Below are positions 1 to 64,000 of a stretch of DNA of 64,000 nucleotides, one piece after another. The position numbers and the translations under genes were made by a program. Source of the DNA: Reichenbachiella faecimaris (GTDB lineage: Bacteria > Bacteroidota > Bacteroidia > Cytophagales > Cyclobacteriaceae); NCBI RefSeq assembly GCF_900176375.1, contig NZ_FWYF01000001.1, positions 992,001 to 1,056,000 of the forward strand. The letters run 5' to 3'. The notes under the pieces are model-generated. The model had not been told where the DNA came from. It made no database searches and worked only from the letters and a program-made list of their open reading frames with translations. Each line of letters starts with the position of its first letter. Position 1 is the stretch's first letter.

Positions 1-1
1 T

Positions 2-838
2 GCGCCTATTAACCTTGATAGAGTATTGGGTGGTAGTTACAACACACGAAGTGTCTTGGAGGCACTTTTGGCATATACCCCTGAGTTCTACTTCTGTTAT
101 CCAGGAAGAATCGAGAATAAAGGAGGTCAAACTTCAATTAAGCATGGACATAAGCATCTACTTTGGAGACCTGATTCTCCCCACAGATTAGGGATTCTAG
201 AAAAAGCTGAAACAGAGATTGTAATTTCTGAAATGCCTGCTTTAGATGCTTTTTATGATTCGCTAGTCTTGCCTTCAGATCAGATTGAGGAACAGGAACT
301 TGATATTGAAGTGCTGAGAAGACATGCCCAAATCCAGATAGCACTGTACTTCATCGGCAAACAACTAAACTTTAGAACTTGGATTGCTCAAAATGATAAG
401 GGCATTCTTTATCAGAACAAGAGGATTGGAGAATATGAAGGTGTCATTGCTTCTCTCAAAGATGAGCAACTCATGATTGCTTATGACGATGCTGTACAGG
501 CTGCTTTACTAATTGATTGCATTTGGTTCAAGAACGGGAAACTTATGCCTGCAGTGATGGAGGTTGAACATTCAACGGGAGTTACAAGTGGATTAAGTCG
601 AATGAAGAATTTCAAAGATAAATTCCCTCCTTTTCCAACCAGATATGTAATTGTTGCACCCGATGAAGATCGTGACAAAGTTATAAAAGAAGCTAACAAA
701 CCACAGTTTGCTGACTTGGATACTAGGTATTTCACATATTCTGCGGTCGAAGAGCTTTACGCACTTTGCCAACGAAGAAAAATCAAGGGTGTGACAGAAG
801 AATTCCTTGATTGTTACATGGAACGAGTTTTAAACTAA
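2..838 (+). CDS. Restriction endonuclease-like protein, C-terminal part (5' end outside window)
   Basis: The reading frame is open from the first bases of the window with no stop upstream of an internal TTG at 26, so this is the 3' end of a longer gene and the true start lies outside. The C-terminal half carries a PD-(D/E)XK-type pattern: an Asp in LIDCIWF followed by MEVEHSTGVTSGLSRM, then the stretch RYVIVAPDEDRDKVIKE. An EVEHTT...SGLLRM core followed by YIVAPDxRRxKV is typical of type II restriction-enzyme-like nucleases, where acidic residues bind metal. Substrate site and any partner methylase cannot be judged because the N-terminus and upstream genes are missing. The family resemblance is fairly clear; the exact restriction system is unknown. 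Confidence 0.7.
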   Translation, partial: APINLDRVLGGSYNTRSVLEALLAYTPEFYFCYPGRIENKGGQTSIKHGHKHLLWRPDSPHRLGILEKAETEIVISEMPALDAFYDSLVLPSDQIEEQELDIEVLRRHAQIQIALYFIGKQLNFRTWIAQNDKGILYQNKRIGEYEGVIASLKDEQLMIAYDDAVQAALLIDCIWFKNGKLMPAVMEVEHSTGVTSGLSRMKNFKDKFPPFPTRYVIVAPDEDRDKVIKEANKPQFADLDTRYFTYSAVEELYALCQRRKIKGVTEEFLDCYMERVLN

Positions 839-1063
839 CCAACCCAATAAATCCATACACATTACCAAGTCGCTCAAGGCAAGTTTTACTACTCAAAACT
901 TATCAATGGGTATGTCGATCCATCTCACCCTGGAACATGAAAAAAGGCGACTAGAACGAGAAATACAAAAACACCTTTTAAATACTTTATTTAAGCATTC
1001 ATGAATTGAGCTCTGGTTAATAGCAAACAAGCTATTTTTAACTGTCCCACTAATTCAAAATTA

Positions 1064-1085
1064 GTACCATCAGAAATGGTGGTAC
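1064..1085. terminator. Weak hairpin between convergent genes
   Basis: GTACCAT, a CAGAA loop and ATGGTGGTAC form a short hairpin between the convergent ends of the restriction-like gene and the conserved unknown gene. There is no strong U-run on either strand, so intrinsic termination is only possible. The rest of 839-1103 shows nothing I can assign. Confidence 0.3.
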
Positions 1086-1103
1086 ACTCATCACATTTTG
1101 AAT

Positions 1104-1673
1104 TCACATCCCCAACCGTCTCATCACCAACTCATCCACGCGTTGACAGAGGGTCATTGGTTTGAGCGTACGCCAGTTGGTGATTTCTAATGGGCCACCA
1201 AAATTGATATAACCATCTACGTTATAGTTATTCATTTCGTCTATCACAAAGTCACGGAAGCCTATTCCTACTATCCAGCCGTCTTCTACATCTTCCAGCC
1301 ACTCTTCATAGTAGCTATCGTCTGAGCCATGAAAGTTGAGTACATTTTCTCCTATCAAGATGTATTTATTCACACCCTCCAGTTGGATTTCATCCACCAG
1401 ATTTCTTTTCAGAAACATAACATCATTGTGAACGGCATCATTCCACTCGCCAATGAATTCCAGCACGGCATAACCATGATCATAGTCCACAAAGAGCATT
1501 TTGACATACAGGGTCTCTGAGCCTATATAATCCCACCCTGGATCAATGTAATAGCCATAAATGGTATCCGAATAGAGGTCGTAATTGTATTCTTTGCCGT
1601 AAAAAGGCGACAAGATATCACTGGCCGAATCATAATATTTCAACCAACCACTATAAGGTTCTATGTTATGCAT
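1104..1673 (-). CDS. Conserved Bacteroidota protein of unknown function
   Basis: A protein of about 189 residues, acidic and rich in Tyr and Trp, starting MHNIEPYSGWLKYYD. I recognise the pattern (YGKEY, YYIDPGWDYIGS, YILIGENVLNFH, YYEEWLEDVEDGW) as a conserved family in Cytophagales, but no biochemical function is known to me. There is no signal peptide or membrane segment, so it is probably cytoplasmic. An earlier ATG at 1694 would add seven residues and overlap murQ by 29 bases; I chose the Met at 1673 because the conserved region begins there. Even so it overlaps the murQ stop by 8 bases, so the two are probably co-transcribed. Confidence 0.75.
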   Translation of the reverse strand: MHNIEPYSGWLKYYDSASDILSPFYGKEYNYDLYSDTIYGYYIDPGWDYIGSETLYVKMLFVDYDHGYAVLEFIGEWNDAVHNDVMFLKRNLVDEIQLEGVNKYILIGENVLNFHGSDDSYYEEWLEDVEDGWIVGIGFRDFVIDEMNNYNVDGYINFGGPLEITNWRTLKPMTLCQRVDELVMRRLGM

Positions 1674-2481
1674 CTTTGCTATTGTGGTGATCAATAGCCT
1701 TGCGGACAGAGCCTTGAGAGGCCACCAACGCCTCTGCTTTTTCTCTGCTCACCCCCGTTTCTTCCATGACCATTCTCACTGCCCGATCTATTAGTTTTTC
1801 ATTGCTGAGCTGCATATCCACCATCTTATTGCCCTGCACATGTCCCAATTGAATCATAACAGCAGTCGAGATCATATTGAGTACCAGCTTCTGAGCCGTA
1901 CCCGCCTTCATACGCGTGCTGCCTGTCACAAACTCTGGCCCAACTACTACTTCGATAGGGAATTGAGCTGTTTCTGCCAATTTGCTCCCCGTGTTACAAG
2001 TGATACATCCTGTGACCAAACCTTCTTCATTGGCTCTTGCCAAACCACCAATCACGTATGGTGTTCGACCTGAGGCCGCAATACCAATTAGTACATCTTG
2101 GTTAGAAATATTGAATTCCACAAGGTCTTTCCAGGCCTGATTGGGATCGTCTTCAGCATGCTCCACTGATTTGCGGATGGCACCATCCCCACCAGCGATC
2201 ACGCCTACCACATGTCCATGAGGCAATCCATAGGTTGGTGGGATTTCTGATGCATCTACAACACCTAGCCTGCCGCTAGTGCCTGCTCCTATGTAAAAAA
2301 GTCTTCCTCCAGTTGACATCTTCTTAACTATCTGATGGACAAGTGCTTCTATTTTAGGAATAACTTTTTCAACAGCCAAAGGTACAGTTTGGTCTTCTTT
2401 ATTGATGTTGGTCAACAAATCAGAGACCGACATGTGCTGTAGGTCATTGTAATTGGATGGAGATTCTGTGGTGCTACTCAT
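1666..2481 (-). CDS. murQ: N-acetylmuramic acid 6-phosphate etherase
   Basis: MurQ cleaves the lactyl ether of MurNAc-6-phosphate to give GlcNAc-6-phosphate and D-lactate in peptidoglycan recycling. The SIS sugar-phosphate isomerase fold is evident: FYIGAGTSGRLGVVDASE near residue 70, the ESP...YNDL N-terminus, GIAASGRTPYVIGGL in the middle and EFVTGSTRMKAGTAQK near residue 190, all family signatures. Length (about 271 residues) is normal though at the short end. The start at 2481 (MSSTTESPSN) fits homologues better than the ATG at 2499. It lies downstream of the BadF-type kinase on the same strand with a gap of about 130 bases, so a kinase-etherase recycling pair is likely. Confidence 0.95.
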   Translation of the reverse strand: MSSTTESPSNYNDLQHMSVSDLLTNINKEDQTVPLAVEKVIPKIEALVHQIVKKMSTGGRLFYIGAGTSGRLGVVDASEIPPTYGLPHGHVVGVIAGGDGAIRKSVEHAEDDPNQAWKDLVEFNISNQDVLIGIAASGRTPYVIGGLARANEEGLVTGCITCNTGSKLAETAQFPIEVVVGPEFVTGSTRMKAGTAQKLVLNMISTAVMIQLGHVQGNKMVDMQLSNEKLIDRAVRMVMEETGVSREKAEALVASQGSVRKAIDHHNSKDA

Positions 2482-2613
2482 GCTCCAAATTTGAAGCATT
2501 AGTATGTGAATGAGAAGTATTTTAAACTATAAATCTATCAAATTTCTATGGTCTCCTCTACTAAGAAGAATGAACACTCCCTCCTACATAAGGCCATTGA
2601 GTAGATGGAGCCA

Positions 2614-3453
2614 CTATTTTGGCTGATGATACTGGGTCAACCCATCAATAGGACCAACTACAATGTCTTTGATATTGATACCCAAATCAGTCCCTACTTT
2701 TCTGAGTATCTCTTCATAATAGAATGCCACAGAACCCGTAAAATGCACAGGTATGTTTATATAATTTGTGTACTTCATCACATTGACTTCCAAGAACTTT
2801 TTGAATGCGTCATAAACCATCTGATAAATCATTGGATCTTTCAGAAACTTATGGATGAACTTGGAAAAACTGGATAGATACAAGATCGGCATGTGGTGGT
2901 GGTAGATGTTGTTTAAAATATCTGTTGGTTCTAAACCAAACTCTTCATCAAATTGATCCCTGATCTCTTGAGGTAGCTCTTTTTTAAAATAGTGTTTGAG
3001 AAATTGTTTACCTAAATAATTGCCACTGCCCTCATCACCCAGAATGTATCCCAGCGACCTTACATTTTCGATAATACCAATGCCATCATACAAGCAAGAG
3101 TTGGAACCTGTACCCAGGATACAAGCTATGCCATGTTCTATACCACAAAGTGAGCGAGCAGCAGCCAACATGTCATGATTGATCTCAATCTTAGCATTGG
3201 GAAACAATTGCATAAAGCAATCTCGAATGGTCTGTTTATTTCTGGCAGATGAGCAACCCGCCCCATAAAAGTATACTTCCTTGAAAGGCGTCTCGATATA
3301 TTCGATCAGCCCCATACGCATCACTTCCAAAATTCCAGATGCATCCAAATAGTAAGGATTGATTCCACCTGAACGGGCATGGAATACATTCTGCTTAGAA
3401 TCAATGATTCTCCATTCTGTCTTGGTAGAGCCACTTTCTGCAATTAGAATCAT
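2614..3453 (-). CDS. BadF/BadG-type N-acetylglucosamine/N-acetylmuramic acid kinase
   Basis: An ASKHA-fold sugar kinase of 279 residues. The N-terminal phosphate-1 loop reads LIAESGSTKTEW, the second glycine-rich loop ILGTGSNSCLYDG lies near residue 115, GYILGDEGSGNYLG near residue 140 and HFTGSVAFYYEEIL near residue 240. This matches the BadF/BadG/BcrA/BcrD ATPase family, which includes GlcNAc kinases and MurK-type kinases that phosphorylate MurNAc and GlcNAc. Placement just upstream of murQ favours production of MurNAc-6-phosphate as the MurQ substrate. That is inference from context; a GlcNAc-only kinase would look the same here. It is cytoplasmic with no signal peptide. Confidence 0.88.
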   Translation of the reverse strand: MILIAESGSTKTEWRIIDSKQNVFHARSGGINPYYLDASGILEVMRMGLIEYIETPFKEVYFYGAGCSSARNKQTIRDCFMQLFPNAKIEINHDMLAAARSLCGIEHGIACILGTGSNSCLYDGIGIIENVRSLGYILGDEGSGNYLGKQFLKHYFKKELPQEIRDQFDEEFGLEPTDILNNIYHHHMPILYLSSFSKFIHKFLKDPMIYQMVYDAFKKFLEVNVMKYTNYINIPVHFTGSVAFYYEEILRKVGTDLGINIKDIVVGPIDGLTQYHQPK

Positions 3454-3553
3454 ACTTTTCCTGATGTTAGGGCACCTTTTTCTCTTGTGCCAGATTCGAA
3501 AATAACAAATAATTGAAGATTCACTGGGCTTGTTACCAATAATTGAGCGATTA

Positions 3554-3787
3554 TTAGTTTAACCGCCCGATCACCTCAAACTTATCAAACACTTTTTCAG
3601 TATGAGGTGCATCAGCCAGTTCTGGTGTCAGGTCCTGTCCTGCCCAGTGTTCATAGTGCTGCCCTTCTCTCCAGAGTCTGGATTTGGTTACATCATAGAT
3701 TTTTCCGTTGAAAGCCACCCAGATTTCGTCTCGATCCTGGCCGTTTCGTAGAGCGAGTTGCTGGCGAGTATAGTTGGGCAAACTCAT
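3554..3787 (-). CDS. Small cytochrome b5-like heme-binding protein
   Basis: A 77-residue soluble protein with the cytochrome b5 core: Q-L-A at residue 10, IWVAFNGKIYDVTKS at 22-36, and histidines at 44, 47 and 62 (GQHYEHWAG and DAPHTEKVFDKF). Two of these are placed to act as axial heme ligands, though the classical HPGG motif is replaced. The C-terminus FEVIGRLN resembles the b5 VGxL ending. The start codon overlaps the mutS2 stop in a TAATG arrangement, so the two are translationally coupled, although no functional link between a b5-like protein and MutS2 is established. Heme binding is inferred from the motif. Confidence 0.85.
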   Translation of the reverse strand: MSLPNYTRQQLALRNGQDRDEIWVAFNGKIYDVTKSRLWREGQHYEHWAGQDLTPELADAPHTEKVFDKFEVIGRLN

Positions 3788-6174
3788 TAGTTATCTAGTG
3801 TGACTACTGTAATACCTGCGCCACCATGTTCCACATGTTCATCCTTGGCGCTTATCACCTTATGGTTTTCACGGAGAACGTTTCGCACCAATTCTCTCAG
3901 TATTCCATGCCCCTTCCCATGTAAAATTTTCACCTCATTGTGTCCCAGCATCAAGGCATCATCTATATAATATTCTACCTTTCCTATTGCTTCTTCAGCT
4001 CTTACACCTCTGATATCAAGGGTGGGACTGAAGCTGGCCATTTTATCATTGAGGTTGATCCCAGTCATTTGCTGTACGCGCTGTTCGGTTGACTTTTTGA
4101 ATTCTTTTGAAGAAATTTTGGTGAGGTCATTCAGCTTTACTCTCGACTTCAAACCTCCCAATAGCAGCTCCACTTGCTTTCCTTTTATCCTTTCCACTTC
4201 GCCCACTGCTCCTGATTTGAGCTGTACCTTGTCTCCCACTTCTATCGGGCTCGTGTCAATCTTTTTTTCTGGTGCTTTTTCAGCTTTTGATTTTACCACT
4301 TTTTCCGCATGATCCTTCAGTGCCTCTCTGGCCTGTGCAGTCCGTTGTTGGTCGGCCTTAGATTCTTTGATGGCTTTGATGGTGGCCTCAATTTTTTTAT
4401 TAGACGACTGAATGACGCGTGCGGCCTCTTCTTTGGCTTCTTTTAAGACTTTGGTTTTTTCCTTATCCAGATATTTTTTGAGATCCTCATAGTCCTTGAT
4501 GGCCTCAGTCAGTCTCTTATTCTTAGCATCCAGAGACTTCTTCTCCTTTTCTATTTGGTTCTTTTCAGATTCCAATTCGCTAAGCAATCGATCGAACTGT
4601 ACGTGTGAAATTCCTGCTTTTTTCTTTGCTCTGTTGAGCATTTCAGGATTCAATCCAATCTTCCCTGCGATTTCCAAAGCAAAAGAACTTCCTGGCTTAC
4701 CGATTTCCAATTCATACATGGGTTCGAGTCTTTTGACATCGAATTTCATAGCAGCATTTACAATACCCTTCTCTTTGTCTGCCACTTTTTTCAAATTGCC
4801 ATAATGAGTGGTAATGGCACCAAACGCTTGAGCTTTATTTAATTCCAACAGCACCACTTCAGCAATGGCTCCGCCAAACTGAGGTTCTGTACCCGTACCA
4901 AATTCATCAATCAAAAAGAGTGTATTTCTTGAGGATTGCTCCAAAAAGTGCTTCATGTTCGTCAAATGCGAACTATAAGTACTCAGGTCATTTTCAATAG
5001 ACTGCTCATCTCCAATATCAATAAATACTGAGGAAAAGGTTCCAAACTCTGAACTTTCAGAAACTGATACAGGCAAACCACACTGTGCCATATATTGCAA
5101 TAAGCCAATGGTTTTAATGCATACTGACTTTCCACCAGCATTAGGGCCAGAAATCAGCATGATTCTCTTTTCTCTCGACAGAGAAAGGTTCAAAGGCACA
5201 ATCTTTTTATTTTGTTCTTTGAGAGCTGCTTCCAATATGGGGTGGCGGGCTTGTTGCCAATTGATTTTTTGATTTTTGGTTAGCTCTGGACAGGTACAAT
5301 TGAAATCAATGGCAAATCGTGCTTTGGCACGTATAAAATCCATGACACCTAGTACTTTGATTGCTTTTCTAACTTCTGGCAAGTTTGCCCTTAGTTGGTC
5401 GGTAAGTACGGTTAATATTCTTACGATCTCTCTTCGCTCAGCATATTTTAGCTCTCGAATTTCATTGTTAATTTCTAACGCTTCTGCAGGCTCCAAGTAC
5501 ACGGTCTGACCTGTGGCTGATTCGTCATGAACAAACCCTTTGATATGGCGCTTGTGCTCGGCTAATACCGGAATTACCATTCGGCCATCCCGAATGGTCA
5601 GAGCAGGTGCTTCAGGACAATAGCCATGCTTACTGGCCTCCTTCAGTATTTTATTTACAGCAGTTCTGGCTCGCACCTGACTTTTAGAAATGCTACTTCG
5701 GATGGACATCAACTCCTGACTTGCATGGTCTCTCAACTGTCCTTTCTCATCGATTTTGCTATCCAAAGACAGGTAGAGCGTATTATCCAATGCGATATGT
5801 GATACTCTACTGGCCAACACTGGGTATTCCTCCTCATGCTGATCAAAAAAATCAAGCATCTTCAAAAGTGTATCGAGCACCAACTTCACATCAAAAAAAT
5901 CCTCTTCATCCAAAAAGCTCCCAGGCACTTCTGATCTTTTAAGTGCTGGTGAAACATCCGTATAGTTGGACTGAGGAAAGGGTGAACCACTGGTTAAAAT
6001 CTTGGTAAATTCACGAGTCTGATCCATCCAGTCATTGATCTTGGAAGTATTAGTAGTTAGCGTCAGGCGATCAACAAAGTCTTCACCCAACGTACTCAAA
6101 CAGCGATCCTTGACCAACTGCCTTACTTTGTCAAAGCCAAGTTTGACCTCTATATCTTTAGGGTAGTAGTTCAA
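3787..6174 (-). CDS. mutS2: MutS2 family DNA/ribosome-associated ATPase with Smr domain
   Basis: A 795-residue MutS2 with the usual order: clamp/lever helices, MutS ATPase with Walker A GPNAGGKS at 343-350 and Walker B LFLIDEFGTGTEP near 425, a long charged coiled coil at about 515-640, a KOW-like segment (VGDKVQLKSGAVGEVERI), and a C-terminal Smr domain (LDIRGVRAEEA, HGKGHGILRE) with the nuclease-type HGKG motif. MutS2 suppresses recombination and, in Bacillus, rescues collided ribosomes; which role applies here cannot be read from sequence. The start codon is TTG; MNYYPKDIEVKLGFDKV matches the expected family N-terminus and no nearer ATG exists. The stop of the upstream lipoprotein gene is one base away. 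Confidence 0.95.
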   Translation of the reverse strand: MNYYPKDIEVKLGFDKVRQLVKDRCLSTLGEDFVDRLTLTTNTSKINDWMDQTREFTKILTSGSPFPQSNYTDVSPALKRSEVPGSFLDEEDFFDVKLVLDTLLKMLDFFDQHEEEYPVLASRVSHIALDNTLYLSLDSKIDEKGQLRDHASQELMSIRSSISKSQVRARTAVNKILKEASKHGYCPEAPALTIRDGRMVIPVLAEHKRHIKGFVHDESATGQTVYLEPAEALEINNEIRELKYAERREIVRILTVLTDQLRANLPEVRKAIKVLGVMDFIRAKARFAIDFNCTCPELTKNQKINWQQARHPILEAALKEQNKKIVPLNLSLSREKRIMLISGPNAGGKSVCIKTIGLLQYMAQCGLPVSVSESSEFGTFSSVFIDIGDEQSIENDLSTYSSHLTNMKHFLEQSSRNTLFLIDEFGTGTEPQFGGAIAEVVLLELNKAQAFGAITTHYGNLKKVADKEKGIVNAAMKFDVKRLEPMYELEIGKPGSSFALEIAGKIGLNPEMLNRAKKKAGISHVQFDRLLSELESEKNQIEKEKKSLDAKNKRLTEAIKDYEDLKKYLDKEKTKVLKEAKEEAARVIQSSNKKIEATIKAIKESKADQQRTAQAREALKDHAEKVVKSKAEKAPEKKIDTSPIEVGDKVQLKSGAVGEVERIKGKQVELLLGGLKSRVKLNDLTKISSKEFKKSTEQRVQQMTGINLNDKMASFSPTLDIRGVRAEEAIGKVEYYIDDALMLGHNEVKILHGKGHGILRELVRNVLRENHKVISAKDEHVEHGGAGITVVTLDN

Positions 6175-6175
6175 T

Positions 6176-6793
6176 TTATTTGAGGGAGTCTTGGGTTATT
6201 TCTGCAGGTGCAATGTTTTTATTTCTAACGCGCAAGGAGTCTCTGGAAATGAGCTTGGCTCTTTTACTTGGGAGTGTGGTATTTTTTATCGTAGGTTGTG
6301 TCTCTATAAGAGGAATGTTCTCTTTGGCCTTTAGCACCTTTTCTTTAGGGAGGGATTTAAGGGATTCTTTCTTGGCCTCTTTTATTTTTTTGTCGGGAAA
6401 ATCTTGAAGTACGGCCTTCTCTACCAGTGCACTGTCCAGTACTGCCAGCTCTGATTGTTTTTGATAGCCTCGTTTCTGAATCAGATTTAAACTATCCACG
6501 ACCACACCATAAATTTGATCCAGCAGCTTTGGATTGGTTAAATAATACTGATAACTATATTCATAGTATTCTTTTGATACATCATATTGTTTAAATATTT
6601 CGCTTTCCAATGTGTTGTATATGGCATAAGCAGAATCATTAGTCACTCTGAGCTTATCCACTCTGGCTTCTAGTATATGAATATCTATCAACAGCTCAAC
6701 CATCTGTGAAGAAGGAATTGCTGGCTGCTGATCTACTGTAGAACTACAGCTAAATCCTACAATAACATTTATTAACAAAAAATATTTTTTCAC
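6176..6793 (-). CDS. DUF4296 lipoprotein
   Basis: A 205-residue predicted lipoprotein: a short hydrophobic signal ending FSCSS, giving a lipidated Cys near residue 16. Residues about 30-115 fit DUF4296 (MVELLIDIHILEARV, then YYEYSYQYYLTNPKLLDQIY). The remainder is a low-complexity, Lys- and Ser-rich tail likely to be disordered. DUF4296 has no known function; members are common in Bacteroidota and are presumably periplasmic. The gene ends one base before mutS2, so it leads the mutS2 operon. A match to the Bacteroidota promoter consensus sits 40-70 bases upstream. Confidence 0.85.
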   Translation of the reverse strand: MKKYFLLINVIVGFSCSSTVDQQPAIPSSQMVELLIDIHILEARVDKLRVTNDSAYAIYNTLESEIFKQYDVSKEYYEYSYQYYLTNPKLLDQIYGVVVDSLNLIQKRGYQKQSELAVLDSALVEKAVLQDFPDKKIKEAKKESLKSLPKEKVLKAKENIPLIETQPTIKNTTLPSKRAKLISRDSLRVRNKNIAPAEITQDSLK

Positions 6794-6832
6794 AAACCCA
6801 AAATATTAAGTAATGGCTTAATTTTAGCGCCT

Positions 6833-6863
6833 CAAAAGTACAATGAATGAAGGACATCCTCAA
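6833..6863 (-). promoter_or_regulatory. Candidate promoter for the DUF4296-mutS2 operon
   Basis: On the minus strand TTG (6863-6861), a 20-base spacer and TACTTTTG (6840-6833) match the Bacteroidota consensus TTG-N(17-23)-TAnnTTTG exactly. It would start transcription about 30-35 bases before the DUF4296 start codon. The element straddles the start codon of the divergent DUF58 gene at 6847. Confidence 0.6.
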
Positions 6864-7725
6864 GAAGCTTAGGAAATACGAGATCAGGATCAGGAAGGCT
6901 ATCAACTCCCAGATGCAAGGGGATTTTCATTCGATTTTCAAAGGTTCGGGATTGGAATTTGACGACGTCCGCTCTTATCAATATGGAGATGATGTACGAA
7001 GCATTGACTGGAATGTTTCTGCTAAGGGTCATGGAACCTTCGTAAAGACCTTCAAAGAGGAAAAAGAACAAAATGTATTTTTCATATTGGATGTCAGTGC
7101 CTCTCAAAACATTGGAAAACAAGGACAACAAAAACTGGATATTGGGAAAGAAATTTGCGCTTTGCTTTCTATCTCTGCTATAAAAGAAAATAGCCAGGTG
7201 GGTCTCATTTGTTTTTCTGATCAAAAAGAAAAGTACGTTAAGCCTGGAAAAGGCTTGAAGCACTCTTTCAATATTGTATCTAATGTCTTCAATTTAGAAC
7301 CCCAATCCAAGCAAACAGACTTGGCCAAAGGCATACATTTCACCTTGAATTTGCTCAAACGCAAAAGTGTAGTCGTTCTTATTTCAGATTTCGTAGATGA
7401 AAATTACGAGCATAACCTCAAAGCACTGGCTCGGGCGCACGACTTGGTAGTCATACAGGTCTCAGATAAGCGAGAAACTTCTTTTCCTAATCTCGGGATC
7501 ATTCCGCTTCAAGATCAAGAGAGTGGAAAGACCGTATGGAAGAACACTTCTTCAGGTTCTTTCAGAAGATTGCTCAATCAAACTTATGGCGAACGTCAGG
7601 AAGAACTTCAGAAATTTTGCTTGAGAAACCAAGCCAACTATGCCAACATCCGTACAGATGAAGACTATGTACCTAAGCTCATCAGATTATTCAAAGTCAG
7701 AAATAAAATGAGAAAAAGTGGGTAA
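6847..7725 (+). CDS. DUF58 domain protein (Bat operon)
   Basis: A 292-residue cytoplasmic protein with the DUF58 signature FDDVRSYQYGDDVRSIDWN at about residues 37-55, followed by a von Willebrand A-like fold (FFILDVSAS near residue 80, VVLISDFVD near 180). DUF58 proteins usually accompany MoxR AAA ATPases and BatA/B, and are linked to stress tolerance and envelope integrity by association. No MoxR gene is present upstream here; the neighbour is the divergent DUF4296-mutS2 operon. The end overlaps the next gene by 8 bases, indicating an operon with the membrane protein and BatA. Confidence 0.9.
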   Translation: MKDILKKLRKYEIRIRKAINSQMQGDFHSIFKGSGLEFDDVRSYQYGDDVRSIDWNVSAKGHGTFVKTFKEEKEQNVFFILDVSASQNIGKQGQQKLDIGKEICALLSISAIKENSQVGLICFSDQKEKYVKPGKGLKHSFNIVSNVFNLEPQSKQTDLAKGIHFTLNLLKRKSVVVLISDFVDENYEHNLKALARAHDLVVIQVSDKRETSFPNLGIIPLQDQESGKTVWKNTSSGSFRRLLNQTYGERQEELQKFCLRNQANYANIRTDEDYVPKLIRLFKVRNKMRKSG

Positions 7726-8611
7726 GCGTATTTCTGCAAGCATATTATTATACTTTATATTTTCGATTGCATCTGCCCAAGAAATTTCACCTTATGGCAA
7801 ATTTCTTAAGGACAGCGTGATGGTCGGAGAAGAGGTACAGTATTCACTGTCCGTGAAGTACCCTTTGGATTGGCAAGTTGTATTTCCTGATTCTACCTAC
7901 AACTTTGAGCCTTTTGAGTATTATGGCAAAACCTTTTTCCCTACCAGAACAGATAGTACACATGCCTTTGATAGTGCGGTATATACGTTGTCCTCTTTTG
8001 AAGTTGATCTGGTACAAAAGCTGCAAGCTCCCATCTATCTTCTGAATGGAAATGACAGTACAATCATTTTAGCAAATCCTGACTCGGTGTTTTTGAGGGA
8101 ATTGGTAACCGTAATGCCAGATTCGCTAAAATTCAAAGAAAATTTAACCTATCAGGCAGTGAATTATGCCTTCAATTACCCTTATCTCATGATAGGTCTG
8201 GGGATACTGCTTACACTGTTTATTGGTGCTTTTTTCCTTTTTGGCAATGCCATTAGAAAAAAAATCAAATTGCATCGAATGAGAAGGGCTTACGAAAAAT
8301 TCTCTTTGGAATTTGAAAGAGGCATTATCAAAATCAAGCAAAGTGAAACCAATGCACAGTTGATAGAAAAAATATTGGTGACTTGGAAAAAATACATGGA
8401 GAAGCTCGAAGATCGGCCATTTACCAAGTACACTTCCAAAGAAATATTGAAAGTTGGCTTTGAAAAAGAACTAAAAACTGTTTTGCAAACGATTGACAGG
8501 TCTATCTATGGTACCATTGGGGACGAAGAAATGCACAAAAATTTTGAAGCGTTAGAAGACTTCACATTGGAAAGATATCAAACTAAAACCAAGGAGGTGA
8601 AACATGGGTGA
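7718..8611 (+). CDS. Membrane protein of the Bat operon (BatD-like position)
   Basis: A 297-residue protein with an N-terminal signal peptide (cleavage near SIASAQ), an extracytoplasmic beta-rich domain at about 25-145 (SVMVGEEVQYSLSVKYP resembles the Ig-like start of BatD proteins), one membrane segment at about 153-175 (LMIGLGILLTLFIGAFFLF), and a charged helical cytoplasmic tail. It is fixed between DUF58 and BatA by overlaps of 8 bases on each side. This position is commonly held by an unnamed membrane protein in Bacteroidota Bat operons. The function is unknown; support of the VWA complex at the inner membrane is inferred. Confidence 0.75.
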   Translation: MGKRISASILLYFIFSIASAQEISPYGKFLKDSVMVGEEVQYSLSVKYPLDWQVVFPDSTYNFEPFEYYGKTFFPTRTDSTHAFDSAVYTLSSFEVDLVQKLQAPIYLLNGNDSTIILANPDSVFLRELVTVMPDSLKFKENLTYQAVNYAFNYPYLMIGLGILLTLFIGAFFLFGNAIRKKIKLHRMRRAYEKFSLEFERGIIKIKQSETNAQLIEKILVTWKKYMEKLEDRPFTKYTSKEILKVGFEKELKTVLQTIDRSIYGTIGDEEMHKNFEALEDFTLERYQTKTKEVKHG

Positions 8612-9656
8612 GCAACAAGGCAATACAGCCAACTGGTTCTCTTTGGACTGGTTCAGACCAGTAACCTTCTCGAATTTTCAGTGGGAGAACCCAATTCTTT
8701 TTTATGCCTTTTTATTGATCCCTCTATTTATCCTTATCTGGTGGGTTTGGAGTTTGAGTAAAAAGAAAAATCTGGCCATTGCTCTTGTTAGAAAGGATAT
8801 AAAATGGAGCGCCTCATCTCTACTTAGACATATCCCTAGCCTTATCTTTTTAGTTTTTGTTTCGCTAATCATAGTCGCATTGGCTCGTCCACAAAAAACT
8901 AACGAAAAAGTGGAGCAATGGACAGAAGGTATTGACATCATGCTTGTCATAGACATCTCTGAATCTATGCAGATAGAAGATTTTAAGCCAAATCGACTGG
9001 AAGCAGCCAAGGATGTGGCTCGAAAGTTTATTGCAGGCAGATTTCAAGACAGGATAGGATTGGTAGTTTTTTCTGGAGAGGCTTATTCCAGATCTCCACT
9101 GACTTCCGATTATGATTTATTGGGTGAATACATTGACGGAATTTCGTTTGATTTGATTGAAAAAGGAGGAACTGCTATCGGGAGTTCTCTGGCAGTGGCC
9201 ACCAACAGAATGAGAGAATCAGACTCTAAATCTAAAGTGATGATTTTGCTCAGTGACGGAGACAATACAGCGGGGAATATAGACCCTATTACAGCTGCAG
9301 AACTGGCAAGCGCTTACGATATCAAAATATATACCATCGCGATTGGCAAAGAAGGTAAGGTACCGTTCGGCAAAGATTTTTTTGGACGTACCAGATATGT
9401 TGAAAATACACTTGACGAAACTACCCTTCGCAAGATTGCAGATATAGGTCATGGGCAATTCTACCGTGTATCTGACAACAAAGCACTAGAAAGTGTATTT
9501 CAGTTGATTGACAAGTACGAAAAGGCAGAAATTAAAGAAAATCGCTTCAGAGACACAACAGATTTTTATCCCATTTACCTCAAATGGGCCATTGTCTTCT
9601 TCCTATTTTGGATGATGCTGAAGTCAACATTTGTCAGCAATGTGTTGCAGGATTGA
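8604..9656 (+). CDS. batA: BatA-like VWA domain membrane protein
   Basis: A 350-residue inner-membrane protein with two N-terminal membrane helices (about 30-49 and 75-92), a von Willebrand A domain and a C-terminal helix near 330-347. The MIDAS metal site is intact: DISES at about 117, the Thr of KGGTAIG and the Asp of LLSDGDNT. This is the BatA/BatB architecture of the Bacteroides aerotolerance operon. Only BatA is present; batB, batC and the usual moxR are absent within the window, so the locus is a reduced version with the remaining genes elsewhere or lost. It ends 22 bases from the convergent histidine kinase gene. Confidence 0.88.
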   Translation: MGEQQGNTANWFSLDWFRPVTFSNFQWENPILFYAFLLIPLFILIWWVWSLSKKKNLAIALVRKDIKWSASSLLRHIPSLIFLVFVSLIIVALARPQKTNEKVEQWTEGIDIMLVIDISESMQIEDFKPNRLEAAKDVARKFIAGRFQDRIGLVVFSGEAYSRSPLTSDYDLLGEYIDGISFDLIEKGGTAIGSSLAVATNRMRESDSKSKVMILLSDGDNTAGNIDPITAAELASAYDIKIYTIAIGKEGKVPFGKDFFGRTRYVENTLDETTLRKIADIGHGQFYRVSDNKALESVFQLIDKYEKAEIKENRFRDTTDFYPIYLKWAIVFFLFWMMLKSTFVSNVLQD

Positions 9657-9678
9657 CCCGTTGAATGAAGTTTAATTT

Positions 9679-11646
9679 TCAGTTCTTAACTGCTGGAAGA
9701 AATACTGAGAATTTTGTTCCCGCATTTGGCTTGCTTTTGATTTTGATATAGCCATGAGACTTTCTTACAAATTCCTTCACCAAATTCAGTCCTAACCCAC
9801 TTCCCTTTTCATTAGCCGTACCTCTGGTGGTTTCTATCTCACTAGACGATACCAGTGAATCCACTTTTTCTTTGAGCATCCCTACTCCTTCGTCCTTGCA
9901 CCTCAGCTCTATCATGGCTTCACCAGATTTCTTGTTTTTTGATTCATCAGCGTTCAGCACAATGAGGCCACCTGTTTCAGAGAATTTTATGGCATTCGAA
10001 ACAATATTTCTTACAATAGACATCAGTGCTTTACGATCAACATATACATCTAAGTAGGGTGGCACCTTATTTTCTATCACCACCTTTTTAAAATCTATCT
10101 GATGGTGAAAAAGGTCTAAACAATCCTTTACCACCTCGCCTAATACTACCTGCTCGGGGTGAAATTGCAATCCACTTTGCTGTGCTACTGACCAGGTGAT
10201 CAAATCATCTGTCAACTGCTCCACAGAGTAGGCACAATTGCTCAGTTCAGACAGCAATCTGGCTTGCTCCTTTTTGTCTTTGAAAAAATTCTCATTCAGC
10301 ATGTGCACCAGCATCTGGAGATTGCCCAAAGGTGATTTGATATCGTGAGCAATAAACCCAAAGAGCTTGTTTTTAGTCTCATTGGCATGATCCAGAAGTA
10401 CCTTGTTCTTATAAATTTTTACAAACAGGTAGATCACAACTGTCAGGAAAAGAAACATGATTCCTCCAATGACATATTGCAACTTAATAATAGATTGTTG
10501 AGCGTCTAATTCCTGCGCTTTGATTTCATTTTCTTGCTGAAGATGGAGGTTCTCTTGTTCTTGCTTTTCAAATTCATATTGACTCATGATTTGCATGAGT
10601 TGGTCATTCTGGTTGGAGGCATTTAGTGAATCCTTGGCTACAGTGTATACTTTGTGCAGGTTATAAGCACTCTCGAATTTGCCCTCTAGTGCAAAGCATT
10701 CTGCTTTAAGGTTTAGCACTGTGGACAACTCTCTAGACTCACCAGTCAATTCAATCAGTTCAAGACTCTGATCAAATCTTTTGTGTGCATTGGAGAATTC
10801 ACCTAATCTCATATGGCTCTCTCCTGCACAATAATGGACAAATATCAGTCCCGAGTTAAAGTTGTGCTTAGTAAGAATTTCTTCCGAGGTCTTGAGGTAT
10901 TCCAACGCATTTTTATAGTCTGAGAGGCGCAAATAGGCCTCACCAATATTCGCATACGTGATACCTGCGTCCACTTCATTTCCAATTTTCAAATTGATAG
11001 ACAAAGATTTCAGATAGAATTTAATAGCTTCTGAATACTGCTCTTTAAATGACCTTACAACTCCCTTGTACTCATAAGAGCTTGCCATGCCTATTGAATC
11101 TTTCCCAGCAATGGCAATGGCCAATGTTTCTTCATAAATATTACTCGCCTTCTTGAGCTCACCTGTACTTACATAAATTCCGGCCAAAATATTGGATGCA
11201 CTTACCAGATTGGATGTGTCCTTCAAGGATCTGAATAAGTCAATACTCTGAAGGATATTTTGAATCGATTTTACATTGTCACCATATCTCCACAGAATAT
11301 GAGATTGACCCATCAGAGCCCGTGCTTTTGCGCCCTTGGCATCATGTGCTTTTGCATTCCTTAGCACTAGTTGATAGCTACTATTGGCCTTTGAAAAATA
11401 GCCCTGCTTGTAGAATATATCACCTATACGGTTATGAATGGACAAATAACTATTTAGACTACTATCACCCTCTTCAAATAATAATGCTTTGTTGTAAAGC
11501 TCAATTGCACAATCATAATTCAATTTTTTCGCACACGAGTCTGCCAAAACGAAGTAGTCTAAATGGGTGTGACTTACCGCGCTTACATAACTGGTCTTAA
11601 GAGAAAAAAAACATGTCACACTCAAAAGCAAAAAGCTCAACCTCAT
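9679..11646 (-). CDS. TPR-containing membrane sensor histidine kinase
   Basis: A 655-residue protein: signal peptide (about 1-24), a periplasmic array of tetratricopeptide repeats at about 25-345 (repeated patterns such as A-Y-x-x-L-x-x-Y-x-x-A-L-E), a short coiled coil, one membrane helix at about 389-412, then a HisKA dimerisation domain with the phospho-acceptor in FIAHDIKSPLGNL (His near 433) and an HATPase domain with N box NIVSNAIKFSE, G1 DEGVGM and G2 GSGLGLNLVKEF. This TPR-kinase layout is common in Bacteroidota. No response regulator is encoded next to it, so it is an orphan kinase. The ligand and target are unknown. Confidence 0.92.
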   Translation of the reverse strand: MRLSFLLLSVTCFFSLKTSYVSAVSHTHLDYFVLADSCAKKLNYDCAIELYNKALLFEEGDSSLNSYLSIHNRIGDIFYKQGYFSKANSSYQLVLRNAKAHDAKGAKARALMGQSHILWRYGDNVKSIQNILQSIDLFRSLKDTSNLVSASNILAGIYVSTGELKKASNIYEETLAIAIAGKDSIGMASSYEYKGVVRSFKEQYSEAIKFYLKSLSINLKIGNEVDAGITYANIGEAYLRLSDYKNALEYLKTSEEILTKHNFNSGLIFVHYCAGESHMRLGEFSNAHKRFDQSLELIELTGESRELSTVLNLKAECFALEGKFESAYNLHKVYTVAKDSLNASNQNDQLMQIMSQYEFEKQEQENLHLQQENEIKAQELDAQQSIIKLQYVIGGIMFLFLTVVIYLFVKIYKNKVLLDHANETKNKLFGFIAHDIKSPLGNLQMLVHMLNENFFKDKKEQARLLSELSNCAYSVEQLTDDLITWSVAQQSGLQFHPEQVVLGEVVKDCLDLFHHQIDFKKVVIENKVPPYLDVYVDRKALMSIVRNIVSNAIKFSETGGLIVLNADESKNKKSGEAMIELRCKDEGVGMLKEKVDSLVSSSEIETTRGTANEKGSGLGLNLVKEFVRKSHGYIKIKSKPNAGTKFSVFLPAVKN

Positions 11647-11762
11647 AGCACAGTCAAATAATTATTAGTCTAAAAATTACTTAAAAAAGAATAAAAATAG
11701 ACTACATAATCGACTTACCTGATTATTTATTTTGGGTTAAAGGCTCTGAGGAAGTTTTCATT

Positions 11763-12899
11763 CTATTTATAATTTTCCCACCATTCTGATTTTTTTGTTT
11801 CAGATGGAATAATCAATACATCTCCCATTATGGGCGTATGGGTCTGCAGATTATTCAACTGTGCCGCTTTTATGAATCGTTGAATGGGGTCTTTCCATAA
11901 GTGCAGGGCCAAATTAAATTTACCCCAATGAATGGGCATGGCAATCCTTGCCTGAACATCCAAGGCAGCCTGAACAGACTGCTCGGGAAGCATGTGAATG
12001 TCAGGCCAATTTTCTCTGTTGTAAGCGCCACACTCCATCAGTGCCAAGTCAAACCCTCCAAATTTCTTCCCAATCTCCTTGAAGCCAGGAAAATACCCTG
12101 AATCTCCGCTGAAATACAGCTTCTGACCACTTCCCTCAATCACCCATGAGCCCCATAGGGTTGTAAACTTATCAGTCAATCCCCTTCCAGAAAAATGTCG
12201 GGTGGGCGCAAATGTCAGCTTGACATTTTCATCCAAACTGGCTTCATCCCACCAATCAAAAGTCTTTATGTTTTCGGCAGATATCCCCCAACTTTCTAAA
12301 TGTGAGGCTACCCCAAGTGGTACGTAAAACAATTTGACTTTATCCTTTAGCTGGGAAATTGTAGGGTAATCCAAATGGTCGTAATGATCGTGGGAAATGA
12401 TAACCAAATCAACATCAGGCAATTGATTCACATCCATCTGATGACTGAAGGCAAATTTCTTTGGTCCCATGAACGAAAACATGGAAGCCCGCTCACCAAA
12501 GACAGGATCAGCAAGAATAGTCTTTCCATCAATTTTAATCAGCGCAGAAGAGTGACCAAACCAGCTCAACATGATTTCATTCTCATCTCGATCAATCCAT
12601 TTCTGCGCATCAAAGGCAAAGGTTTCTATCTTCTCCTCTGGTTCTCTCCCTTTCGTCTGAGTCGCAAATTGATACATCACCTTGATATATTTAGAGATTG
12701 GGAACTCAGTATCTGTTTGAACAGAATTATAAAATTTCCCATCCCTGTATTGAGGCGAGGCCTTTACTTCTTCCAGGCGTTTGCCAGATGCGGGTTCGCC
12801 AATTTGAGGAGCGGTTTTAAAGAAAACTACTACCAGTATCCCAACGGCCAATACAGCCAAAAAAATGGTTAATAAAGTCATTTTTAATATTTTAAACAT
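11763..12899 (-). CDS. Metallo-beta-lactamase-fold hydrolase (UlaG/NAPE-PLD-like)
   Basis: A 378-residue protein with an N-terminal membrane anchor (about 7-29) and a metallo-beta-lactamase domain. The zinc motif ISHDHYDHLDYPT at about 167-179 is complete, with SGDSGYFPGF and a C-terminal MPIHWGKFNLALH supplying further ligands. The segment SWFGHSSALIKIDGKTIL is typical of the UlaG/NAPE-PLD-like subgroup (COG2220), which includes phospholipid and lactone hydrolases. It lies five bases downstream of a TetR regulator gene and is likely controlled by it. The substrate is unknown; a lipid or amide phosphodiester is plausible. Confidence 0.88.
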   Translation of the reverse strand: MFKILKMTLLTIFLAVLAVGILVVVFFKTAPQIGEPASGKRLEEVKASPQYRDGKFYNSVQTDTEFPISKYIKVMYQFATQTKGREPEEKIETFAFDAQKWIDRDENEIMLSWFGHSSALIKIDGKTILADPVFGERASMFSFMGPKKFAFSHQMDVNQLPDVDLVIISHDHYDHLDYPTISQLKDKVKLFYVPLGVASHLESWGISAENIKTFDWWDEASLDENVKLTFAPTRHFSGRGLTDKFTTLWGSWVIEGSGQKLYFSGDSGYFPGFKEIGKKFGGFDLALMECGAYNRENWPDIHMLPEQSVQAALDVQARIAMPIHWGKFNLALHLWKDPIQRFIKAAQLNNLQTHTPIMGDVLIIPSETKKSEWWENYK

Positions 12900-12904
12900 T
12901 TCAA

Positions 12905-13462
12905 TTATTTTTTAATTCCGTTCCACAAAACATCAAAAGAAGTTTGAATCATTTCCTGATGTATTCGTCCATCTTGTGTACTCAAGTATTGGATGATGGC
13001 ATTAAACTGACTGGTGAATACAGTAATCAAAAATTCAAATGGCTGATCTATGATCACTCCGTCTTTTGCAGCCTGTTTCATTACGCCTTCAACAAATTGA
13101 TGCTCCTCCTGAAGCTCTTGCACTGTGAGTTGTGAGATATAGGGCGAGTTTTTGAATTGCATCATGAACTTGAACTTGTCTGGATTGCTGATTCCCCAAC
13201 TCACCACATCTACCCAAAAACCATTTAATTGATCCTTAAACGAAAGTGCCTGATCCGCAAAAACCAGATGAAATGCCATCATCTCTCTTTTGATTTCCAT
13301 ATAAATGGAATTCACTAATTCATCTTTGGACTTGAAGTACAAAAACAAAGTACCCGTACCTACCCCAGCATCCTTTGTGATTTTTGTGGTAGAAGTATTT
13401 TGAAAACCTAGCGAACAAAATAATTGGATGGCAGAGTGAATGATTTTTTCTCTTTTTGTCAT
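12905..13462 (-). CDS. TetR family transcriptional regulator
   Basis: A 185-residue repressor with the TetR N-terminal helix-turn-helix (IIHSAIQLFCSLGFQNTSTTKI, AGVGTGTLFLYFKSKDELV at about 7-48) and a helical ligand-binding C-terminal domain. It is the first gene of a two-gene operon with the metallo-hydrolase. A perfect inverted repeat abuts its start codon, so it very probably represses its own operon and is released by a ligand, possibly a substrate of the hydrolase. The ligand is not evident. Confidence 0.93.
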   Translation of the reverse strand: MTKREKIIHSAIQLFCSLGFQNTSTTKITKDAGVGTGTLFLYFKSKDELVNSIYMEIKREMMAFHLVFADQALSFKDQLNGFWVDVVSWGISNPDKFKFMMQFKNSPYISQLTVQELQEEHQFVEGVMKQAAKDGVIIDQPFEFLITVFTSQFNAIIQYLSTQDGRIHQEMIQTSFDVLWNGIKK

Positions 13463-13480
13463 ACTGAGTGATTACTCAGT
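13463..13480. promoter_or_regulatory. TetR-type operator palindrome
   Basis: ACTGAGT-GATT-ACTCAGT is a perfect 7-base inverted repeat with a 4-base centre, immediately next to the TetR gene start codon (13460-13462). Size and symmetry fit a TetR/AcrR operator. Binding here would block the ribosome-binding region and transcription start, consistent with autorepression. Confidence 0.75.
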
Positions 13481-13526
13481 CAATAAACGAAAAGATTAAA
13501 ATAAGGTTCAAATCAATTTCAAAAAA

Positions 13527-14546
13527 TCAAATAATGTTCACTTCAGGAATTATTTCAATATTAAACTTCTTGTTGACTGAAGTTTTGATCCTCATGGCAA
13601 GGTCTTTTATCTCATGGCCTGTACCCTGACCATAATTGACTAATACCAGGGCTTGGTTCTTATGCACACCTATTTCTCCTTCTTTGCTTCCTTTCCAGCC
13701 GCATTGCTCTATCAGCCATCCGGCAGGCACTTTCACCTGACCATCTGGTTGTGCATAGCTGGGCATATTGGGATATTTCTTTTTTAAATCAACAAAATGA
13801 TCAACGCCAATCACTGGGTTTTTAAAGAAGCTGCCAGCATTCCCAATCTCAGCTGGGTTTGGCAATTTTGACGCTCTGATCTGAATTACAGCATCACTGA
13901 CCTGCTTAATCGTAGGATTAGATATGCCCTCTTGAGCGAGTACATCTGCAATGGCACCATAGCTGATATTGACTTTATGCTTCTTCATCAACTTCAAGAC
14001 AATGGAAGTAATGAAATACTTGCCCTTCAAGTCCTTTTTAAAGATGCTCTCGCGATATGCGAATTCACAATCTGAGTTCGTGAACTTCTCTTCTTCTAAT
14101 GAAGCTAGATTGATGGCTTCAAGAGACTCGAATACCTCCTTTATCTCTACACCATAAGCTCCAATATTTTGCATAGGTGCTGCGCCTACTGTCCCAGGAA
14201 TCAAAGACAAGTTTTCAACTCCTCCCCATCCCATTTTGATACAATACAGCACCAAGTTGTGCCATACCTCTCCTGCACCTGCCTCTACCCATACAAAATC
14301 CTCATCTTCATCCAATTTTTTAATTCCCGTCACCCTATTAATGATGACCAATGGATATACATGCTGAGTAAATAATACATTCGACCCTCCGCCCAAAAAA
14401 ATTGGCTCCAAATCTTTGTCTATGGCCCATTCAATGGCCTCCTTAATTTCCTGATTATTAGTCACTTCAATCAATTGCTGAGCAACTGATTCTATTCCGA
14501 AAGTATTGTATTTTTTGAGTGGGGCTTGCTTTAAAATATTCGGCAT
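13527..14546 (-). CDS. murB: UDP-N-acetylenolpyruvoylglucosamine reductase
   Basis: MurB reduces UDP-GlcNAc-enolpyruvate to UDP-MurNAc with NADPH in peptidoglycan synthesis. The protein has 339 residues, near the 342 of the E. coli type I enzyme. Visible signatures are the N-terminal KKYNTFGIES, the FAD loop FLGGGSNVLF near 50, NLSLIPGTVGAAPMQNIGAYG near 115, the catalytic Ser region GNAGSFFKNP near 230 and the C-terminal IIPEVNII carrying the catalytic Glu. It is divergent from gyrB across a 240-base gap. Cytoplasmic. Confidence 0.97.
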   Translation of the reverse strand: MPNILKQAPLKKYNTFGIESVAQQLIEVTNNQEIKEAIEWAIDKDLEPIFLGGGSNVLFTQHVYPLVIINRVTGIKKLDEDEDFVWVEAGAGEVWHNLVLYCIKMGWGGVENLSLIPGTVGAAPMQNIGAYGVEIKEVFESLEAINLASLEEEKFTNSDCEFAYRESIFKKDLKGKYFITSIVLKLMKKHKVNISYGAIADVLAQEGISNPTIKQVSDAVIQIRASKLPNPAEIGNAGSFFKNPVIGVDHFVDLKKKYPNMPSYAQPDGQVKVPAGWLIEQCGWKGSKEGEIGVHKNQALVLVNYGQGTGHEIKDLAMRIKTSVNKKFNIEIIPEVNII

Positions 14547-14646
14547 GAAAGATCGATAATTCGAAAAAGTATAATTCTCTCGTGCAATTTACCCAACCAA
14601 AAAAATTATCTCAGTGATTCCATTAAAAATGTTAAAAAAACGACCG

Positions 14647-14674
14647 TTTGGGGAGTCATATTTTCGTATTTTTG
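14647..14674 (+). promoter_or_regulatory. Candidate gyrB promoter
   Basis: TTTG at 14647-14650 and TATTTTTG at 14667-14674 match the -33 and -7 boxes of the Bacteroidota promoter consensus, with a slightly short 16-base spacer. A transcript from here would have a leader of about 105 bases that contains a 25-codon open reading frame. Confidence 0.5.
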
Positions 14675-14707
14675 GCAGATTTTATTCGGGTAAATCGTGT
14701 CCTACAA

Positions 14708-16757
<2,050 letters not shown>

Positions 16758-16771
16758 TCCAGTTTGGGCAT

Positions 16772-16814
16772 CCATAAAAAAGGCTTTCAGAAATTCTGAA
16801 AGCCTTTTTTATGG
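16772..16814. terminator. Bidirectional intrinsic terminator
   Basis: A perfect hairpin GGCTTTCAGAA-A-TTCTGAAAGCC flanked by A6 on the left and T6 on the right, with CCAT/ATGG extending the symmetry. It lies just after gyrB and just after the convergent lipoprotein gene, so it can stop transcription from both sides. Confidence 0.92.
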
Positions 16815-16829
16815 ATTAGTCTCTATGTA

Positions 16830-17558
16830 CTACTGTTTTGAAATATCAGCTTCATAAGAACAACCATCTTCATTGTCTTCCCAGGATACACTACCAGAAT
16901 CACCAGATACACTGTAGCTAATTTCTTGACAAGAAAACTCACCTGACCAACATAAAAAAAGATCAGAACCAATTGTGTATCCAAATCCCGTTCTTTCAGG
17001 TTCATTAGCAAATGTCCCATTGAAAGCACCCGTGGTTTGAAAGGTGTACGACAGACAATCTTGCTCGCACGTCCCATTATCCGAAGAATCATCACAGCCA
17101 GTGGCAGACGCACTGTTTGATATCCAGGTACCTACTAATTCACTGGGGAAACCTACTAAAGCAATGACACCTTTATAGGTACACCCATCTATACTATCAG
17201 TCCATGTAATTTCGACAAGATCCCCACTAATGGAATACGTGATTTCATTACAAAAGCCAGAGGAATCACACAGTTTCAGTGTATTGTCATTGGCAGTTAC
17301 GGTTCCGCCTATTACTTCATTGTAAAACTGTCCAGTAAAAATACCGCCTGAGCTAAATGTAACAGTCAGGCAACCCACAGAGCAAGAACCATTATCACTC
17401 GCAGTCGTGCAACCCGTAGAAGTCAAATCCACAGAGCCCCAGGTACCTAACAACTCTTCTGGAAGATCGCCAAACTCCGAACCATTTTCATCATCTTCAC
17501 TGCATGAGGAAAAAAATATGATACTTAAAATTAATAGAATTGAAAATTGATTTTTCAT
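16830..17558 (-). CDS. Lipoprotein with two tandem Cys-rich repeats
   Basis: A 242-residue predicted lipoprotein (signal ending FFSSCSED) made of two homologous halves of about 100 residues each. Each half begins LxGTW and carries six cysteines in the same order: C-x8-C-x3-C, then a pair 5-6 residues apart (LCDSSGFC / LCWSGEFSC), then DGC[TS]Y. Shared segments include SDNG[ST]C, TGxF and ISG/VSGD. The LxGTW start and alternating pattern suggest a small lipocalin-like beta-barrel, and the paired cysteines suggest disulfides outside the cytoplasm. No named family recognised. Internal duplication is seen directly; fold and function are inference. Confidence 0.75.
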   Translation of the reverse strand: MKNQFSILLILSIIFFSSCSEDDENGSEFGDLPEELLGTWGSVDLTSTGCTTASDNGSCSVGCLTVTFSSGGIFTGQFYNEVIGGTVTANDNTLKLCDSSGFCNEITYSISGDLVEITWTDSIDGCTYKGVIALVGFPSELVGTWISNSASATGCDDSSDNGTCEQDCLSYTFQTTGAFNGTFANEPERTGFGYTIGSDLFLCWSGEFSCQEISYSVSGDSGSVSWEDNEDGCSYEADISKQ

Positions 17559-17623
17559 ACGGATAAGTTTTGGTTAAACAATTTCTAAAACTTCACACTA
17601 CTAATGCTAAAGTCTCAGAAGCG

Positions 17624-17646
17624 TTAGTCTCGGACTAAATTTAGTC
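17624..17646. promoter_or_regulatory. Three-half-site palindromic cluster (TTAGTC/GACTAA)
   Basis: TTAGTC-TCG-GACTAA is followed directly by a second copy of TTAGTC, giving a perfect 14-base palindrome GACTAAATTTAGTC overlapping a second inverted repeat. It lies upstream of the Cys-rich lipoprotein gene and just beyond the DUF423 stop. It could be a regulator site or part of a weak terminator; neither is established. Confidence 0.3.
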
Positions 17647-17650
17647 AATC

Positions 17651-18025
17651 TCAATCTATCTTCATAATTCCGATCAACAAGCAAGCCCACCCACAAATCA
17701 ACAGCAGACCGCCTACTGGTGTGATCGCTCCTAACCAACCCATATTGGTCACACTCAGCACATACAGCGAGCCACTAAATACAACTACTCCACCAGCAAA
17801 GCAAAAAGTCGCTCTTTTAACCCAAGGCCCTTGAAGCTTTTCAGCTAGCATACCAACTATCAGCAATACTATCGCATGATAAAACTGATACTTCACAGCT
17901 GTTTCATAAACATCCATTCGGCCATTGGTGAGCAAAATATCTTTTAATGCATGAGCGCCAAAAGCACCTATCATCACAGATAGCAGACCCAATACGGCAC
18001 CACTTACTAATGCGTTTTTATTCAT
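17651..18025 (-). CDS. DUF423 family small membrane protein
   Basis: A 124-residue integral membrane protein with four hydrophobic segments and the DUF423 hallmarks: an N-terminal G-A-FGAHALKD near residue 25, KYQFYHAIVLL near 45, FCFAGGVVVFSGSLYVLS near 75 and TPVGGLLLICGW near 100. Members are widespread and lack an agreed function. The start codon overlaps the stop of the PLP decarboxylase gene by four bases (ATGA-type), so the two are co-translated. Confidence 0.92.
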   Translation of the reverse strand: MNKNALVSGAVLGLLSVMIGAFGAHALKDILLTNGRMDVYETAVKYQFYHAIVLLIVGMLAEKLQGPWVKRATFCFAGGVVVFSGSLYVLSVTNMGWLGAITPVGGLLLICGWACLLIGIMKID

Positions 18026-19254
18026 TTTTCTAAAGTTTTATCCAAGTCTAGCAAGAAATGATCGAGTACTCCTTCTGTCACATGATCCATCACTACAATT
18101 TTCCACCAGGATGGCGCATCGTGATCATCAGGTACCAGGAAATACTTTTCTGCTAAAGCATGATCAATCAGATCTGGCTTCAATGTGACAATATTCATTT
18201 TAGGATGTCTGTAAAACACAATGCCACGCTTAGCCAGTTGCTCGCACAGCCAATCTGTCCTTTCAAGCAACTCCTGAATCTTGGAAGTCCATCCGTCAGA
18301 TCCATAAGCACGCAATATCATCCAAATCGCCACGGCATTAGCTCCTGATCTACTTCCTACAAGCGTATAGTCCTTGCCCTTTACGTAATTGGCCTCTTTC
18401 GTCATGGCATATTTGATGTGGCCTTTTCTAATCAAAGCGATCCCAGTGCCGTATGGAGACAACAGCATCTTGTGAGCATCAAGGGAAAATGAAAATACAT
18501 GTTTGTTTTGAAATGAATACAAAGGGTCACGAGCAGAAAATGGGTAAATAAATCCACCATAAGCGCCATCTACATGAATTTTAAAACTCAATGCCATGGA
18601 CTCAAATAAACTGACGGCAGCCGCTATATCATCTACAGATCCAAACATAGTGGTAGACATGTTCATCACCAGGATAAAGTGTTTAACACCCTCCATTTTG
18701 GCTTCTACCAGCTGCTGCTCTAAGCCAGCCAAATCTATCAATCTACTCTCACTGTTTACTTTAGCAACAATGGACTTTACATTCAGCAGATTGGCACCCT
18801 TGGGCATGGAGTAATGCGCATCTTCGGAATAGACCATAGCGATCTGTTGATGTGCTGCATGGCATTCCTCAATGAAGTAATTTCTTAACACCCAAAATGC
18901 CTGAATATTCGCTTCAGTACCACCAGATGCTACATATCCATCCACAGCATCAGGTAAAGCATCAAAAATTTGAGTTGCACAGATTTCAATAAGCTCACGC
19001 TCTAATGCCTGTGTACCACTAAACACTGGCTCAGAGTCTCCCATCGTATGGCAGCCAATATGATTGGGATTAGCAACCATGGTACTCATAAATGGAGCTT
19101 CACTTAGAAAGGGGGCGTCAGAATAAAAAACCTTGGGATCCAGATATGAAGCTGGCAAGCCAATAGGTGGAGAGTCCCTATAGTTCAAATTTTTGCCAAT
19201 GGCGCTAAAGGCTATATCTCTAATCCTTTGTCTGCTATATTTTTCCCAATGCAT
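18022..19254 (-). CDS. PLP-dependent group II amino acid decarboxylase
   Basis: A cytoplasmic PLP enzyme of about 410 residues. Seen are the N-terminal HIGCHTMGDSEPVFSGTQALE, ASGGTEANIQAFWVLRN near 115 (cofactor phosphate region), the Asp-containing HVDGAYGGFIYPF near 230, and the PLP lysine in FSLDAHKMLLSPYGTG near 260. This is the group II decarboxylase family (glutamate, aspartate, histidine or aromatic amino acid decarboxylases); the substrate cannot be set from sequence alone. I chose the second Met (MHWEKYSRQR), preceded by an A-rich stretch; the upstream ATG at 19281 would add nine residues of low complexity. It is coupled to DUF423 downstream. Confidence 0.88.
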   Translation of the reverse strand: MHWEKYSRQRIRDIAFSAIGKNLNYRDSPPIGLPASYLDPKVFYSDAPFLSEAPFMSTMVANPNHIGCHTMGDSEPVFSGTQALERELIEICATQIFDALPDAVDGYVASGGTEANIQAFWVLRNYFIEECHAAHQQIAMVYSEDAHYSMPKGANLLNVKSIVAKVNSESRLIDLAGLEQQLVEAKMEGVKHFILVMNMSTTMFGSVDDIAAAVSLFESMALSFKIHVDGAYGGFIYPFSARDPLYSFQNKHVFSFSLDAHKMLLSPYGTGIALIRKGHIKYAMTKEANYVKGKDYTLVGSRSGANAVAIWMILRAYGSDGWTSKIQELLERTDWLCEQLAKRGIVFYRHPKMNIVTLKPDLIDHALAEKYFLVPDDHDAPSWWKIVVMDHVTEGVLDHFLLDLDKTLEK

Positions 19255-19295
19255 AAAATCGTTTTCCTTTTTTTTTTGCAAAACTACACATCAAG

Positions 19296-19409
19296 TCATT
19301 TGGCAAGAATGATCCTTATCATAAAAACTATCAATCCAGAAAATATGCCTCCTACTTTCAGATTTTCAAGAATTACCTTCTTCATCTGATTATACCTATT
19401 TGCTTTCAT
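19296..19409 (-). CDS. Possible 37-residue single-span membrane peptide
   Basis: A minus-strand frame MKANRYNQMKKVILENL... with a basic N-terminus and one hydrophobic segment (GGIFSGLIVFMIRIILA), ending about 40 bases before the decarboxylase start. No family recognised. Composition fits a small membrane peptide, but it could be chance. Confidence 0.25.
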   Translation of the reverse strand: MKANRYNQMKKVILENLKVGGIFSGLIVFMIRIILAK

Positions 19410-19731
19410 TGAATTTGAAGTAGTCTTTTGTCGTTTTATCAAAATAATATTTTGTTTTAAAAATTAACTCGAAAATGTCGGGAAAAAGACACTATTTTTT
19501 TACGGTATTTAATGCCGAATAGAACTGTAATATGCTTCAATTCAATAATAAAATTTTGCCGTTCTCAAAACTCATAATATTTAATTGGTAAAAATTAGAA
19601 ACAAGTCAAAAACAGCCTTTAGTAGCCCAAATTAGTACTTAAAAAATAGTAGGGGGATCATTTTCATTGGCTGTTTAGGTGGTGTTAAAGGTTAAATTCT
19701 CAATTTGTTGATGCACGGAAGGTGGATCTGA
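19410..19731. other. AT-rich non-coding stretch
   Basis: No credible gene on either strand. The sequence is AT-rich with several T- and A-runs and no exact match to TTG-N(17-23)-TAnnTTTG. TCAATTTG at 19700-19707 is a one-mismatch -7 box without a good -33 partner. The plus-strand transcript of the modA leader probably starts in this stretch. Confidence 0.4.
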
Positions 19732-19929
19732 CAATAGAAAAGCGAGCTTATGAGTGTCGCAGTCTTACAGATTAAGAAGTCAAACATTTAACATCCATTT
19801 TGCTGGTTTTTCTATTGCTAACATTTGAGGAAAACTGGCACCAATTACATGATTGGGTTAAACGAAATTCAATCAGTAATTTTTCTCATAATAAAAAAAA
19901 CGAGGTTTTGGTTTTCCTCGTTTTTTTTT
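19732..19929 (+). ncRNA. Structured leader or small RNA ending in a terminator, upstream of modA
   Basis: A perfect 10-base inverted repeat, CAATAGAAAA (19732-19741) and TTTTCTATTG (19808-19817), encloses about 65 bases; adjoining AGC/GCT can lengthen the stem. The segment then runs to a strong intrinsic terminator whose U-run ends 12 bases before the modA start codon. This arrangement fits a transcription attenuator or riboswitch-type leader, or an independent small RNA gene. I do not recognise a known riboswitch class in it. Confidence 0.4.
19893..19929 (+). terminator. Strong intrinsic terminator just before modA
   Basis: A8-CGAGG, a TTTTGGTTTT loop and CCTCG-T9 form a long hairpin with a U-run. 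It ends 12 bases before the ATG of the molybdate-binding protein gene on the same strand, an unusual position unless it regulates that gene. Confidence 0.85.
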
Positions 19930-19940
19930 ATGTTTATCCC

Positions 19941-20708
19941 ATGTCAGTTCTTATTCGAGTCCTACTTTGTGCTACGCTATTATTACCCGCTACCGTCTAT
20001 GGTCAGGATGTCATACTTCGAGTAGCAGTGGCCTCCAGTCTTATGCCTGCCATGGAAGAAATCAAGGGCGTTTTCGAGTCAAGGTATGATATTACTCTAG
20101 AACTGATTCCTGGTGCCTCAGGCACCCTTACCAATCAAATCATGCACGGCGCACCCTATGACTTGTTTATTTGTGCCAACGAGCAATATGGCCAACTTTT
20201 ATTTCAGAAAGGCTTTTTGGAAGAACCACCAAGAGCATTGGTCAAAGGCTCATTGATCCTTTGGTCAGATCAACCCATAAGCAATTGGTCTACTGACAAT
20301 ACAGACACTTTTATTCTGCATGCAAAAAGCTCAGATGTACAAACCATAGCAATAGCCCAACCACATCTGGCGCCTTATGGAGATGCAGCTGAGGCATTTC
20401 TCATTGAAACTGGAATCCTAGATCAAATAAAACCCAAGCTGATCTATGGAAATAACGTATCCATTACAAACCAATATATTTACACGCATGGTGCAAATAT
20501 TGTAATCACGTCTCTAGCCTCCAAAATAAAACTCGAATCTAAAGTTCCTGAATATTGGTATTCACTTGAAAGTGATTCAAATTTGGTTCATACCATTTGC
20601 AGGATAAAAACTAAGAATGAACAATCCGTAAACTTTCAGAGTTTTCTTCTGGATCCAGGTACAAACTCAATTTTCAAGCAATATGGATATACTCTAATAG
20701 TCCAATAA
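19941..20708 (+). CDS. modA: Molybdate ABC transporter substrate-binding protein
   Basis: A 255-residue periplasmic binding protein. A signal peptide (about 1-21, ending ATVYGQ) precedes LRVAVASSLMPAMEEI, the phosphate/oxyanion-binding Ser pair region of ModA, then IPGASGTLTNQI and GAPYDLFICANEQY, all ModA signatures. It should capture molybdate or tungstate. The frame is open from a TTG at 19800, but that would translate through the terminator and lacks a signal peptide, so the ATG at 19941 is preferred. No modB or modC permease or ATPase gene adjoins it, so it is an orphan subunit in this window. Confidence 0.88.
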   Translation: MSVLIRVLLCATLLLPATVYGQDVILRVAVASSLMPAMEEIKGVFESRYDITLELIPGASGTLTNQIMHGAPYDLFICANEQYGQLLFQKGFLEEPPRALVKGSLILWSDQPISNWSTDNTDTFILHAKSSDVQTIAIAQPHLAPYGDAAEAFLIETGILDQIKPKLIYGNNVSITNQYIYTHGANIVITSLASKIKLESKVPEYWYSLESDSNLVHTICRIKTKNEQSVNFQSFLLDPGTNSIFKQYGYTLIVQ

Positions 20709-20907
20709 AAAAATAGATTTAATATATTTAATCTACAAAAAATACAATTCAACAATCATTCATCGAGTTTTTTAGGTGATTCGTAGGAAATACTCTTAGG
20801 TATTTAGGGGAATACTTGTATTTTGTATTTAGAGCACAATACGGATGTTCAGGAACAAATTCTGAATTTATTTTGTAACAAGGTTTACTTGAAAAGAATT
20901 TACTTAG

Positions 20908-23900
20908 ATGAAAAGGTGGAAGATTATAACTGCGTTTTGTTTTACGATTTGTTATACATGCAGTGCATATAGTCAAAGTGGCCCAGGTGGCGTCAGCACT
21001 CCTACCAATAATATATTTTGGCTGCGATCTGACAAAGGGTTGACGTATGATGGCACCAATAACGTAACCACTTGGTCTGATCAGGCCAACAGCCACGACG
21101 CTACTAACAATAACACATCTACCAATCCTTTTTTTGATGTATCAGTCAATATTGGATCCAATAGTGAGCCTGCTATTTTGTTTACTTCTGCCAGTACGGA
21201 ATATTTCGACCTAGCAGATGACGCCAGTATCAATACCTCAGGTGCCACTGCTCGTACCATTTACTTTGTATTCAAAACCGGATCAGATGTAACTACCACG
21301 CAATACCTTTATCAACAAGGAAACTCAACTGATGGTATGTATGCTACCATTTCAGGGGGAGTGTTTACAGTAGGCATATATAGTAGCTCATCAAATCATA
21401 CTATTTCTTCCGCTGCATTAAGTACTGATTCGGATTATATCGTGGGCTTTTCTTATGATGGTGCATCTGGCACCTTAGATCTATCATTAAATGGTACTTC
21501 TTCAACGCAAGTTACTTCTGTCTCCGCATCCATAGCTGCACATACAGGCATTCGTATAGGAAGTGACGTTGGCAATTCAAATTTCATGAACGGGCACATA
21601 GCTGAAATCATCTACTATGATGTGGTTCTAAATGAAGGAGAAACTCGTGTCCTTGACAATTACCTGAGTGAAAAATTCGGGATTACAATTACAAATGATC
21701 ATTTCAGTGCAGCAGGCGCTAATTACAGATTTAATTTAGTAGGAATAAGTCGAGTGAATACTGATGAACACAATGCCTCTACTGGACAGGGAGGTTCAAT
21801 TTATTTATCTGAAAATGGCGCTGATGCCCTGTCAGATAATGATCACATTTACGTTGGTCACAACAACAGCAATTTGAGTTCAACCTCTGTTGATATGACC
21901 GGCATTGCAAATACAGAAAGATACAACAGAATTTGGCATCTAGAGAAATCTGGAAACGTAGGAGTTATTATTGAATTCGATTTGATCGAATCAGGACATT
22001 ATACGGACGTTAGTGGCCTTACAGCAACAGATTTCAGTCTAATGACCCGAGCCGGAACCTCTGGAGATTTTTCTCAAGTCTCCATGGTGACCAATCCTGT
22101 TTTTAATGGAGATAGAATCCAATTCACACTCACAGATGCCGAATTCGCCAGTGGATACATCACTTTGGGAGTTCCTGCGACCTCGAAAAAATGGTATGTC
22201 ATAAATTCAGGGGACTGGTCATCCACAAATACTTGGACATTAGATCCTGCAGGTGCGATTTACAACAATCCTGATGGTTTGACCCCAGACACCTCACCTA
22301 CTGCAGCTTCTGATATTGTGACCATTTTATCTGGCAAAACAGTCCAAGTGGGCAATGGTGATATGTCTGGCACCTTGACCAAGCTGATCGTCAATGGCAC
22401 GCTTGATTTTGGCAGCAGCACAGGGCATGGCACAGTCACAGCTCTAGAAGGATCAGGCACCATCAGATTGAGTGATGATATTTTACCAACGTTCACTGAT
22501 GCAAGTGTCTTTACTAGCGAAGGCGCAGGCGCAGGTACAGTAGAGTACTATGGCTTGAGTGATGTGGACTTAACCCCAGCTTCTGGTCTGACAGCCTTCT
22601 ACAATTTGGTGCTTAATTTTAGTTCTTCTGCTCAACACCTCATTGTAACCAGTGACCTGACCATCAACAATGACCTAACAATTACACAAGGAGATTTTCA
22701 AATCAATGACAATACAGCTACCACCAAAATCACAATTGATCTGAGTGGTGATTTAAGTGTAAATACTAATGGCGAAATTTCAGTAGGAACTGGTGCTATT
22801 GCTGTACCAACCGCGCCTAGCGATTACCACGATACATACCATAGATTGAATATATCAGGGGATTTCATCAACAATGGAACCGTCAACTTCTCCAACCTAC
22901 CAGGCTATGATTTTGCTACCTTTCCTACTGATGGAGCCGTTACCGTCAGGTTTACAGGTCAAACAGACAACACACTAACATGTAATAACACGACCAACTT
23001 CTATGATTTCATGTTGGACAAAGGAAATGATCAAACCTATATCCTTACAGTAAACCCTTCAGCAGTAGGAAATTTCAGAGTCTTTGGCAGAAACGAAATA
23101 GGAACTAGCCCGAATAGCCCTAACCCAAATTTAGGTAAACCCATATTTATTAAAAACGGCACATTACACCTTACGGGAAATACATTTATTCCATCCCTAT
23201 CAGAGGGAGATACAAATCTAGGAGAAGGAGGAAATGGTTCCTGGATTATCCCAGAAACTGGGGCATTGTGGATGGATGGCCCTAACGTAATCGTATGGGG
23301 CACAACCTCTGACGAAAATGATATCGTTGCTATAGATGCCGGGCTAACAGCAGGTGATATAAATGGTGTGAGAACTGGCCCTGGTCAACAACAAACACCT
23401 CTCATGATGGGAAAATTCAGACTTACAGATGGAGTGTATAAGGGGAATGCTGCTCCTGGTTTATTTTATTCAAGTCAAGGAGCTGCCCATTTACAAATCG
23501 AGGGAGGGGCCATGGATATCACCCAGTTAAGAAATCAGGGAGGTGCAGCCACTGTGGTCTATCAACAATCTGGTGGTGTGTTGACCGTTTTGGGCGACAC
23601 AGAAGGTGGAAATAATTGGAGTACTACTTCAGGGATTTTTGATTTCATTGCGGATGATGGTGTATTCAATATGTCTGGCGGCAGTATCATTATCAAAGAC
23701 TACAATGACATGGCCGACCCGGGAGAAATCAATGGCATCAACATTAACATTCCAGAAGGCAACTACAGTGTCACTGGAGGAACTATCGCAATTGATATAA
23801 CAACTACTCTCCCCGCAGAAGGATTTGAAATTGCATTTGCCCCAAACTTTTACAACCTAAATATCCTTAATGACGAGGCTCAGTTTGTAGATTTTCAATC

Positions 23901-26900
23901 AGACATTCGCATAGCCAATGATTTCATTCTTTCAAGTGGAACAGAAAGCCGACTCAATGGCAATAACCTAACGATAGGTCGTAATTTCAATATAGCAACT
24001 GGATCTACTTATACACAAGGCGGAAACAACACAACCTCTTTCAACGGCGGTGCGGCACAGACCATTACACTTGCTGGTACTTATGGTGATTTCTATAACG
24101 TAACAGCTTCTGGTGCCGGCCTTAAGACCATCAGCAGTGGTGACATGACGATCACCAACGCACTCACCATTGAATCTGGAGCATCTATTGACAATGCGAA
24201 TCAGGATATCATTCTTCAAGGCGCGCTGTCAAACTCTGGAACCCACCAAAGTACTGGCACAGGTGCGTTAGAGTTCAGTGGTGGTTCTGGCACCTATACA
24301 ATAAGTGGAGATGACAATGGTGTATTAGGCAATGTTACATTAAATGACGCAACCAATGATGTTAGCTTCTTGGCAGATCAGGCAGTCACTGGCACATTAG
24401 ACTTTGCACAAGATCAGTTGCTGGATATTAACTCCAGTAAACTTCGTATGGAAGGAGCATCTGCGTCCATTACTAATTACGGAGCAGCCAGATTTGTCCA
24501 AACAGATGGTAATGCTTCTGACGGAGGTATTGAATGGTATATCAGCGGAACAGGCTCAATTACTTTCCCTATTGGGACCGACGCCAACAATCAAGATGTC
24601 ACTGACGGCTCAAGGTATACACCAGCCGTCATTACCATTGCCACTTTTACTGATGACGGATACATCCAAGTCAGTGTGGCGGATGATGAAATTCCATCTG
24701 CCGACCCCCCTGGAGGCGGAATATTGAGCTATTACTGGAGAGTCAATCATTCTGATTTTGGTACAGTACCAACCATAAGCTCTTATGTTTTTACACATGA
24801 TGAAGTCGATTTGGATGGTTCGGGAACTGGCAGCTGGAGATGTGGAAAAGGACTTGCCGAGTCACCATTTACAAGATCAACACAAAACGACTACACTGCA
24901 AGTACAAATGCTATAAAATTTGACAACTCAACCGTGGATTTAGACCGTGCCTATTACGGGGCTGGTCATAACAATAGGTTCAATAATAGCCCTACCATTT
25001 ATTACTCCAGGCAAGATGGAGATTTTAATACAGCATCTACCTGGTCTAGAAATGAGCAAGATGGGTCTGGGACACAAGAAGTTCCTACAGAAGGGAGTGT
25101 AGTGATCATTCAGTCCAACGGTGCAGGAGACTCACATAGAGTCAATGTTGTTGCAGCTATCAACGACCTGGGTGCAGTTGTTTTCGATCATGATTATACC
25201 ACCTATCCAGATGCACTATCAGAAGATATTCCACGCCTTCAATTTTTGACCGCTGGAACTTTTAACGTAGGACTGGTTTCAGGTACTGGTATGGTTTCCT
25301 TTGATGCGACACAGGCCATTACTGTTAATGGTGACTTTGGTGACTTTGGTGAAAATACTGATTCCTATTATTTGTACTTTGGAGGTACGGCCACACTGAA
25401 TAACATCCCAACACCCATCCCTAACTTGATGGTGGAATCAGCCACTTATACTATCGATCAAAATATTACCACAAATGCCAATGTCGTAGTCCAGGGAGAT
25501 GGAACCATTATCCCTGTTCAAGACATGAATATTGGTGGAGATCTGATAATAGGCACATGGATAGGAGGCACCTTCCAATTCCCTAATTCGGCTCCGGCCG
25601 TTACAGTTACAGTCAATGGCAACATTGACTTTACGGAAGATCCTTTTACCAATCCTCAAGATAGAGATTTGATTGTGGCGGACGCAGCCACTGACTTGGA
25701 GCATACTTTGATCTTGCATGGTGATATCATACATGGAGCAGAAAATGGGCATAGTCTGGATCTATACAATGCTAACAACACGAGGCCAAGAGTAATATTG
25801 GAACTACAAGGAGAAAGTGATAATAATTATGCAAGAACCTCAACCTCCGTCCCAGACCTCTATAGGATCGTGATAAACAAAGGGAATAGTCAAACCAATT
25901 CTTTTACGTTCAATGATGACTTTACGATCAGTACGCCAACAGCCTCTGTTCAGCCAATCGAGTTGCAGAATGGTGTATTGGTAATCAATGACACAAATAT
26001 TGGAGATGCCAATGACATTGTGCTGACCAACGAAACAAATGATACTAATTTTGATATACCATCTACTGCTGGATTGCAGATAAGTGCAGGCACCATCACA
26101 ATCTTAGGGGATGATTTAGGTATTACATTAGATGGCGCCATCACGCTGGATGGCACAGGCATATTGGATATGGATGGAGGTAACAATAATTTCATTCAAT
26201 ATTCAAGTTCTGGCTCTGCAAGTATAGACCTGAGCGGAACTGCCCAGCTTCTGGTAGGATCACAAATTCGAGAATCTGCTATTACCTCTGGTGGAATATT
26301 GGACTACACACAATCTGGTGGTACAGCACTGATTGGCACAAATACTGGAGGTACTCCTACGACAACTAAACCAATGTTTAAAGTCTCAGAGACAGGCAGT
26401 TCATTTAATTTCACAGGTGGTACGCTCATCATTGCCAACCATTTGGCAAATACTTCAGTTCCGTCTTTATTTCTTGATCCTGCTTCCTCAAGTATTGGCA
26501 CAGGCACCACCATTCAGTTTGGCCACACTTCTACATCATCAGGCTCTGAGGACTTAACAATCAAAAGTACAATTAGCCTATATGACCTCGTGGTTGATAA
26601 TTCTTCAGGAACGTCAGACTACCCTACACTGAGTTTATTGAACACATCGTTGACACTGAACAACGATTTGACCATTGAAGCAAATACAACCATGGATGCG
26701 TCAGGGCTGGCCTTGAACATTGCTGGCAACTTTACTAACAATGGCACATTTACCTCTAACACCAATACCACTACATTCAATGGCTCAAGCACTCAAATCA
26801 TTACTGGAGCTACTACATTCTATAATTTGAGTAAAACTGGCGCAAACACTGTCCAGTTGGCCAATGACTTGGTTGTTCAAAATAAATTGGATATTACATC

Positions 26901-29814
26901 TGGTACTTTAGATGACAATGACAATAACATTACTGTTTCCAGTACAGTGAACAATACTGCCATTCATACCAATACGAACATATCCAAAACCAACAGTGGT
27001 ATTATTCTGGCTGGAACAGCCCCTCAAAAAATAACTGGAACAGGCACATTTAGTAGAATTGAGGTAAACAATGCTTCAGATGTAACGATCAATGACGATG
27101 TAATAATTACAGAACAAGTGCGGTTGAATACGGGCTCTTTAGATATTCAAGGTTTCCAATTGACCATGAACGAAGACGCTACCTTTGTAGACGCCAGTGG
27201 GGGCGGATTTTCTTCTTCAAAAATGGTTCAGACTAGAAGAAGCTTTACTGATGCAGGGGTAATCAAAGTTTATAATGGAACCAGTGCAAGTCCATTCACC
27301 TACCCTATTGGGTCTGGCAATAAATACACACCAGTAGTCATTACACTCACACAAAACAGTGAAACCAATGCGACCATTGCCGTAAGAGCTGCTGATGAGC
27401 CACACCCCAACGTGCAAGAAGATGTAGACAGTCCTGAGTTTGTAGATGCCGACAACGTGCTTCAATACTACTGGGAAGTGACCTCCAACGGCATGACCGA
27501 CTTTACTGGCAACTTCACATTTACCTATCACGGCTCAGACGCTTATGTTACTTCTCCATTTACACTAGATGATTATAATACAGCCAGACTTTTGCCAGAT
27601 GACTCAGATACATGGAATAAGTTAGAAACTGGTTTTAATTACCAATCTAGAGATGGCTCAAACACTTTATCATTTGACATTAGCAGTTCATCAGGTGATG
27701 GAGAGCTTGGGGGTGACTATACTGCTGGTGTAGATGGTGCTGTGCCCGATCAGGTTCAAACTGTAATTTCGAATGTGATGGGAGGCACTGGCAATTGGAC
27801 TACAAATGGCTCATGGGATACCAATTCTGCCCCAAGGGGTGCCATAGTGGAAATACAAGCTGGAGATGAAATCATCATGGATGATTCAGACCTTTTAGCA
27901 TACAAGACTGTTATTGATGGTACACTGACTGTTTCGGCATTAGCCACTAACGCTCGATTAGGAAGAGTTTCTGGCACAGGTACTTTGGTAGTTTCTGGAA
28001 GTGGGAACTTACCTGCTGGTATTTATGATGATTTCTTTAATTGTTCTACAGGAGGAACATTAGCTTTTAATGATGACGATGACTATACGCTACCAGATCA
28101 GATTGCAAATCTTCGAAATCTACTGATTGATGGGATAGGCACTAAATCCTTCCCTAATACGGATATCACAATTTGTAATGATTTAGAACTGAGAGGAGGA
28201 ACTACACTAAACAATGACTTCAGTGTAGCAGTAGAAGTATTAGGAAGCGTGACCCTCACCAATGGTATTTTAGATTTGGGAAGCAACACCACTTTCACCG
28301 TCAATGGTGATGTCACCTTGACTGCTGGCACGATTGAATTAGGCAATAATGATTTGATCATTTTAGGGGATTTGAATCTTGATGGGGGCACGTTGGCTTT
28401 AGGAAGCAATGGATCAATAGACTTAGAAGGAGACTTGACCATAGCTGGCGGCACCATTTCAGGGGCTAATTCCTGTAATGTCAATTTCGCTGGAGATATC
28501 ACAAAGTCGTCTGGTAGTTTTACTGTTGATGCAACGACCAACACATTTACTGCAGATGGCACTGCCAATCAGTTTATAACAGGTGACTTCACTGGCAGCT
28601 CAGCCTTCAATCGTCTGACTGTAAATAAAGCATCTGGTAACTTAAGCATCATAGATGGTGGCAACAATGATGTGGAAGTGGATGGTATTTTGACATTGAC
28701 TGCACGAAACATAGTTACAAATGCATCAAATACAATGACCATCACCTCAACAGGGAGTATATCTGGTGGAAGCTCCAGCAGTTATGTCGCTGGCCCACTG
28801 ACCAAGAATGGCGTAGCTGCAAGTGGAAATTTTACATTTCCTGTTGGCACGAGCGGCAGGTATGGTTATGCTCGTATAGAAAATGTAGGTACGGGAGGAC
28901 AAAATTGGACAGTTGAATATTTCGGATCCAATGCCAATGACGAACAACCCATTGATATAACTACCAATCCTGGGTATGGTGCCATGGTTGAGATTAGTGC
29001 GATAAACACTTGGATCATAACCCCAAGTGGAACCAATAGTGCCGTGGTAGAATTAGGTGTAATAGCTGGAATGGGAGTAGATGTGATAGAAGACGTAAGA
29101 GTGACTATATATGATGGCCCTTCTTCTGGCGAATGGGTGAATCTTGGAGGGTCTCCTGCTGGCGACGAAACCAGTGGTTCAATCACTTCTCAAGTGGCTT
29201 CAGACTTTTCGTCCAGCACTTTTTCATTCGGGGGCATTACTCCAGTAGCACTTCCGGTAGAATTGGTAGAATTTACCGCAACACTGAATGATGGTCAGGT
29301 AGACATAAATTGGATCACTTCATCAGAGCTCAACAATGACTACTTTGAAATCGAAAGATCAGCAAATGGCGAAATGTATGAAGTCATTGGAGAAGTGACA
29401 GGACAAGGAACTGCTAATGAGATCATTCATTATAGCTTCGTAGATGATCGTCCCTATTTTGGAATCTCTTATTATAGACTGGCTCAAACCGATTTTGACG
29501 GTAAGAAAACAACATTTCCGGCTGTAACTGTCAACAACGATTCATTCAAACAGGGTATTGAGACCACTGTATTTCCAAACCCGGCATTCTCATATAATGT
29601 CAATCTTAGAATCTCAAGTGGTGATGAAAATTCATTGGTTAAAGTGCTGCTCTCAGACCTATCTGGCAACTTCGTTTATATGGAAGAGATCAACCCAAAA
29701 CTAGGTACAGCCGAGTATCAATTACGCATACCTTCTGGTCTAGATGCTGGTATTTATTTAATGACCATCCAGCAAGCCCATAACCAAAAAATCGAAAGAT
29801 TAATTATCAAGTAA
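20908..29814 (+). CDS. Giant T9SS-exported adhesin-like protein (2968 residues)
   Basis: Secreted surface protein. Signal peptide 1-22 (ending AYSQ), then a concanavalin/LamG-like domain (about 35-255: IFWLRSDKGLTYDG, HIAEIIYYDVVLNEGE, LSEKFGI), a following module at about 260-430 (NLVGISRV, RIWHLEKSG), and a very long beta-helix-like repeat region rich in Asn, Thr, Gly and Ser with phrases such as LTINNDLTIT and AGTIELGNND. Three copies of a module containing F-x-[YF]-P-[IV]-G lie at about 1217, 2130 and 2642. The end has a fibronectin-like linker (VALPVELVEFTA) at about 2779 and a type A T9SS sorting domain from about 2884 (VFPNPAF ... GIYLMTIQ ... IERLIIK). A role in attachment or gliding is inferred. 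Confidence 0.93.
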   Translation: MKRWKIITAFCFTICYTCSAYSQSGPGGVSTPTNNIFWLRSDKGLTYDGTNNVTTWSDQANSHDATNNNTSTNPFFDVSVNIGSNSEPAILFTSASTEYFDLADDASINTSGATARTIYFVFKTGSDVTTTQYLYQQGNSTDGMYATISGGVFTVGIYSSSSNHTISSAALSTDSDYIVGFSYDGASGTLDLSLNGTSSTQVTSVSASIAAHTGIRIGSDVGNSNFMNGHIAEIIYYDVVLNEGETRVLDNYLSEKFGITITNDHFSAAGANYRFNLVGISRVNTDEHNASTGQGGSIYLSENGADALSDNDHIYVGHNNSNLSSTSVDMTGIANTERYNRIWHLEKSGNVGVIIEFDLIESGHYTDVSGLTATDFSLMTRAGTSGDFSQVSMVTNPVFNGDRIQFTLTDAEFASGYITLGVPATSKKWYVINSGDWSSTNTWTLDPAGAIYNNPDGLTPDTSPTAASDIVTILSGKTVQVGNGDMSGTLTKLIVNGTLDFGSSTGHGTVTALEGSGTIRLSDDILPTFTDASVFTSEGAGAGTVEYYGLSDVDLTPASGLTAFYNLVLNFSSSAQHLIVTSDLTINNDLTITQGDFQINDNTATTKITIDLSGDLSVNTNGEISVGTGAIAVPTAPSDYHDTYHRLNISGDFINNGTVNFSNLPGYDFATFPTDGAVTVRFTGQTDNTLTCNNTTNFYDFMLDKGNDQTYILTVNPSAVGNFRVFGRNEIGTSPNSPNPNLGKPIFIKNGTLHLTGNTFIPSLSEGDTNLGEGGNGSWIIPETGALWMDGPNVIVWGTTSDENDIVAIDAGLTAGDINGVRTGPGQQQTPLMMGKFRLTDGVYKGNAAPGLFYSSQGAAHLQIEGGAMDITQLRNQGGAATVVYQQSGGVLTVLGDTEGGNNWSTTSGIFDFIADDGVFNMSGGSIIIKDYNDMADPGEINGININIPEGNYSVTGGTIAIDITTTLPAEGFEIAFAPNFYNLNILNDEAQFVDFQSDIRIANDFILSSGTESRLNGNNLTIGRNFNIATGSTYTQGGNNTTSFNGGAAQTITLAGTYGDFYNVTASGAGLKTISSGDMTITNALTIESGASIDNANQDIILQGALSNSGTHQSTGTGALEFSGGSGTYTISGDDNGVLGNVTLNDATNDVSFLADQAVTGTLDFAQDQLLDINSSKLRMEGASASITNYGAARFVQTDGNASDGGIEWYISGTGSITFPIGTDANNQDVTDGSRYTPAVITIATFTDDGYIQVSVADDEIPSADPPGGGILSYYWRVNHSDFGTVPTISSYVFTHDEVDLDGSGTGSWRCGKGLAESPFTRSTQNDYTASTNAIKFDNSTVDLDRAYYGAGHNNRFNNSPTIYYSRQDGDFNTASTWSRNEQDGSGTQEVPTEGSVVIIQSNGAGDSHRVNVVAAINDLGAVVFDHDYTTYPDALSEDIPRLQFLTAGTFNVGLVSGTGMVSFDATQAITVNGDFGDFGENTDSYYLYFGGTATLNNIPTPIPNLMVESATYTIDQNITTNANVVVQGDGTIIPVQDMNIGGDLIIGTWIGGTFQFPNSAPAVTVTVNGNIDFTEDPFTNPQDRDLIVADAATDLEHTLILHGDIIHGAENGHSLDLYNANNTRPRVILELQGESDNNYARTSTSVPDLYRIVINKGNSQTNSFTFNDDFTISTPTASVQPIELQNGVLVINDTNIGDANDIVLTNETNDTNFDIPSTAGLQISAGTITILGDDLGITLDGAITLDGTGILDMDGGNNNFIQYSSSGSASIDLSGTAQLLVGSQIRESAITSGGILDYTQSGGTALIGTNTGGTPTTTKPMFKVSETGSSFNFTGGTLIIANHLANTSVPSLFLDPASSSIGTGTTIQFGHTSTSSGSEDLTIKSTISLYDLVVDNSSGTSDYPTLSLLNTSLTLNNDLTIEANTTMDASGLALNIAGNFTNNGTFTSNTNTTTFNGSSTQIITGATTFYNLSKTGANTVQLANDLVVQNKLDITSGTLDDNDNNITVSSTVNNTAIHTNTNISKTNSGIILAGTAPQKITGTGTFSRIEVNNASDVTINDDVIITEQVRLNTGSLDIQGFQLTMNEDATFVDASGGGFSSSKMVQTRRSFTDAGVIKVYNGTSASPFTYPIGSGNKYTPVVITLTQNSETNATIAVRAADEPHPNVQEDVDSPEFVDADNVLQYYWEVTSNGMTDFTGNFTFTYHGSDAYVTSPFTLDDYNTARLLPDDSDTWNKLETGFNYQSRDGSNTLSFDISSSSGDGELGGDYTAGVDGAVPDQVQTVISNVMGGTGNWTTNGSWDTNSAPRGAIVEIQAGDEIIMDDSDLLAYKTVIDGTLTVSALATNARLGRVSGTGTLVVSGSGNLPAGIYDDFFNCSTGGTLAFNDDDDYTLPDQIANLRNLLIDGIGTKSFPNTDITICNDLELRGGTTLNNDFSVAVEVLGSVTLTNGILDLGSNTTFTVNGDVTLTAGTIELGNNDLIILGDLNLDGGTLALGSNGSIDLEGDLTIAGGTISGANSCNVNFAGDITKSSGSFTVDATTNTFTADGTANQFITGDFTGSSAFNRLTVNKASGNLSIIDGGNNDVEVDGILTLTARNIVTNASNTMTITSTGSISGGSSSSYVAGPLTKNGVAASGNFTFPVGTSGRYGYARIENVGTGGQNWTVEYFGSNANDEQPIDITTNPGYGAMVEISAINTWIITPSGTNSAVVELGVIAGMGVDVIEDVRVTIYDGPSSGEWVNLGGSPAGDETSGSITSQVASDFSSSTFSFGGITPVALPVELVEFTATLNDGQVDINWITSSELNNDYFEIERSANGEMYEVIGEVTGQGTANEIIHYSFVDDRPYFGISYYRLAQTDFDGKKTTFPAVTVNNDSFKQGIETTVFPNPAFSYNVNLRISSGDENSLVKVLLSDLSGNFVYMEEINPKLGTAEYQLRIPSGLDAGIYLMTIQQAHNQKIERLIIK

Positions 29815-29819
29815 ATCGT

Positions 29820-29858
29820 AAAGCAAGCATGTACAGACGGTATATGCTGCTTTCTTTT
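29820..29858 (+). terminator. Intrinsic terminator after the T9SS gene
   Basis: AAAGCA-A-GCAT, a loop, and ATGC-TGCTTT followed by a T-rich tract form a hairpin with one bulged A, six bases after the stop codon and just before the convergent glycosylase gene. Confidence 0.6.
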
Positions 29859-30426
29859 ACAAGACTGACTCTACCTTTTTTTGAAGCTCAGGAAGCACTG
29901 TCTCATCAAACCAACGATTTTTAGCTCTCCAGATATTGTTGCGCGGAGAAGGGTGAGGCAACACAAAATAGTCTGGTAAATAATCCTTAAAACTGCGAAC
30001 TGTTTCTGTCAAGGTTTTTTTTGTCTCGTTGCCTAAATAATATTGCTGGGCATACTGACCAATCAGCAGTGTCAATCGTACTTCTTTCAATAAGCTCAGA
30101 ACTTTATCATGCCACTGGGGAGCACATTCTGGTCTGGGTGGCAAATCCCCTGATTTACCCTTGCCCGGATAGCAAAACCCCATGGGCAATAAAGCTATTT
30201 GACTAGGGTCATAAAAGGTATGCTCGTCAACTCCAAGCCAGCCTCTCAAATTCTCTCCACTCTTATCATCCCACGGTACGCCAGTCTCGTGTACTCTGGC
30301 GCCTGGCGCTTGCCCAATGATCACAATTTTACTCGAAGGGTCAGCAGCTAGAACAGGTCTGGTACCCTGTGGCAGGTGAGCCGAGCAGATGGTGCAGCTC
30401 CTTATTTCATTTAGTTGAGTTTTCAT
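29857..30426 (-). CDS. Uracil-DNA glycosylase family protein, Fe-S type
   Basis: A 189-residue base-excision repair-type protein. Motif A reads IIGQAPGARVHETGVPWDD near 37-54 and motif B LPHPSPRNN near 160, placing it in the uracil-DNA glycosylase superfamily. Cysteines at 11, 14, 85 and 101 have the spacing C-x2-C-xn-C-x15-C seen in family 4/5 glycosylases that hold a 4Fe-4S cluster. Motif A has GQAPG where classical family 4 has GEAPG, so the catalytic acid is not the usual one and the base preference is uncertain. A minus-strand TATGTTTG lies about 35 bases upstream. Confidence 0.87.
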   Translation of the reverse strand: MKTQLNEIRSCTICSAHLPQGTRPVLAADPSSKIVIIGQAPGARVHETGVPWDDKSGENLRGWLGVDEHTFYDPSQIALLPMGFCYPGKGKSGDLPPRPECAPQWHDKVLSLLKEVRLTLLIGQYAQQYYLGNETKKTLTETVRSFKDYLPDYFVLPHPSPRNNIWRAKNRWFDETVLPELQKKVESVL

Positions 30427-30460
30427 GCAATCGAAATAAAACTATCTATTGGTAGTATCA

Positions 30461-30468
30461 CAAACATA
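30461..30468 (-). promoter_or_regulatory. Candidate -7 box for the glycosylase gene
   Basis: Minus-strand TATGTTTG matches TAnnTTTG, about 35 bases before the start codon at 30426. No TTG at the proper spacing is seen, so support is partial. Confidence 0.35.
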
Positions 30469-30545
30469 CCAAATTGACAAAAAAGAAAAATAGATTAAAT
30501 TGGTATGAGCAAAAAATAACAGCCCACTATTTTTCACAGAAATAA

Positions 30546-31520
30546 ATGAGGAAATTCTTTCAAATATTTATTTTTCTTTTTGGATGTGCTACTCTACTAA
30601 CTAGTTGTAGTTCGTTAAATAATTCGGACGAGAATTTGTCACAGACACTTCCAGATTCATTATCGATTATTCCTTCCAATTTTAGAAATCATCCCGAAAG
30701 AATTCACTTAGAATCCAACTTATTAGTGACGCATCAACTTATAGAAGGAAGAAATAAGCTTATGTTTTCATTTAATCTTCAAAGTCCTAATTCAAATTAT
30801 GTACTAAAAAGTGGAGAACAGATACAAGTTAATCCAGACGGTTGGTCAGAATTAAAATCAATTCCAATTCGTTCAAATCTGGAAAATTGTTTTAATCCAA
30901 TTATTAGTTCCTTAGGTAGGGAAGTATATTTTCTTGGTAAAACAGATAGTGTCAATCACTTATTTCGCATCTCAAAGAGAGATAACCTCTATCATGTTTT
31001 CGATTCAACGTTCAATGAGTTTGCGAACATTACACTTCCTGTCTGGGGAGAGCCTGAAAAATTATCATTTGACATTCCGAAAGGCCACTGGATTGTAGAT
31101 TTTGCAGGGCCAAAAGATGATTTTGCACAATTCCTTCTATTAGGCAATAAAGATGACACGCTGCTTTATAATGTTAAATTGAATTGGGAAGATGACTACA
31201 ACAAATATAAATTCGAGCTTATGCGGTTCGATGATCCAAGTGGCAACACCTTTGACTTAAAACCTTACTTATCGTCCATTGATAATATATATCTTGGAAG
31301 CGGGTATTTGTGTTTCGACAAGTGGGGTCAGATATACTTTTCTAAACGTGGAAAATCTACTTGGTCATGGCCAAAAAAAATTGAAGTTGCTGGGTTTAAA
31401 AAAAATTCAAGGCTTATTGGATTCGAAGTATCCTCCCAAGATTATTACACTACCTATTTGTATTTTCATGCAATTGACTCTGCTGGGAATCTAGGGATTA
31501 AGCATATAAAAAAACCATAA
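30546..31520 (+). CDS. Predicted lipoprotein of unknown function
   Basis: A 324-residue protein with a lipoprotein signal (hydrophobic 5-19, ending LLTSCSS). The mature part is beta-rich with repeated short motifs like REVYFLGKTDSVNHLFRIS and WGQIYFSKRGKSTWSWP, reminiscent of PD40/TolB-like propeller blades, but the match is weak. No catalytic motif is apparent. It opens a run of nine exported-protein genes on the plus strand and is divergent from the glycosylase gene. Base composition looks more AT-rich than the housekeeping flanks. Confidence 0.7.
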   Translation: MRKFFQIFIFLFGCATLLTSCSSLNNSDENLSQTLPDSLSIIPSNFRNHPERIHLESNLLVTHQLIEGRNKLMFSFNLQSPNSNYVLKSGEQIQVNPDGWSELKSIPIRSNLENCFNPIISSLGREVYFLGKTDSVNHLFRISKRDNLYHVFDSTFNEFANITLPVWGEPEKLSFDIPKGHWIVDFAGPKDDFAQFLLLGNKDDTLLYNVKLNWEDDYNKYKFELMRFDDPSGNTFDLKPYLSSIDNIYLGSGYLCFDKWGQIYFSKRGKSTWSWPKKIEVAGFKKNSRLIGFEVSSQDYYTTYLYFHAIDSAGNLGIKHIKKP

Positions 31521-31657
31521 AATCATGAGGTTGTAGATCTAACAAGATGAAGTAAGTAGTTGTTGAGTTTCGTTTAGCTCTTATTCCACCCTGTTGAAGT
31601 CAGCACTCAAAGAAATACATATTTAAAGAAGGTGATAATTGAACCAATAAGATACCT

Positions 31658-32428
31658 ATGAAAATGAAAACTTGCATTATTTCATGTTTAACCTCACTTA
31701 GTTTATTAGCGGCTATCCCTCTTAATGCCCAGAGCCTTGATAGCGCAATCATTGAAGTGGGTCGCAAAATTGAGGTGTATAAATCAGAAAACAAGACACA
31801 AAAAAAACCAGAATATTATCAATTCACCAAAAGTGTTTTTTATATAAACACTTCAGCTCTAACTAGTACTTGTTCGTGCCATGTAAATTTGAATGACCCA
31901 AATTCTCAGCCCCTAGAAGTCGAACAAAAGATAGAATCTGATGGCAATCTTAGTTTAACCTTTTATCCAAAGAGGTCTGGTGTTTACACTGGCTTCTTAA
32001 GCACAAATTGCCCTACGAATTCCTATTTCAAATCCAAATCCAACGCTTTAAACTCAAGTGAGTTGAAGAAGGCTGAGGATCAACAAAATTTTGCATTTTT
32101 CGAAGTAAAAGTGCTTCCTTATCCTGCGGTGATTCTAATCAATGAAGATTCACTTTCAAGTGGAAGTAGTCAACTCAAGATTAGCAACATTCCCAGTTCA
32201 ACTTTGGGATTATATCCCAATTCTGAAATTAAAATAGAAAACATAACCATTTCACTGTCAGATTACGTCATGCGAAATATTTTGACATTCCCAACTATAG
32301 ACAAAATACCAAAAAATGTTTTGACCAGATTGAAACGTGAAAACACAACCTTACATAAGGGTCAGTTCATTCACATCGAATTTGAAGCTAACGGAATCAA
32401 GTGTTTACATCGAATTCTGTTGATCTAA
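31658..32428 (+). CDS. Secreted protein of unknown function
   Basis: A 256-residue protein with a signal peptide (about 1-24, ending PLNAQ). Four cysteines occur (in TSTCSCH, STNCPT and near the C-terminus in GIKCLH), compatible with disulfides. The predicted content is beta-strand with no catalytic motif I recognise. It lies 137 bases after the lipoprotein gene and 17 bases before the next gene's start, so it is probably co-transcribed with the CAP-like gene. Confidence 0.65.
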   Translation: MKMKTCIISCLTSLSLLAAIPLNAQSLDSAIIEVGRKIEVYKSENKTQKKPEYYQFTKSVFYINTSALTSTCSCHVNLNDPNSQPLEVEQKIESDGNLSLTFYPKRSGVYTGFLSTNCPTNSYFKSKSNALNSSELKKAEDQQNFAFFEVKVLPYPAVILINEDSLSSGSSQLKISNIPSSTLGLYPNSEIKIENITISLSDYVMRNILTFPTIDKIPKNVLTRLKRENTTLHKGQFIHIEFEANGIKCLHRILLI

Positions 32429-32445
32429 TTTTAATCATTAATAAT

Positions 32446-33222
32446 ATGAAATATATCATCTCAAGCGTATCCTTAATTCTTAGTTTTCATGCCTTAGCTC
32501 AAGAAAAAATAACTATTGACATCCCCCCAACCATAGTCTGTTATGAGTTAGTTTATGGACATCAGAACGCGCCAGCCTTCTATACAAATATTCCCAAAAC
32601 CATTTATATTTCTGTCCCCTTTTATCAAAACCATTGTGAGTTGAAAATAATGGCCGAAAATGAAAAAAATGAAATCATTCCTACCTCATCTATTTTCCGA
32701 AAAGAAAAAGGAATTAAAGTCAGTTTTGATCCTGTAATAGATTCGGAAATTAATATGACTATTAAATCAATCTGTCCAGATTATGTATCCATGCAAGGAG
32801 CCAGTGGCATCATTCCTCTTGCAGGCGAAAAATTAATGGGCACGCTGGATTTCGAAGTGAAATCATTTCAAGGTAGAGAAATTAGCCATTTCGGAATGGA
32901 AGTCATTCGTAGGATGAATGATTGGCGAACTATGGTTTCTTCTAAAGCATTGATCATAGATGACAAATTGACTCAGGTTGCAAAAGATTTTGACATGAGC
33001 ATGTTTATAGAAGCCGAAGTAAATCTAGAAGCGTATAAATACTACACTATTAGTGGTGGTGGTGGAGAAGGCAATAAAACAACACCTGAAGAATTTATTG
33101 GATTGTATTTGAGTGAATCGACAATGCAGCCTGAATGGACATCTGAAAAATATACGAAGATCGGCTATAGTGATATCAACTATGGTGATGGAGAATATTC
33201 CATCACCATTCTTTTAAAATAG
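32446..33222 (+). CDS. Secreted protein with a CAP-like C-terminal domain
   Basis: A 258-residue secreted protein, signal peptide about 1-18 (ending HALAQ). The start at 32446 is chosen because it begins the signal peptide; the frame is open from 32401. The C-terminal third (MNDWRTMVSSKALIIDDKLT, TPEEFIGLYLSES, WTSEKYTKIGYSDIN, ITILLK) follows the order of conserved blocks in the CAP/SCP superfamily: an N-terminal helix with R and a D-x-x-L pair, a middle helix, then W-x-S-x-x-Y-x-x-[IM]G and a final strand. The CAP metal-binding histidines are not visible, so the assignment is tentative. Confidence 0.55.
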   Translation: MKYIISSVSLILSFHALAQEKITIDIPPTIVCYELVYGHQNAPAFYTNIPKTIYISVPFYQNHCELKIMAENEKNEIIPTSSIFRKEKGIKVSFDPVIDSEINMTIKSICPDYVSMQGASGIIPLAGEKLMGTLDFEVKSFQGREISHFGMEVIRRMNDWRTMVSSKALIIDDKLTQVAKDFDMSMFIEAEVNLEAYKYYTISGGGGEGNKTTPEEFIGLYLSESTMQPEWTSEKYTKIGYSDINYGDGEYSITILLK

Positions 33223-33577
33223 CCACAAGCCCTTCCTTTTTAAAGAATTAATTAGTGGAATAATGTATGCTTTTTTCTAAAACAGTGGTCTGATCAGTAT
33301 CTAAAATAATTCTTTTGACTCAAAGCTGTCAATTTTATTATGAATGTATCTAATCATCATCTTCCGTCAGTCACGAAGGCGATGCTACTTCAAATTAGAT
33401 CTCAATTAACCTTCCTCTAGACAATTGAACTTTGGAAACAACGTTGCTTTTAGGCGAATGAAAAACTCAATAATATTCAATAAAATTTGATTTTAGTAAG
33501 TCATTTAGTCTCTACCAAATTCTTTTTGAAAGCCCCACTCTTGCCAGACAATTGTTTTTTTATTACCTTCTTAAAGT
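33223..33577. other. Non-coding gap before the caspase operon
   Basis: 355 bases with no credible ORF, AT-rich. GAACTTTG (33429-33436) resembles a TAnnTTTG box with one mismatch but has no good -33 partner. No repeat, tRNA or terminator is evident. The promoter of the six-gene caspase operon is expected here. Confidence 0.4.
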
Positions 33578-36544
33578 ATGAAATGCATTTTTTTTCTAAA
33601 TAGCATTTTTTTTGTTTTTGCTGCGTTAGCACAGCAAACAACTCTTTCTGTTCAGACTGGTCATTCTGGCCCAATTAATTGCCTTGCCTACAGCCCTGAC
33701 GATCAAATAATCGCTTCAGGAGGAGCTGACAACAATGTCATTCTTTGGGATGTGAACTCCGGCAAACAAATGAATATCCTTAGTGGTCATAAGGATGAAG
33801 TGGTGGCCATTCATTTTCATCCTGAAAAAAATTGGCTAGCTACAGCATCACTTGATGGATCTGTTAAAATATTCGAGTACCCTAACGGCATGGAGATTAA
33901 AACAGTCGACTTCGAGGATGAAGTTGGCTCCATATCCTTTTACAATAGCGGAAAAGATCTATTTGTAGGTACTCAAGTGGTCAGTTCAGTAGATATGGTA
34001 AATTTCCAAGTCAGTGAAATAACCTCTGATCGTGGTAGTAGAATCGATGTAGTTGCCGTCTCTCCTAATAACAAGCTCCTCGCAACTGGAGGGAAAAACA
34101 GAAAATCAAAAGTGATTGATCTTGAGACTTCCAATATTCTTGCCGAATACCACATATCCGCTCACCACTTAGTTTTTGACTCAACAAACAATTATCTATA
34201 TGGTGGCGCTCCAAATGGGAAATATTTTAGAAAGTCTATTTACAAAAAAGATAATTTCGAAGTTAAATCTAACCGAATATGGAAGAATTTTTATGACGTA
34301 GATATTTCCAATAATTTTTTGGTCGCTGCAAACAGAGATGGTCAAATCTCTGTGTATGACATCTTAAAAAATAGAATCAAGTATAATTTGAATAGTCATG
34401 ATGGTCAAGTAAGAGCACTTGTTCTTTCAAACTCCTCGGGATTTCTTGCAAGTGCAGGAACAGATAAAATTATTCGAATTTGGGATTTATCATCAGGAAA
34501 GCTCAGCAGGACGTTATCTGGCACTGGAAATAGAATTAATGACATCGTTTTTAGTGATGACGGAGAACACCTATATCTAGCTTACGAGAACGGGAGTTTT
34601 AAAAAAAGTCATCTCTCTCCTAATGGGTTCACGTTGTCTAATCAGATAGAACTTGGCAAGTTCACTGAACTTATTGCCCCAAACGCAAGTATTTCTATTG
34701 ATAGCATCATGTCATTCAATACTAACAATGTTGAATTCTGGGCTTCTAAGAAGTGGGCTTCAAAAACCCAAGGATTTTATAAGAAAAGGCAGCCTATGGT
34801 AATTTCATGGGACTTAGCCTCTAATGAATGCATTAGTTCAAAAACCCGAAAAGACAAATTAATAAAAACCAAAGGGCGGAAAAATAAAATAAAATATTTC
34901 AAAAACATATATCCCTTCAAACCCAAATTTGATGCACAAAGCACAGATATTGATAGGAAATTATTTGCCTACATAAAAGAAAACGAACTCATTTTACAAG
35001 ACTTGAATTCAAAAAAGGAGCTGTTCAGCGCAAATACAAACCACACAGATGCAGTATCCTCTATTGCTTTTAATCCTAAGCATGAAATGATCGCAACTTC
35101 AAGCTGGGATGGCACGGTCAAATTTTGGGATTTCAAAGGTGACCAATTGGTTAGTTATTCTACCTCAGGAGACAAAGACTTCATTTTTGTCGATCCAGAC
35201 AACCATTACTTTGCTACTAAAGGGGCACTCGAAAATGTTGGATTTTTATTCAATAACCGTATACTCTCCTTTGACCAATTTGATTTGATTTACAATCGAC
35301 CGGATATTGTATTTGGAAGGCTCACTCACATCGATGACGAATTCGTTTTAAACTACTCCAGAGCCTACAATAAACGACTTCAAAAATTAGGCATTCGTCC
35401 TGAGGAATTGCGTGTTTCTGATGATATACCAGAAATGACTTATAATACCAACCATCAAATTTCAACAAAAATTAATACTTTGAAAATTAACGTCTCCGCT
35501 CAGGATGAGGAAAGCGATCTAGACAAATTTTATCTCTCTGTGAACGGTGTCCCAAGTCAGGGTGAAGAAGGATTTGATATTACTTCCGGCAAGAGATGGC
35601 ATGGTCAAATTGAAATAGAATTAAGTTCAGGATTGAATGAAATACAACTTTATGTAAGGAATAAATCAGGCATTTCATCTCTAAAAGAAACATTCAACAT
35701 CACCTATTCAGGATCTGGGATTCAACCAGATTTGTACCTAGTGACCATTGGTGCCTCAGAATATCAACAATCGGCCTATAACTTGAAGTATGCTGCCAAG
35801 GATGCGATCGATATTGCTAATCAATTCGGTGAATCAAAATTGTTCAATGAGATTAAAACACTCACCATCACGGATGCAGAATTTAAACTAGAAAGCTTAG
35901 GCAAAATTAAATCTTTCATATCAGCCGCCTCTGTAGATGACGTGGTATTACTTTCAATAGCTGGACATGGTGTCTTGGATTCAAATCTTGATTACTACCT
36001 AGCCACCTATGATGTTGATTTTTCAAATCCTTCTGAAAGAGGACTCTCTTATGATCAATTGGAGTCTTTGCTTTCTCAAACAAAATCCAGAAAGAAATCC
36101 CTTTTTATAGACGCTTGTCATTCTGGAGAATTAGATAAAGATGAAGTGACGTTGGCATATAATGAATCTACTGAATTTGGTGATGTTATTTTCAGAAATG
36201 TTGGAGCCACCGTCACTCAAAAAACTAGCATGTCATTGCAAAGTTCTTTTGACTTGTCAAAATCCCTTTTTGCGGACATGCGAGATTCAAATGGTTCTAC
36301 TGTGATTTCTTCTGCGGGAGGGGCTGAATATGCCATGGAAGGATCAGAATGGAATAATGGAGTTTTTACATTTTGTTTATTGAAAGGATTAAAAGACGGT
36401 TCAGCCGATCTGGACGGAAATAACAAGATCATGCTTTCCGAATTACAAGAATACATCTTTGAACAGGTTACCAAAATGACTGGTGGAAGACAAAAACCCA
36501 CTTCCAGAGTTGAAAATCTAAAAAGTGATTTCAGAATATGGTAA
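33578..36544 (+). CDS. Secreted WD40-repeat protein with C-terminal caspase (C14) domain
   Basis: A 988-residue protein with a signal peptide (about 1-19, ending ALAQQ). WD40 repeats fill roughly 25-570, clearest at GHSGPINCLAYSPDDQ, SHDGQVRALVLS and WDGTVKFWDFKG. A beta-sandwich-like linker at about 605-710 follows, then a caspase-fold peptidase from about 718. The catalytic dyad is intact: His797 in SIAGHGVL and Cys847 in FIDACHSGEL. Family knowledge: bacterial C14 proteases cleave after basic or acidic residues and can act in signalling or cell death. The export signal puts this one outside the cytoplasm, unusual for a caspase with WD40 repeats. The stop overlaps the next start, so it leads a six-gene operon. 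Confidence 0.92.
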   Translation: MKCIFFLNSIFFVFAALAQQTTLSVQTGHSGPINCLAYSPDDQIIASGGADNNVILWDVNSGKQMNILSGHKDEVVAIHFHPEKNWLATASLDGSVKIFEYPNGMEIKTVDFEDEVGSISFYNSGKDLFVGTQVVSSVDMVNFQVSEITSDRGSRIDVVAVSPNNKLLATGGKNRKSKVIDLETSNILAEYHISAHHLVFDSTNNYLYGGAPNGKYFRKSIYKKDNFEVKSNRIWKNFYDVDISNNFLVAANRDGQISVYDILKNRIKYNLNSHDGQVRALVLSNSSGFLASAGTDKIIRIWDLSSGKLSRTLSGTGNRINDIVFSDDGEHLYLAYENGSFKKSHLSPNGFTLSNQIELGKFTELIAPNASISIDSIMSFNTNNVEFWASKKWASKTQGFYKKRQPMVISWDLASNECISSKTRKDKLIKTKGRKNKIKYFKNIYPFKPKFDAQSTDIDRKLFAYIKENELILQDLNSKKELFSANTNHTDAVSSIAFNPKHEMIATSSWDGTVKFWDFKGDQLVSYSTSGDKDFIFVDPDNHYFATKGALENVGFLFNNRILSFDQFDLIYNRPDIVFGRLTHIDDEFVLNYSRAYNKRLQKLGIRPEELRVSDDIPEMTYNTNHQISTKINTLKINVSAQDEESDLDKFYLSVNGVPSQGEEGFDITSGKRWHGQIEIELSSGLNEIQLYVRNKSGISSLKETFNITYSGSGIQPDLYLVTIGASEYQQSAYNLKYAAKDAIDIANQFGESKLFNEIKTLTITDAEFKLESLGKIKSFISAASVDDVVLLSIAGHGVLDSNLDYYLATYDVDFSNPSERGLSYDQLESLLSQTKSRKKSLFIDACHSGELDKDEVTLAYNESTEFGDVIFRNVGATVTQKTSMSLQSSFDLSKSLFADMRDSNGSTVISSAGGAEYAMEGSEWNNGVFTFCLLKGLKDGSADLDGNNKIMLSELQEYIFEQVTKMTGGRQKPTSRVENLKSDFRIW

Positions 36545-37281
36545 GGCTTCTACTTTCGGCTATCATGCTCATCACTGTTGTGTTTGTCACTAATGGACAA
36601 TCTTTGAATATTGGCCTAGGCGTAAATCAACCCTTACAAAGGTATAGTGTAACACCCGAAACACATTATTTGTCCTTTTGGAATTACAGTTTTATTTTGG
36701 ATTTGGATGAAACTGTAGACAGGGTTTATCCAGTCTTATACGTATCATATCAAGCAAAAAACAGGTTCTTCCTTAAGAACGAAATTGGTCTCGTAAGAAC
36801 AATAAACGTGATTAAAAAAGAATCTGGTTACTCATTGCACCAAGATGAATATTTTGAAGAGAAATTTGCTGTTAAAATCATCACATTGGACGAGAGATTA
36901 CAGGTCGGTTATACACTAGTCGCTCACTCGGTTATTCAAATAATTCCATACATGGGTGTTCTTGCAAAATGCATGCTTTCTATTGAAGACAGAAGGTATA
37001 GCGGTGGTAAAGGTGTAAGTAACGAATCATTTGTAAATGAAAATTGGATTAATTATCCAATTACAGAGGGCTACTTAGTTAATCAGTCAATGGATTTTAA
37101 ACCTCTAATTATTTATGGATCAGCAGGTGTCCTGTTCAAGTGGTACAACTACTATTTGGGTATAAACTATGACCAAAATATAAGTTCTATTGATAATCGA
37201 GGTTTTTATAAATCTGCAAATCAATTGACCATTTCCCTGGGAATCGACCTGCTAAGCATTTACCTGACCAAACGTCAATGA
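36538..37281 (+). CDS. Exported beta-barrel-like protein
   Basis: A 247-residue protein with a signal peptide (about 1-20, ending TNGQS). The mature part alternates aromatic and polar residues with aromatic strand ends (for example YPVLYVSYQAKNRFFLKNE and WYNYYLGINYDQN) and resembles small outer-membrane beta-barrels of Bacteroidota. No specific family recognised. It overlaps the caspase gene end by seven bases and the next gene start by four, so translation is coupled. It may anchor or export a partner in the outer membrane; that is inference. Confidence 0.7.
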   Translation: MVRLLLSAIMLITVVFVTNGQSLNIGLGVNQPLQRYSVTPETHYLSFWNYSFILDLDETVDRVYPVLYVSYQAKNRFFLKNEIGLVRTINVIKKESGYSLHQDEYFEEKFAVKIITLDERLQVGYTLVAHSVIQIIPYMGVLAKCMLSIEDRRYSGGKGVSNESFVNENWINYPITEGYLVNQSMDFKPLIIYGSAGVLFKWYNYYLGINYDQNISSIDNRGFYKSANQLTISLGIDLLSIYLTKRQ

Positions 37282-38843
37282 GCCGTTGGATTAATATCAT
37301 ATGGACTATCACTTTTGTGCTGACAGCTTGTTTGGAAGCTGATTTATATGACCAAATAGATCCAGAAACCCTATCACGGAGTATAGGTCCTGAAGGAGGA
37401 AAAATTATTTTTTACGATGGAAGTATTCCAGAAATTTCTCTACATGAAACAATCATTGATGGGATATTGGACATTCCTTCTGGAGCACTTGACGAGGAGT
37501 TTGTTTTTGACCTCCAGTATGTTGAGGTTCAGCATTTATATACTGATATTGATGTTTTTGGGGATACTTCTGAAGTGGTCGTTTATTTCGGCTCTGGCTG
37601 GGAATTGGAACCAGAAGTCGAATTCAATCTGCCAGTGAAATTTAGTTATCGCGTGCGGTCATTTGATCTTGATCTAGCTGAGCCAGTTTGCTTCTATTCA
37701 CCCATCTCACGTACGAAGCTTTATCAAGATCAATTAGGAGATTGGGTATATGATCGCCCAGTTGAATTGATAGAATATGAATATAATACAGATGAAAACT
37801 TGATCACCATAGAAATTGATGCTACTGATGAGACAGTTTATGCATTTCATAATGTCCTGACATTGAATGACACCATTTCCAATCCAGATGACTATTCTCA
37901 AGGTAATTTTTTCTGTGAATCCACCAATATTGAACCTGTCATTATTGATTTAAAATTTTTTTCTACGTTCGCTGATGGCAACTTTCTAATTATCCCTCCT
38001 AATTCATTTATTCCTCCTGCCTATTGGGAAATCAATACGGTCAGAGACTTTCCTCTTATTCCCTTTGAAATTAGAGAGCTAGATTACTTTCATGCCTATG
38101 AAGAATTCGAGATTGACGGTATAATCGCTTTGCCAAATGAGGCAGATTACCATCTATACCATGTTGAACTACATAGTTATGATTCCGAAAAAGCTGCCGA
38201 TCTCTTTATGACAGTCAACTACAGGTATCCCTTTAAAATGGGCGATTATGCTAACGAAATCGCCATTTACAAAGTGGATATTGAAGAAGACAAAGTTATT
38301 GAAAAACTAAGTACGGGTATAAACAGAAGTGACCCTGTCTTTATTTTTGAAACTCAAATCAATGAGAGTGGAACGTATGTGATCGGATTAGAAAAAGAAA
38401 AATTTCAGAAATGGCTGGGTGGCAGCGCGACGGTATCTATTGATGACGGCACGTCATCTGACGTTCATTTGTTTTCTAATGAAGATGAATTTGGTTGCTA
38501 TGTTCGGTGCGAAGAAGACGCTTGCTATTATCGTATAAAATTGAATCGTCTGGATGGACTAGGCCCCGAATCCACTGAGCAGCTAAGGTTTGAGATCAAG
38601 CAATCATCTGATGACGGTGACCTTACGTTATCAGAAGAATTTGTTTCTGAATTATTACTTCCAAATTCTGAAAATATCACCCTAATTAATTCAAGTATAA
38701 TTATCAATGAATTTAGTTTTGATCATCTTGATATTGGTGGTACGCTTATAGGTGATATAATCATAGATGCCATTGACCACGATGGAGTTCCTTTATCTGC
38801 TAATATTCAATTCACAACCAAAATATATGCTTCAAGCTTGTAA
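37278..38843 (+). CDS. Lipoprotein with ZU5-like domain
   Basis: A 521-residue predicted lipoprotein (signal ending FVLTACLEA, Cys near 18). Residues about 35-130 resemble a ZU5 domain: IGPEGGKIIFYDGS, ILDIPSGALDEEFVFDLQY, then an E-L-E-P-E-V-E-F-N-L-P-V-K-F strand. ZU5 domains occur next to UPA and death domains in eukaryotes and in bacterial surface lipoproteins. The remaining 390 residues are beta-rich and unassigned, with a Cys-containing segment near 410-425 (GCYVRCEEDACYY). The gene overlaps its neighbours on both sides. Confidence 0.72.
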   Translation: MSRWINIIWTITFVLTACLEADLYDQIDPETLSRSIGPEGGKIIFYDGSIPEISLHETIIDGILDIPSGALDEEFVFDLQYVEVQHLYTDIDVFGDTSEVVVYFGSGWELEPEVEFNLPVKFSYRVRSFDLDLAEPVCFYSPISRTKLYQDQLGDWVYDRPVELIEYEYNTDENLITIEIDATDETVYAFHNVLTLNDTISNPDDYSQGNFFCESTNIEPVIIDLKFFSTFADGNFLIIPPNSFIPPAYWEINTVRDFPLIPFEIRELDYFHAYEEFEIDGIIALPNEADYHLYHVELHSYDSEKAADLFMTVNYRYPFKMGDYANEIAIYKVDIEEDKVIEKLSTGINRSDPVFIFETQINESGTYVIGLEKEKFQKWLGGSATVSIDDGTSSDVHLFSNEDEFGCYVRCEEDACYYRIKLNRLDGLGPESTEQLRFEIKQSSDDGDLTLSEEFVSELLLPNSENITLINSSIIINEFSFDHLDIGGTLIGDIIIDAIDHDGVPLSANIQFTTKIYASSL

Positions 38844-39780
38844 AGTTTTCTTGATGATAAGTTTGCTGTTGGTTATTTTCTCCTGTCTGGATAATAATGT
38901 TAGCCCCAATGTAGAGTTCGACTTAGAAATAGTACTTGAGGATGGTGAGATAGATTATACTAAGGTCGTAGAAGGCGGGGGATTTGGTGTAGCAGCCATT
39001 GATCCGAGTAGTATTAGTATTCCTCGAAACAAAGTTATCTTAGGTTTGAAACCAATAAATTTTGAAGGCCAGGGATCTGAAATTCCAGATACAGAAATTT
39101 CAATCAAAATATCAGGTACTGCTACAGAGGGACAAGACTTCACAGAAGTAAGTAGTAGTTTGTATTATGAGTACCAATACGGGTCAGGTAATATTACTGA
39201 ACTATTTGCATTTGCCATCATAGACGATCAAGAATATGAAGGCACAGAGTCTATAGAGATTGAGCTTTCCTACTCTGTTAATGATGTAATTAAAACTATC
39301 AGCGAAACAATTTACTTATTTGATAATGATTTCCAATTTGAACTAGAATGGAAAAATGAATCAGGAATTGAAGATAATGCAGATATCCAAATGTCTGTAA
39401 GAAGAAATCACTGGCTGGTTTTTCTGGATTTGGGAGAGGCTCAAACTGTTGGAGAAAATTATCAGAAATTCCTCCTTTCAGGAGGTGCCAATAGCTGGAA
39501 GAATGAAACGGGATACGGATGTGATGTAAAGTATTTGAATAGGTCTGGCCCCACAGGGAAAATTAATTTCGTATCAAGACTCCTCCTTCCTACCGGAAAA
39601 GTGCTGGAGCACTCAGACTTCTTTGAGGAAGATGATTATCTGGGATCAGATTATCATAAAATTCCCCTGATAGTTTTTCCTAAGGTTAGAAACAGCCCCT
39701 ATGAACTAGATTTAGAAATTACATACGGACAAAACAAAACAGAAACAATCACAATGGATTTTAATAACTCAATAAATTAA
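38827..39780 (+). CDS. Lipoprotein with Calx-beta-like domain
   Basis: A 317-residue predicted lipoprotein. The frame is open from 38767, but the ATG at 38827 gives a proper lipoprotein signal (MLQACKVFLMISLLL... ending IFSCLDN), so it is preferred; this start overlaps the ZU5 gene end by 17 bases. Residues about 75-170 fit a Calx-beta pattern: an ISGTATEGQDFTEVSSSLYY strand pair, FAFAIIDDQEYEGTESIEIEL, and a closing YLFDND. Calx-beta domains bind calcium in many surface proteins. The C-terminal part is beta-rich and unassigned. Confidence 0.72.
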   Translation: MLQACKVFLMISLLLVIFSCLDNNVSPNVEFDLEIVLEDGEIDYTKVVEGGGFGVAAIDPSSISIPRNKVILGLKPINFEGQGSEIPDTEISIKISGTATEGQDFTEVSSSLYYEYQYGSGNITELFAFAIIDDQEYEGTESIEIELSYSVNDVIKTISETIYLFDNDFQFELEWKNESGIEDNADIQMSVRRNHWLVFLDLGEAQTVGENYQKFLLSGGANSWKNETGYGCDVKYLNRSGPTGKINFVSRLLLPTGKVLEHSDFFEEDDYLGSDYHKIPLIVFPKVRNSPYELDLEITYGQNKTETITMDFNNSIN

Positions 39781-39831
39781 CGGCTTGATAAATTCATAAG
39801 ACAGCCCTTTTTACCCTAAATATTTAAGATC

Positions 39832-40617
39832 ATGAAATATTTACACTTCTTGTTTATTCTTCTTTTGGTAAGTTTTTCAGTTCAATCCCAAACGGTTTTT
39901 TCGGTCATCCATGTCAAGGGAGAAGTCAAAATAAAAAGCACTGGAATAGCTCTCATGCGTGGAATGAAAATTTCAGAAAAAGAAACACTCGTCTATGGCA
40001 GCGTCAATGACTTGGTGGCAGCCATCAATCCTCAAAAGGGAAAAGTAATCCTTCAACCTACGGCTGATGCACACTCGAAAAATAGCGAACTGGCCTTTGT
40101 AATCAAGGATATTTACAGCCCTATGCTAGGAAATGCTACCACTCGCGGATCTTCCTTACTTACCACGATAGGCATTGTCAACTTCTTCAAGGCTGGTTTC
40201 TTAGTGTTGGATGAAAATGAATTTGAATTCAATGAACGCGACTTTCCACTTTCAGACAGTTCTTTCTTTTTTGTTCGATACTCAGCAGAAAAATTTGATG
40301 AACCTATTAACAAAAAATTACCTATTAACGAAGGCAGAGTACTGCTCAATCGAGACGACTTTTTGCGCATTGATGGCAACGAAATAGATGCCTCCACTTT
40401 GTCCAATTTCGAATTGTTCTACTTTGCCGATAACATGACCAACAAGCTAGCAAATATGGAATTGTATATAATTCCTATGAAAGAAATCAATGAAGTAATT
40501 GATGTAATCAAAACCTCTGGTATTGACAATCCATTTATGGAGTGCTTGCAGTACATGCAAATCATCTACGGAAACGTTGATCCTTCGAGACTCGAAACGA
40601 TCTTCAACGAACGGTGA
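39832..40617 (+). CDS. FecR-like secreted protein
   Basis: A 261-residue exported protein with a signal peptide (about 1-19, ending SVQSQ). Residues about 22-75 follow the FecR/periplasmic sensor pattern: VIHVKGEVKIK, a G-x-x-L-x-x-G-x-x-I segment (GIALMRGMKISEKETL), then a strand ending GKVILQP. Unlike anti-sigma FecR proteins it has no membrane helix or N-terminal cytoplasmic domain and no sigma factor gene nearby. It is coupled to the CHASE2 gene by a four-base overlap; FecR-like and CHASE2 genes often pair in bacteria. Conserved partnership is family knowledge; the ligand is unknown. Confidence 0.7.
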   Translation: MKYLHFLFILLLVSFSVQSQTVFSVIHVKGEVKIKSTGIALMRGMKISEKETLVYGSVNDLVAAINPQKGKVILQPTADAHSKNSELAFVIKDIYSPMLGNATTRGSSLLTTIGIVNFFKAGFLVLDENEFEFNERDFPLSDSSFFFVRYSAEKFDEPINKKLPINEGRVLLNRDDFLRIDGNEIDASTLSNFELFYFADNMTNKLANMELYIIPMKEINEVIDVIKTSGIDNPFMECLQYMQIIYGNVDPSRLETIFNER

Positions 40618-41768
40618 GGAAACTTTTTTCATATTGGAAAAAAATTATCCTGATCGCCTGCCTACATAGCATCTGCTTGGTTATTGGTAGTATCTATCTC
40701 CAGAAACTACCCTGGGTATTTAAAGGTGAAGACTCCCTAATTCAATGGGCTATTATCTTGAAGCGCGTGGTGCTTGAACACAATCCCCCAAAGGAGGAGT
40801 TCGTATTCATAAATACTTCATTTTCCAATCAGGTTATTGATAATTTCGATCAATATGGCCTCCCAATGGGAAATCAAGTAATTACAGATCGATTTGAACT
40901 TACTCAGCTATTTGGTATCATGAATCGCACCAACGTCCATAAACACCTTATAATTGATATCTTTTTTGAACACAACAGTCTGGCTGACTCACTTCTAAGT
41001 ATTGAGATTGAAAGCTTGGAAAGAACCATACTGGCTGCGATTCTCGATGACAACAATCAGGTCAAAACACCAATCTTCATGAACGAATTTGGATTGGTAA
41101 CTGTAGAAACCTTGGACGATATATTTTTGAAATATCAATTGATCTGGAACGACTCCTTAAAAGTCCTTCCTCTGCGATTGCACGAAACAGAAATTGGAGA
41201 GAACCATCGAAAAGTTGGCCCCTTTCTGCTATCTCAAAGCGAATGGAGCATGGACTCCTACATACCCGATATTCGGATTAGTCAATTCGATGTGACTGTT
41301 GAGCGTTTGTATCCCTTGGTAAATCTGCCAGATCTCTTGTACTTAGAAGATGCTGATATTGCCAAATTGATGACTGGTAAGGTAGTTGTGATTGGGGATT
41401 TTTTAGGTCATGACAACTTCGAAACATTGACTGGCCAAATTGCAGGCCCGCTGTTGTTGGCAAATATTTACCTTTCACTTAACGAGGGTGATCATCACCT
41501 GACTTGGGGATTTCTCCTCTTTTTATTCTTCTCCTTTGCTGTCATAAGTATGGTCGTGCTTTTGCCCGACAAACAGATGAAGGTGAACACAGGCTGGAAG
41601 CGAATAATATTCGGGAGCAGTTTTATTATCTACCTTTCTATACTCTCTATCATCTCCTATATGGTCTTTCATAAAGCATTGAACGTTTTCATTCTGAGTT
41701 TTTACTTGTTTGGATTGAACTGGGTATTAGAGAAAGTGATTAATTCAGAAAAATTAAAGCCTGAATGA
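40614..41768 (+). CDS. CHASE2-domain membrane protein without output domain
   Basis: A 384-residue protein: an N-terminal membrane helix at about 12-29, an extracytoplasmic CHASE2-type domain at about 35-300 (EEFVFINTSF, HKHLIIDIFFE, GKVVVIGDFLGHDNFETLTG, IAGPLLLANIYLSL), then three membrane helices between about 308 and 375. CHASE2 normally feeds a cytoplasmic cyclase, kinase or phosphatase. Here the chain ends about eight residues after the last helix, so no cytoplasmic effector is attached. It is the last gene of the caspase operon. Confidence 0.8.
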   Translation: MRKLFSYWKKIILIACLHSICLVIGSIYLQKLPWVFKGEDSLIQWAIILKRVVLEHNPPKEEFVFINTSFSNQVIDNFDQYGLPMGNQVITDRFELTQLFGIMNRTNVHKHLIIDIFFEHNSLADSLLSIEIESLERTILAAILDDNNQVKTPIFMNEFGLVTVETLDDIFLKYQLIWNDSLKVLPLRLHETEIGENHRKVGPFLLSQSEWSMDSYIPDIRISQFDVTVERLYPLVNLPDLLYLEDADIAKLMTGKVVVIGDFLGHDNFETLTGQIAGPLLLANIYLSLNEGDHHLTWGFLLFLFFSFAVISMVVLLPDKQMKVNTGWKRIIFGSSFIIYLSILSIISYMVFHKALNVFILSFYLFGLNWVLEKVINSEKLKPE

Positions 41769-41863
41769 AGATTACTTGTACATTTTAAGGCAATGATAAC
41801 AAATCTGGAATACATGACTACTCAACCAGGGTAGGCTTCTCGCCCCATATAGCTCTAAACAAC

Positions 41864-41893
41864 AAAAGCCTCAGCGAATGCTGAGACTTTTAA
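41864..41893 (-). terminator. Terminator of the CAU tRNA
   Basis: On the minus strand AAAAG-T-CTCAGC, ATTC loop, GCTGAG-G-CTTTT forms a hairpin with one mismatch, immediately 3' of the tRNA. Confidence 0.75.
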
Positions 41894-41897
41894 ATTG

Positions 41898-41971
41898 TGG
41901 GCCCACCTGGGCTCGAACCAGGGACTTTCTGATTATGAGTCAGATACTCTAACCAACTGAGTTATAGGCCC
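41898..41971 (-). tRNA. tRNA with CAU anticodon (Ile2 or Met)
   Basis: The reverse complement folds as a full 74-base tRNA: acceptor GGGCCTA with TGGGCCC (one G-U pair), D arm with AGTTGGTTA loop, anticodon stem TCTGA/TCAGA with loop CTCATAA (anticodon CAU), T arm CCTGG-TTCGAGC-CCAGG, discriminator A. CCA is not encoded. CAU with this GGGCC acceptor fits tRNA-Ile2, whose C34 is converted to lysidine, but elongator tRNA-Met cannot be excluded by eye; it is not initiator, as the anticodon stem lacks the three G-C pairs. Confidence 0.95.
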
Positions 41972-42049
41972 TTCAAAATAGTCTATTCAACTGCCTTGAA
42001 TTTGGAGGTGCAATGTTACATATTTGCCCAAAATTACACAAACAAACCC

Positions 42050-42667
42050 GTGAATATCAAAACAATAATTTTTGATCTTGGTGGCGTCATTATCGATCTG
42101 GATTTCAAACGCACCCCAAAAGCTTTTAGTCAACTGACTGGATGGCCATTCGACGACATCTTCAAGTTGTACTTCGAGCCTGGTTTGTTTCAGAATTACG
42201 AGAAAGGCCTGATAAAAGATCAAGAGTTAAGAAGTGGTATCAATGATCTGTTTGGTGCCCAGCTTTCTGACACACAAATAGACGAGGCCTGGTGTGCCAT
42301 GCTTGGCTTTGTGCCAAAAGCACGATTGGACTTCATGAACGAATTGCGTAAAAATTATCAGGTGTTAGTCCTGAGCAACACCAACGCTATTCATGTAGCT
42401 GCGTTTAACCAAACCATCAAAGAAGTATCTGCAGAGAATTCGTTGGAAGCATTTGTAGATAAAGTGTACTTCTCCCATGAAATGGGAATGAGAAAACCTG
42501 ACCTGGAAATTTACGAGGAACTGCTCAAGCAATCAAACATCAAGGCTGAGGAGTGTATGTTTCTGGACGATACACAGCACAACCTAGACGGCGCAGCACA
42601 ACTTGGCATTCATACTATGCATATCACTCACCCAGATCAAATATTTAACTTAGCAACAGATGTTTAA
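42050..42667 (+). CDS. HAD-superfamily phosphatase (YihX-like)
   Basis: A HAD hydrolase of about 205 residues. Motif I is IIFDLGGVIIDLDF at the N-terminus, motif II LVLSNTNAIH, motif III in HEMGMRKPDLEIYEELL, and motif IV MFLDDTQHNLDGA. The order and wording closely follow E. coli YihX, an alpha-D-glucose-1-phosphate phosphatase. The second aspartate of DxD is replaced by Gly, which is usual in this subgroup. I chose the GTG at 42050, which begins two residues before the first strand; a TTG at 41996 would add an unconserved N-terminus. The end overlaps the M50 protease start by eight bases. Confidence 0.88.
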   Translation: MNIKTIIFDLGGVIIDLDFKRTPKAFSQLTGWPFDDIFKLYFEPGLFQNYEKGLIKDQELRSGINDLFGAQLSDTQIDEAWCAMLGFVPKARLDFMNELRKNYQVLVLSNTNAIHVAAFNQTIKEVSAENSLEAFVDKVYFSHEMGMRKPDLEIYEELLKQSNIKAEECMFLDDTQHNLDGAAQLGIHTMHITHPDQIFNLATDV

Positions 42668-44099
42668 GGACAAAGAAGAGAAAACCAAAATCATACAAAT
42701 TGGTTTGTTTATTGTGACGCTGATCGTCACTACCTTTGCTGGTGCAGAGTGGATGACGGGCAAGTCACTGTTTTATGGAGAAAACACCATCAGTCAATCC
42801 GAACTGCTGAACGGATTGAAATTCTCTGTCCCTTTCCTACTCATTCTCACTGTACATGAATTTGGCCATTATTTCATGGCACAATACCATAAGGTAAAAG
42901 TAACACTCCCTTTTTACATCCCACTATGGCTTGGATTCTTGCCGGGTTTTCCTTCACTCGGATCCATGGGTGCTTTCATCAAGATTCAAGACATCATCGA
43001 CAGTAGGAAAAAGTATTTTGATATTGGCATCGCTGGGCCACTGGCTGGATTTGTAGTAGCACTTTTGGTTCTGGTCTATGCCTTTACCCATCTGCCTGAG
43101 CGTGAGTCTATCTATAAAATTCACCCTGATTACGAAGCGTATGGCTTGGACTATGCCGAGCATGTATATACCTATGAGCATTATATGAACCAGCACCACG
43201 ACTTTTATCTGGAAGATCGTGTACAAGATTCTTTGGCATATCTGGAAGAGCACGGCAACTTTGAAAACTGGGGCTACCCAGCTTTTGAACCCTGGCCTTC
43301 TTACACATCCACCTCACTTGGAGGTAATCTGTTGTTTTCGTTCTTTGAGTACCTATTTGTATCAGATCCAAAACAAGTCCCAAATAAATATGAGCTGGCA
43401 CATTATCCTTGGCTTTTTGCTGGATTTCTGGCCTTATTTTTTACTTCATTGAATTTGCTTCCCATAGGGCAATTGGATGGTGGTCATATTCTGTATGGCC
43501 TCATAGGCTACAAACAACACCGTTTGGTATCTCAAGTATTATATATTGGCTTTCTATTTTATGCTGGACTCGGCATGGCTAATCCTCACCACTTATCAGA
43601 AAGCATGTTTAATGAGCTCATCTATTTGGGATTTCTCTTTCTGTGCTTTACTAAGTTCACCTCAAAAAATAGAGACAAACTGATGTATGCGCTGGGTATA
43701 TTCTCAGCTCAAATGGCTCTCAATCTTTTTTACCCTGCGCTAGAGGGGTATTCTGGCTGGTTGCTATTCGCCTTTTTGCTAGGAAGAGTTTTAGGCATCT
43801 ATCACCCTCCAGTGATGATCAATCAGCCTTTAGATATGAAAAGAAAAGTATTGGGTTGGATTTCGCTTGGGGTGTTTATCATTTCATTTAGTCCCAAACC
43901 TTTCAACGTAGTGGAGATCAAACCTCAGAGCAAAGAAGTCAAATCAGAAACACCAAGCATTCTGTCGGCTATGAATCCTTCTCCATATTTCACACGAATA
44001 GACATACCAAATTCACGCCCTCTGGCTTCAATCAGTTCCATAAATTCGGGAGAAGAAATCAGCGTATTGGAAGATTCTCCTGAAGGATCAAAAAACTGA
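42660..44099 (+). CDS. Site-2-type M50 membrane metalloprotease
   Basis: A 479-residue multispan membrane protein. The zinc motif HEFGH is at 66-70 within a hydrophobic helix, and the second active-site block LLPIGQLDGGHILYG lies near 268-280, both features of the site-2 protease family. No PDZ domain is present. The last 58 residues, from about 422, are hydrophilic, lie antisense to the conserved C-terminus of bshB1, and may be a read-through extension with no conserved role. Role in regulated intramembrane cleavage is family knowledge; the substrate is unknown. The gene overlaps the HAD gene at its start. Confidence 0.88.
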   Translation: MFKDKEEKTKIIQIGLFIVTLIVTTFAGAEWMTGKSLFYGENTISQSELLNGLKFSVPFLLILTVHEFGHYFMAQYHKVKVTLPFYIPLWLGFLPGFPSLGSMGAFIKIQDIIDSRKKYFDIGIAGPLAGFVVALLVLVYAFTHLPERESIYKIHPDYEAYGLDYAEHVYTYEHYMNQHHDFYLEDRVQDSLAYLEEHGNFENWGYPAFEPWPSYTSTSLGGNLLFSFFEYLFVSDPKQVPNKYELAHYPWLFAGFLALFFTSLNLLPIGQLDGGHILYGLIGYKQHRLVSQVLYIGFLFYAGLGMANPHHLSESMFNELIYLGFLFLCFTKFTSKNRDKLMYALGIFSAQMALNLFYPALEGYSGWLLFAFLLGRVLGIYHPPVMINQPLDMKRKVLGWISLGVFIISFSPKPFNVVEIKPQSKEVKSETPSILSAMNPSPYFTRIDIPNSRPLASISSINSGEEISVLEDSPEGSKN

Positions 44100-44641
44100 G
44101 ATTTATAGGCTCTAACCGCTTCCATTCGGGTAGCCCAGAAACCCGAAACGTCTATCACAAAATCAGGTTTGTGAAAATCTGTTTGGATATAATGGTATAA
44201 GTTTTTGATATACCAATTCTCCTGAAGCATATCTTCAAGCTTTGTATTGACATTCTTCAACCCAGCTAAGAATGTTGCTCTTTTCACGACCTGAGCAGCT
44301 TTTCCATGATCTGGATGCCTATCGGCTATGGCATTGGCTAAAATGACATCAGGCTGGTACTGTCTTATTTTCCTGACCACTTCCAGTACATGTTCGTCAT
44401 CATTTTTGAAGAACACATCCTGAAATTTGAGATTCTCACGAACTGTTAGCCCTAGAATTTCAGCAGCAGCAGCAGACTCCTTATCTCGAATTTCAGGAGT
44501 ACCTCTTGTCCCCATTTCGCCTCGAGTAAAATCAACCAAGCCTACTTTTTTACCACTGGCTATCAAGGATAAGATAGTGCCTCCACAAGATAATTCGGCA
44601 TCGTCAGGATGGGCGGCAAATACAAGTACGTCTAATTTCAT
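43925..44641 (-). CDS. bshB1: Bacillithiol biosynthesis deacetylase BshB1
   Basis: A 238-residue LmbE-type zinc deacetylase that removes acetate from GlcNAc-malate in bacillithiol synthesis. The metal motif AAHPDDAELSCGGTI is near residue 9, with DFTRGEMGTRG at about 38 and NAIADRHPDHGKAAQ at about 103 bearing a further metal ligand, and the BshB1-typical ending EFGMSIRVKYGEGF. It converges with the M50 protease gene, their coding regions overlapping by 175 bases. Bacillithiol is known in several Bacteroidota, so the role is plausible; bshA and bshC are not in the window. Confidence 0.93.
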   Translation of the reverse strand: MKLDVLVFAAHPDDAELSCGGTILSLIASGKKVGLVDFTRGEMGTRGTPEIRDKESAAAAEILGLTVRENLKFQDVFFKNDDEHVLEVVRKIRQYQPDVILANAIADRHPDHGKAAQVVKRATFLAGLKNVNTKLEDMLQENWYIKNLYHYIQTDFHKPDFVIDVSGFWATRMEAVRAYKSQFFDPSGESSNTLISSPEFMELIEARGREFGMSIRVKYGEGFIADRMLGVSDLTSLL

Positions 44642-44658
44642 AGTTTTAAAATCTTTTT

Positions 44659-44748
44659 GTCATTTCGAACGACAGAGAGAAATCTAATCGCCAATAGAAA
44701 ATTATTAAGACTTCTCCGCTTCGGCGGATCGCCTTTGGTCTAAATGAC
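44659..44748. repeat. REP-like intergenic palindromic element
   Basis: A 90-base element with GTCATTT at the left end and AAATGAC at the right, containing GAACGACAGAGAGAAATCT and a GC-rich inner palindrome CCGCTTCGGCGG. Its layout (GTCAT...CGA..., AAATCT..., ATGAC) matches the element at 57073-57166. Such elements are dispersed in many bacterial genomes between gene ends. It lies between bshB1 and the M23 peptidase gene. Confidence 0.65.
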
Positions 44749-44758
44749 AAGAGAAAAA

Positions 44759-45784
44759 TCAAGTAATCCGCAGTCGCTGGCCAACTCTCAAGATAGTACT
44801 TCTTCTGATTCCATTCAAACGGCAAATTTTATTTATGGATACACCATATCGGTAACTTATATGGCTTAGCGTATCCCCACTACGTACACGGTGATAGCGA
44901 ATCTTACGAGCCTCTTTGAGATAAGAGAAGGTATAAGGCGTCACAATCATGGTCGTCGTGCGAATGGTATCCATGTCGAAATTAAAAATCTCTTTCGGGT
45001 CAAAAGCATTTCCTTGATATCTGGTTTCGAAATGCAAATGCGGACCACTACTTCTTCCTGTACTTCCCCCCAAACCAATTACATCTCCTGCCTTTACGAC
45101 ATCACCAGGCTTTAAAAATCTCTTACTTAAATGACCATAGAGCGTTTCCAGTCCATTATAGTGTCTCACCAAAATATAATGACCATAGCCGTACCTATCA
45201 TACTGAGCCACTCTTACAATGCCATCAAATGCCACTCGCACTGAATCACCTGTTTTTAGGCGTATATCATCACCATAGTGCCAACGCCATCTTCTCAGAC
45301 CAAAGGGTGAAGTCACTTCTGTCTTTGGAATGGGCAAACACCAGTCTAAGGAAGGATTGTCGAAAGTCAACGAAAGCGCCAGCGTGTCCGAAAATTGCTC
45401 ACCATCAATCTCATAAGGATTGACCTTAGTCGTACTCCATGTACTGTAATACTCTCGAAGTGTCACCCAGACCGAGTCGATCATCAGTTGTTCTGTGACC
45501 TGGATGGGTACATTGTAGGCAAGAACCACTTCTGCCGTATCCTCATGCAACATACTCAACTCACGCTGTAGGGATATCTCCTCTTCCATTGCCAAACTAT
45601 CCCAGTAAGCGTCTTCAATCACGAAAATACCCTCGTCAATATCGATAATAGTATCTTCAGGGGTAATGGGAACTATCTCTTTATTTTTAAACTTAAAAAA
45701 ATCCTTCAGTTTTTTCTGACTGAAGGATTCTGATACTGTGCACAACGACACAGCGCATATTGTTACGATTACTCTTAGTATCAA
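44759..45784 (-). CDS. M23 (LytM-type) peptidase with LysM domain
   Basis: A 341-residue exported protein (signal about 1-22) with an M23 endopeptidase domain at about 170-275: HYGDD supplies the first zinc ligands, GLETLYGHLSKRFLKPGD and GPHLHFETRYQG the others. A C-terminal LysM domain (YHRVRSGDTLSHISYRYGV...VGQRLRIT, about 298-341) binds peptidoglycan. It is expected to cut peptide cross-links in the cell wall. All zinc residues are intact, so it is likely active rather than an activator. The gap to trxB upstream on the same strand is six bases, so the two form an operon. Confidence 0.92.
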   Translation of the reverse strand: MILRVIVTICAVSLCTVSESFSQKKLKDFFKFKNKEIVPITPEDTIIDIDEGIFVIEDAYWDSLAMEEEISLQRELSMLHEDTAEVVLAYNVPIQVTEQLMIDSVWVTLREYYSTWSTTKVNPYEIDGEQFSDTLALSLTFDNPSLDWCLPIPKTEVTSPFGLRRWRWHYGDDIRLKTGDSVRVAFDGIVRVAQYDRYGYGHYILVRHYNGLETLYGHLSKRFLKPGDVVKAGDVIGLGGSTGRSSGPHLHFETRYQGNAFDPKEIFNFDMDTIRTTTMIVTPYTFSYLKEARKIRYHRVRSGDTLSHISYRYGVSINKICRLNGIRRSTILRVGQRLRIT

Positions 45785-45790
45785 ACCTTG

Positions 45791-46741
45791 TTATTGTTCT
45801 ACACTTTCAAATTCCTTGGCAGCCAAGAAACGCTCAGCATCCAAGGCACCCATACAACCAGTACCAGCAGCAGTTACTGCCTGACGATAGACTCGATCCG
45901 CTGCGTCACCAGTGACGAATACACCCTCTACTTTAGTTTTAGAGGTGCCTGGCTCTACGATGAGATAGCCAGCTTCATCCATTTCTAAATAGTCTTTGAA
46001 GATGCCTGTATTTGGCTGATGCCCAATAGCAACAAAGAATCCACTAATTGGAATATCTCTTTTTTCACCAGTCACGGTATCTACTACTCGCATACCTTCT
46101 ACTTCATCTTTACCTAAAACTTCATCAGTAGAAGTATTCCAGAGGACTTCAATATTTGGTGTATTTAAAACTCTTTGCTGCATGATCTTAGAAGCGCGCA
46201 TTTCATCTCTTCTTACCAAAAGGTAAACCTTAGGGCAAATGTTAGCCAAATAGGTTGCTTCCTCTGCGGCTGTGTCTCCACCTCCTACTACTGCTACCTC
46301 TTTTCCTCTATAGAAAAAGCCATCACATACCGCGCATGCAGAAACCCCAACATTCAACAGTCTTTTCTCTGAATCAAGCCCCAAATACTTGGCACTGGCT
46401 CCAGTAGAGATAATTACTGCTTCTGCAGTGATTTCATGTTTTTCGTCTACAATTACTTTGTGTGGATAGCCAGAAAAATCCACTGAAGTCACCATACCAA
46501 ATCGGACATCAGTTTCGAATCTTTCTGCTTGCTTTTGCAGATCAGTCATCATCTGAGGGCCATTTACACCGTCTGGATAGCCAGGGAAGTTCTCCACGTC
46601 GTTGGTAGTAGTCAATTGTCCTCCAGGTTCACCACCCGTGTATAGCACAGGATTCAAGCCTGCCCTGGAGGCATATATGGCTGCTGTATAACCCGCAGGT
46701 CCAGAGCCTATGATCAATACTTTTACGTTCTCTTGAGTCAT
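45791..46741 (-). CDS. trxB: Thioredoxin reductase
   Basis: A flavoenzyme of 316 residues that reduces thioredoxin with NADPH. Signatures: FAD-binding GSGPAGYTAAIYASRAGL at the N-terminus, the redox-active CAVCDGFFYRGKEVAVVGGGDTAAEEA near 140 (CxxC and NADPH motif together), and GVFVTGDAADR near 280. The start at 46741 (MTQENVKVLIIG) is preferred over the ATG at 46771, which adds ten unconserved residues. Downstream, six bases away, is the M23 peptidase gene. Cytoplasmic. Confidence 0.96.
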   Translation of the reverse strand: MTQENVKVLIIGSGPAGYTAAIYASRAGLNPVLYTGGEPGGQLTTTNDVENFPGYPDGVNGPQMMTDLQKQAERFETDVRFGMVTSVDFSGYPHKVIVDEKHEITAEAVIISTGASAKYLGLDSEKRLLNVGVSACAVCDGFFYRGKEVAVVGGGDTAAEEATYLANICPKVYLLVRRDEMRASKIMQQRVLNTPNIEVLWNTSTDEVLGKDEVEGMRVVDTVTGEKRDIPISGFFVAIGHQPNTGIFKDYLEMDEAGYLIVEPGTSKTKVEGVFVTGDAADRVYRQAVTAAGTGCMGALDAERFLAAKEFESVEQ

Positions 46742-46902
46742 TATTTCTCTTCTTAAAAATAGGTTTTGCAATTTAGCATGAAGCTAATCGACATTAAAAC
46801 ATTTAATATCAAAAAAAGTTTACGCCAAATAGATAATAGTTATCTATGAGCCAATAGACAGTTTCTTTGGGTCGAATACCAACGCTTACTGCCATGACAC
46901 AT

Positions 46903-46935
46903 AAAAAAACCATCCTGACTACTCAAGATGGTTTT
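46903..46935 (-). terminator. Intrinsic terminator of pnp
   Basis: Minus-strand AAAACCATC, a 12-base loop and GATGGTTTT followed by more T's, located 23 bases after the pnp stop. Confidence 0.8.
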
Positions 46936-46957
46936 AATCTATAATATCAATGCGTAC

Positions 46958-49105
46958 TTATCCTTCTTTCTTCTCAGGTTTTGGCAAAAGCGCTTTTCTA
47001 GACAATCTGAACTTACCAGTTTTCTTGTCGATTTCGATCAATTTCACTTTGATCTCTTCGCCCACTTCTAGTACTCCATCCATGTTCTCTACTCTCTCCC
47101 ACTTGATCTCAGAGATGTGTAGTAAACCGTCTTTGCCAGGCATGAATTCGATAAATGCACCAAATGGCATGATCGACTTCACTTTACCTTCGTAAGTCTC
47201 CCCAACATCTGGCGTAGCCACTATGTTGTTGATTCTTCTCAAGGCTTCTTTCATGGCATCTCCATCAGCAGTAAATACGTTGACAATACCGTTTTTATCA
47301 TCTTCAGTCACTGTCACAGTTGCACCAGACTCTTTCTGAATCTCCTGAATAATCTTACCACCTGGCCCGATTAATGGCCCGATCATTTCTTTTTCAATTT
47401 TGATCATGGTAGATCTTGGTGCATGAGATTTCATGTCTGCCCTAGATTCAGTCATGGTCTTTCTCATCTCTCCAAGGATATGAGCTCTACCCGCTTTCGC
47501 CTGCATCAAAGCCTCTGTCAATACTTCGTAAGACAAACCATCCACTTTGATATCCATCTGACAAGCAGTGATACCATTATCGTTTCCAGTTACTTTGAAG
47601 TCCATGTCTCCCAAGTGATCTTCATCACCCAAGATATCAGACAAAATCGCATATTTTCCAGTCTCTGCATCAGAGATCATTCCCATAGCGATACCAGACA
47701 CTGGTGATTTCAACGGGATACCCGCATCCATCAAGGCTAGTGAACCAGCACATACTGTAGCCATAGAAGATGAACCGTTCGACTCCAAGATATCAGAAAC
47801 TACTCTAATCGTGTATGGATTCTCGTCATCAGCTGGCAGCATAGGTTTGATGGCTCTCCAAGCCAGGTTTCCATGACCTACTTCTCTACGTCCTGGCCCT
47901 CTGTTTGGTCTTGCTTCTCCAGTAGAGAATGCAGGGAAGTTGTAGTGCAAGAAGAACTTGTTGTATCCCGAGTGCACTGCACCGTCCACCATTTGCTCAT
48001 CTAGCTTGGTACCCAAGGTTACACTAGTCAAAGACTGTGTTTCACCTCTGGTGAATATTGCAGATCCGTGCGCTGATGGCAAGTAGTCTACCTCAGACCA
48101 AATCGGTCTGATTTCGTCTAGATCACGTCCATCCAGTCTTTTTCTTGTATCCAATACACATTGTCTGATCGCTTCTTTTTCCACATCGTGGTAGTACTTT
48201 CCGATCAAACCTTCGTTGTACTCTTCGCCTTCTGGCAATTCAGGCAACGCTGCTTTGTATTCTTCAATAATCGCAGCAAATTTCTCCTTACGGATGCTTT
48301 TGTTTGGATTACCTTCTTTAGCTACTGCATATACAGCATCAAAAGTTTTTGCCTTGATGTCCGCTCTCAACGCTTCGTCTGGAGCTTCTTCATGGTCGTA
48401 AGTTCTTTTTTCAGTTTTGCCCACTGCCTCAGTAAGCTCTAGCTGAATTTTGCACTGCTCGATAATGGCTTCGTGACCTGCTTTGATCGCACCAATCATC
48501 GTTTCCTCAGAAACTTCAAGCAATTCACCCTCTACCATCATGATATCGTCTTTAGTACCTGCGATAATCATATCTAGGGCAGCGCCTTCCAATTGACTCT
48601 TGGTAGGGTTGATGATAAATTCACCATCTTTTTGCGTGACTCTAACTTCTGAGATTGGACCTCCAAATGGAATATCAGATACTGCCAATGCTGAAGAAGC
48701 AGCCAATGCAGCTAGTGCATCTGGAAGATCATCTTCTCCTAAAGAGATCAATGAAATCATCACTTGTGTCTCTGCGTGATAATCACTTGGAAACAACGGT
48801 CTCAAAGCTCTATCTACCAATCGACAAACCAATACTTCGTTATCAGACAATCTACCTTCTCTTTTTAAAAATCCTCCAGGGATTTTTCCAGCTGCAGCAA
48901 ATTTCTCTTGATAATCAACAGACATTGGAAGGAAATCAACTCCTTCTCTTGCGTCTTTATTAGACACGACTGTGGCCAACAACATGGTGTTACCCATTTT
49001 GACTACTACAGAACCATCAGCCTGCTTGGCCAATTTTCCAGTTTCTATAGTAATCTCTCTGCCGTCTTTCAACTTAACGGACTTAGTTACTACGTTTAAT
49101 GACAT
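46958..49105 (-). CDS. pnp: Polyribonucleotide nucleotidyltransferase
   Basis: PNPase, 715 residues, phosphorolytic 3'-5' exoribonuclease and RNA turnover enzyme. Order of domains: first RNase PH ([21 protein letters not shown]), helical domain, second RNase PH with the active-site [19 protein letters not shown] and [19 protein letters not shown] domain ([16 protein letters not shown]) and S1 domain ([18 protein letters not shown]). Length is normal. It follows rpsO on the same strand, the arrangement conserved across bacteria, separated by a terminator hairpin. Confidence 0.98.
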
Positions 49106-49183
49106 AAGTAATTTTTTAAATTTTGACTAAAAAATTGAGTGTGAGTGAATGTCAAAATTTGTTATTAACGAGTGAGAAAGAAC

Positions 49184-49214
49184 AAAAAAGGAAGTCTGTG
49201 AGAGACTTCCTTTT
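49184..49214 (-). terminator. Intrinsic terminator between rpsO and pnp
   Basis: AAAAGGAAGTCT, GTGAG loop, AGACTTCCTTTT; on the minus strand it is followed by T6. It may attenuate rpsO read-through into pnp. Confidence 0.9.
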
Positions 49215-49224
49215 GCGCATATTT

Positions 49225-49500
49225 TTATTTTCTTAATCCTAATTCAGCGATAATCGCTCTATATCTTTCGATATCCTTTTTGTATAGGTAATCGAGAAGG
49301 CTTCTTCTCTTACCTACCAATTTCAAAAGACCCAATCTAGTAGAGTGATCTTTTTTGTGTGACTTCAAGTGATCTGTCAAGTGATTGATTCGGTGAGTAA
49401 AGAGAGCGATTTGAGATTCCGCAGAACCTGTATCCTTCTTAGACTTCAACCGACCATGATTCTCGAACAATTCTTCTTTCTTTTCTGTTGCTAAATACAT
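49225..49500 (-). CDS. rpsO: 30S ribosomal protein S15
   Basis: A 91-residue ribosomal protein that binds the 16S rRNA central domain early in assembly. The conserved core [22 protein letters not shown] followed by [18 protein letters not shown] is diagnostic. Length is that of standard S15 proteins. A perfect Bacteroidota-type promoter lies upstream. It is followed by a terminator and then pnp, a conserved pair. Confidence 0.98.
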
Positions 49501-49537
49501 GCTTAGTAAAAAGTTTAATTATTTATTTTTCGAACGG

Positions 49538-49567
49538 CAAAATTAGGTATTCAATTCAATAAAACAA
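49538..49567 (-). promoter_or_regulatory. Promoter of rpsO
   Basis: Minus-strand TTG (49567-49565), 19-base spacer and TAATTTTG (49545-49538) match the consensus TTG-N(17-23)-TAnnTTTG, about 40 bases before the rpsO start. Confidence 0.7.
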
Positions 49568-49571
49568 AACC

Positions 49572-51323
49572 TTATGTAGTTTGCTTTTTTGCCATGCGAG
49601 CGACCCACCACATTTTAACTTTATCTATCCATACATTGTAGAAATCTGCGTCAAAAATTTTGGCATCCTTGCGGGCCTGCTTGAGAAAAAATACACCTAT
49701 GGGAAACAAGACAGCATTGGCCATCCAAGCGGCATATAATCCATCCACTACACCACTTTTAGCCCACTTGTCTCCCATGCTCGTGAGCACAAAGAAAATG
49801 ATATAAAAGAAAATTGAAATTATAATTGGCACGCCTAATCCTCCTTTTTTTATAATCGCTCCTAAAGGAGCCCCTATAAGAAACATGACAATGCAGGAAA
49901 ACGCCTGTGCATATTTTTTGTACTTCTCTACCACGTGTGAATCATACGAAACACTAAGTCCTTTCATTCTCAGCACACTACTATTGAGTGTGGACTTAAT
50001 ATTTCTTGCGTTTCCCACTGCTCTGGACAGTACTTGATCCCTCTGCTCTGGTCTCATATATAAACTATCCATTTGTTGCTTTACGACTAATATAAGCGAG
50101 TCCTCAGAAATGAATAAACTATCATACTTCTCCTTCTTTTCTTTCTTTCGTTTCTGCTGCTCTCTGGTTTCAGTTGATCTGTTTTTGTTTTCCAAAAAGG
50201 AAACAACATGTTCCTCTTTGGCTCTTGAAGCATAACTCCTCCCAGAATCAGCCTTTATGTTTTCAACCACTTTGTCTTCACGGCCCAACTGGGCAGATCC
50301 GTCATCATTCATTTTTCGGGTTGTATCTGATTTGATCTGCTTTCTCGTTTCTTTCAGAGAATCTAAGTATTCCTTTCTATTCAACAGATCACTTGGCGGC
50401 TCTAGATACCCAGCCAAATGATACTTATAAGAGCTGGCAACTGAACCATAAACTTTAACTTTAGAATCAACCATCGAATGCCCCATGGAGTCTATACTTT
50501 CAGTCAATTCAGTAATGCCTTTCATATATCGATTATCAGCAAACAGACTTTCGTCTGTATCATTCAAATCAAAAGATGCCAAACTAAACACCAAGTCCAT
50601 GTTGGCAAATTTGGTGCGTACAAATTGAGGAACCTCATCTTTTTTCTTTCGTCCTGATTTTTTCTTTTCTTCTTCTATGTAGTGGTTGCCATTAAACAAA
50701 TCCATTTTCAAATATCGATCTCCCATGAAAGAATACATACGGCATGAGTCGGCAATGATGACACGTTTATTCCCATTGCCCTCCGTATGGTCGTAGATCA
50801 CAATGTTTTTAATGGAAATGCCATCAGGATACTTCTTATCTATTTTAATGCTGTATTTGGGTATCCCGCTATAAAACTGGCCTTCTCTCAAGTCAAGCGC
50901 AGGCTTGGTTTGTTTAATGTCGTAGAGCAAACTGAAGGCTCGTAAATTGGCAGTAGGCACCACTCGATCATTAAGAACAAAAGCTCCAATGGCTAGCATC
51001 ACACAAAAAACAAAGGCTGGCAAAATGATACGAATCAAGGATATACCAGACCCTTTGATTGCGGTCAATTCGAAATGCTCCCCGAGTTTTCCGTAGGTCA
51101 TCAACGACGAAATCAGAACAGCCAGTGGGAGGGCCATGGGCATTTGATTGATACTGAAATAACCCATCAGTTCTCCCAAAGTGGCAAAACCAATGTTTTT
51201 CCCAATAAAGTCGTCAAAATACTTCATCATGTAAACCAGTAACAGAATAAATACCGCTACCAAAAAAGTAATGACGAATGGCCCGATAAAAGATTTGAGG
51301 ATAAGCTTATCGAGTTTTTTCAT
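49572..51323 (-). CDS. LptF/LptG family lipopolysaccharide export permease
   Basis: A 583-residue inner-membrane protein of the YjgP/YjgQ family, part of the LPS transport complex. It has the usual N-terminal membrane helices (IGPFVITFLVAVFILLLVYMM, then PMALPLAVLISSLMTYGKLGEHFEL), a periplasmic beta-jellyroll, and three C-terminal helices (CIVMFLIGAPLGAIIKKGGLGVP). The periplasmic part is enlarged by a charged, Lys-rich insert at roughly 205-430, longer than in E. coli LptF/G but common in Bacteroidota. Which of LptF or LptG it represents is not certain. A 46-residue membrane ORF lies immediately upstream. Confidence 0.92.
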   Translation of the reverse strand: MKKLDKLILKSFIGPFVITFLVAVFILLLVYMMKYFDDFIGKNIGFATLGELMGYFSINQMPMALPLAVLISSLMTYGKLGEHFELTAIKGSGISLIRIILPAFVFCVMLAIGAFVLNDRVVPTANLRAFSLLYDIKQTKPALDLREGQFYSGIPKYSIKIDKKYPDGISIKNIVIYDHTEGNGNKRVIIADSCRMYSFMGDRYLKMDLFNGNHYIEEEKKKSGRKKKDEVPQFVRTKFANMDLVFSLASFDLNDTDESLFADNRYMKGITELTESIDSMGHSMVDSKVKVYGSVASSYKYHLAGYLEPPSDLLNRKEYLDSLKETRKQIKSDTTRKMNDDGSAQLGREDKVVENIKADSGRSYASRAKEEHVVSFLENKNRSTETREQQKRKKEKKEKYDSLFISEDSLILVVKQQMDSLYMRPEQRDQVLSRAVGNARNIKSTLNSSVLRMKGLSVSYDSHVVEKYKKYAQAFSCIVMFLIGAPLGAIIKKGGLGVPIIISIFFYIIFFVLTSMGDKWAKSGVVDGLYAAWMANAVLFPIGVFFLKQARKDAKIFDADFYNVWIDKVKMWWVARMAKKQTT

Positions 51324-51354
51324 TTTTGAAGTCTAAAAGGGGAAATTGTTAAAA

Positions 51355-51495
51355 TCAAAGTACCTGAATAATATTAATCATATTTGTAGAGCCACGAAAT
51401 TTTGTATGTTTTGCAAAATCAATCACAACCCAAAGCAGTACAAGCAAAAACAAAAACACTGCCACAAAAAATATTTTCTTAGACTTATTCATCAT
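51355..51495 (-). CDS. Small single-span membrane protein (46 residues)
   Basis: A frame starting MMNKSKKIFF with a short basic N-terminus, one hydrophobic helix (FVAVFLFLLVLLWVVIDFA) and a polar tail ending NIIQVL. It ends 31 bases before the LPS permease gene and has a plausible inner-membrane N-in topology. No family recognised. It is credible as a gene because of composition, operon-like spacing and an empty antisense strand, but could be spurious. Confidence 0.5.
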   Translation of the reverse strand: MMNKSKKIFFVAVFLFLLVLLWVVIDFAKHTKFRGSTNMINIIQVL

Positions 51496-51575
51496 TTGGT
51501 TTACTTCGTATATCTCTAGATACTCAGTTAGCAAATTTCACATTAATAAATGATAATATAAAGTCAAATCAAAGA

Positions 51576-52661
51576 TTGTCAGACAATTTAGCCATACGGA
51601 AAATCATTCATATAGATATGGATGCCTTTTATGCTTCTGTAGAGCAGAGGGACAATCCTGAACTGAAAGGCAAACCCGTGGCAGTAGGGGGCAGTCGTTC
51701 GCGAGGTGTAGTGGCTGCAGCATCATACGAAGCGCGCAAATTTGGCATACGGTCTGCCATGCCATCCGTAACGGCTTTTCGAAAATGCCCGGACATTATT
51801 TTTGTAAAGCCTCGTTTTGAAGTATACAAAGAGGTATCTCAAATCATTAGAAACATATTCTTTGAATATACAGACCTCGTAGAACCCCTCTCTCTTGACG
51901 AGGCCTATCTTGATGTCACCAACAATAAAATAGGGCTCCCTTCCGCGACTTTGATAGCAGAAGAGATTCGTAAGAAAATATTTGATTCGACAGCCCTCAC
52001 TTGCTCTGCGGGAATTTCCATCAATAAATTTCTAGCTAAAACGGCTTCTGATATCAACAAACCCAATGGGATGAAGTTGATCAAACCAGAAGAAGCTATG
52101 GCTTTCATAGAAACTTTGAAAGTCAAAGATTTTTTTGGGGTAGGAAAAGTAACTGCTGAAAAAATGAAGCGCATGGGAATCCATACTGGGTTGGATTTAA
52201 AAAATAAGTCATTGGGCTTCATGACCAAGAATTTTGGAAAGAGTGGTTCTTTCTACTACAATATCAGTCGCGGTATTGATGATCGTCCAGTCAACCCAAA
52301 TAGAATTAGAAAATCAGTAAGTATTGAGAATACATACGACAATGATCTTTCTGATATTTCTCATATAGAAACTGAACTGGAAAAACTATCTGAATCTTTG
52401 GAAACTCGGCTAGCAAAAAATAAGATTCAGGGTAAAACTATCAACATCAAAATCAAATATGCTGATTTTGAACAAGTGACCAGAAGCAAGACTTCGCAAT
52501 ATTGGTTGAGCAAAAGCACTGATTACCAGCCACTTTGGAAAGAAATACTGCTTGATGAAAGGCTCGTTCAAAAACCAATCCGGCTACTTGGTCTAGGGCT
52601 GTCCAACCTAAATACGGAAGAGAAGGAGAATCAAGGCCTACAATTGACCCTGGAATTTTAA
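51576..52661 (+). CDS. dinB: DNA polymerase IV (Y family)
   Basis: A 361-residue translesion polymerase. Signatures: IHIDMDAFYASVEQRDNPEL at the N-terminus (two catalytic acids), VAAASYEARKFGIRSAMPS near 50, SLDEAYLDVTNN near 108 bearing the other metal acids, and helix-hairpin-helix FFGVGKVTAEKMKRMG near 188. The little-finger domain follows. No C-terminal zinc or extra domain is present. The only in-frame start consistent with the conserved N-terminus is a TTG at 51576. No LexA-type site can be identified by eye. Confidence 0.95.
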   Translation: MSDNLAIRKIIHIDMDAFYASVEQRDNPELKGKPVAVGGSRSRGVVAAASYEARKFGIRSAMPSVTAFRKCPDIIFVKPRFEVYKEVSQIIRNIFFEYTDLVEPLSLDEAYLDVTNNKIGLPSATLIAEEIRKKIFDSTALTCSAGISINKFLAKTASDINKPNGMKLIKPEEAMAFIETLKVKDFFGVGKVTAEKMKRMGIHTGLDLKNKSLGFMTKNFGKSGSFYYNISRGIDDRPVNPNRIRKSVSIENTYDNDLSDISHIETELEKLSESLETRLAKNKIQGKTINIKIKYADFEQVTRSKTSQYWLSKSTDYQPLWKEILLDERLVQKPIRLLGLGLSNLNTEEKENQGLQLTLEF

Positions 52662-53396
52662 CTATTCAGAAGCTTTTAATGCAAGATGCTCTTGTGAGCT
52701 CTTAAAGTCTTCGGGAGTGTCAATATCGTTCCAGTAATAACCTACCACCTCTATCACACGAGCTTTTTTCTGATCTGACAAATGCGTTACCAGATTAGAA
52801 ATAGACAGCTTTTGATTGGTCGCGATATGATCTAGCACGTCAAACACGTCCTTTTTCACATAAAACAAGCCCGTATCATAATAGTTGTAGCCTTCGATCT
52901 CTTTACCGATTCTGTTGATATAATCCTCAGCATCAACTTTGGTCACATCATCCAAATCAATGTGTTCATTATGATCTCCGGGCACATCTACAGCGAGTTT
53001 AAGATAAGCCCCTTTGTCAAAAATCAACTTCGTTTTTAGATCATTGAGGAAAGCTTCTTCGTAATAATGATCTGCCATGGTGAAGAAAAATTCTTCATCA
53101 CCTAACTCATGCACCCAATCTTTGGCTGCATACAAAGAATAACCATTCTCTAACTCGTACTTTTCGTTATAAATCGTAGTAATGTTGGCATCGTACTTCT
53201 TTCGAAGATCTTCACAAATTTCTTCCAACGCCGGCTTGTGAAAGCCAGTAATCACTGCAAAGTCAGTCACTCCTATCTTCTGAAACTGATCTATGTGCCT
53301 CTCCATCAAGCTCTGACCACCCACTGTCAAAGCAGATTTAGGTTGTCCCAAATTTAAACGTAAGTTTTTGCCAGCGGCGAGTATTACACAGACCAT
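52662..53396 (-). CDS. Sugar/alcohol-phosphate nucleotidyltransferase (cytidylyltransferase-like)
   Basis: A 244-residue nucleotidyltransferase with the NTP-binding loop ILAAGKNLRLNLGQPKSALT at the N-terminus and a metal-binding Asp region (FFTMADHYYEEAFL near 95). It resembles the MobA-like and inositol-1-phosphate/phosphocholine cytidylyltransferase group. Immediately downstream (transcription order reversed) is a CDP-alcohol phosphatidyltransferase gene on the same strand, so the most economical reading is that it makes the CDP- or NDP-alcohol substrate for that enzyme. The alcohol, possibly inositol phosphate, is unproven. It ends one base after the convergent dinB gene. Confidence 0.78.
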   Translation of the reverse strand: MVCVILAAGKNLRLNLGQPKSALTVGGQSLMERHIDQFQKIGVTDFAVITGFHKPALEEICEDLRKKYDANITTIYNEKYELENGYSLYAAKDWVHELGDEEFFFTMADHYYEEAFLNDLKTKLIFDKGAYLKLAVDVPGDHNEHIDLDDVTKVDAEDYINRIGKEIEGYNYYDTGLFYVKKDVFDVLDHIATNQKLSISNLVTHLSDQKKARVIEVVGYYWNDIDTPEDFKSSQEHLALKASE

Positions 53397-53474
53397 AGAG
53401 TGATTGTAATCAATTGATAGGAATGCGCAATGTTAGCAAATTATCAACGATTTATTATGGAATTTGCAATGAAA

Positions 53475-54428
53475 TTAGGCAGATTCTTGTGTGGCAAACT
53501 GGAATTTCAACTCCTTCATAAAGTCTTCATCCATGAACTTCTGAGCCAATATGACGATAGCTATAGGTATCAATTTGATAAGGCAAACAATCAGATACAG
53601 ATCGAAACGACCCATGATGCTGAATAGCATGATTAAAGTTCTATGTGTATTGGTACCGCCAACTAGTGCCCACCAAAACATGATAGGATTGAAAGTAGCT
53701 CTATATTTTTCCCTGAATTGCTCTTTGGTATCTTCATTAAAAGCCACTTCTTCATAGACATCTCTCATTTCTTCTGTTCGAGTCACCAACAGCCACTGTC
53801 TTTTGGTGTAGTCTATTTCAAGCCTTCTAAAGAATTTATTCCAAAAACCTTCTTCTTCTGATGCATCTGGCAGCTCTTCTACTTTCTTTACTTTAGAACT
53901 TTCAGATCCCGCCACATAATAGAGAAATTCGCTCTTATAAAAATCATAAATCTGAGAAGTGAAAATATGGGAAATTATACCTGCCGGTATAGCCAAGAGA
54001 AAAATCGACCATCCCATTTCGCCCTGTACATAGTAAGCACAAGCAGAAAGATAAATAGCGATAAAAATTGCACTATCAATAAAACCATCAATGAATCTTC
54101 CTAATTCAGTGGATTGACCTGTCATCCTTGCCAATTGGCCATCAGCACTATCCAAAACGCCCGCTAATGTAATAAGCACGGAAGCCCATACTGTAATCAC
54201 CCAACTGTCCTGATAGAATAGCATATATCCACCAGTCACCCCAATAATCAAACTAATAATGGATACCTGAGTGGGCGTCATATTGAAAAATTTACCCAGC
54301 TTGGCAAAATACAACCCAAAGAATCGGCTGAAAGCCAGATCAAATCTCTCTTCAATATCAATTAGTTTGATGGTAGACTGAACTTCTGCGTTGTGATTAC
54401 TGAAGTGGTTCCTTACGCTACGTAACAT
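53475..54428 (-). CDS. CDP-alcohol phosphatidyltransferase
   Basis: A 317-residue integral membrane enzyme with the complete family motif D-x2-D-G-x2-A-R-x8-G-x3-D-x3-D (DSADGQLARMTGQSTELGRF followed by IDGFID) near residue 92. It transfers a phosphoalcohol from a CDP-alcohol to an acceptor or the reverse, making a phospholipid or phosphodiester. Length exceeds PgsA or PssA types and carries an extra cytoplasmic segment around 180-250 (ESSKVKKVEELPDASEEEG). Substrate is not identifiable; the adjacent nucleotidyltransferase suggests a nucleotide-activated alcohol made locally. Confidence 0.9.
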   Translation of the reverse strand: MLRSVRNHFSNHNAEVQSTIKLIDIEERFDLAFSRFFGLYFAKLGKFFNMTPTQVSIISLIIGVTGGYMLFYQDSWVITVWASVLITLAGVLDSADGQLARMTGQSTELGRFIDGFIDSAIFIAIYLSACAYYVQGEMGWSIFLLAIPAGIISHIFTSQIYDFYKSEFLYYVAGSESSKVKKVEELPDASEEEGFWNKFFRRLEIDYTKRQWLLVTRTEEMRDVYEEVAFNEDTKEQFREKYRATFNPIMFWWALVGGTNTHRTLIMLFSIMGRFDLYLIVCLIKLIPIAIVILAQKFMDEDFMKELKFQFATQESA

Positions 54429-54524
54429 TTAAAGTATATTATTGTTGTCGTGTTCTTTGTCGAACGCTGATTCTGATTTTGCCGCCGCAAATTTAACTAA
54501 TTTAACAGCAACTTAATAAATGCA

Positions 54525-55643
54525 TCACACGTTTCGCTTTGACTTAGGTTGCAGCACGTTTATTATTGTAGCAACGATATGACAAAGCTTGCTGATGCCA
54601 GCGAACAATAATGGGACAAAGAAGCTACGTTTCCCCCCCAAACTTTTTTTCAAAATACTATCAGCCAGGTCTGGTTTTGAAATTTTATCAATAAAACTTT
54701 GTACTATTTCTTGATTATCAGTAATCATAACAACTTCTTCCTCGAAATAATAGCTGATAAAATCAAAATTGCTACTCCCACAAATCAGTCTTTTGCCATC
54801 TATCAGAATGGCTTTGAGGTGTGACATCCTACCCTGATACTCATAGAAATTGAAGTAACCTTTCATCAATTCATTAGTCAGAATGGCCTTGAAAATGTTC
54901 TTGTTATTAATACCTGGAGATACAATATCTAATCGTACGCCCTCTGCTTTGTGGTTTCTCGTGTATGTCAACAAGGGATCAGATACATAAGGTGAGAAAA
55001 TTTGAATCGACTCGTTAGCCCCATCTATATTTTTGAAAATGTCCTTGTATATCTCCTTGCTTCTATAGCCATCCAGATAATACATCTTGGTATCTCCTAA
55101 GTCATTAACTGTGGACTGGTCATTTTCTGCTACTGATCTATGAAAGTCATTGGACAGCGAACTGGCCATGTCCAAGCTATTCATTTCCACCATCATATCG
55201 TGCCATTCAAAATTGTGCTCACAAAAATTGAGTCCACCAATGAACGAAATCTCGTCATCAATTACCACCATCTTCTTATGATTGCGATGTGGATATTTCA
55301 AAAAGAGGAATCCAAGGGGATTGGTATATTTCACCTTGATGCCGTGTTCGCGAGCTTTCTTGACAATCGCAGCAGTGTTTTTCACCTCAGCACGGAAGGC
55401 TTCGTCTTTGAAATAGCCTAGGCTATAAATGAACCTGTCATTGATCACAAATTGGGAATAAGAGTCCAGACAGAGCCGAACGTCTTTGGCTGGTGAGGCT
55501 ATCAGAGTATCAATCAACCATTCGCCTACAGAGTCCCCTTCAAAAGACATAGCTTGGATATAAATACTTTTTTGCGCCTTGGCGGCTAATGTCTCAAATC
55601 GCGTTTTGAATGCGCCTGAATCTACCAATACTTGTCCTGTCAT
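54525..55643 (-). CDS. Phospholipase D-like / cardiolipin synthase-like protein
   Basis: A 372-residue protein with two HKD motifs: HRNHKKMVVIDDEISFIGGL near 130 and MSHLKAILIDGKRLICGSSN near 290, the two halves of a PLD active site (H-x-K-x4-D and H-x-K-x4-D). A C-terminal hydrophobic segment (SFFVPLLFAGISKLCHIV, about 345-362) could tether it to the membrane. Cardiolipin synthases and other PLD phosphodiesterases share this layout. I chose MTGQVLVDSG at 55643 over the ATG at 55679. It neighbours the CDP-alcohol enzymes on the same strand, compatible with phospholipid head-group metabolism. Confidence 0.85.
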   Translation of the reverse strand: MTGQVLVDSGAFKTRFETLAAKAQKSIYIQAMSFEGDSVGEWLIDTLIASPAKDVRLCLDSYSQFVINDRFIYSLGYFKDEAFRAEVKNTAAIVKKAREHGIKVKYTNPLGFLFLKYPHRNHKKMVVIDDEISFIGGLNFCEHNFEWHDMMVEMNSLDMASSLSNDFHRSVAENDQSTVNDLGDTKMYYLDGYRSKEIYKDIFKNIDGANESIQIFSPYVSDPLLTYTRNHKAEGVRLDIVSPGINNKNIFKAILTNELMKGYFNFYEYQGRMSHLKAILIDGKRLICGSSNFDFISYYFEEEVVMITDNQEIVQSFIDKISKPDLADSILKKSLGGKRSFFVPLLFAGISKLCHIVATIINVLQPKSKRNV

Positions 55644-55679
55644 TTGATTAGTTGAAGGTGAAAAAATACAAAGCAGCAA

Positions 55680-55925
55680 AATTAGTTTAAATGCTCAATT
55701 CAGCTTGACTTCGCCTAGGTAATTCACTCTACCAATCAGAGATGCTCGCTAGAGAACTCTGATTCTGCGCTCTACACTCAAAGTCCCTACGAGGCGCATC
55801 TTAAAATTAGCTGAAAAGCTCAAATCCCTCCTGCTCTCACCCTACTAATACTAAAAAATAGCAAGTCATGCTTGGTACTATTCAAAATATTGTTTTTTTG
55901 CGTCCAAACTAAGCACCCTATTGCT
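55680..55925. other. Gap between divergent PLD-like and glycosyltransferase genes
   Basis: About 245 bases with no gene. An inverted repeat AATCAGAG (55734-55741) and CTCTGATT (55757-55764) with a 15-base loop is present, without a U-run. Both gene promoters are expected here; no exact consensus box is seen. Confidence 0.35.
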
Positions 55926-57062
55926 ATGAAGATCGCGCAAGTATGTCCCTATGATTGGTCCAGACCTGGAGGCGTAAAAGCCCATATCGAAAACCTGGCT
56001 ATCTATCTGAGAAAAATGGGACATGAGGTGAAGGTCATTGCACCCAATGTGAACGCCGATCAAATCAATGACCCAAATGTAAAATTGATTGGAAAGGGGC
56101 GAAGCACCACACTCTGGGGCGGAACAGAGATTGATATCAACATTGCCAAAGGCGAAGAAGTGGAAGAACTCAAGCGCTATCTACAAGAAGAACAATTTGA
56201 TTTACTTCATTTCCATAATGGCTGGACGCCGTTTATGACCTATCAGGTGCGATACTACTCTAAGGCAAAACACGTCGGGACCTTTCATGATACCCCTGCT
56301 GATAATTTTTTGATGCAGAAGTTCGTAGGCCCAATTTTGATGCCGTTGGCAGCCAGTTTGGTGTGGAAAGTAGCTGACCACATGATCTCAGTATCTGAGT
56401 CTCAGGCCAGATATGTAAAATCTTTTTTGGCCAAAGACCCAACAATTATCCCAAATGGAATCAATCCGGATCAATTCAATACCACTTTTGAACCAATCCC
56501 AGAATACAAGGATGGTAAATTCAACTTATTGTTCTTAGGTCGATTTGAAGAGAGAAAAGGGTTGTTCTATACATTGAAAGCATTTAAAACACTCAAAGCT
56601 AAATATCCAGACATTCGTTTGTTGATCGCTGGAGATGGAGAACAAAAACAGGAAGCATTAGACTTTGTAGCTGAAAACCAGCTAGAAGATGTCGTATTCT
56701 TGGGTTTCATTGATGAAGAAATAAAAGCCAATCTGATTCGTACAGCAGATATTCTTTTGGCTACTGCTATCTATGGAGAAAGCTTTGGCATTGTACTGCT
56801 GGAGGCTATGGCATGTGGCACGCCTGTGGCTGGTTTTGGTAATGAAGGTTATCTCAACGTGATCCAATCACCTTGGGATGAGTACTTCCCTACTCCTCGA
56901 GATTTACAAACGCTTACTGACAAAATTGAAAAACTCTATCTCAATGAAGATATTCGTGAAGAAATGTCAACATGGGGCATTGCTGAAGCAAAGACTTACG
57001 AATGGGAGCACATTACTAATAAGGTGTATGCAGTTTATGATGAGGTGATGAAACGGAAGTAA
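55926..57062 (+). CDS. PimA-like family 4 glycosyltransferase
   Basis: A 378-residue GT4/GT-B enzyme. The start at 55926 (MKIAQVCPYDWSRPGGVKAH) is chosen because it begins the first Rossmann strand and donor loop; the frame is open 18 codons further upstream. The pattern VCPYDWSRPGGVKAHIENL closely follows PimA, the phosphatidylinositol mannosyltransferase of actinobacteria. The sugar-nucleotide binding region has the E-x7-E-type block GESFGIVLLEAMACGTPVAG near 292. It is cytoplasmic or membrane-associated. Lipid-linked mannosylation is inferred from similarity and the divergent lipid genes next door. Confidence 0.85.
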   Translation: MKIAQVCPYDWSRPGGVKAHIENLAIYLRKMGHEVKVIAPNVNADQINDPNVKLIGKGRSTTLWGGTEIDINIAKGEEVEELKRYLQEEQFDLLHFHNGWTPFMTYQVRYYSKAKHVGTFHDTPADNFLMQKFVGPILMPLAASLVWKVADHMISVSESQARYVKSFLAKDPTIIPNGINPDQFNTTFEPIPEYKDGKFNLLFLGRFEERKGLFYTLKAFKTLKAKYPDIRLLIAGDGEQKQEALDFVAENQLEDVVFLGFIDEEIKANLIRTADILLATAIYGESFGIVLLEAMACGTPVAGFGNEGYLNVIQSPWDEYFPTPRDLQTLTDKIEKLYLNEDIREEMSTWGIAEAKTYEWEHITNKVYAVYDEVMKRK

Positions 57063-57072
57063 GCTTATATTC

Positions 57073-57166
57073 GTCATCGCGAGTTTTGCGAAGCGATCTC
57101 ATAGTTAATAATCAGGAATTGAGCTTAAGATTGCTTCACTCCGCTATCGACTCCGTTCGCAATGAC
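57073..57166. repeat. REP-like intergenic palindromic element
   Basis: GTCATCGCGAG...GCGAAGCGATCTCAT at the left and AGATTGCTTCACTCCGCT...TTCGCAATGAC at the right form an imperfect large palindrome of the widespread GTCATTGCGAG-type. It is a second member of the class at 44659-44748 and lies between the convergent glycosyltransferase and pyrophosphohydrolase genes. Confidence 0.8.
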
Positions 57167-57178
57167 CGATATAATGAA

Positions 57179-57649
57179 TTACCTCTCTAAAATCCCTTTC
57201 AAATCTGCTGGAGAATATTCTATGGACTTCAAAGTCTTGTCATCTTCTTTGCGATAGACCAAGAACAAACCGTCTGCTTCTGTGATGTAGCTGTCCGTGC
57301 CTTTGTTTTCTTTATAATGTTTTACAGTAGCTTCAGCTTCTTCCATGGTTTTGCAGGCTTTGCTCATGTTGGAGCGCTGCACTTCATTGAATAACTCCAC
57401 AAACTTATTCCCTAAACCAAACTCCAAAACCGCTCCTGACAGTACGTATTGGATGTCGCAAAGTGCGTCTGCCACTTCTACCAAATCATTGTGGTCAATG
57501 GCTTCTTGTAGCTCTTTCAATTCTTCAGAAATCAATTCTACTCTTAACGCACATCTTTTGGCATCTGGAATAGCTGGCGTATGCACAATGGGGTGTTTGA
57601 ATGTTTTGTGAAATTCTGCTACCTGATTGAGTGAATCTATTTTCTCCAT
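57179..57649 (-). CDS. MazG-like nucleoside triphosphate pyrophosphohydrolase
   Basis: A 156-residue all-alpha NTP pyrophosphohydrolase. The MazG-type metal motif is seen as LISEELKELQEAIDHNDLVEVADALCDIQYVL near 39-70 (E-x2-E and E/D-x2-D ligands). It probably cleaves non-canonical or excess dNTPs to monophosphates and pyrophosphate. The start at 57649 (MEKIDSLNQVAEFHKTF) follows an unconserved extension from 57688 and matches the family start. A C-terminal extension after residue 115 is unassigned. Confidence 0.85.
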   Translation of the reverse strand: MEKIDSLNQVAEFHKTFKHPIVHTPAIPDAKRCALRVELISEELKELQEAIDHNDLVEVADALCDIQYVLSGAVLEFGLGNKFVELFNEVQRSNMSKACKTMEEAEATVKHYKENKGTDSYITEADGLFLVYRKEDDKTLKSIEYSPADLKGILER

Positions 57650-57723
57650 GAATTTGATTGTTGAAATTGAAAACTCGAAATTCTTCATTCAGAATCTATT
57701 TCCCAAAAATTGTGGAAAAGTAT

Positions 57724-57834
57724 CTATTCTTTCTTTTTGGATTCGTTTCGAATCGCCAAAGACAAAAAGTAAACGAACCCACCAACTACGGTTCCAAGTA
57801 TAACGATCATTCCGATTATTGCTGAAGCACTCAT
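57724..57834 (-). CDS. metS: MetS-family small subunit of the NSS transporter
   Basis: A 36-residue protein, MSASAIIGMIVILGTVVGGF..., with one membrane helix and a charged C-terminus (IRNESKKKE). The MSxSAIIxMxV start is the hallmark of MetS, the small subunit of MetPS-type methionine/alanine importers. Its ATG overlaps the stop of the large NSS transporter gene (ATGA), so the two are translationally coupled. Very high confidence from position, although the gene is shorter than usual annotation cut-offs. Confidence 0.88.
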   Translation of the reverse strand: MSASAIIGMIVILGTVVGGFVYFLSLAIRNESKKKE

Positions 57835-59324
57835 TTTTTAGCCGCGAATTTGTTGTACAAAAATTTATTCATTAGAAATCCAATGAGCATGACCGCGCCC
57901 CATTGTGTCAAAATTGAGGCGTTGCTATAGACATCAAAAAAATTCCAGTTTCCTTCAGCATTAAACCACGGGTATTTGCTGTAGCCTTGAGAGAGCCACC
58001 AGTAGATCAAGAACAAGGCAAGCACAATGTTGCCGCTCATGCAAATCACAAAATAATTGGTAGAGACTTTGAAATCAGAGTCTTCATCTACCAACTCCTC
58101 CTTGAATTTTTTAGCCCCAGATCTGACTACAGCAAATAGAATAAACAAGCCAGTCACAATCAAACCAACTCCCCAAACCCAATCCTGATTAGAAAAGAAA
58201 TCCAACGAATAGGCCGAAGGGAAACCAAATATGATAAAGAAGATGACTACTCTGGTCATGGCACTTTTTCGAGTAAAACCCAGATCACTCAAATTGCGAG
58301 CAAACAACTCTATCATGGGCAACAAGGAACTAAATGCCGCTAGAAATAACGCAGTAAAAAAGACCAAGGCTAAGATGCCCCCACCCTGAAAAGTAGAAAA
58401 CAGTTTAGGAATAATTGTGAACGTCAATGCTTGATTTCCGGACTGCAAGTAAGACACTGCCCCTTCGTAAGATGGTGCAAGAGCAAATACAGCTGGAAGT
58501 ATCGCCATACCTGCTACCAAAGACGCAGTATTATTTCCAAAAGCACTAATGAAGGTATTGAGCGTCACTTCCTCATTTTTTCTTGAATAAGAAGAAAGCG
58601 TCATCATCAGTCCCCAGCCCGCACCTGTTGACCACGCCGATTGTGTCAAGGCTTCTATCCAGATTCTTGAATTAGAAAAGTCGTTCCAATTAATTGAAAA
58701 CATATACTCCAATCCTAAAATGCCATTCTCCATATTTAGCGCAATAGCCGCAATGATAAGAAGTAAAAAAAACAAGCCAGGTATCAAAATTCGGTTTGCC
58801 TTTTCCAGCCCTTTCTGGATGCCTTTTGAAAGAACAAATACGCCTAAGAATATATTGAAAATGTAAAGACCTATGGTCGTCCAGTTGCCATTGGAGATGG
58901 TATTCCAAAACTGATTGAGGTATTCTGGATTCTCGACCAATTTGTCGCCTAAACTTTGAGAGTCAAATATATTGCTTATAGAAAATCCCAAATAACGGAG
59001 TGCCCAAGCCGTAACGATAGAATAGTAAAAAGCTATGCCTAATGTGCAAATGGTAACAAAAAAACCCATCCAAGTGTATTTCTCACCTGCCAGTTGAGCA
59101 TACGAACCTATGACCCCTTTTTTAAACTTTTTACCTATTGAAAATTCAGCCAGTAACAATGGAATCGACCAAATAAACAAAAAAAGAATCCAAAGGATGA
59201 TAAAAGTACCGCCATATTGCCCTGCTAGTCTTGGAAATCTCCAAAGGTTTCCAGCACCTATGGCCATGCCTAAAGAGGCCAATACAATTCCCCACCGATT
59301 ACTAAACTGATCTGTTTGACTCAT
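57831..59324 (-). CDS. Sodium-dependent NSS family transporter (MetP-like)
   Basis: A 497-residue neurotransmitter:sodium symporter family protein with about 11-12 hydrophobic spans. The N-terminal block WGIVLASLGMAIGAGNLWRFP holds the unwound helix and Na-binding region of LeuT-fold carriers, and SAWSTGAGWGLMMTLSSY matches the later substrate/ion site. It should import amino acids with sodium. Presence of the MetS-type small subunit directly downstream suggests methionine or alanine. The C-terminus NKFAAKK overlaps the small-subunit start. Confidence 0.95.
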   Translation of the reverse strand: MSQTDQFSNRWGIVLASLGMAIGAGNLWRFPRLAGQYGGTFIILWILFLFIWSIPLLLAEFSIGKKFKKGVIGSYAQLAGEKYTWMGFFVTICTLGIAFYYSIVTAWALRYLGFSISNIFDSQSLGDKLVENPEYLNQFWNTISNGNWTTIGLYIFNIFLGVFVLSKGIQKGLEKANRILIPGLFFLLLIIAAIALNMENGILGLEYMFSINWNDFSNSRIWIEALTQSAWSTGAGWGLMMTLSSYSRKNEEVTLNTFISAFGNNTASLVAGMAILPAVFALAPSYEGAVSYLQSGNQALTFTIIPKLFSTFQGGGILALVFFTALFLAAFSSLLPMIELFARNLSDLGFTRKSAMTRVVIFFIIFGFPSAYSLDFFSNQDWVWGVGLIVTGLFILFAVVRSGAKKFKEELVDEDSDFKVSTNYFVICMSGNIVLALFLIYWWLSQGYSKYPWFNAEGNWNFFDVYSNASILTQWGAVMLIGFLMNKFLYNKFAAKK

Positions 59325-59380
59325 ATTTTGGTTATTTGTTTGAGTTCCAAAGGCTGACCCTTTCGGAATTTGTCACAATG

Positions 59381-59455
59381 CTACGTCGAAATGTTCGTCT
59401 GCTAAGACGTAGTAAGAATTCAAGCGCCCGCGCGCGTTCCGCTCAGCTTGACCCA
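59381..59455. repeat. GC-rich intergenic patch with inverted repeat
   Basis: CTACGTC (59381-59387) and GACGTAG (59406-59412) form an inverted repeat, followed by a GC-rich run and CGTTCCGCTCAGCTTGAC, a phrase typical of dispersed Bacteroidota intergenic repeats (CGCTCAGCTTGAC). It looks like a degraded REP-like element upstream of the NSS transporter gene. Confidence 0.35.
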
Positions 59456-59562
59456 TTGGGATATTTGAGCCACCCTAATTTGTAACAATGGCCAATATTA
59501 TAGAAAAAATCGACAGAAAAAAAGAATACTTATATAAGCAAAGAATTAGTGAAAATGGTATC

Positions 59563-59591
59563 AAAAAAAGAGGCCTTCTCTCGAAGGCCTC
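59563..59591 (-). terminator. Intrinsic terminator of the YceI gene
   Basis: Minus-strand GAGGCCTTC, GAGA loop, GAAGGCCTC followed by T7, about 30 bases after the YceI stop. Confidence 0.92.
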
Positions 59592-59619
59592 CACCAATTC
59601 AAAATAATTAATTTACTCG

Positions 59620-60198
59620 TCAAATCTTCACGAGTTCGAGATTCAATGTAACATCCACGTCTTCACCTACCACCAGACTACCTGTATCTAAGGTGTCGTC
59701 CCACTTCAATTTATAATCAAAACGGTTGATGGTGAAATTGGCTTTGAATCCACTAATAGTACGATTTCCCATATTGATCATGCCACTAAAAGTAGCTGGG
59801 AATGTTATTTTTTTGCTTACATCTCTTATGGTAAGTACGCCAGTTACTTCGTATTGATCACCATCCTTTTTCTTAAAAGACTCGCTCACAAAGGACATCT
59901 GTGGAAATTGTTCTGCATTAAAAAAATCATCTTCTCTCAAATGCTTATCTCTAGTTAAGTTCTCTGTCGAAACGCTTTCTACCTCTACCTTCGCTTCTAC
60001 TTTTGCGCCTTCAAATGAGTTCTTTTTTGCCTCTAACTCACAGCTAAAATCCGTGAATTTCCCACTCACTGTAGAAATGGTCATGTGTGATACTTCAAAC
60101 TGAATGGAAGAATGGGCTGGATCAGCCTTCCAACGGGTTTGAGATTGGACGGAATAAACTACGAAAATCGATAATAGTAATAGAAAAGCTCTTCTCAT
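59620..60198 (-). CDS. YceI family periplasmic protein
   Basis: A 192-residue exported protein with a signal peptide (about 1-19, ending SVQSQ) and a YceI lipocalin-like domain: WKADPAHSSIQFEVSHM at the N-terminus, LTRDKHLREDDFFNAEQFP near 80, and DDTLDTGSLVVGEDVDVTLNLE at the end. YceI proteins bind isoprenoid-type lipids such as polyprenols. No membrane helix beyond the signal. It is divergent from the TlpA-type gene with its own terminator. Confidence 0.93.
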   Translation of the reverse strand: MRRAFLLLLSIFVVYSVQSQTRWKADPAHSSIQFEVSHMTISTVSGKFTDFSCELEAKKNSFEGAKVEAKVEVESVSTENLTRDKHLREDDFFNAEQFPQMSFVSESFKKKDGDQYEVTGVLTIRDVSKKITFPATFSGMINMGNRTISGFKANFTINRFDYKLKWDDTLDTGSLVVGEDVDVTLNLELVKI

Positions 60199-60263
60199 TT
60201 TGGGTTAATGTTTGTTTGATTGAATATAATCATTTTTAGAAACATAACCTATGAAAAATATGT

Positions 60264-60271
60264 ATGTTTGG
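60264..60271 (+). promoter_or_regulatory. Candidate -7 box for the TlpA-NhaC-GNAT operon
   Basis: TATGTTTG matches TAnnTTTG, 24 bases before the ATG at 60295. A TTG at the proper distance is not visible. Confidence 0.35.
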
Positions 60272-60294
60272 AATTTGATATATACAGCTAGCTT

Positions 60295-60813
60295 ATGAAG
60301 ATTATTTTTCTATCTTGTCTAATTGCCGTACTCGCTATCGGGTGCTCATCTCCTAAAAATAACACAGAATCGAGCAATGAAACTGCCACAGAGTCTGAAA
60401 AGTTTGCTCCTCCACCTAATGAAAATTATTTCATGCAAGGTACGGATGGTACTTATTACTATTTAGAAGAACTGAAAGGCAAGAAGGTATTTATCAACTA
60501 TTGGGCTACTTGGTGCAAACCGTGTATCGCAGAAATGCCGGATATCCAGGCTGCAGCAGAGATTCTTGAAAAAGAAGGCTACGTTTTCTTTTTAGTTTCT
60601 GATCAAGAAATGGATAAAATAATGAAGTTTGAAAAAGATAAAGAATTTAACCTGACGTTTGCCAAACTCAACGGAAAAATTCAGGATTTAAAAATTCAGT
60701 CCTTGCCAACGACCGAAATATATACTACCACAGGCAAACGAGTTCAAAAAATAGCAGGTGCCGTAAAATGGGACAGTGAAGGCATGCTGAAGTCACTTAG
60801 AGCAGTAGAATAA
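60295..60813 (+). CDS. TlpA-family thiol-disulfide lipoprotein
   Basis: A 172-residue predicted lipoprotein (signal ending LAIGCSS, Cys near 17) with a thioredoxin-like domain. The active site is NYWATWCKPCIAEMP (CxPC-type: C-K-P-C) near 65-79, and SLPTTEIY supplies the cis-Pro loop near 140. It is anchored in the periplasm and should reduce disulfides, for example in cytochrome c maturation or oxidative defence. It begins a three-gene operon, one base before the NhaC gene. Confidence 0.9.
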   Translation: MKIIFLSCLIAVLAIGCSSPKNNTESSNETATESEKFAPPPNENYFMQGTDGTYYYLEELKGKKVFINYWATWCKPCIAEMPDIQAAAEILEKEGYVFFLVSDQEMDKIMKFEKDKEFNLTFAKLNGKIQDLKIQSLPTTEIYTTTGKRVQKIAGAVKWDSEGMLKSLRAVE

Positions 60814-60814
60814 T

Positions 60815-62293
60815 ATGAGTGAATATGGATTCTGGTCATTAGTACCTCCGTTAGTTGCCATTGGACTTGCGCTGAGAACCAAACAAGTTTTTCTATCCCT
60901 AACACTTGGCATCTGGATCGGATGGGTGATTATAGAAGGCGGAAATCCTGTTTCGGGATCGTTCGCTACACTCAATGCATTTGTAGCCGTATTTGAAGAT
61001 GCTGGCAATACCAGAACCATAATATTCACACTGCTGATTGGTGCTTTAATCGCCCTCATACAAAGATCGGGAGGTGTGGCTGGATTTATCGAATCCGTAA
61101 AACATATACTTGAAAAGCAAGAACAGAAAAATCGCAACAATCGCAGGTTAGTACAACTATTTGCTTCCATGACGGGAATTGTAATTTTCGTAGAATCGAA
61201 CATTTCTATCCTAACTGTAGGCACACTCTACAGACCCATATTCGACAATCTGAAAATACCCAGAGAAAAGCTGGCGTATTTAGCTGACTCCAGTTCGGCT
61301 CCTTCCTGCATCATTTTCCCATTTAATGCCTGGGGTGCCTATATCATGGGGCTGCTAGTCATGCAAGGCTTTGATCGCCCTTTCGCCACTATGATGAGTT
61401 CCCTGCCATACAATTTTTATCCATTCCTGGCACTGGGTGTTGTGGGCTATATCATTTACACTGGCAAGGACTACGGCCCAATGAAAAATGCAGAACGAAG
61501 AGCACAAGATGAAGGCAAGCTGATTGCTGATGGATCTACTCCAATGATCTCAGATGAAGTATCTATGCTGGATGCCAAAGACGGCATCGCTCACAGAAGT
61601 ACCAACATGATCTTACCGATAGTCACCATGATCATTATGATGCCTGTTATGTTGGTTTATACTGGATGGGGAAGTCTTAGTGATACCAATGGAAACTTCT
61701 TAGACTTAGCACTTCGAGCTATGGGACAGGGTTCTGGTTCTACTTCTGTGCTCACATCAGTTGCCACCTCACTTTTGGTAGCTATTACCTTATACAAAGC
61801 TCAAGGCTTATTGAGCGTCAAAGAAATGGTAGACCTCTCCCTCAAAGGCATGTCGGGCATGGTATCACTTGCCATATTGATGGTGTTTGCATTTGCCCTA
61901 GGTAGCTTATGTAAAGAATTGAAAACTGGATTATATGTGGCTGAAGTATCTAAAGCCTGGCTTTCGCCTAATTTGGTGCCTGCCATTGTGTTTTTGGTGA
62001 GTTGTTTTATTGCCTTTAGTACAGGTACTTCTTGGGGAACTTTTGCCATCATGATTTCGATAGCCGTACCCATGGCTCAATCAATGGGAACAGACCCACA
62101 TATTGCGATCGCAGCCGCTATTGGTGGTGGTGTGTTTGGCGATCACTGCTCTCCAATTTCCGACACAACCATCATCTCCTCTATGGCCTCTGCGAGTGAC
62201 CATGTAGATCATGTGAACACACAACTGCCCTATGCGCTTACTGCTGGTGGGGTCACTTTAATCCTCTATTTGGTGCTTGGATTTTTGATGTGA
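60815..62293 (+). CDS. NhaC-type Na+/H+ antiporter
   Basis: A 492-residue membrane protein with about a dozen spans and NhaC-family signatures: LTLGIWIGWVIIEGGNP near the N-terminus, ADSSSAPSCIIFPFNAWGAY near 158, SCFIAFSTGTSWGTFAIMI near 393 and GGGVFGDHCSPISDTTIIS near 434. It exchanges sodium for protons or a related substrate across the inner membrane. It follows the TlpA-type gene by one base and overlaps the GNAT gene by four. Confidence 0.93.
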   Translation: MSEYGFWSLVPPLVAIGLALRTKQVFLSLTLGIWIGWVIIEGGNPVSGSFATLNAFVAVFEDAGNTRTIIFTLLIGALIALIQRSGGVAGFIESVKHILEKQEQKNRNNRRLVQLFASMTGIVIFVESNISILTVGTLYRPIFDNLKIPREKLAYLADSSSAPSCIIFPFNAWGAYIMGLLVMQGFDRPFATMMSSLPYNFYPFLALGVVGYIIYTGKDYGPMKNAERRAQDEGKLIADGSTPMISDEVSMLDAKDGIAHRSTNMILPIVTMIIMMPVMLVYTGWGSLSDTNGNFLDLALRAMGQGSGSTSVLTSVATSLLVAITLYKAQGLLSVKEMVDLSLKGMSGMVSLAILMVFAFALGSLCKELKTGLYVAEVSKAWLSPNLVPAIVFLVSCFIAFSTGTSWGTFAIMISIAVPMAQSMGTDPHIAIAAAIGGGVFGDHCSPISDTTIISSMASASDHVDHVNTQLPYALTAGGVTLILYLVLGFLM

Positions 62294-62835
62294 TGATCTC
62301 TAGAAAAGCAACCAAATCAGACATTCGAGGCATTTTAGCCCTGCAAGCTCAAAATCTTATCAGTGAACTGAGTGAAGAGCAGAAAGCTACGAATGGTTTT
62401 GTCACTACACCATTCACTCCAGAATTATTAGAAGAAATCATTGATTTGGATTGGGCTTTTGTTACTGAAATAGACAGTCAGATCGTGGCATATCTGTTTG
62501 GTGGCTCATGGCCCTATTACGAAAAGTGGCCAATCTTCCCCTATATGACTTCCAGATTCCCTGATTGGAAATATAAAGAATGGCAAATCACTACAGAAAA
62601 CAGTTTTCAATATGGCCCCGTGTGTATTGATGTTAATCATAGAGGCAAGAAAATCATCAATCACCTTTTTGAGGTCATGCGAAAAGATTTCATCAAAACC
62701 TATCCACTGGCTGTCACTTTCATCAATCAAGCCAACCTGGTCTCTACCAAAGCCCATTTGAAGGTTGGTTGGACAATTGTAGATGAGTTCGAGTATAATG
62801 GCCATCAGTATTTTGGGCTGGTTTATGACATGTAA
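62290..62835 (+). CDS. GNAT-family N-acetyltransferase
   Basis: A 181-residue acetyltransferase. The N-terminal SRKATKSDIRGILALQAQN is the first GNAT strand and helix, and YGPVCIDVNHRGKKIINHLFE near 118 is the acetyl-CoA loop region, though the classical Q/R-x-x-G-x-G/A is only partly kept (RGKKII). VTFINQANLVSTKAHLKVGW follows. The substrate is unknown. The last gene of the TlpA-NhaC operon. Confidence 0.85.
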   Translation: MMISRKATKSDIRGILALQAQNLISELSEEQKATNGFVTTPFTPELLEEIIDLDWAFVTEIDSQIVAYLFGGSWPYYEKWPIFPYMTSRFPDWKYKEWQITTENSFQYGPVCIDVNHRGKKIINHLFEVMRKDFIKTYPLAVTFINQANLVSTKAHLKVGWTIVDEFEYNGHQYFGLVYDM

Positions 62836-62950
62836 TGAAGCATTTTGTGCCCACAAGCATTTAACTTTTCGTTAACAATTGATAGGAAAATATTAACAAA
62901 CTCAAAGAAGAGATTTGGCTTTATTTGAATTCAAAACAATCATTGAACTC

Positions 62951-64000
62951 ATGAAACTCAAATTATTCGCTCTTTTAATCCTTCCTACATTTTTCACGTT
63001 TGCACAAACCACTCAGATACAAGTTCATCCACAAATCCGAATGCCACAAGACAGCATCATTAGCCAACAACTGGTGTCTGCACTCAATGGCTTTTTAGCT
63101 GCAGCCACCCAACCCAACGAGAAAAACAGCTGGGTACTGGAATCGCAAAGGATCGAAACCCATATCCTGTTGGATGAATTTAAAGACATTGAAAAAAGTA
63201 AAACTCAGGAAGACGACAATTTCTACAAGCCTTATCTCCAGAACGTAATTGCTCTAAAAGAAACCCAATATCTGATCCAACTGTCCTATATAGGACTGAA
63301 AGGGGATCAAAGTCACTTGCGAGCCAGCTTTGAGCTTATAGCTCATCCAACTGATGGCTCATTTAAGTTCTCTTCTCCTCTACTGAGAAACACGCGTGAT
63401 TGGAAAACGGTCAAAGTGAGCAACAACATATTTCACTATGCCGAAACCATCAATGAAGGAAATGTCGAGACCTTTGGAGCACTAGCCGCACAGTTTGACA
63501 AAAAACTAAAAGTTGACAACACAATCACTGAATTCTACTGCACTGAAAACCTCACTGCCTTACTGAAGTTCATGGGCGTGAATTATAAACTTGACTACAA
63601 TGGCCTACAACAGTCCAACTTCAGTTCGACTTTAGACAATCGAAAGCTCATCATCCTCGGCAATGACAATGCTACTTTCGGAAATCTGGATGAGCATGAC
63701 CTTTGGCATGATCGTCTGAGCCTGGTTATTTCTAGAAGGAAAGTAAACAAACCTGTAGATGAAGCTTGCGCATACTTATATGGCGGCAGTTGGGGACTGA
63801 GCTGGGAAGAAATATTCAATCGATTCTACAAAAAAGTGGCGAGCAACAAAAAAACTGACTGGGCACAGATCAAGGAGGAACCCATGAATTTTGGCGAGAG
63901 CAGAGCCACCCACCTCATGGCCGACTATGTGGTCAATGCTTTAATCGTTCAACAAATTGAAAAAGACAAAGGCTTTGCTGGTGTTTGGGAATTTCTCAAC
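62951..64000 (+). CDS. Secreted zincin-like protein with HDxxH motif (3' end outside window)
   Basis: An open frame runs from an ATG at 62951 to the window edge, 350 codons with no stop. The signal peptide (about 1-18) ends FTFAQ. From about residue 235 it reads DEHDLWHDRL and then VDEACAYLYGGSWG: a H-D-x-x-H pair followed at about 35 residues by a Glu. This is the arrangement of gluzincin metalloproteases but with Asp in place of the catalytic Glu of HExxH. The end is beyond the window. A peptidase-MA-like fold is inferred; activity is uncertain because of the Glu-to-Asp change. Confidence 0.78.
   Translation, partial: MKLKLFALLILPTFFTFAQTTQIQVHPQIRMPQDSIISQQLVSALNGFLAAATQPNEKNSWVLESQRIETHILLDEFKDIEKSKTQEDDNFYKPYLQNVIALKETQYLIQLSYIGLKGDQSHLRASFELIAHPTDGSFKFSSPLLRNTRDWKTVKVSNNIFHYAETINEGNVETFGALAAQFDKKLKVDNTITEFYCTENLTALLKFMGVNYKLDYNGLQQSNFSSTLDNRKLIILGNDNATFGNLDEHDLWHDRLSLVISRRKVNKPVDEACAYLYGGSWGLSWEEIFNRFYKKVASNKKTDWAQIKEEPMNFGESRATHLMADYVVNALIVQQIEKDKGFAGVWEFLN

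Follow-up and report, generated by a model that had tools for sequence, protein, structure and literature searches.

Does the run of six genes at positions 33578-41768 of the window (the whole 64,000-nucleotide stretch of Reichenbachiella faecimaris contig NZ_FWYF01000001.1 that we analyzed) encode a sensing module of the cell envelope whose output is a caspase? In most discussions, bacterial caspases are proteases that serve cell death or defence in the cytoplasm. A first-pass annotation had read the six genes, here g1 to g6, as one periplasmic module in which FecR and CHASE2 proteins sense and a WD40-caspase cuts. We found that the caspase and the CHASE2 protein do belong together, far from chance, but that the conserved unit consists of g1, g5 and g6.

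The ORF list contains the six plus-strand ORFs where they had been placed (Table 1), and the junctions from g1 to g6 (–7, –4, –17, +51 and –4 bases) are those first reported; ORFs were called greedily, and start codons may be misassigned. Terminator-like hairpins, of which a consensus scan found 12 compared with 5.5 in shuffles, flank g1 to g6, which is compatible with a single predicted transcript, and a promoter scan gave a signal no higher than shuffle level. The upstream genes u1-u3 lie in the same block as the operon, and the congener G342 is without this block at the corresponding place.

Table 1. Features of the operon and its flanks (window coordinates).
Feature	Position	Strand	Remarks
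u1-u3, three upstream genes, candidate module members	30546..33222	+	signal-like N termini (by eye); no Pfam match
Terminator-like hairpin, 5' of g1, at 3' end of preceding gene	33182..33209	+	consensus scan only
g1, exported WD40-caspase, 988 aa	33578..36544	+	signal-like N terminus; Peptidase_C14 723-985, His797/Cys847
g2, 247 aa, outer-membrane beta-barrel-like (weak)	36538..37281	+	signal peptide by eye; no Pfam match
g3, 521 aa, putative lipoprotein	37278..38843	+	LTAC lipobox by eye; no domain match
g4, ~317 aa, putative lipoprotein	38827..39780	+	weak Calx-beta region; longest ORF starts 38767
g5, 261 aa, secreted protein family without Pfam name	39832..40617	+	genome-level partner of CHASE2
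g6, 384 aa, CHASE2 protein, four membrane spans	40614..41768	+	family-level Pfam match and hydropathy
Terminator-like hairpin, 3' of g6	41863..41892	both	consensus scan only

All six products look exported or membrane-bound, as had been claimed, each having an N-terminal hydrophobic segment. A crude export test passed five of the six (g4 with its longer start) and rejected g1, which has an N in its stretch; the test is weak, since 541 of 1211 other ORFs pass too. Under a strict export test, 27 of 35 non-truncated CHASE2-linked caspases pass. N-terminal helices, possibly signal peptides, are noted for 46 bacterial caspase sequences in the relevant passage of a survey (PMC3501461).

In g1, WD40 repeats lie N-terminal of the caspase domain, which matches PF00656 with 45.8 bits against a cut-off of 21.4. 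The catalytic pair is intact as annotated: His797 lies in SIAGHG, a motif starting at residue 793, and Cys847 in IDACHSG, which starts at residue 844. Neither residue varies among 11 aligned full-length WD40-caspases, a set that includes the one of the window; g1 is a caspase by domain and His-Cys dyad, with protease activity predicted from sequence. An AlphaFold2 model of moderate mean pLDDT (68), with approximate domain borders and secondary structure read by eye, lays the protein out as a WD40 propeller (~33-540), a helical linker (~548-611), a beta-sandwich (~619-710) and then Peptidase_C14. Against PDB profiles, the caspase domain found one uncharacterised structure (3bij, E 4.5e-4), and the NCBIfam model caspase_w_EACC1 (NF047832) reached 74 bits on g1, under its cut-off of 140.

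The CHASE2 label of g6 stands at the level of its family: PF05226 matches 20 of 29 aligned family members (best E 9e-10), although g6 itself has no match at E 0.01. The protein aligns over its length with CHASE2 family members, and hydropathy places spans at residues 11-29, 299-317, 331-349 and 358-376, with the CHASE2 region between the first and the second, giving the CHASE2 pattern of one span before and three after. Applied to the whole family, this crude hydropathy scan found one-plus-two most often (44), followed by one-plus-three (28) and one-plus-four (15). When we looked for an output domain such as a kinase or cyclase, none of the 29 g6-family members matched any Pfam family apart from PF05226 at E 0.01.

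For g5, the FecR label had to be abandoned. PF04773 matches none of 24 family members (g5 and 23 relatives) at E 1, a FecR search of the genome returned seven places of which none is g5, and hhalign against the FecR profile gave a probability of 1.7%. FecR anti-sigma regulators are expected beside a sigma factor, and no sigma factor family was found by Pfam among the ten genes at 30546-42664. The predicted model of g5 has two beta domains followed by three C-terminal helices; a Foldseek search with it found nothing with an E-value of 1e-3 or lower, and PDB sequence profiles of g5 and of g6 gave nothing useful. At five Bacteroidales loci, a g5 domain is fused to a caspase. An HMM of g5 from which the fusions had been left out clearly recognises the fused domain (E 1e-6 to 1e-10), the Cytophagales-type g5 model directly matches only one of the five (E 0.004), and comparing the g5 profile to that of the fused domain gives a weak result (probability 14%). 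An apparent g5-CHASE2 fusion in L131 runs across an N gap and was removed from the fusion evidence.

Across 148 genomes of the order, we found g5 in 28 of 28 CHASE2-positive genomes as compared to 9 of 120 others (Fisher p 1e-22), and a caspase anywhere in 27/28 as compared to 63/120 (p 3e-6); Fisher and binomial values count related genomes as independent, and caspases were collected with our own iterated HMM, so that counts may miss divergent ones. A same-strand caspase lies within 5 kb at 34 of 95 distinct CHASE2 loci, with ~0.7 expected, and the background of ~0.75% per locus comes from rounded genome sizes and 47 genomes mostly picked for a caspase-less locus. The 95-locus count, in which g5 is present at 63, leaves out CHASE2 ORFs that are below 250 aa, contain X runs or have identical residues 60-200, and it keeps near-identical Flammeovirga loci. 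Where the flanks are complete, 28 of 61 loci have the caspase. One CHASE2 scan started from a caspase-linked CHASE2 protein, and the search of the order started from that of the window; in the order sample alone, 8 of 33 CHASE2 loci are caspase-linked (6/31 without the window's own genome). In a phylum sample of 395 genomes there are three strong hits outside the window's genome, two of them with same-strand caspases, in one of these two five in a row; through binning errors, some MAG contigs may carry a wrong organism title. Pedobacter planticolens (L140) is among the Bacteroidota that carry the module. The order of genes in the module varies between loci, and at five further CHASE2 loci a same-strand CHAT protein replaces the caspase (three were scanned, all with TPRs). 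The window's own genome contains a caspase-g5-CHASE2 operon a second time, which also speaks for the module. The linkage of g1, g5 and g6 is strongly beyond chance.

In a quick tree of the caspases (without L243, L254 and L261, which are copies of linked loci, and with L257 unlabelled), the 'linked' label requires 10 changes, six of them forced by starred branches, indicating that the pairing has changed more than once. 'Linked' here means a same-strand caspase within 5 kb, and L149, with its caspase on the opposite strand, thus falls outside. The window caspase sits in a clade of 14 rows, 13 of them linked. A G004 caspase near g5 was dropped as a linked case, with two opposite-strand genes in between and CHASE2 absent there.

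The first-pass annotation had taken a caspase carried by relatives without the neighbours as the mark of a chance grouping, and relatives do in part look like this. In the window caspase's own clade there is a lone WD40-caspase (G340/L266) with neither partner within its 20 kb, no caspase lies on the same strand within 5 kb at 61 of the 95 CHASE2 loci, and 56 have neither a same-strand caspase nor CHAT within that distance (36 keep g5, 20 are without it, and some lie at contig ends). Among the 47 genomes with CHASE2 loci, 11 have no C14 match, and four of those no CHAT match either. Loci of rumen Bacteroidales contain genes of 640-656 aa and of about 1030 aa that have no assignment. The pairings are nevertheless repeated and independent, and chance grouping is therefore still rejected. 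That the operon is a chance collection of unrelated exported genes is highly improbable: the near-orphan state of g2-g4 speaks for it, whereas linkage, fusion and co-occurrence contradict it for g1, g5 and g6, and g1-g4 occur together again in a second genome.

That genome (L149) is the one other in which we found homologues of g2, g3 and g4 (29%, 28% and 27% identity), there too beside a caspase, while the order's 290 other genomes yielded no g3. In L149/L180, orthologues of g1-g4 and of g5-g6 sit at separate places. A 919-aa gene before g5 in L149 was dropped as a partner; its first residues resemble DNA polymerase I by eye. A ZU5-like g3 is not borne out by Pfam ZU5 or by a solved-structure search, neither of which gave a useful match. 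Calx-beta in g4 is a weak PF03160 match (22.9 bits, E 9e-5) under the cut-off of 27, as is that of its homologue (19 bits, E 0.0015, also under the cut-off). The beta-barrel likeness of g2 finds no Pfam match in the protein itself and a weak OMP_b-brl match in the L149 homologue (E 0.0023). An outer-membrane-like protein and two lipoproteins, g2-g4 would be lineage add-ons, most probably serving the caspase as partners in the envelope or as substrates.

The 36 loci that hold g5 and CHASE2 with no caspase or CHAT nearby, and a g5-CHASE2 co-occurrence stricter than that of CHASE2 with a neighbouring caspase, fit a different reading, in which the working unit is CHASE2 with g5, such as a complex anchored in the membrane for assembly or maintenance, and nothing is signalled; the caspase would then be a dispensable protease that matures lipoproteins or outer-membrane proteins. 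We consider this housekeeping role unlikely, given the repeated caspase linkage, the g5-caspase fusions and passages of two papers that present CHASE2 as the receptor part of kinases and cyclases (PMC5192318, PMC9239204).

The distribution of the module is patchy (28 of 148 genomes of the order; 5/395 in the phylum sample, counting the window's own and one weak hit). Judged by g6, the window's locus is present in none of seven congeners; in G342, the flanking genes are the same and enclose different small ORFs. Such patchiness, together with more than one caspase lineage paired with CHASE2, would suit envelope defence or regulated lysis, in which the same module would sense adsorbing phage, contact with kin or damage to the envelope, and the exported caspase would kill or lyse the cell. 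A review proposes that surface CHASE2 or WD40 parts trigger those cyanobacterial orthocaspases whose p20 is cytosolic, under phage infection or stress (PMC7475262). We regard defence as improbable here: PADLOC matches g1 alone (its caspase model, E 8e-7, and HEAT-ARM_XIII, E 2e-20, on the first WD40 residues) and none of the other five genes, no nuclease or NTPase family was found among the ten genes scanned at 30546-42664, and a second caspase-g5-CHASE2 operon in the same genome is syntenic in two of the seven congeners.

Taken together, these data make it an even chance that CHASE2, g5 and an exported caspase form a conserved cell-envelope module with the caspase as its output. The mechanism that we infer would place the caspase in the periplasm, in a physical complex with its partners, and would include its activation and a substrate. 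CHASE2 (g6) would span the inner membrane with its receptor domain facing the periplasm, and the secreted g5 would work with it as a ligand-binding or adaptor subunit. As the protease output, g1 would await triggering of the sensor in an inactive or localised state, maintained by its WD40 propeller and by its contact with g5/CHASE2. Since g6 carries no domain in the cytoplasm, be it a kinase, a cyclase or another, the readout would be proteolysis outside the cytoplasm. A Sinorhizobium cyclase lacking its CHASE2 domain makes cAMP constitutively, according to the passage describing it (PMC5498481), which by analogy suggests that CHASE2 can hold an output in check. More tentatively, as a possibility that we rate below an even chance, an output-less CHASE2 receptor would act through g5 on an extracytoplasmic caspase (or CHAT protein), amounting to receptor-controlled caspase signalling in the Bacteroidota envelope with interchangeable protease arms: WD40-, TPR-, g5-fused and bare caspases.

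Parts of this arrangement have precedents, each known to us from passages of the papers cited. The Trichodesmium erythraeum metacaspase-CHASE2 fusion (PMC3501461, PMC2853523) joins, like the module, a caspase-fold protease to CHASE2 with one span before and three after, and a model for metacaspase-CHASE2 proteins already proposes that surface CHASE2 triggers the caspase (PMC7475262). In that fusion, however, caspase and CHASE2 share one polypeptide, with the caspase at its N terminus and the cytoplasm as the predicted site of caspase action, whereas the window has a separate exported caspase and the g5 partner. A secreted protein gene beside a CHASE2 sensor is shared with Burkholderia BiofilmReg, a LysM-FecR protein with a CHASE2 histidine kinase (PMC5192318), and with a Campylobacterota CHASE2 adenylate cyclase accompanied by a FecR outer membrane protein and a TPR protein (PMC9239204). 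Those CHASE2 proteins end in a cytoplasmic kinase or cyclase; g6, in contrast, is output-less, its partner is often an exported caspase or CHAT protein, and g5 is not FecR by sequence. A conflict-system component whose variable C terminus can be CHASE2, likened by its authors to EACC1 systems (PMC8195603), puts CHASE2 with membrane helices in a caspase-using network, but no EACC1 component turned up in the ten genes scanned in the window. In a Nostoc punctiforme cluster of two WD40 genes, CHASE2 and DUF928 (PMC5587647), WD40 and CHASE2 are adjacent as in the window; the passage on that cluster does not name a caspase, and DUF928 is unmatched by the window genes.

The CHASE2 signal is called unknown in the passage of the Burkholderia paper (PMC5192318). 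As a recurring operon, the module would supply a partner, and a role open to testing, for many of the exported caspases in Bacteroidota; it would provide CHASE2 with a readout and would make g5 a defined protein family that marks the system.

We found six plus-strand open reading frames (g1 to g6) where the first-pass annotation had placed its operon, and their junctions measure –7, –4, –17, +51 and –4 bases, as it had read them. The first gene, g1, encodes WD40 repeats and then a C-terminal Peptidase_C14 (caspase) domain above the curated Pfam cut-off, and the catalytic pair reported for it is present, with His797 in an AGHG motif and Cys847 in a DACHSG motif. It is one of four caspases above cut-off in this genome. 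Modelled with AlphaFold2 (mean pLDDT 68), g1 appears to consist of a WD40 region, then a helical linker, a beta-sandwich and finally the caspase domain. Terminator-like hairpins lie on both flanks of the set. The beta-barrel label given to g2 is backed by a weak outer-membrane barrel match in a homologue and the Calx-beta label of g4 by a weak Calx-beta match; the ZU5 label of g3 was not recovered, the Pfam scan of g3 being empty, and solved structures gave no useful match. The three genes preceding g1 (u1 to u3) encode N termini that look like signals, Pfam assigns none of them to a family, and the same place in the congener G342 contains no match to them. Before these lies a gene for a protein of 2968 aa that bears a Por_Secre_tail (type IX secretion signal) and whose G342 homologue is a 4583-aa open reading frame.

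Coordinates of the genes and loci described
Feature	Sequence	Position	Strand
u1 to u3	window	30546-33222	plus
g1 to g6	window	33578-41768	plus
2968-aa gene	window	20908-29814	
634-aa beta-propeller gene	window's genome	G000:C6:21208-23112 (L065:7209-9113)	
Five-caspase locus	L202	8919-19899	minus
940-aa g5-domain protein	L154	11095-13917	

The Pfam search of g6 itself gave no match, but CHASE2 is recognised in 20 of the 29 proteins of its family, none of which matches a different Pfam family at E 0.01. The topology of g6 has one membrane span ahead of the CHASE2 region, three behind it and a short tail. Because the family matches CHASE2 only and the spans and tail are so arranged, g6 is, as judged from sequence, a CHASE2 protein without a kinase or cyclase. 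Its neighbour g5 falls in a secreted protein family that is coherent but has no Pfam identity. The FecR label proposed for g5 had to be abandoned: none of 24 family members matches FecR at E 1, the seven FecR places in the genome all lie away from g5, and comparison with a profile made from 14 genuine FecR domains gives a probability of 1.7%. By our reading of the g5 model (pLDDT 83), the fold would be two beta domains and three helices; the model has no match in the PDB at E 1e-3.

The window's genome holds a second locus with a WD40-caspase, g5 and CHASE2, without g2–g4. Its orthologues are syntenic in the congeners G340 and G342 (identity 82–89% for the caspase, 63–70% for g5 and 76–84% for CHASE2), and a CHASE2 match was found in none of the other five congeners. 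Across 148 genomes of the order, the CHASE2 family is present in 28, all 28 of which have g5, and g5 is present in 9 of the 120 genomes lacking CHASE2. A caspase anywhere in the genome is found in 27 of the 28 CHASE2-positive genomes as compared to 63 of the 120 others. We assembled 95 distinct CHASE2 loci from a named-genome scan (which yielded 77 loci), the order sample, the congeners and a phylum sample. In these, g5 lies within 3 kb in 63, a same-strand caspase within 5 kb in 34, and both are near in 25, five of which are fusions; with at least 5 kb on both sides, 28 of 61 loci have such a caspase. The background of 228 caspases in 197.7 Mb predicts a caspase by chance at about 0.75% of loci, against which 34/95 has a binomial tail of about 1e-47 and the order sample only (8/33) one of about 1e-10, both overstated since loci are treated as independent. 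Without the window's own genome, the order sample gives 6/31. Taken together, linkage, co-occurrence and fusion lend strong comparative support to the annotated pairing of a sensor with a caspase that is predicted to be exported.

The idea that the six genes form one unit gained no such support. A second genome, that of Bacteroidia bacterium 5_bin.51 from the named-genome scan, carries homologues of g1 (52%), g2 (29%), g3 (28%) and g4 (27%). Their order is kept. A different g5-CHASE2 pair adjoins them tail to tail, and the genome's closest counterparts of the window's g5 (35%) and g6 (50%) are found elsewhere, at L180. Therefore, g2–g4 travel with the caspase in this bacterium and g5–g6 are a separable pair. 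G342 retains the window's flanks, namely a uracil-DNA-glycosylase-family gene (71%), a HAD hydrolase (80%) and what seems from our reading to be a membrane metallopeptidase gene (89%), and has three small open reading frames in place of u1–u3 and g1–g6; thus, the window's set looks accessory within this genus.

The order WD40-caspase, g5, CHASE2 is the commonest caspase architecture (11 loci, including the window with g2–g4 skipped); elsewhere the caspase is last, central or repeated. At L202, CHASE2 and g5 come after a row of five caspase genes, and Pfam scans of two of these gave TPR repeats and a Glucodextran_B domain. The first domain of g5 is fused to a caspase adjoining CHASE2 in five Bacteroidales loci (L168, L171, L172, L175, L181). 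Searched with a model built from seven unfused Bacteroidales g5 proteins, the fused domain scores 1e-6 to 1e-10; the unfused proteins themselves match a Cytophagales-type model at 1e-9 to 1e-16. A further g5 fusion adjoins CHASE2 at L154, with an N-terminal g5 domain (E 1.5e-19) and then a TPR-containing region. Same-strand CHAT proteins lie within 5 kb of CHASE2 at L151 (where the gene is split across two open reading frames), L155, L164, L165 and L177, and all three scanned with Pfam have TPRs. A quick tree built from 65 caspase domains shows linked rows (same-strand caspase within 5 kb of CHASE2) and unlinked rows clustered yet interleaved, with 10 changes, 6 of them forced (shuffled mean 21.3), so more than one caspase lineage, by this sequence tree, is paired with CHASE2. 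The window's caspase falls in a starred clade with 13 of 14 rows linked; for the single unlinked row (L255/L266, in G340), the 20 kb examined contain neither g5 nor CHASE2. Directly upstream of the second operon is a BamB/PQQ-type beta-propeller gene that is retained in G340 and G342; three loci from Cyclobacteriaceae (L135, L138, L144) have 638-aa genes in the equivalent position, matched by length only.

Neither a caspase nor a CHAT protein lies same-strand within 5 kb in 56 of the 95 loci (g5 present in 36, absent in 20). Among 47 genomes carrying CHASE2 loci, a C14 match is missing from 11 and a CHAT match from 8, and 4, all rumen Bacteroidales, lack both; nine genomes of the order sample have g5 but no CHASE2. 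Therefore, the protease is a frequent but not obligate partner of the g5-CHASE2 pair. In rumen Bacteroidales loci L157-L160, L163 and L166, uncharacterised, secreted-looking proteins of ~640-656 or ~1030 aa adjoin CHASE2; those of L157, L163 and L166 have no Pfam match at E 0.01, and in L157-L160 and L163, which have no caspase or CHAT nearby, such proteins may stand in for one. In Flammeovirga-type loci (L072, L074, L078-L081), a conserved gene of 154-169 aa, presumably a GreA-type factor from its look, precedes a bare g5-CHASE2 pair. Six g5-bearing CHASE2 loci (L109, L110, L113, L123, L131, L147) come from contigs whose labels name an archaeon, a cyanobacterium, Thalassobius, Thalassovita or Desulfatirhabdium; these contigs may be misbinned.

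The elements and two of the pairings are already known, as is the proposal that CHASE2 triggers caspases, because passages of earlier papers describe a Trichodesmium metacaspase-CHASE2 fusion with the caspase predicted to be cytoplasmic and 46 caspases with N-terminal helices, possibly signal peptides (PMC3501461, PMC2853523), multi-caspase operons in Bacteroidetes (PMC3501461), a model in which CHASE2/WD40 at the surface triggers cytosolic orthocaspases (PMC7475262), caspase-linked domains (PMC5756287), a conflict-system component bearing CHASE2 (PMC8195603), a cluster of WD40, CHASE2 and DUF928 (PMC5587647), an operon of FecR, CHASE2 and a kinase (PMC5192318) and a CHASE2-cyclase accompanied by FecR and TPR genes (PMC9239204). 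CHASE2 and FecR are absent from the text of the EACC1 paper (PMC7159879). In the open literature, a coverage outside which subscription papers and preprints fall, seven papers mention both CHASE2 and caspase, one of them a volume of intensive-care abstracts; we found no paper joining CHASE2, caspase and FecR, none joining CHASE2, 'CHAT domain' and Bacteroidetes, and none with any of the six phrasings used for a caspase that is exported or periplasmic. Within that coverage we found no publication describing an exported caspase grouped with g5 and CHASE2; PMC3501461 may list such a set among the operons tabulated in its supplement.

Export of the caspase is predicted from its own and its relatives' N termini and from the fusion to secreted g5. 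A strict export test was passed by 27 of 35 non-truncated linked caspases, and several failures have a plausible signal peptide with a polar residue or an apparently wrong or internal start. A Sinorhizobium cyclase is described as constitutively active without its CHASE2 domain (PMC5498481), which would fit a role of CHASE2 in restraining an output. We infer a trigger, a physical complex and a substrate for the module, with g2–g4 as candidate partners or substrates; plausible roles for the WD40 repeats would be binding a partner or holding the protease. The gene arrangement fits a receptor unit, in which CHASE2 would sit in the inner membrane and g5 in the periplasm, and a protease output, the caspase, which would act in the same compartment as g5.
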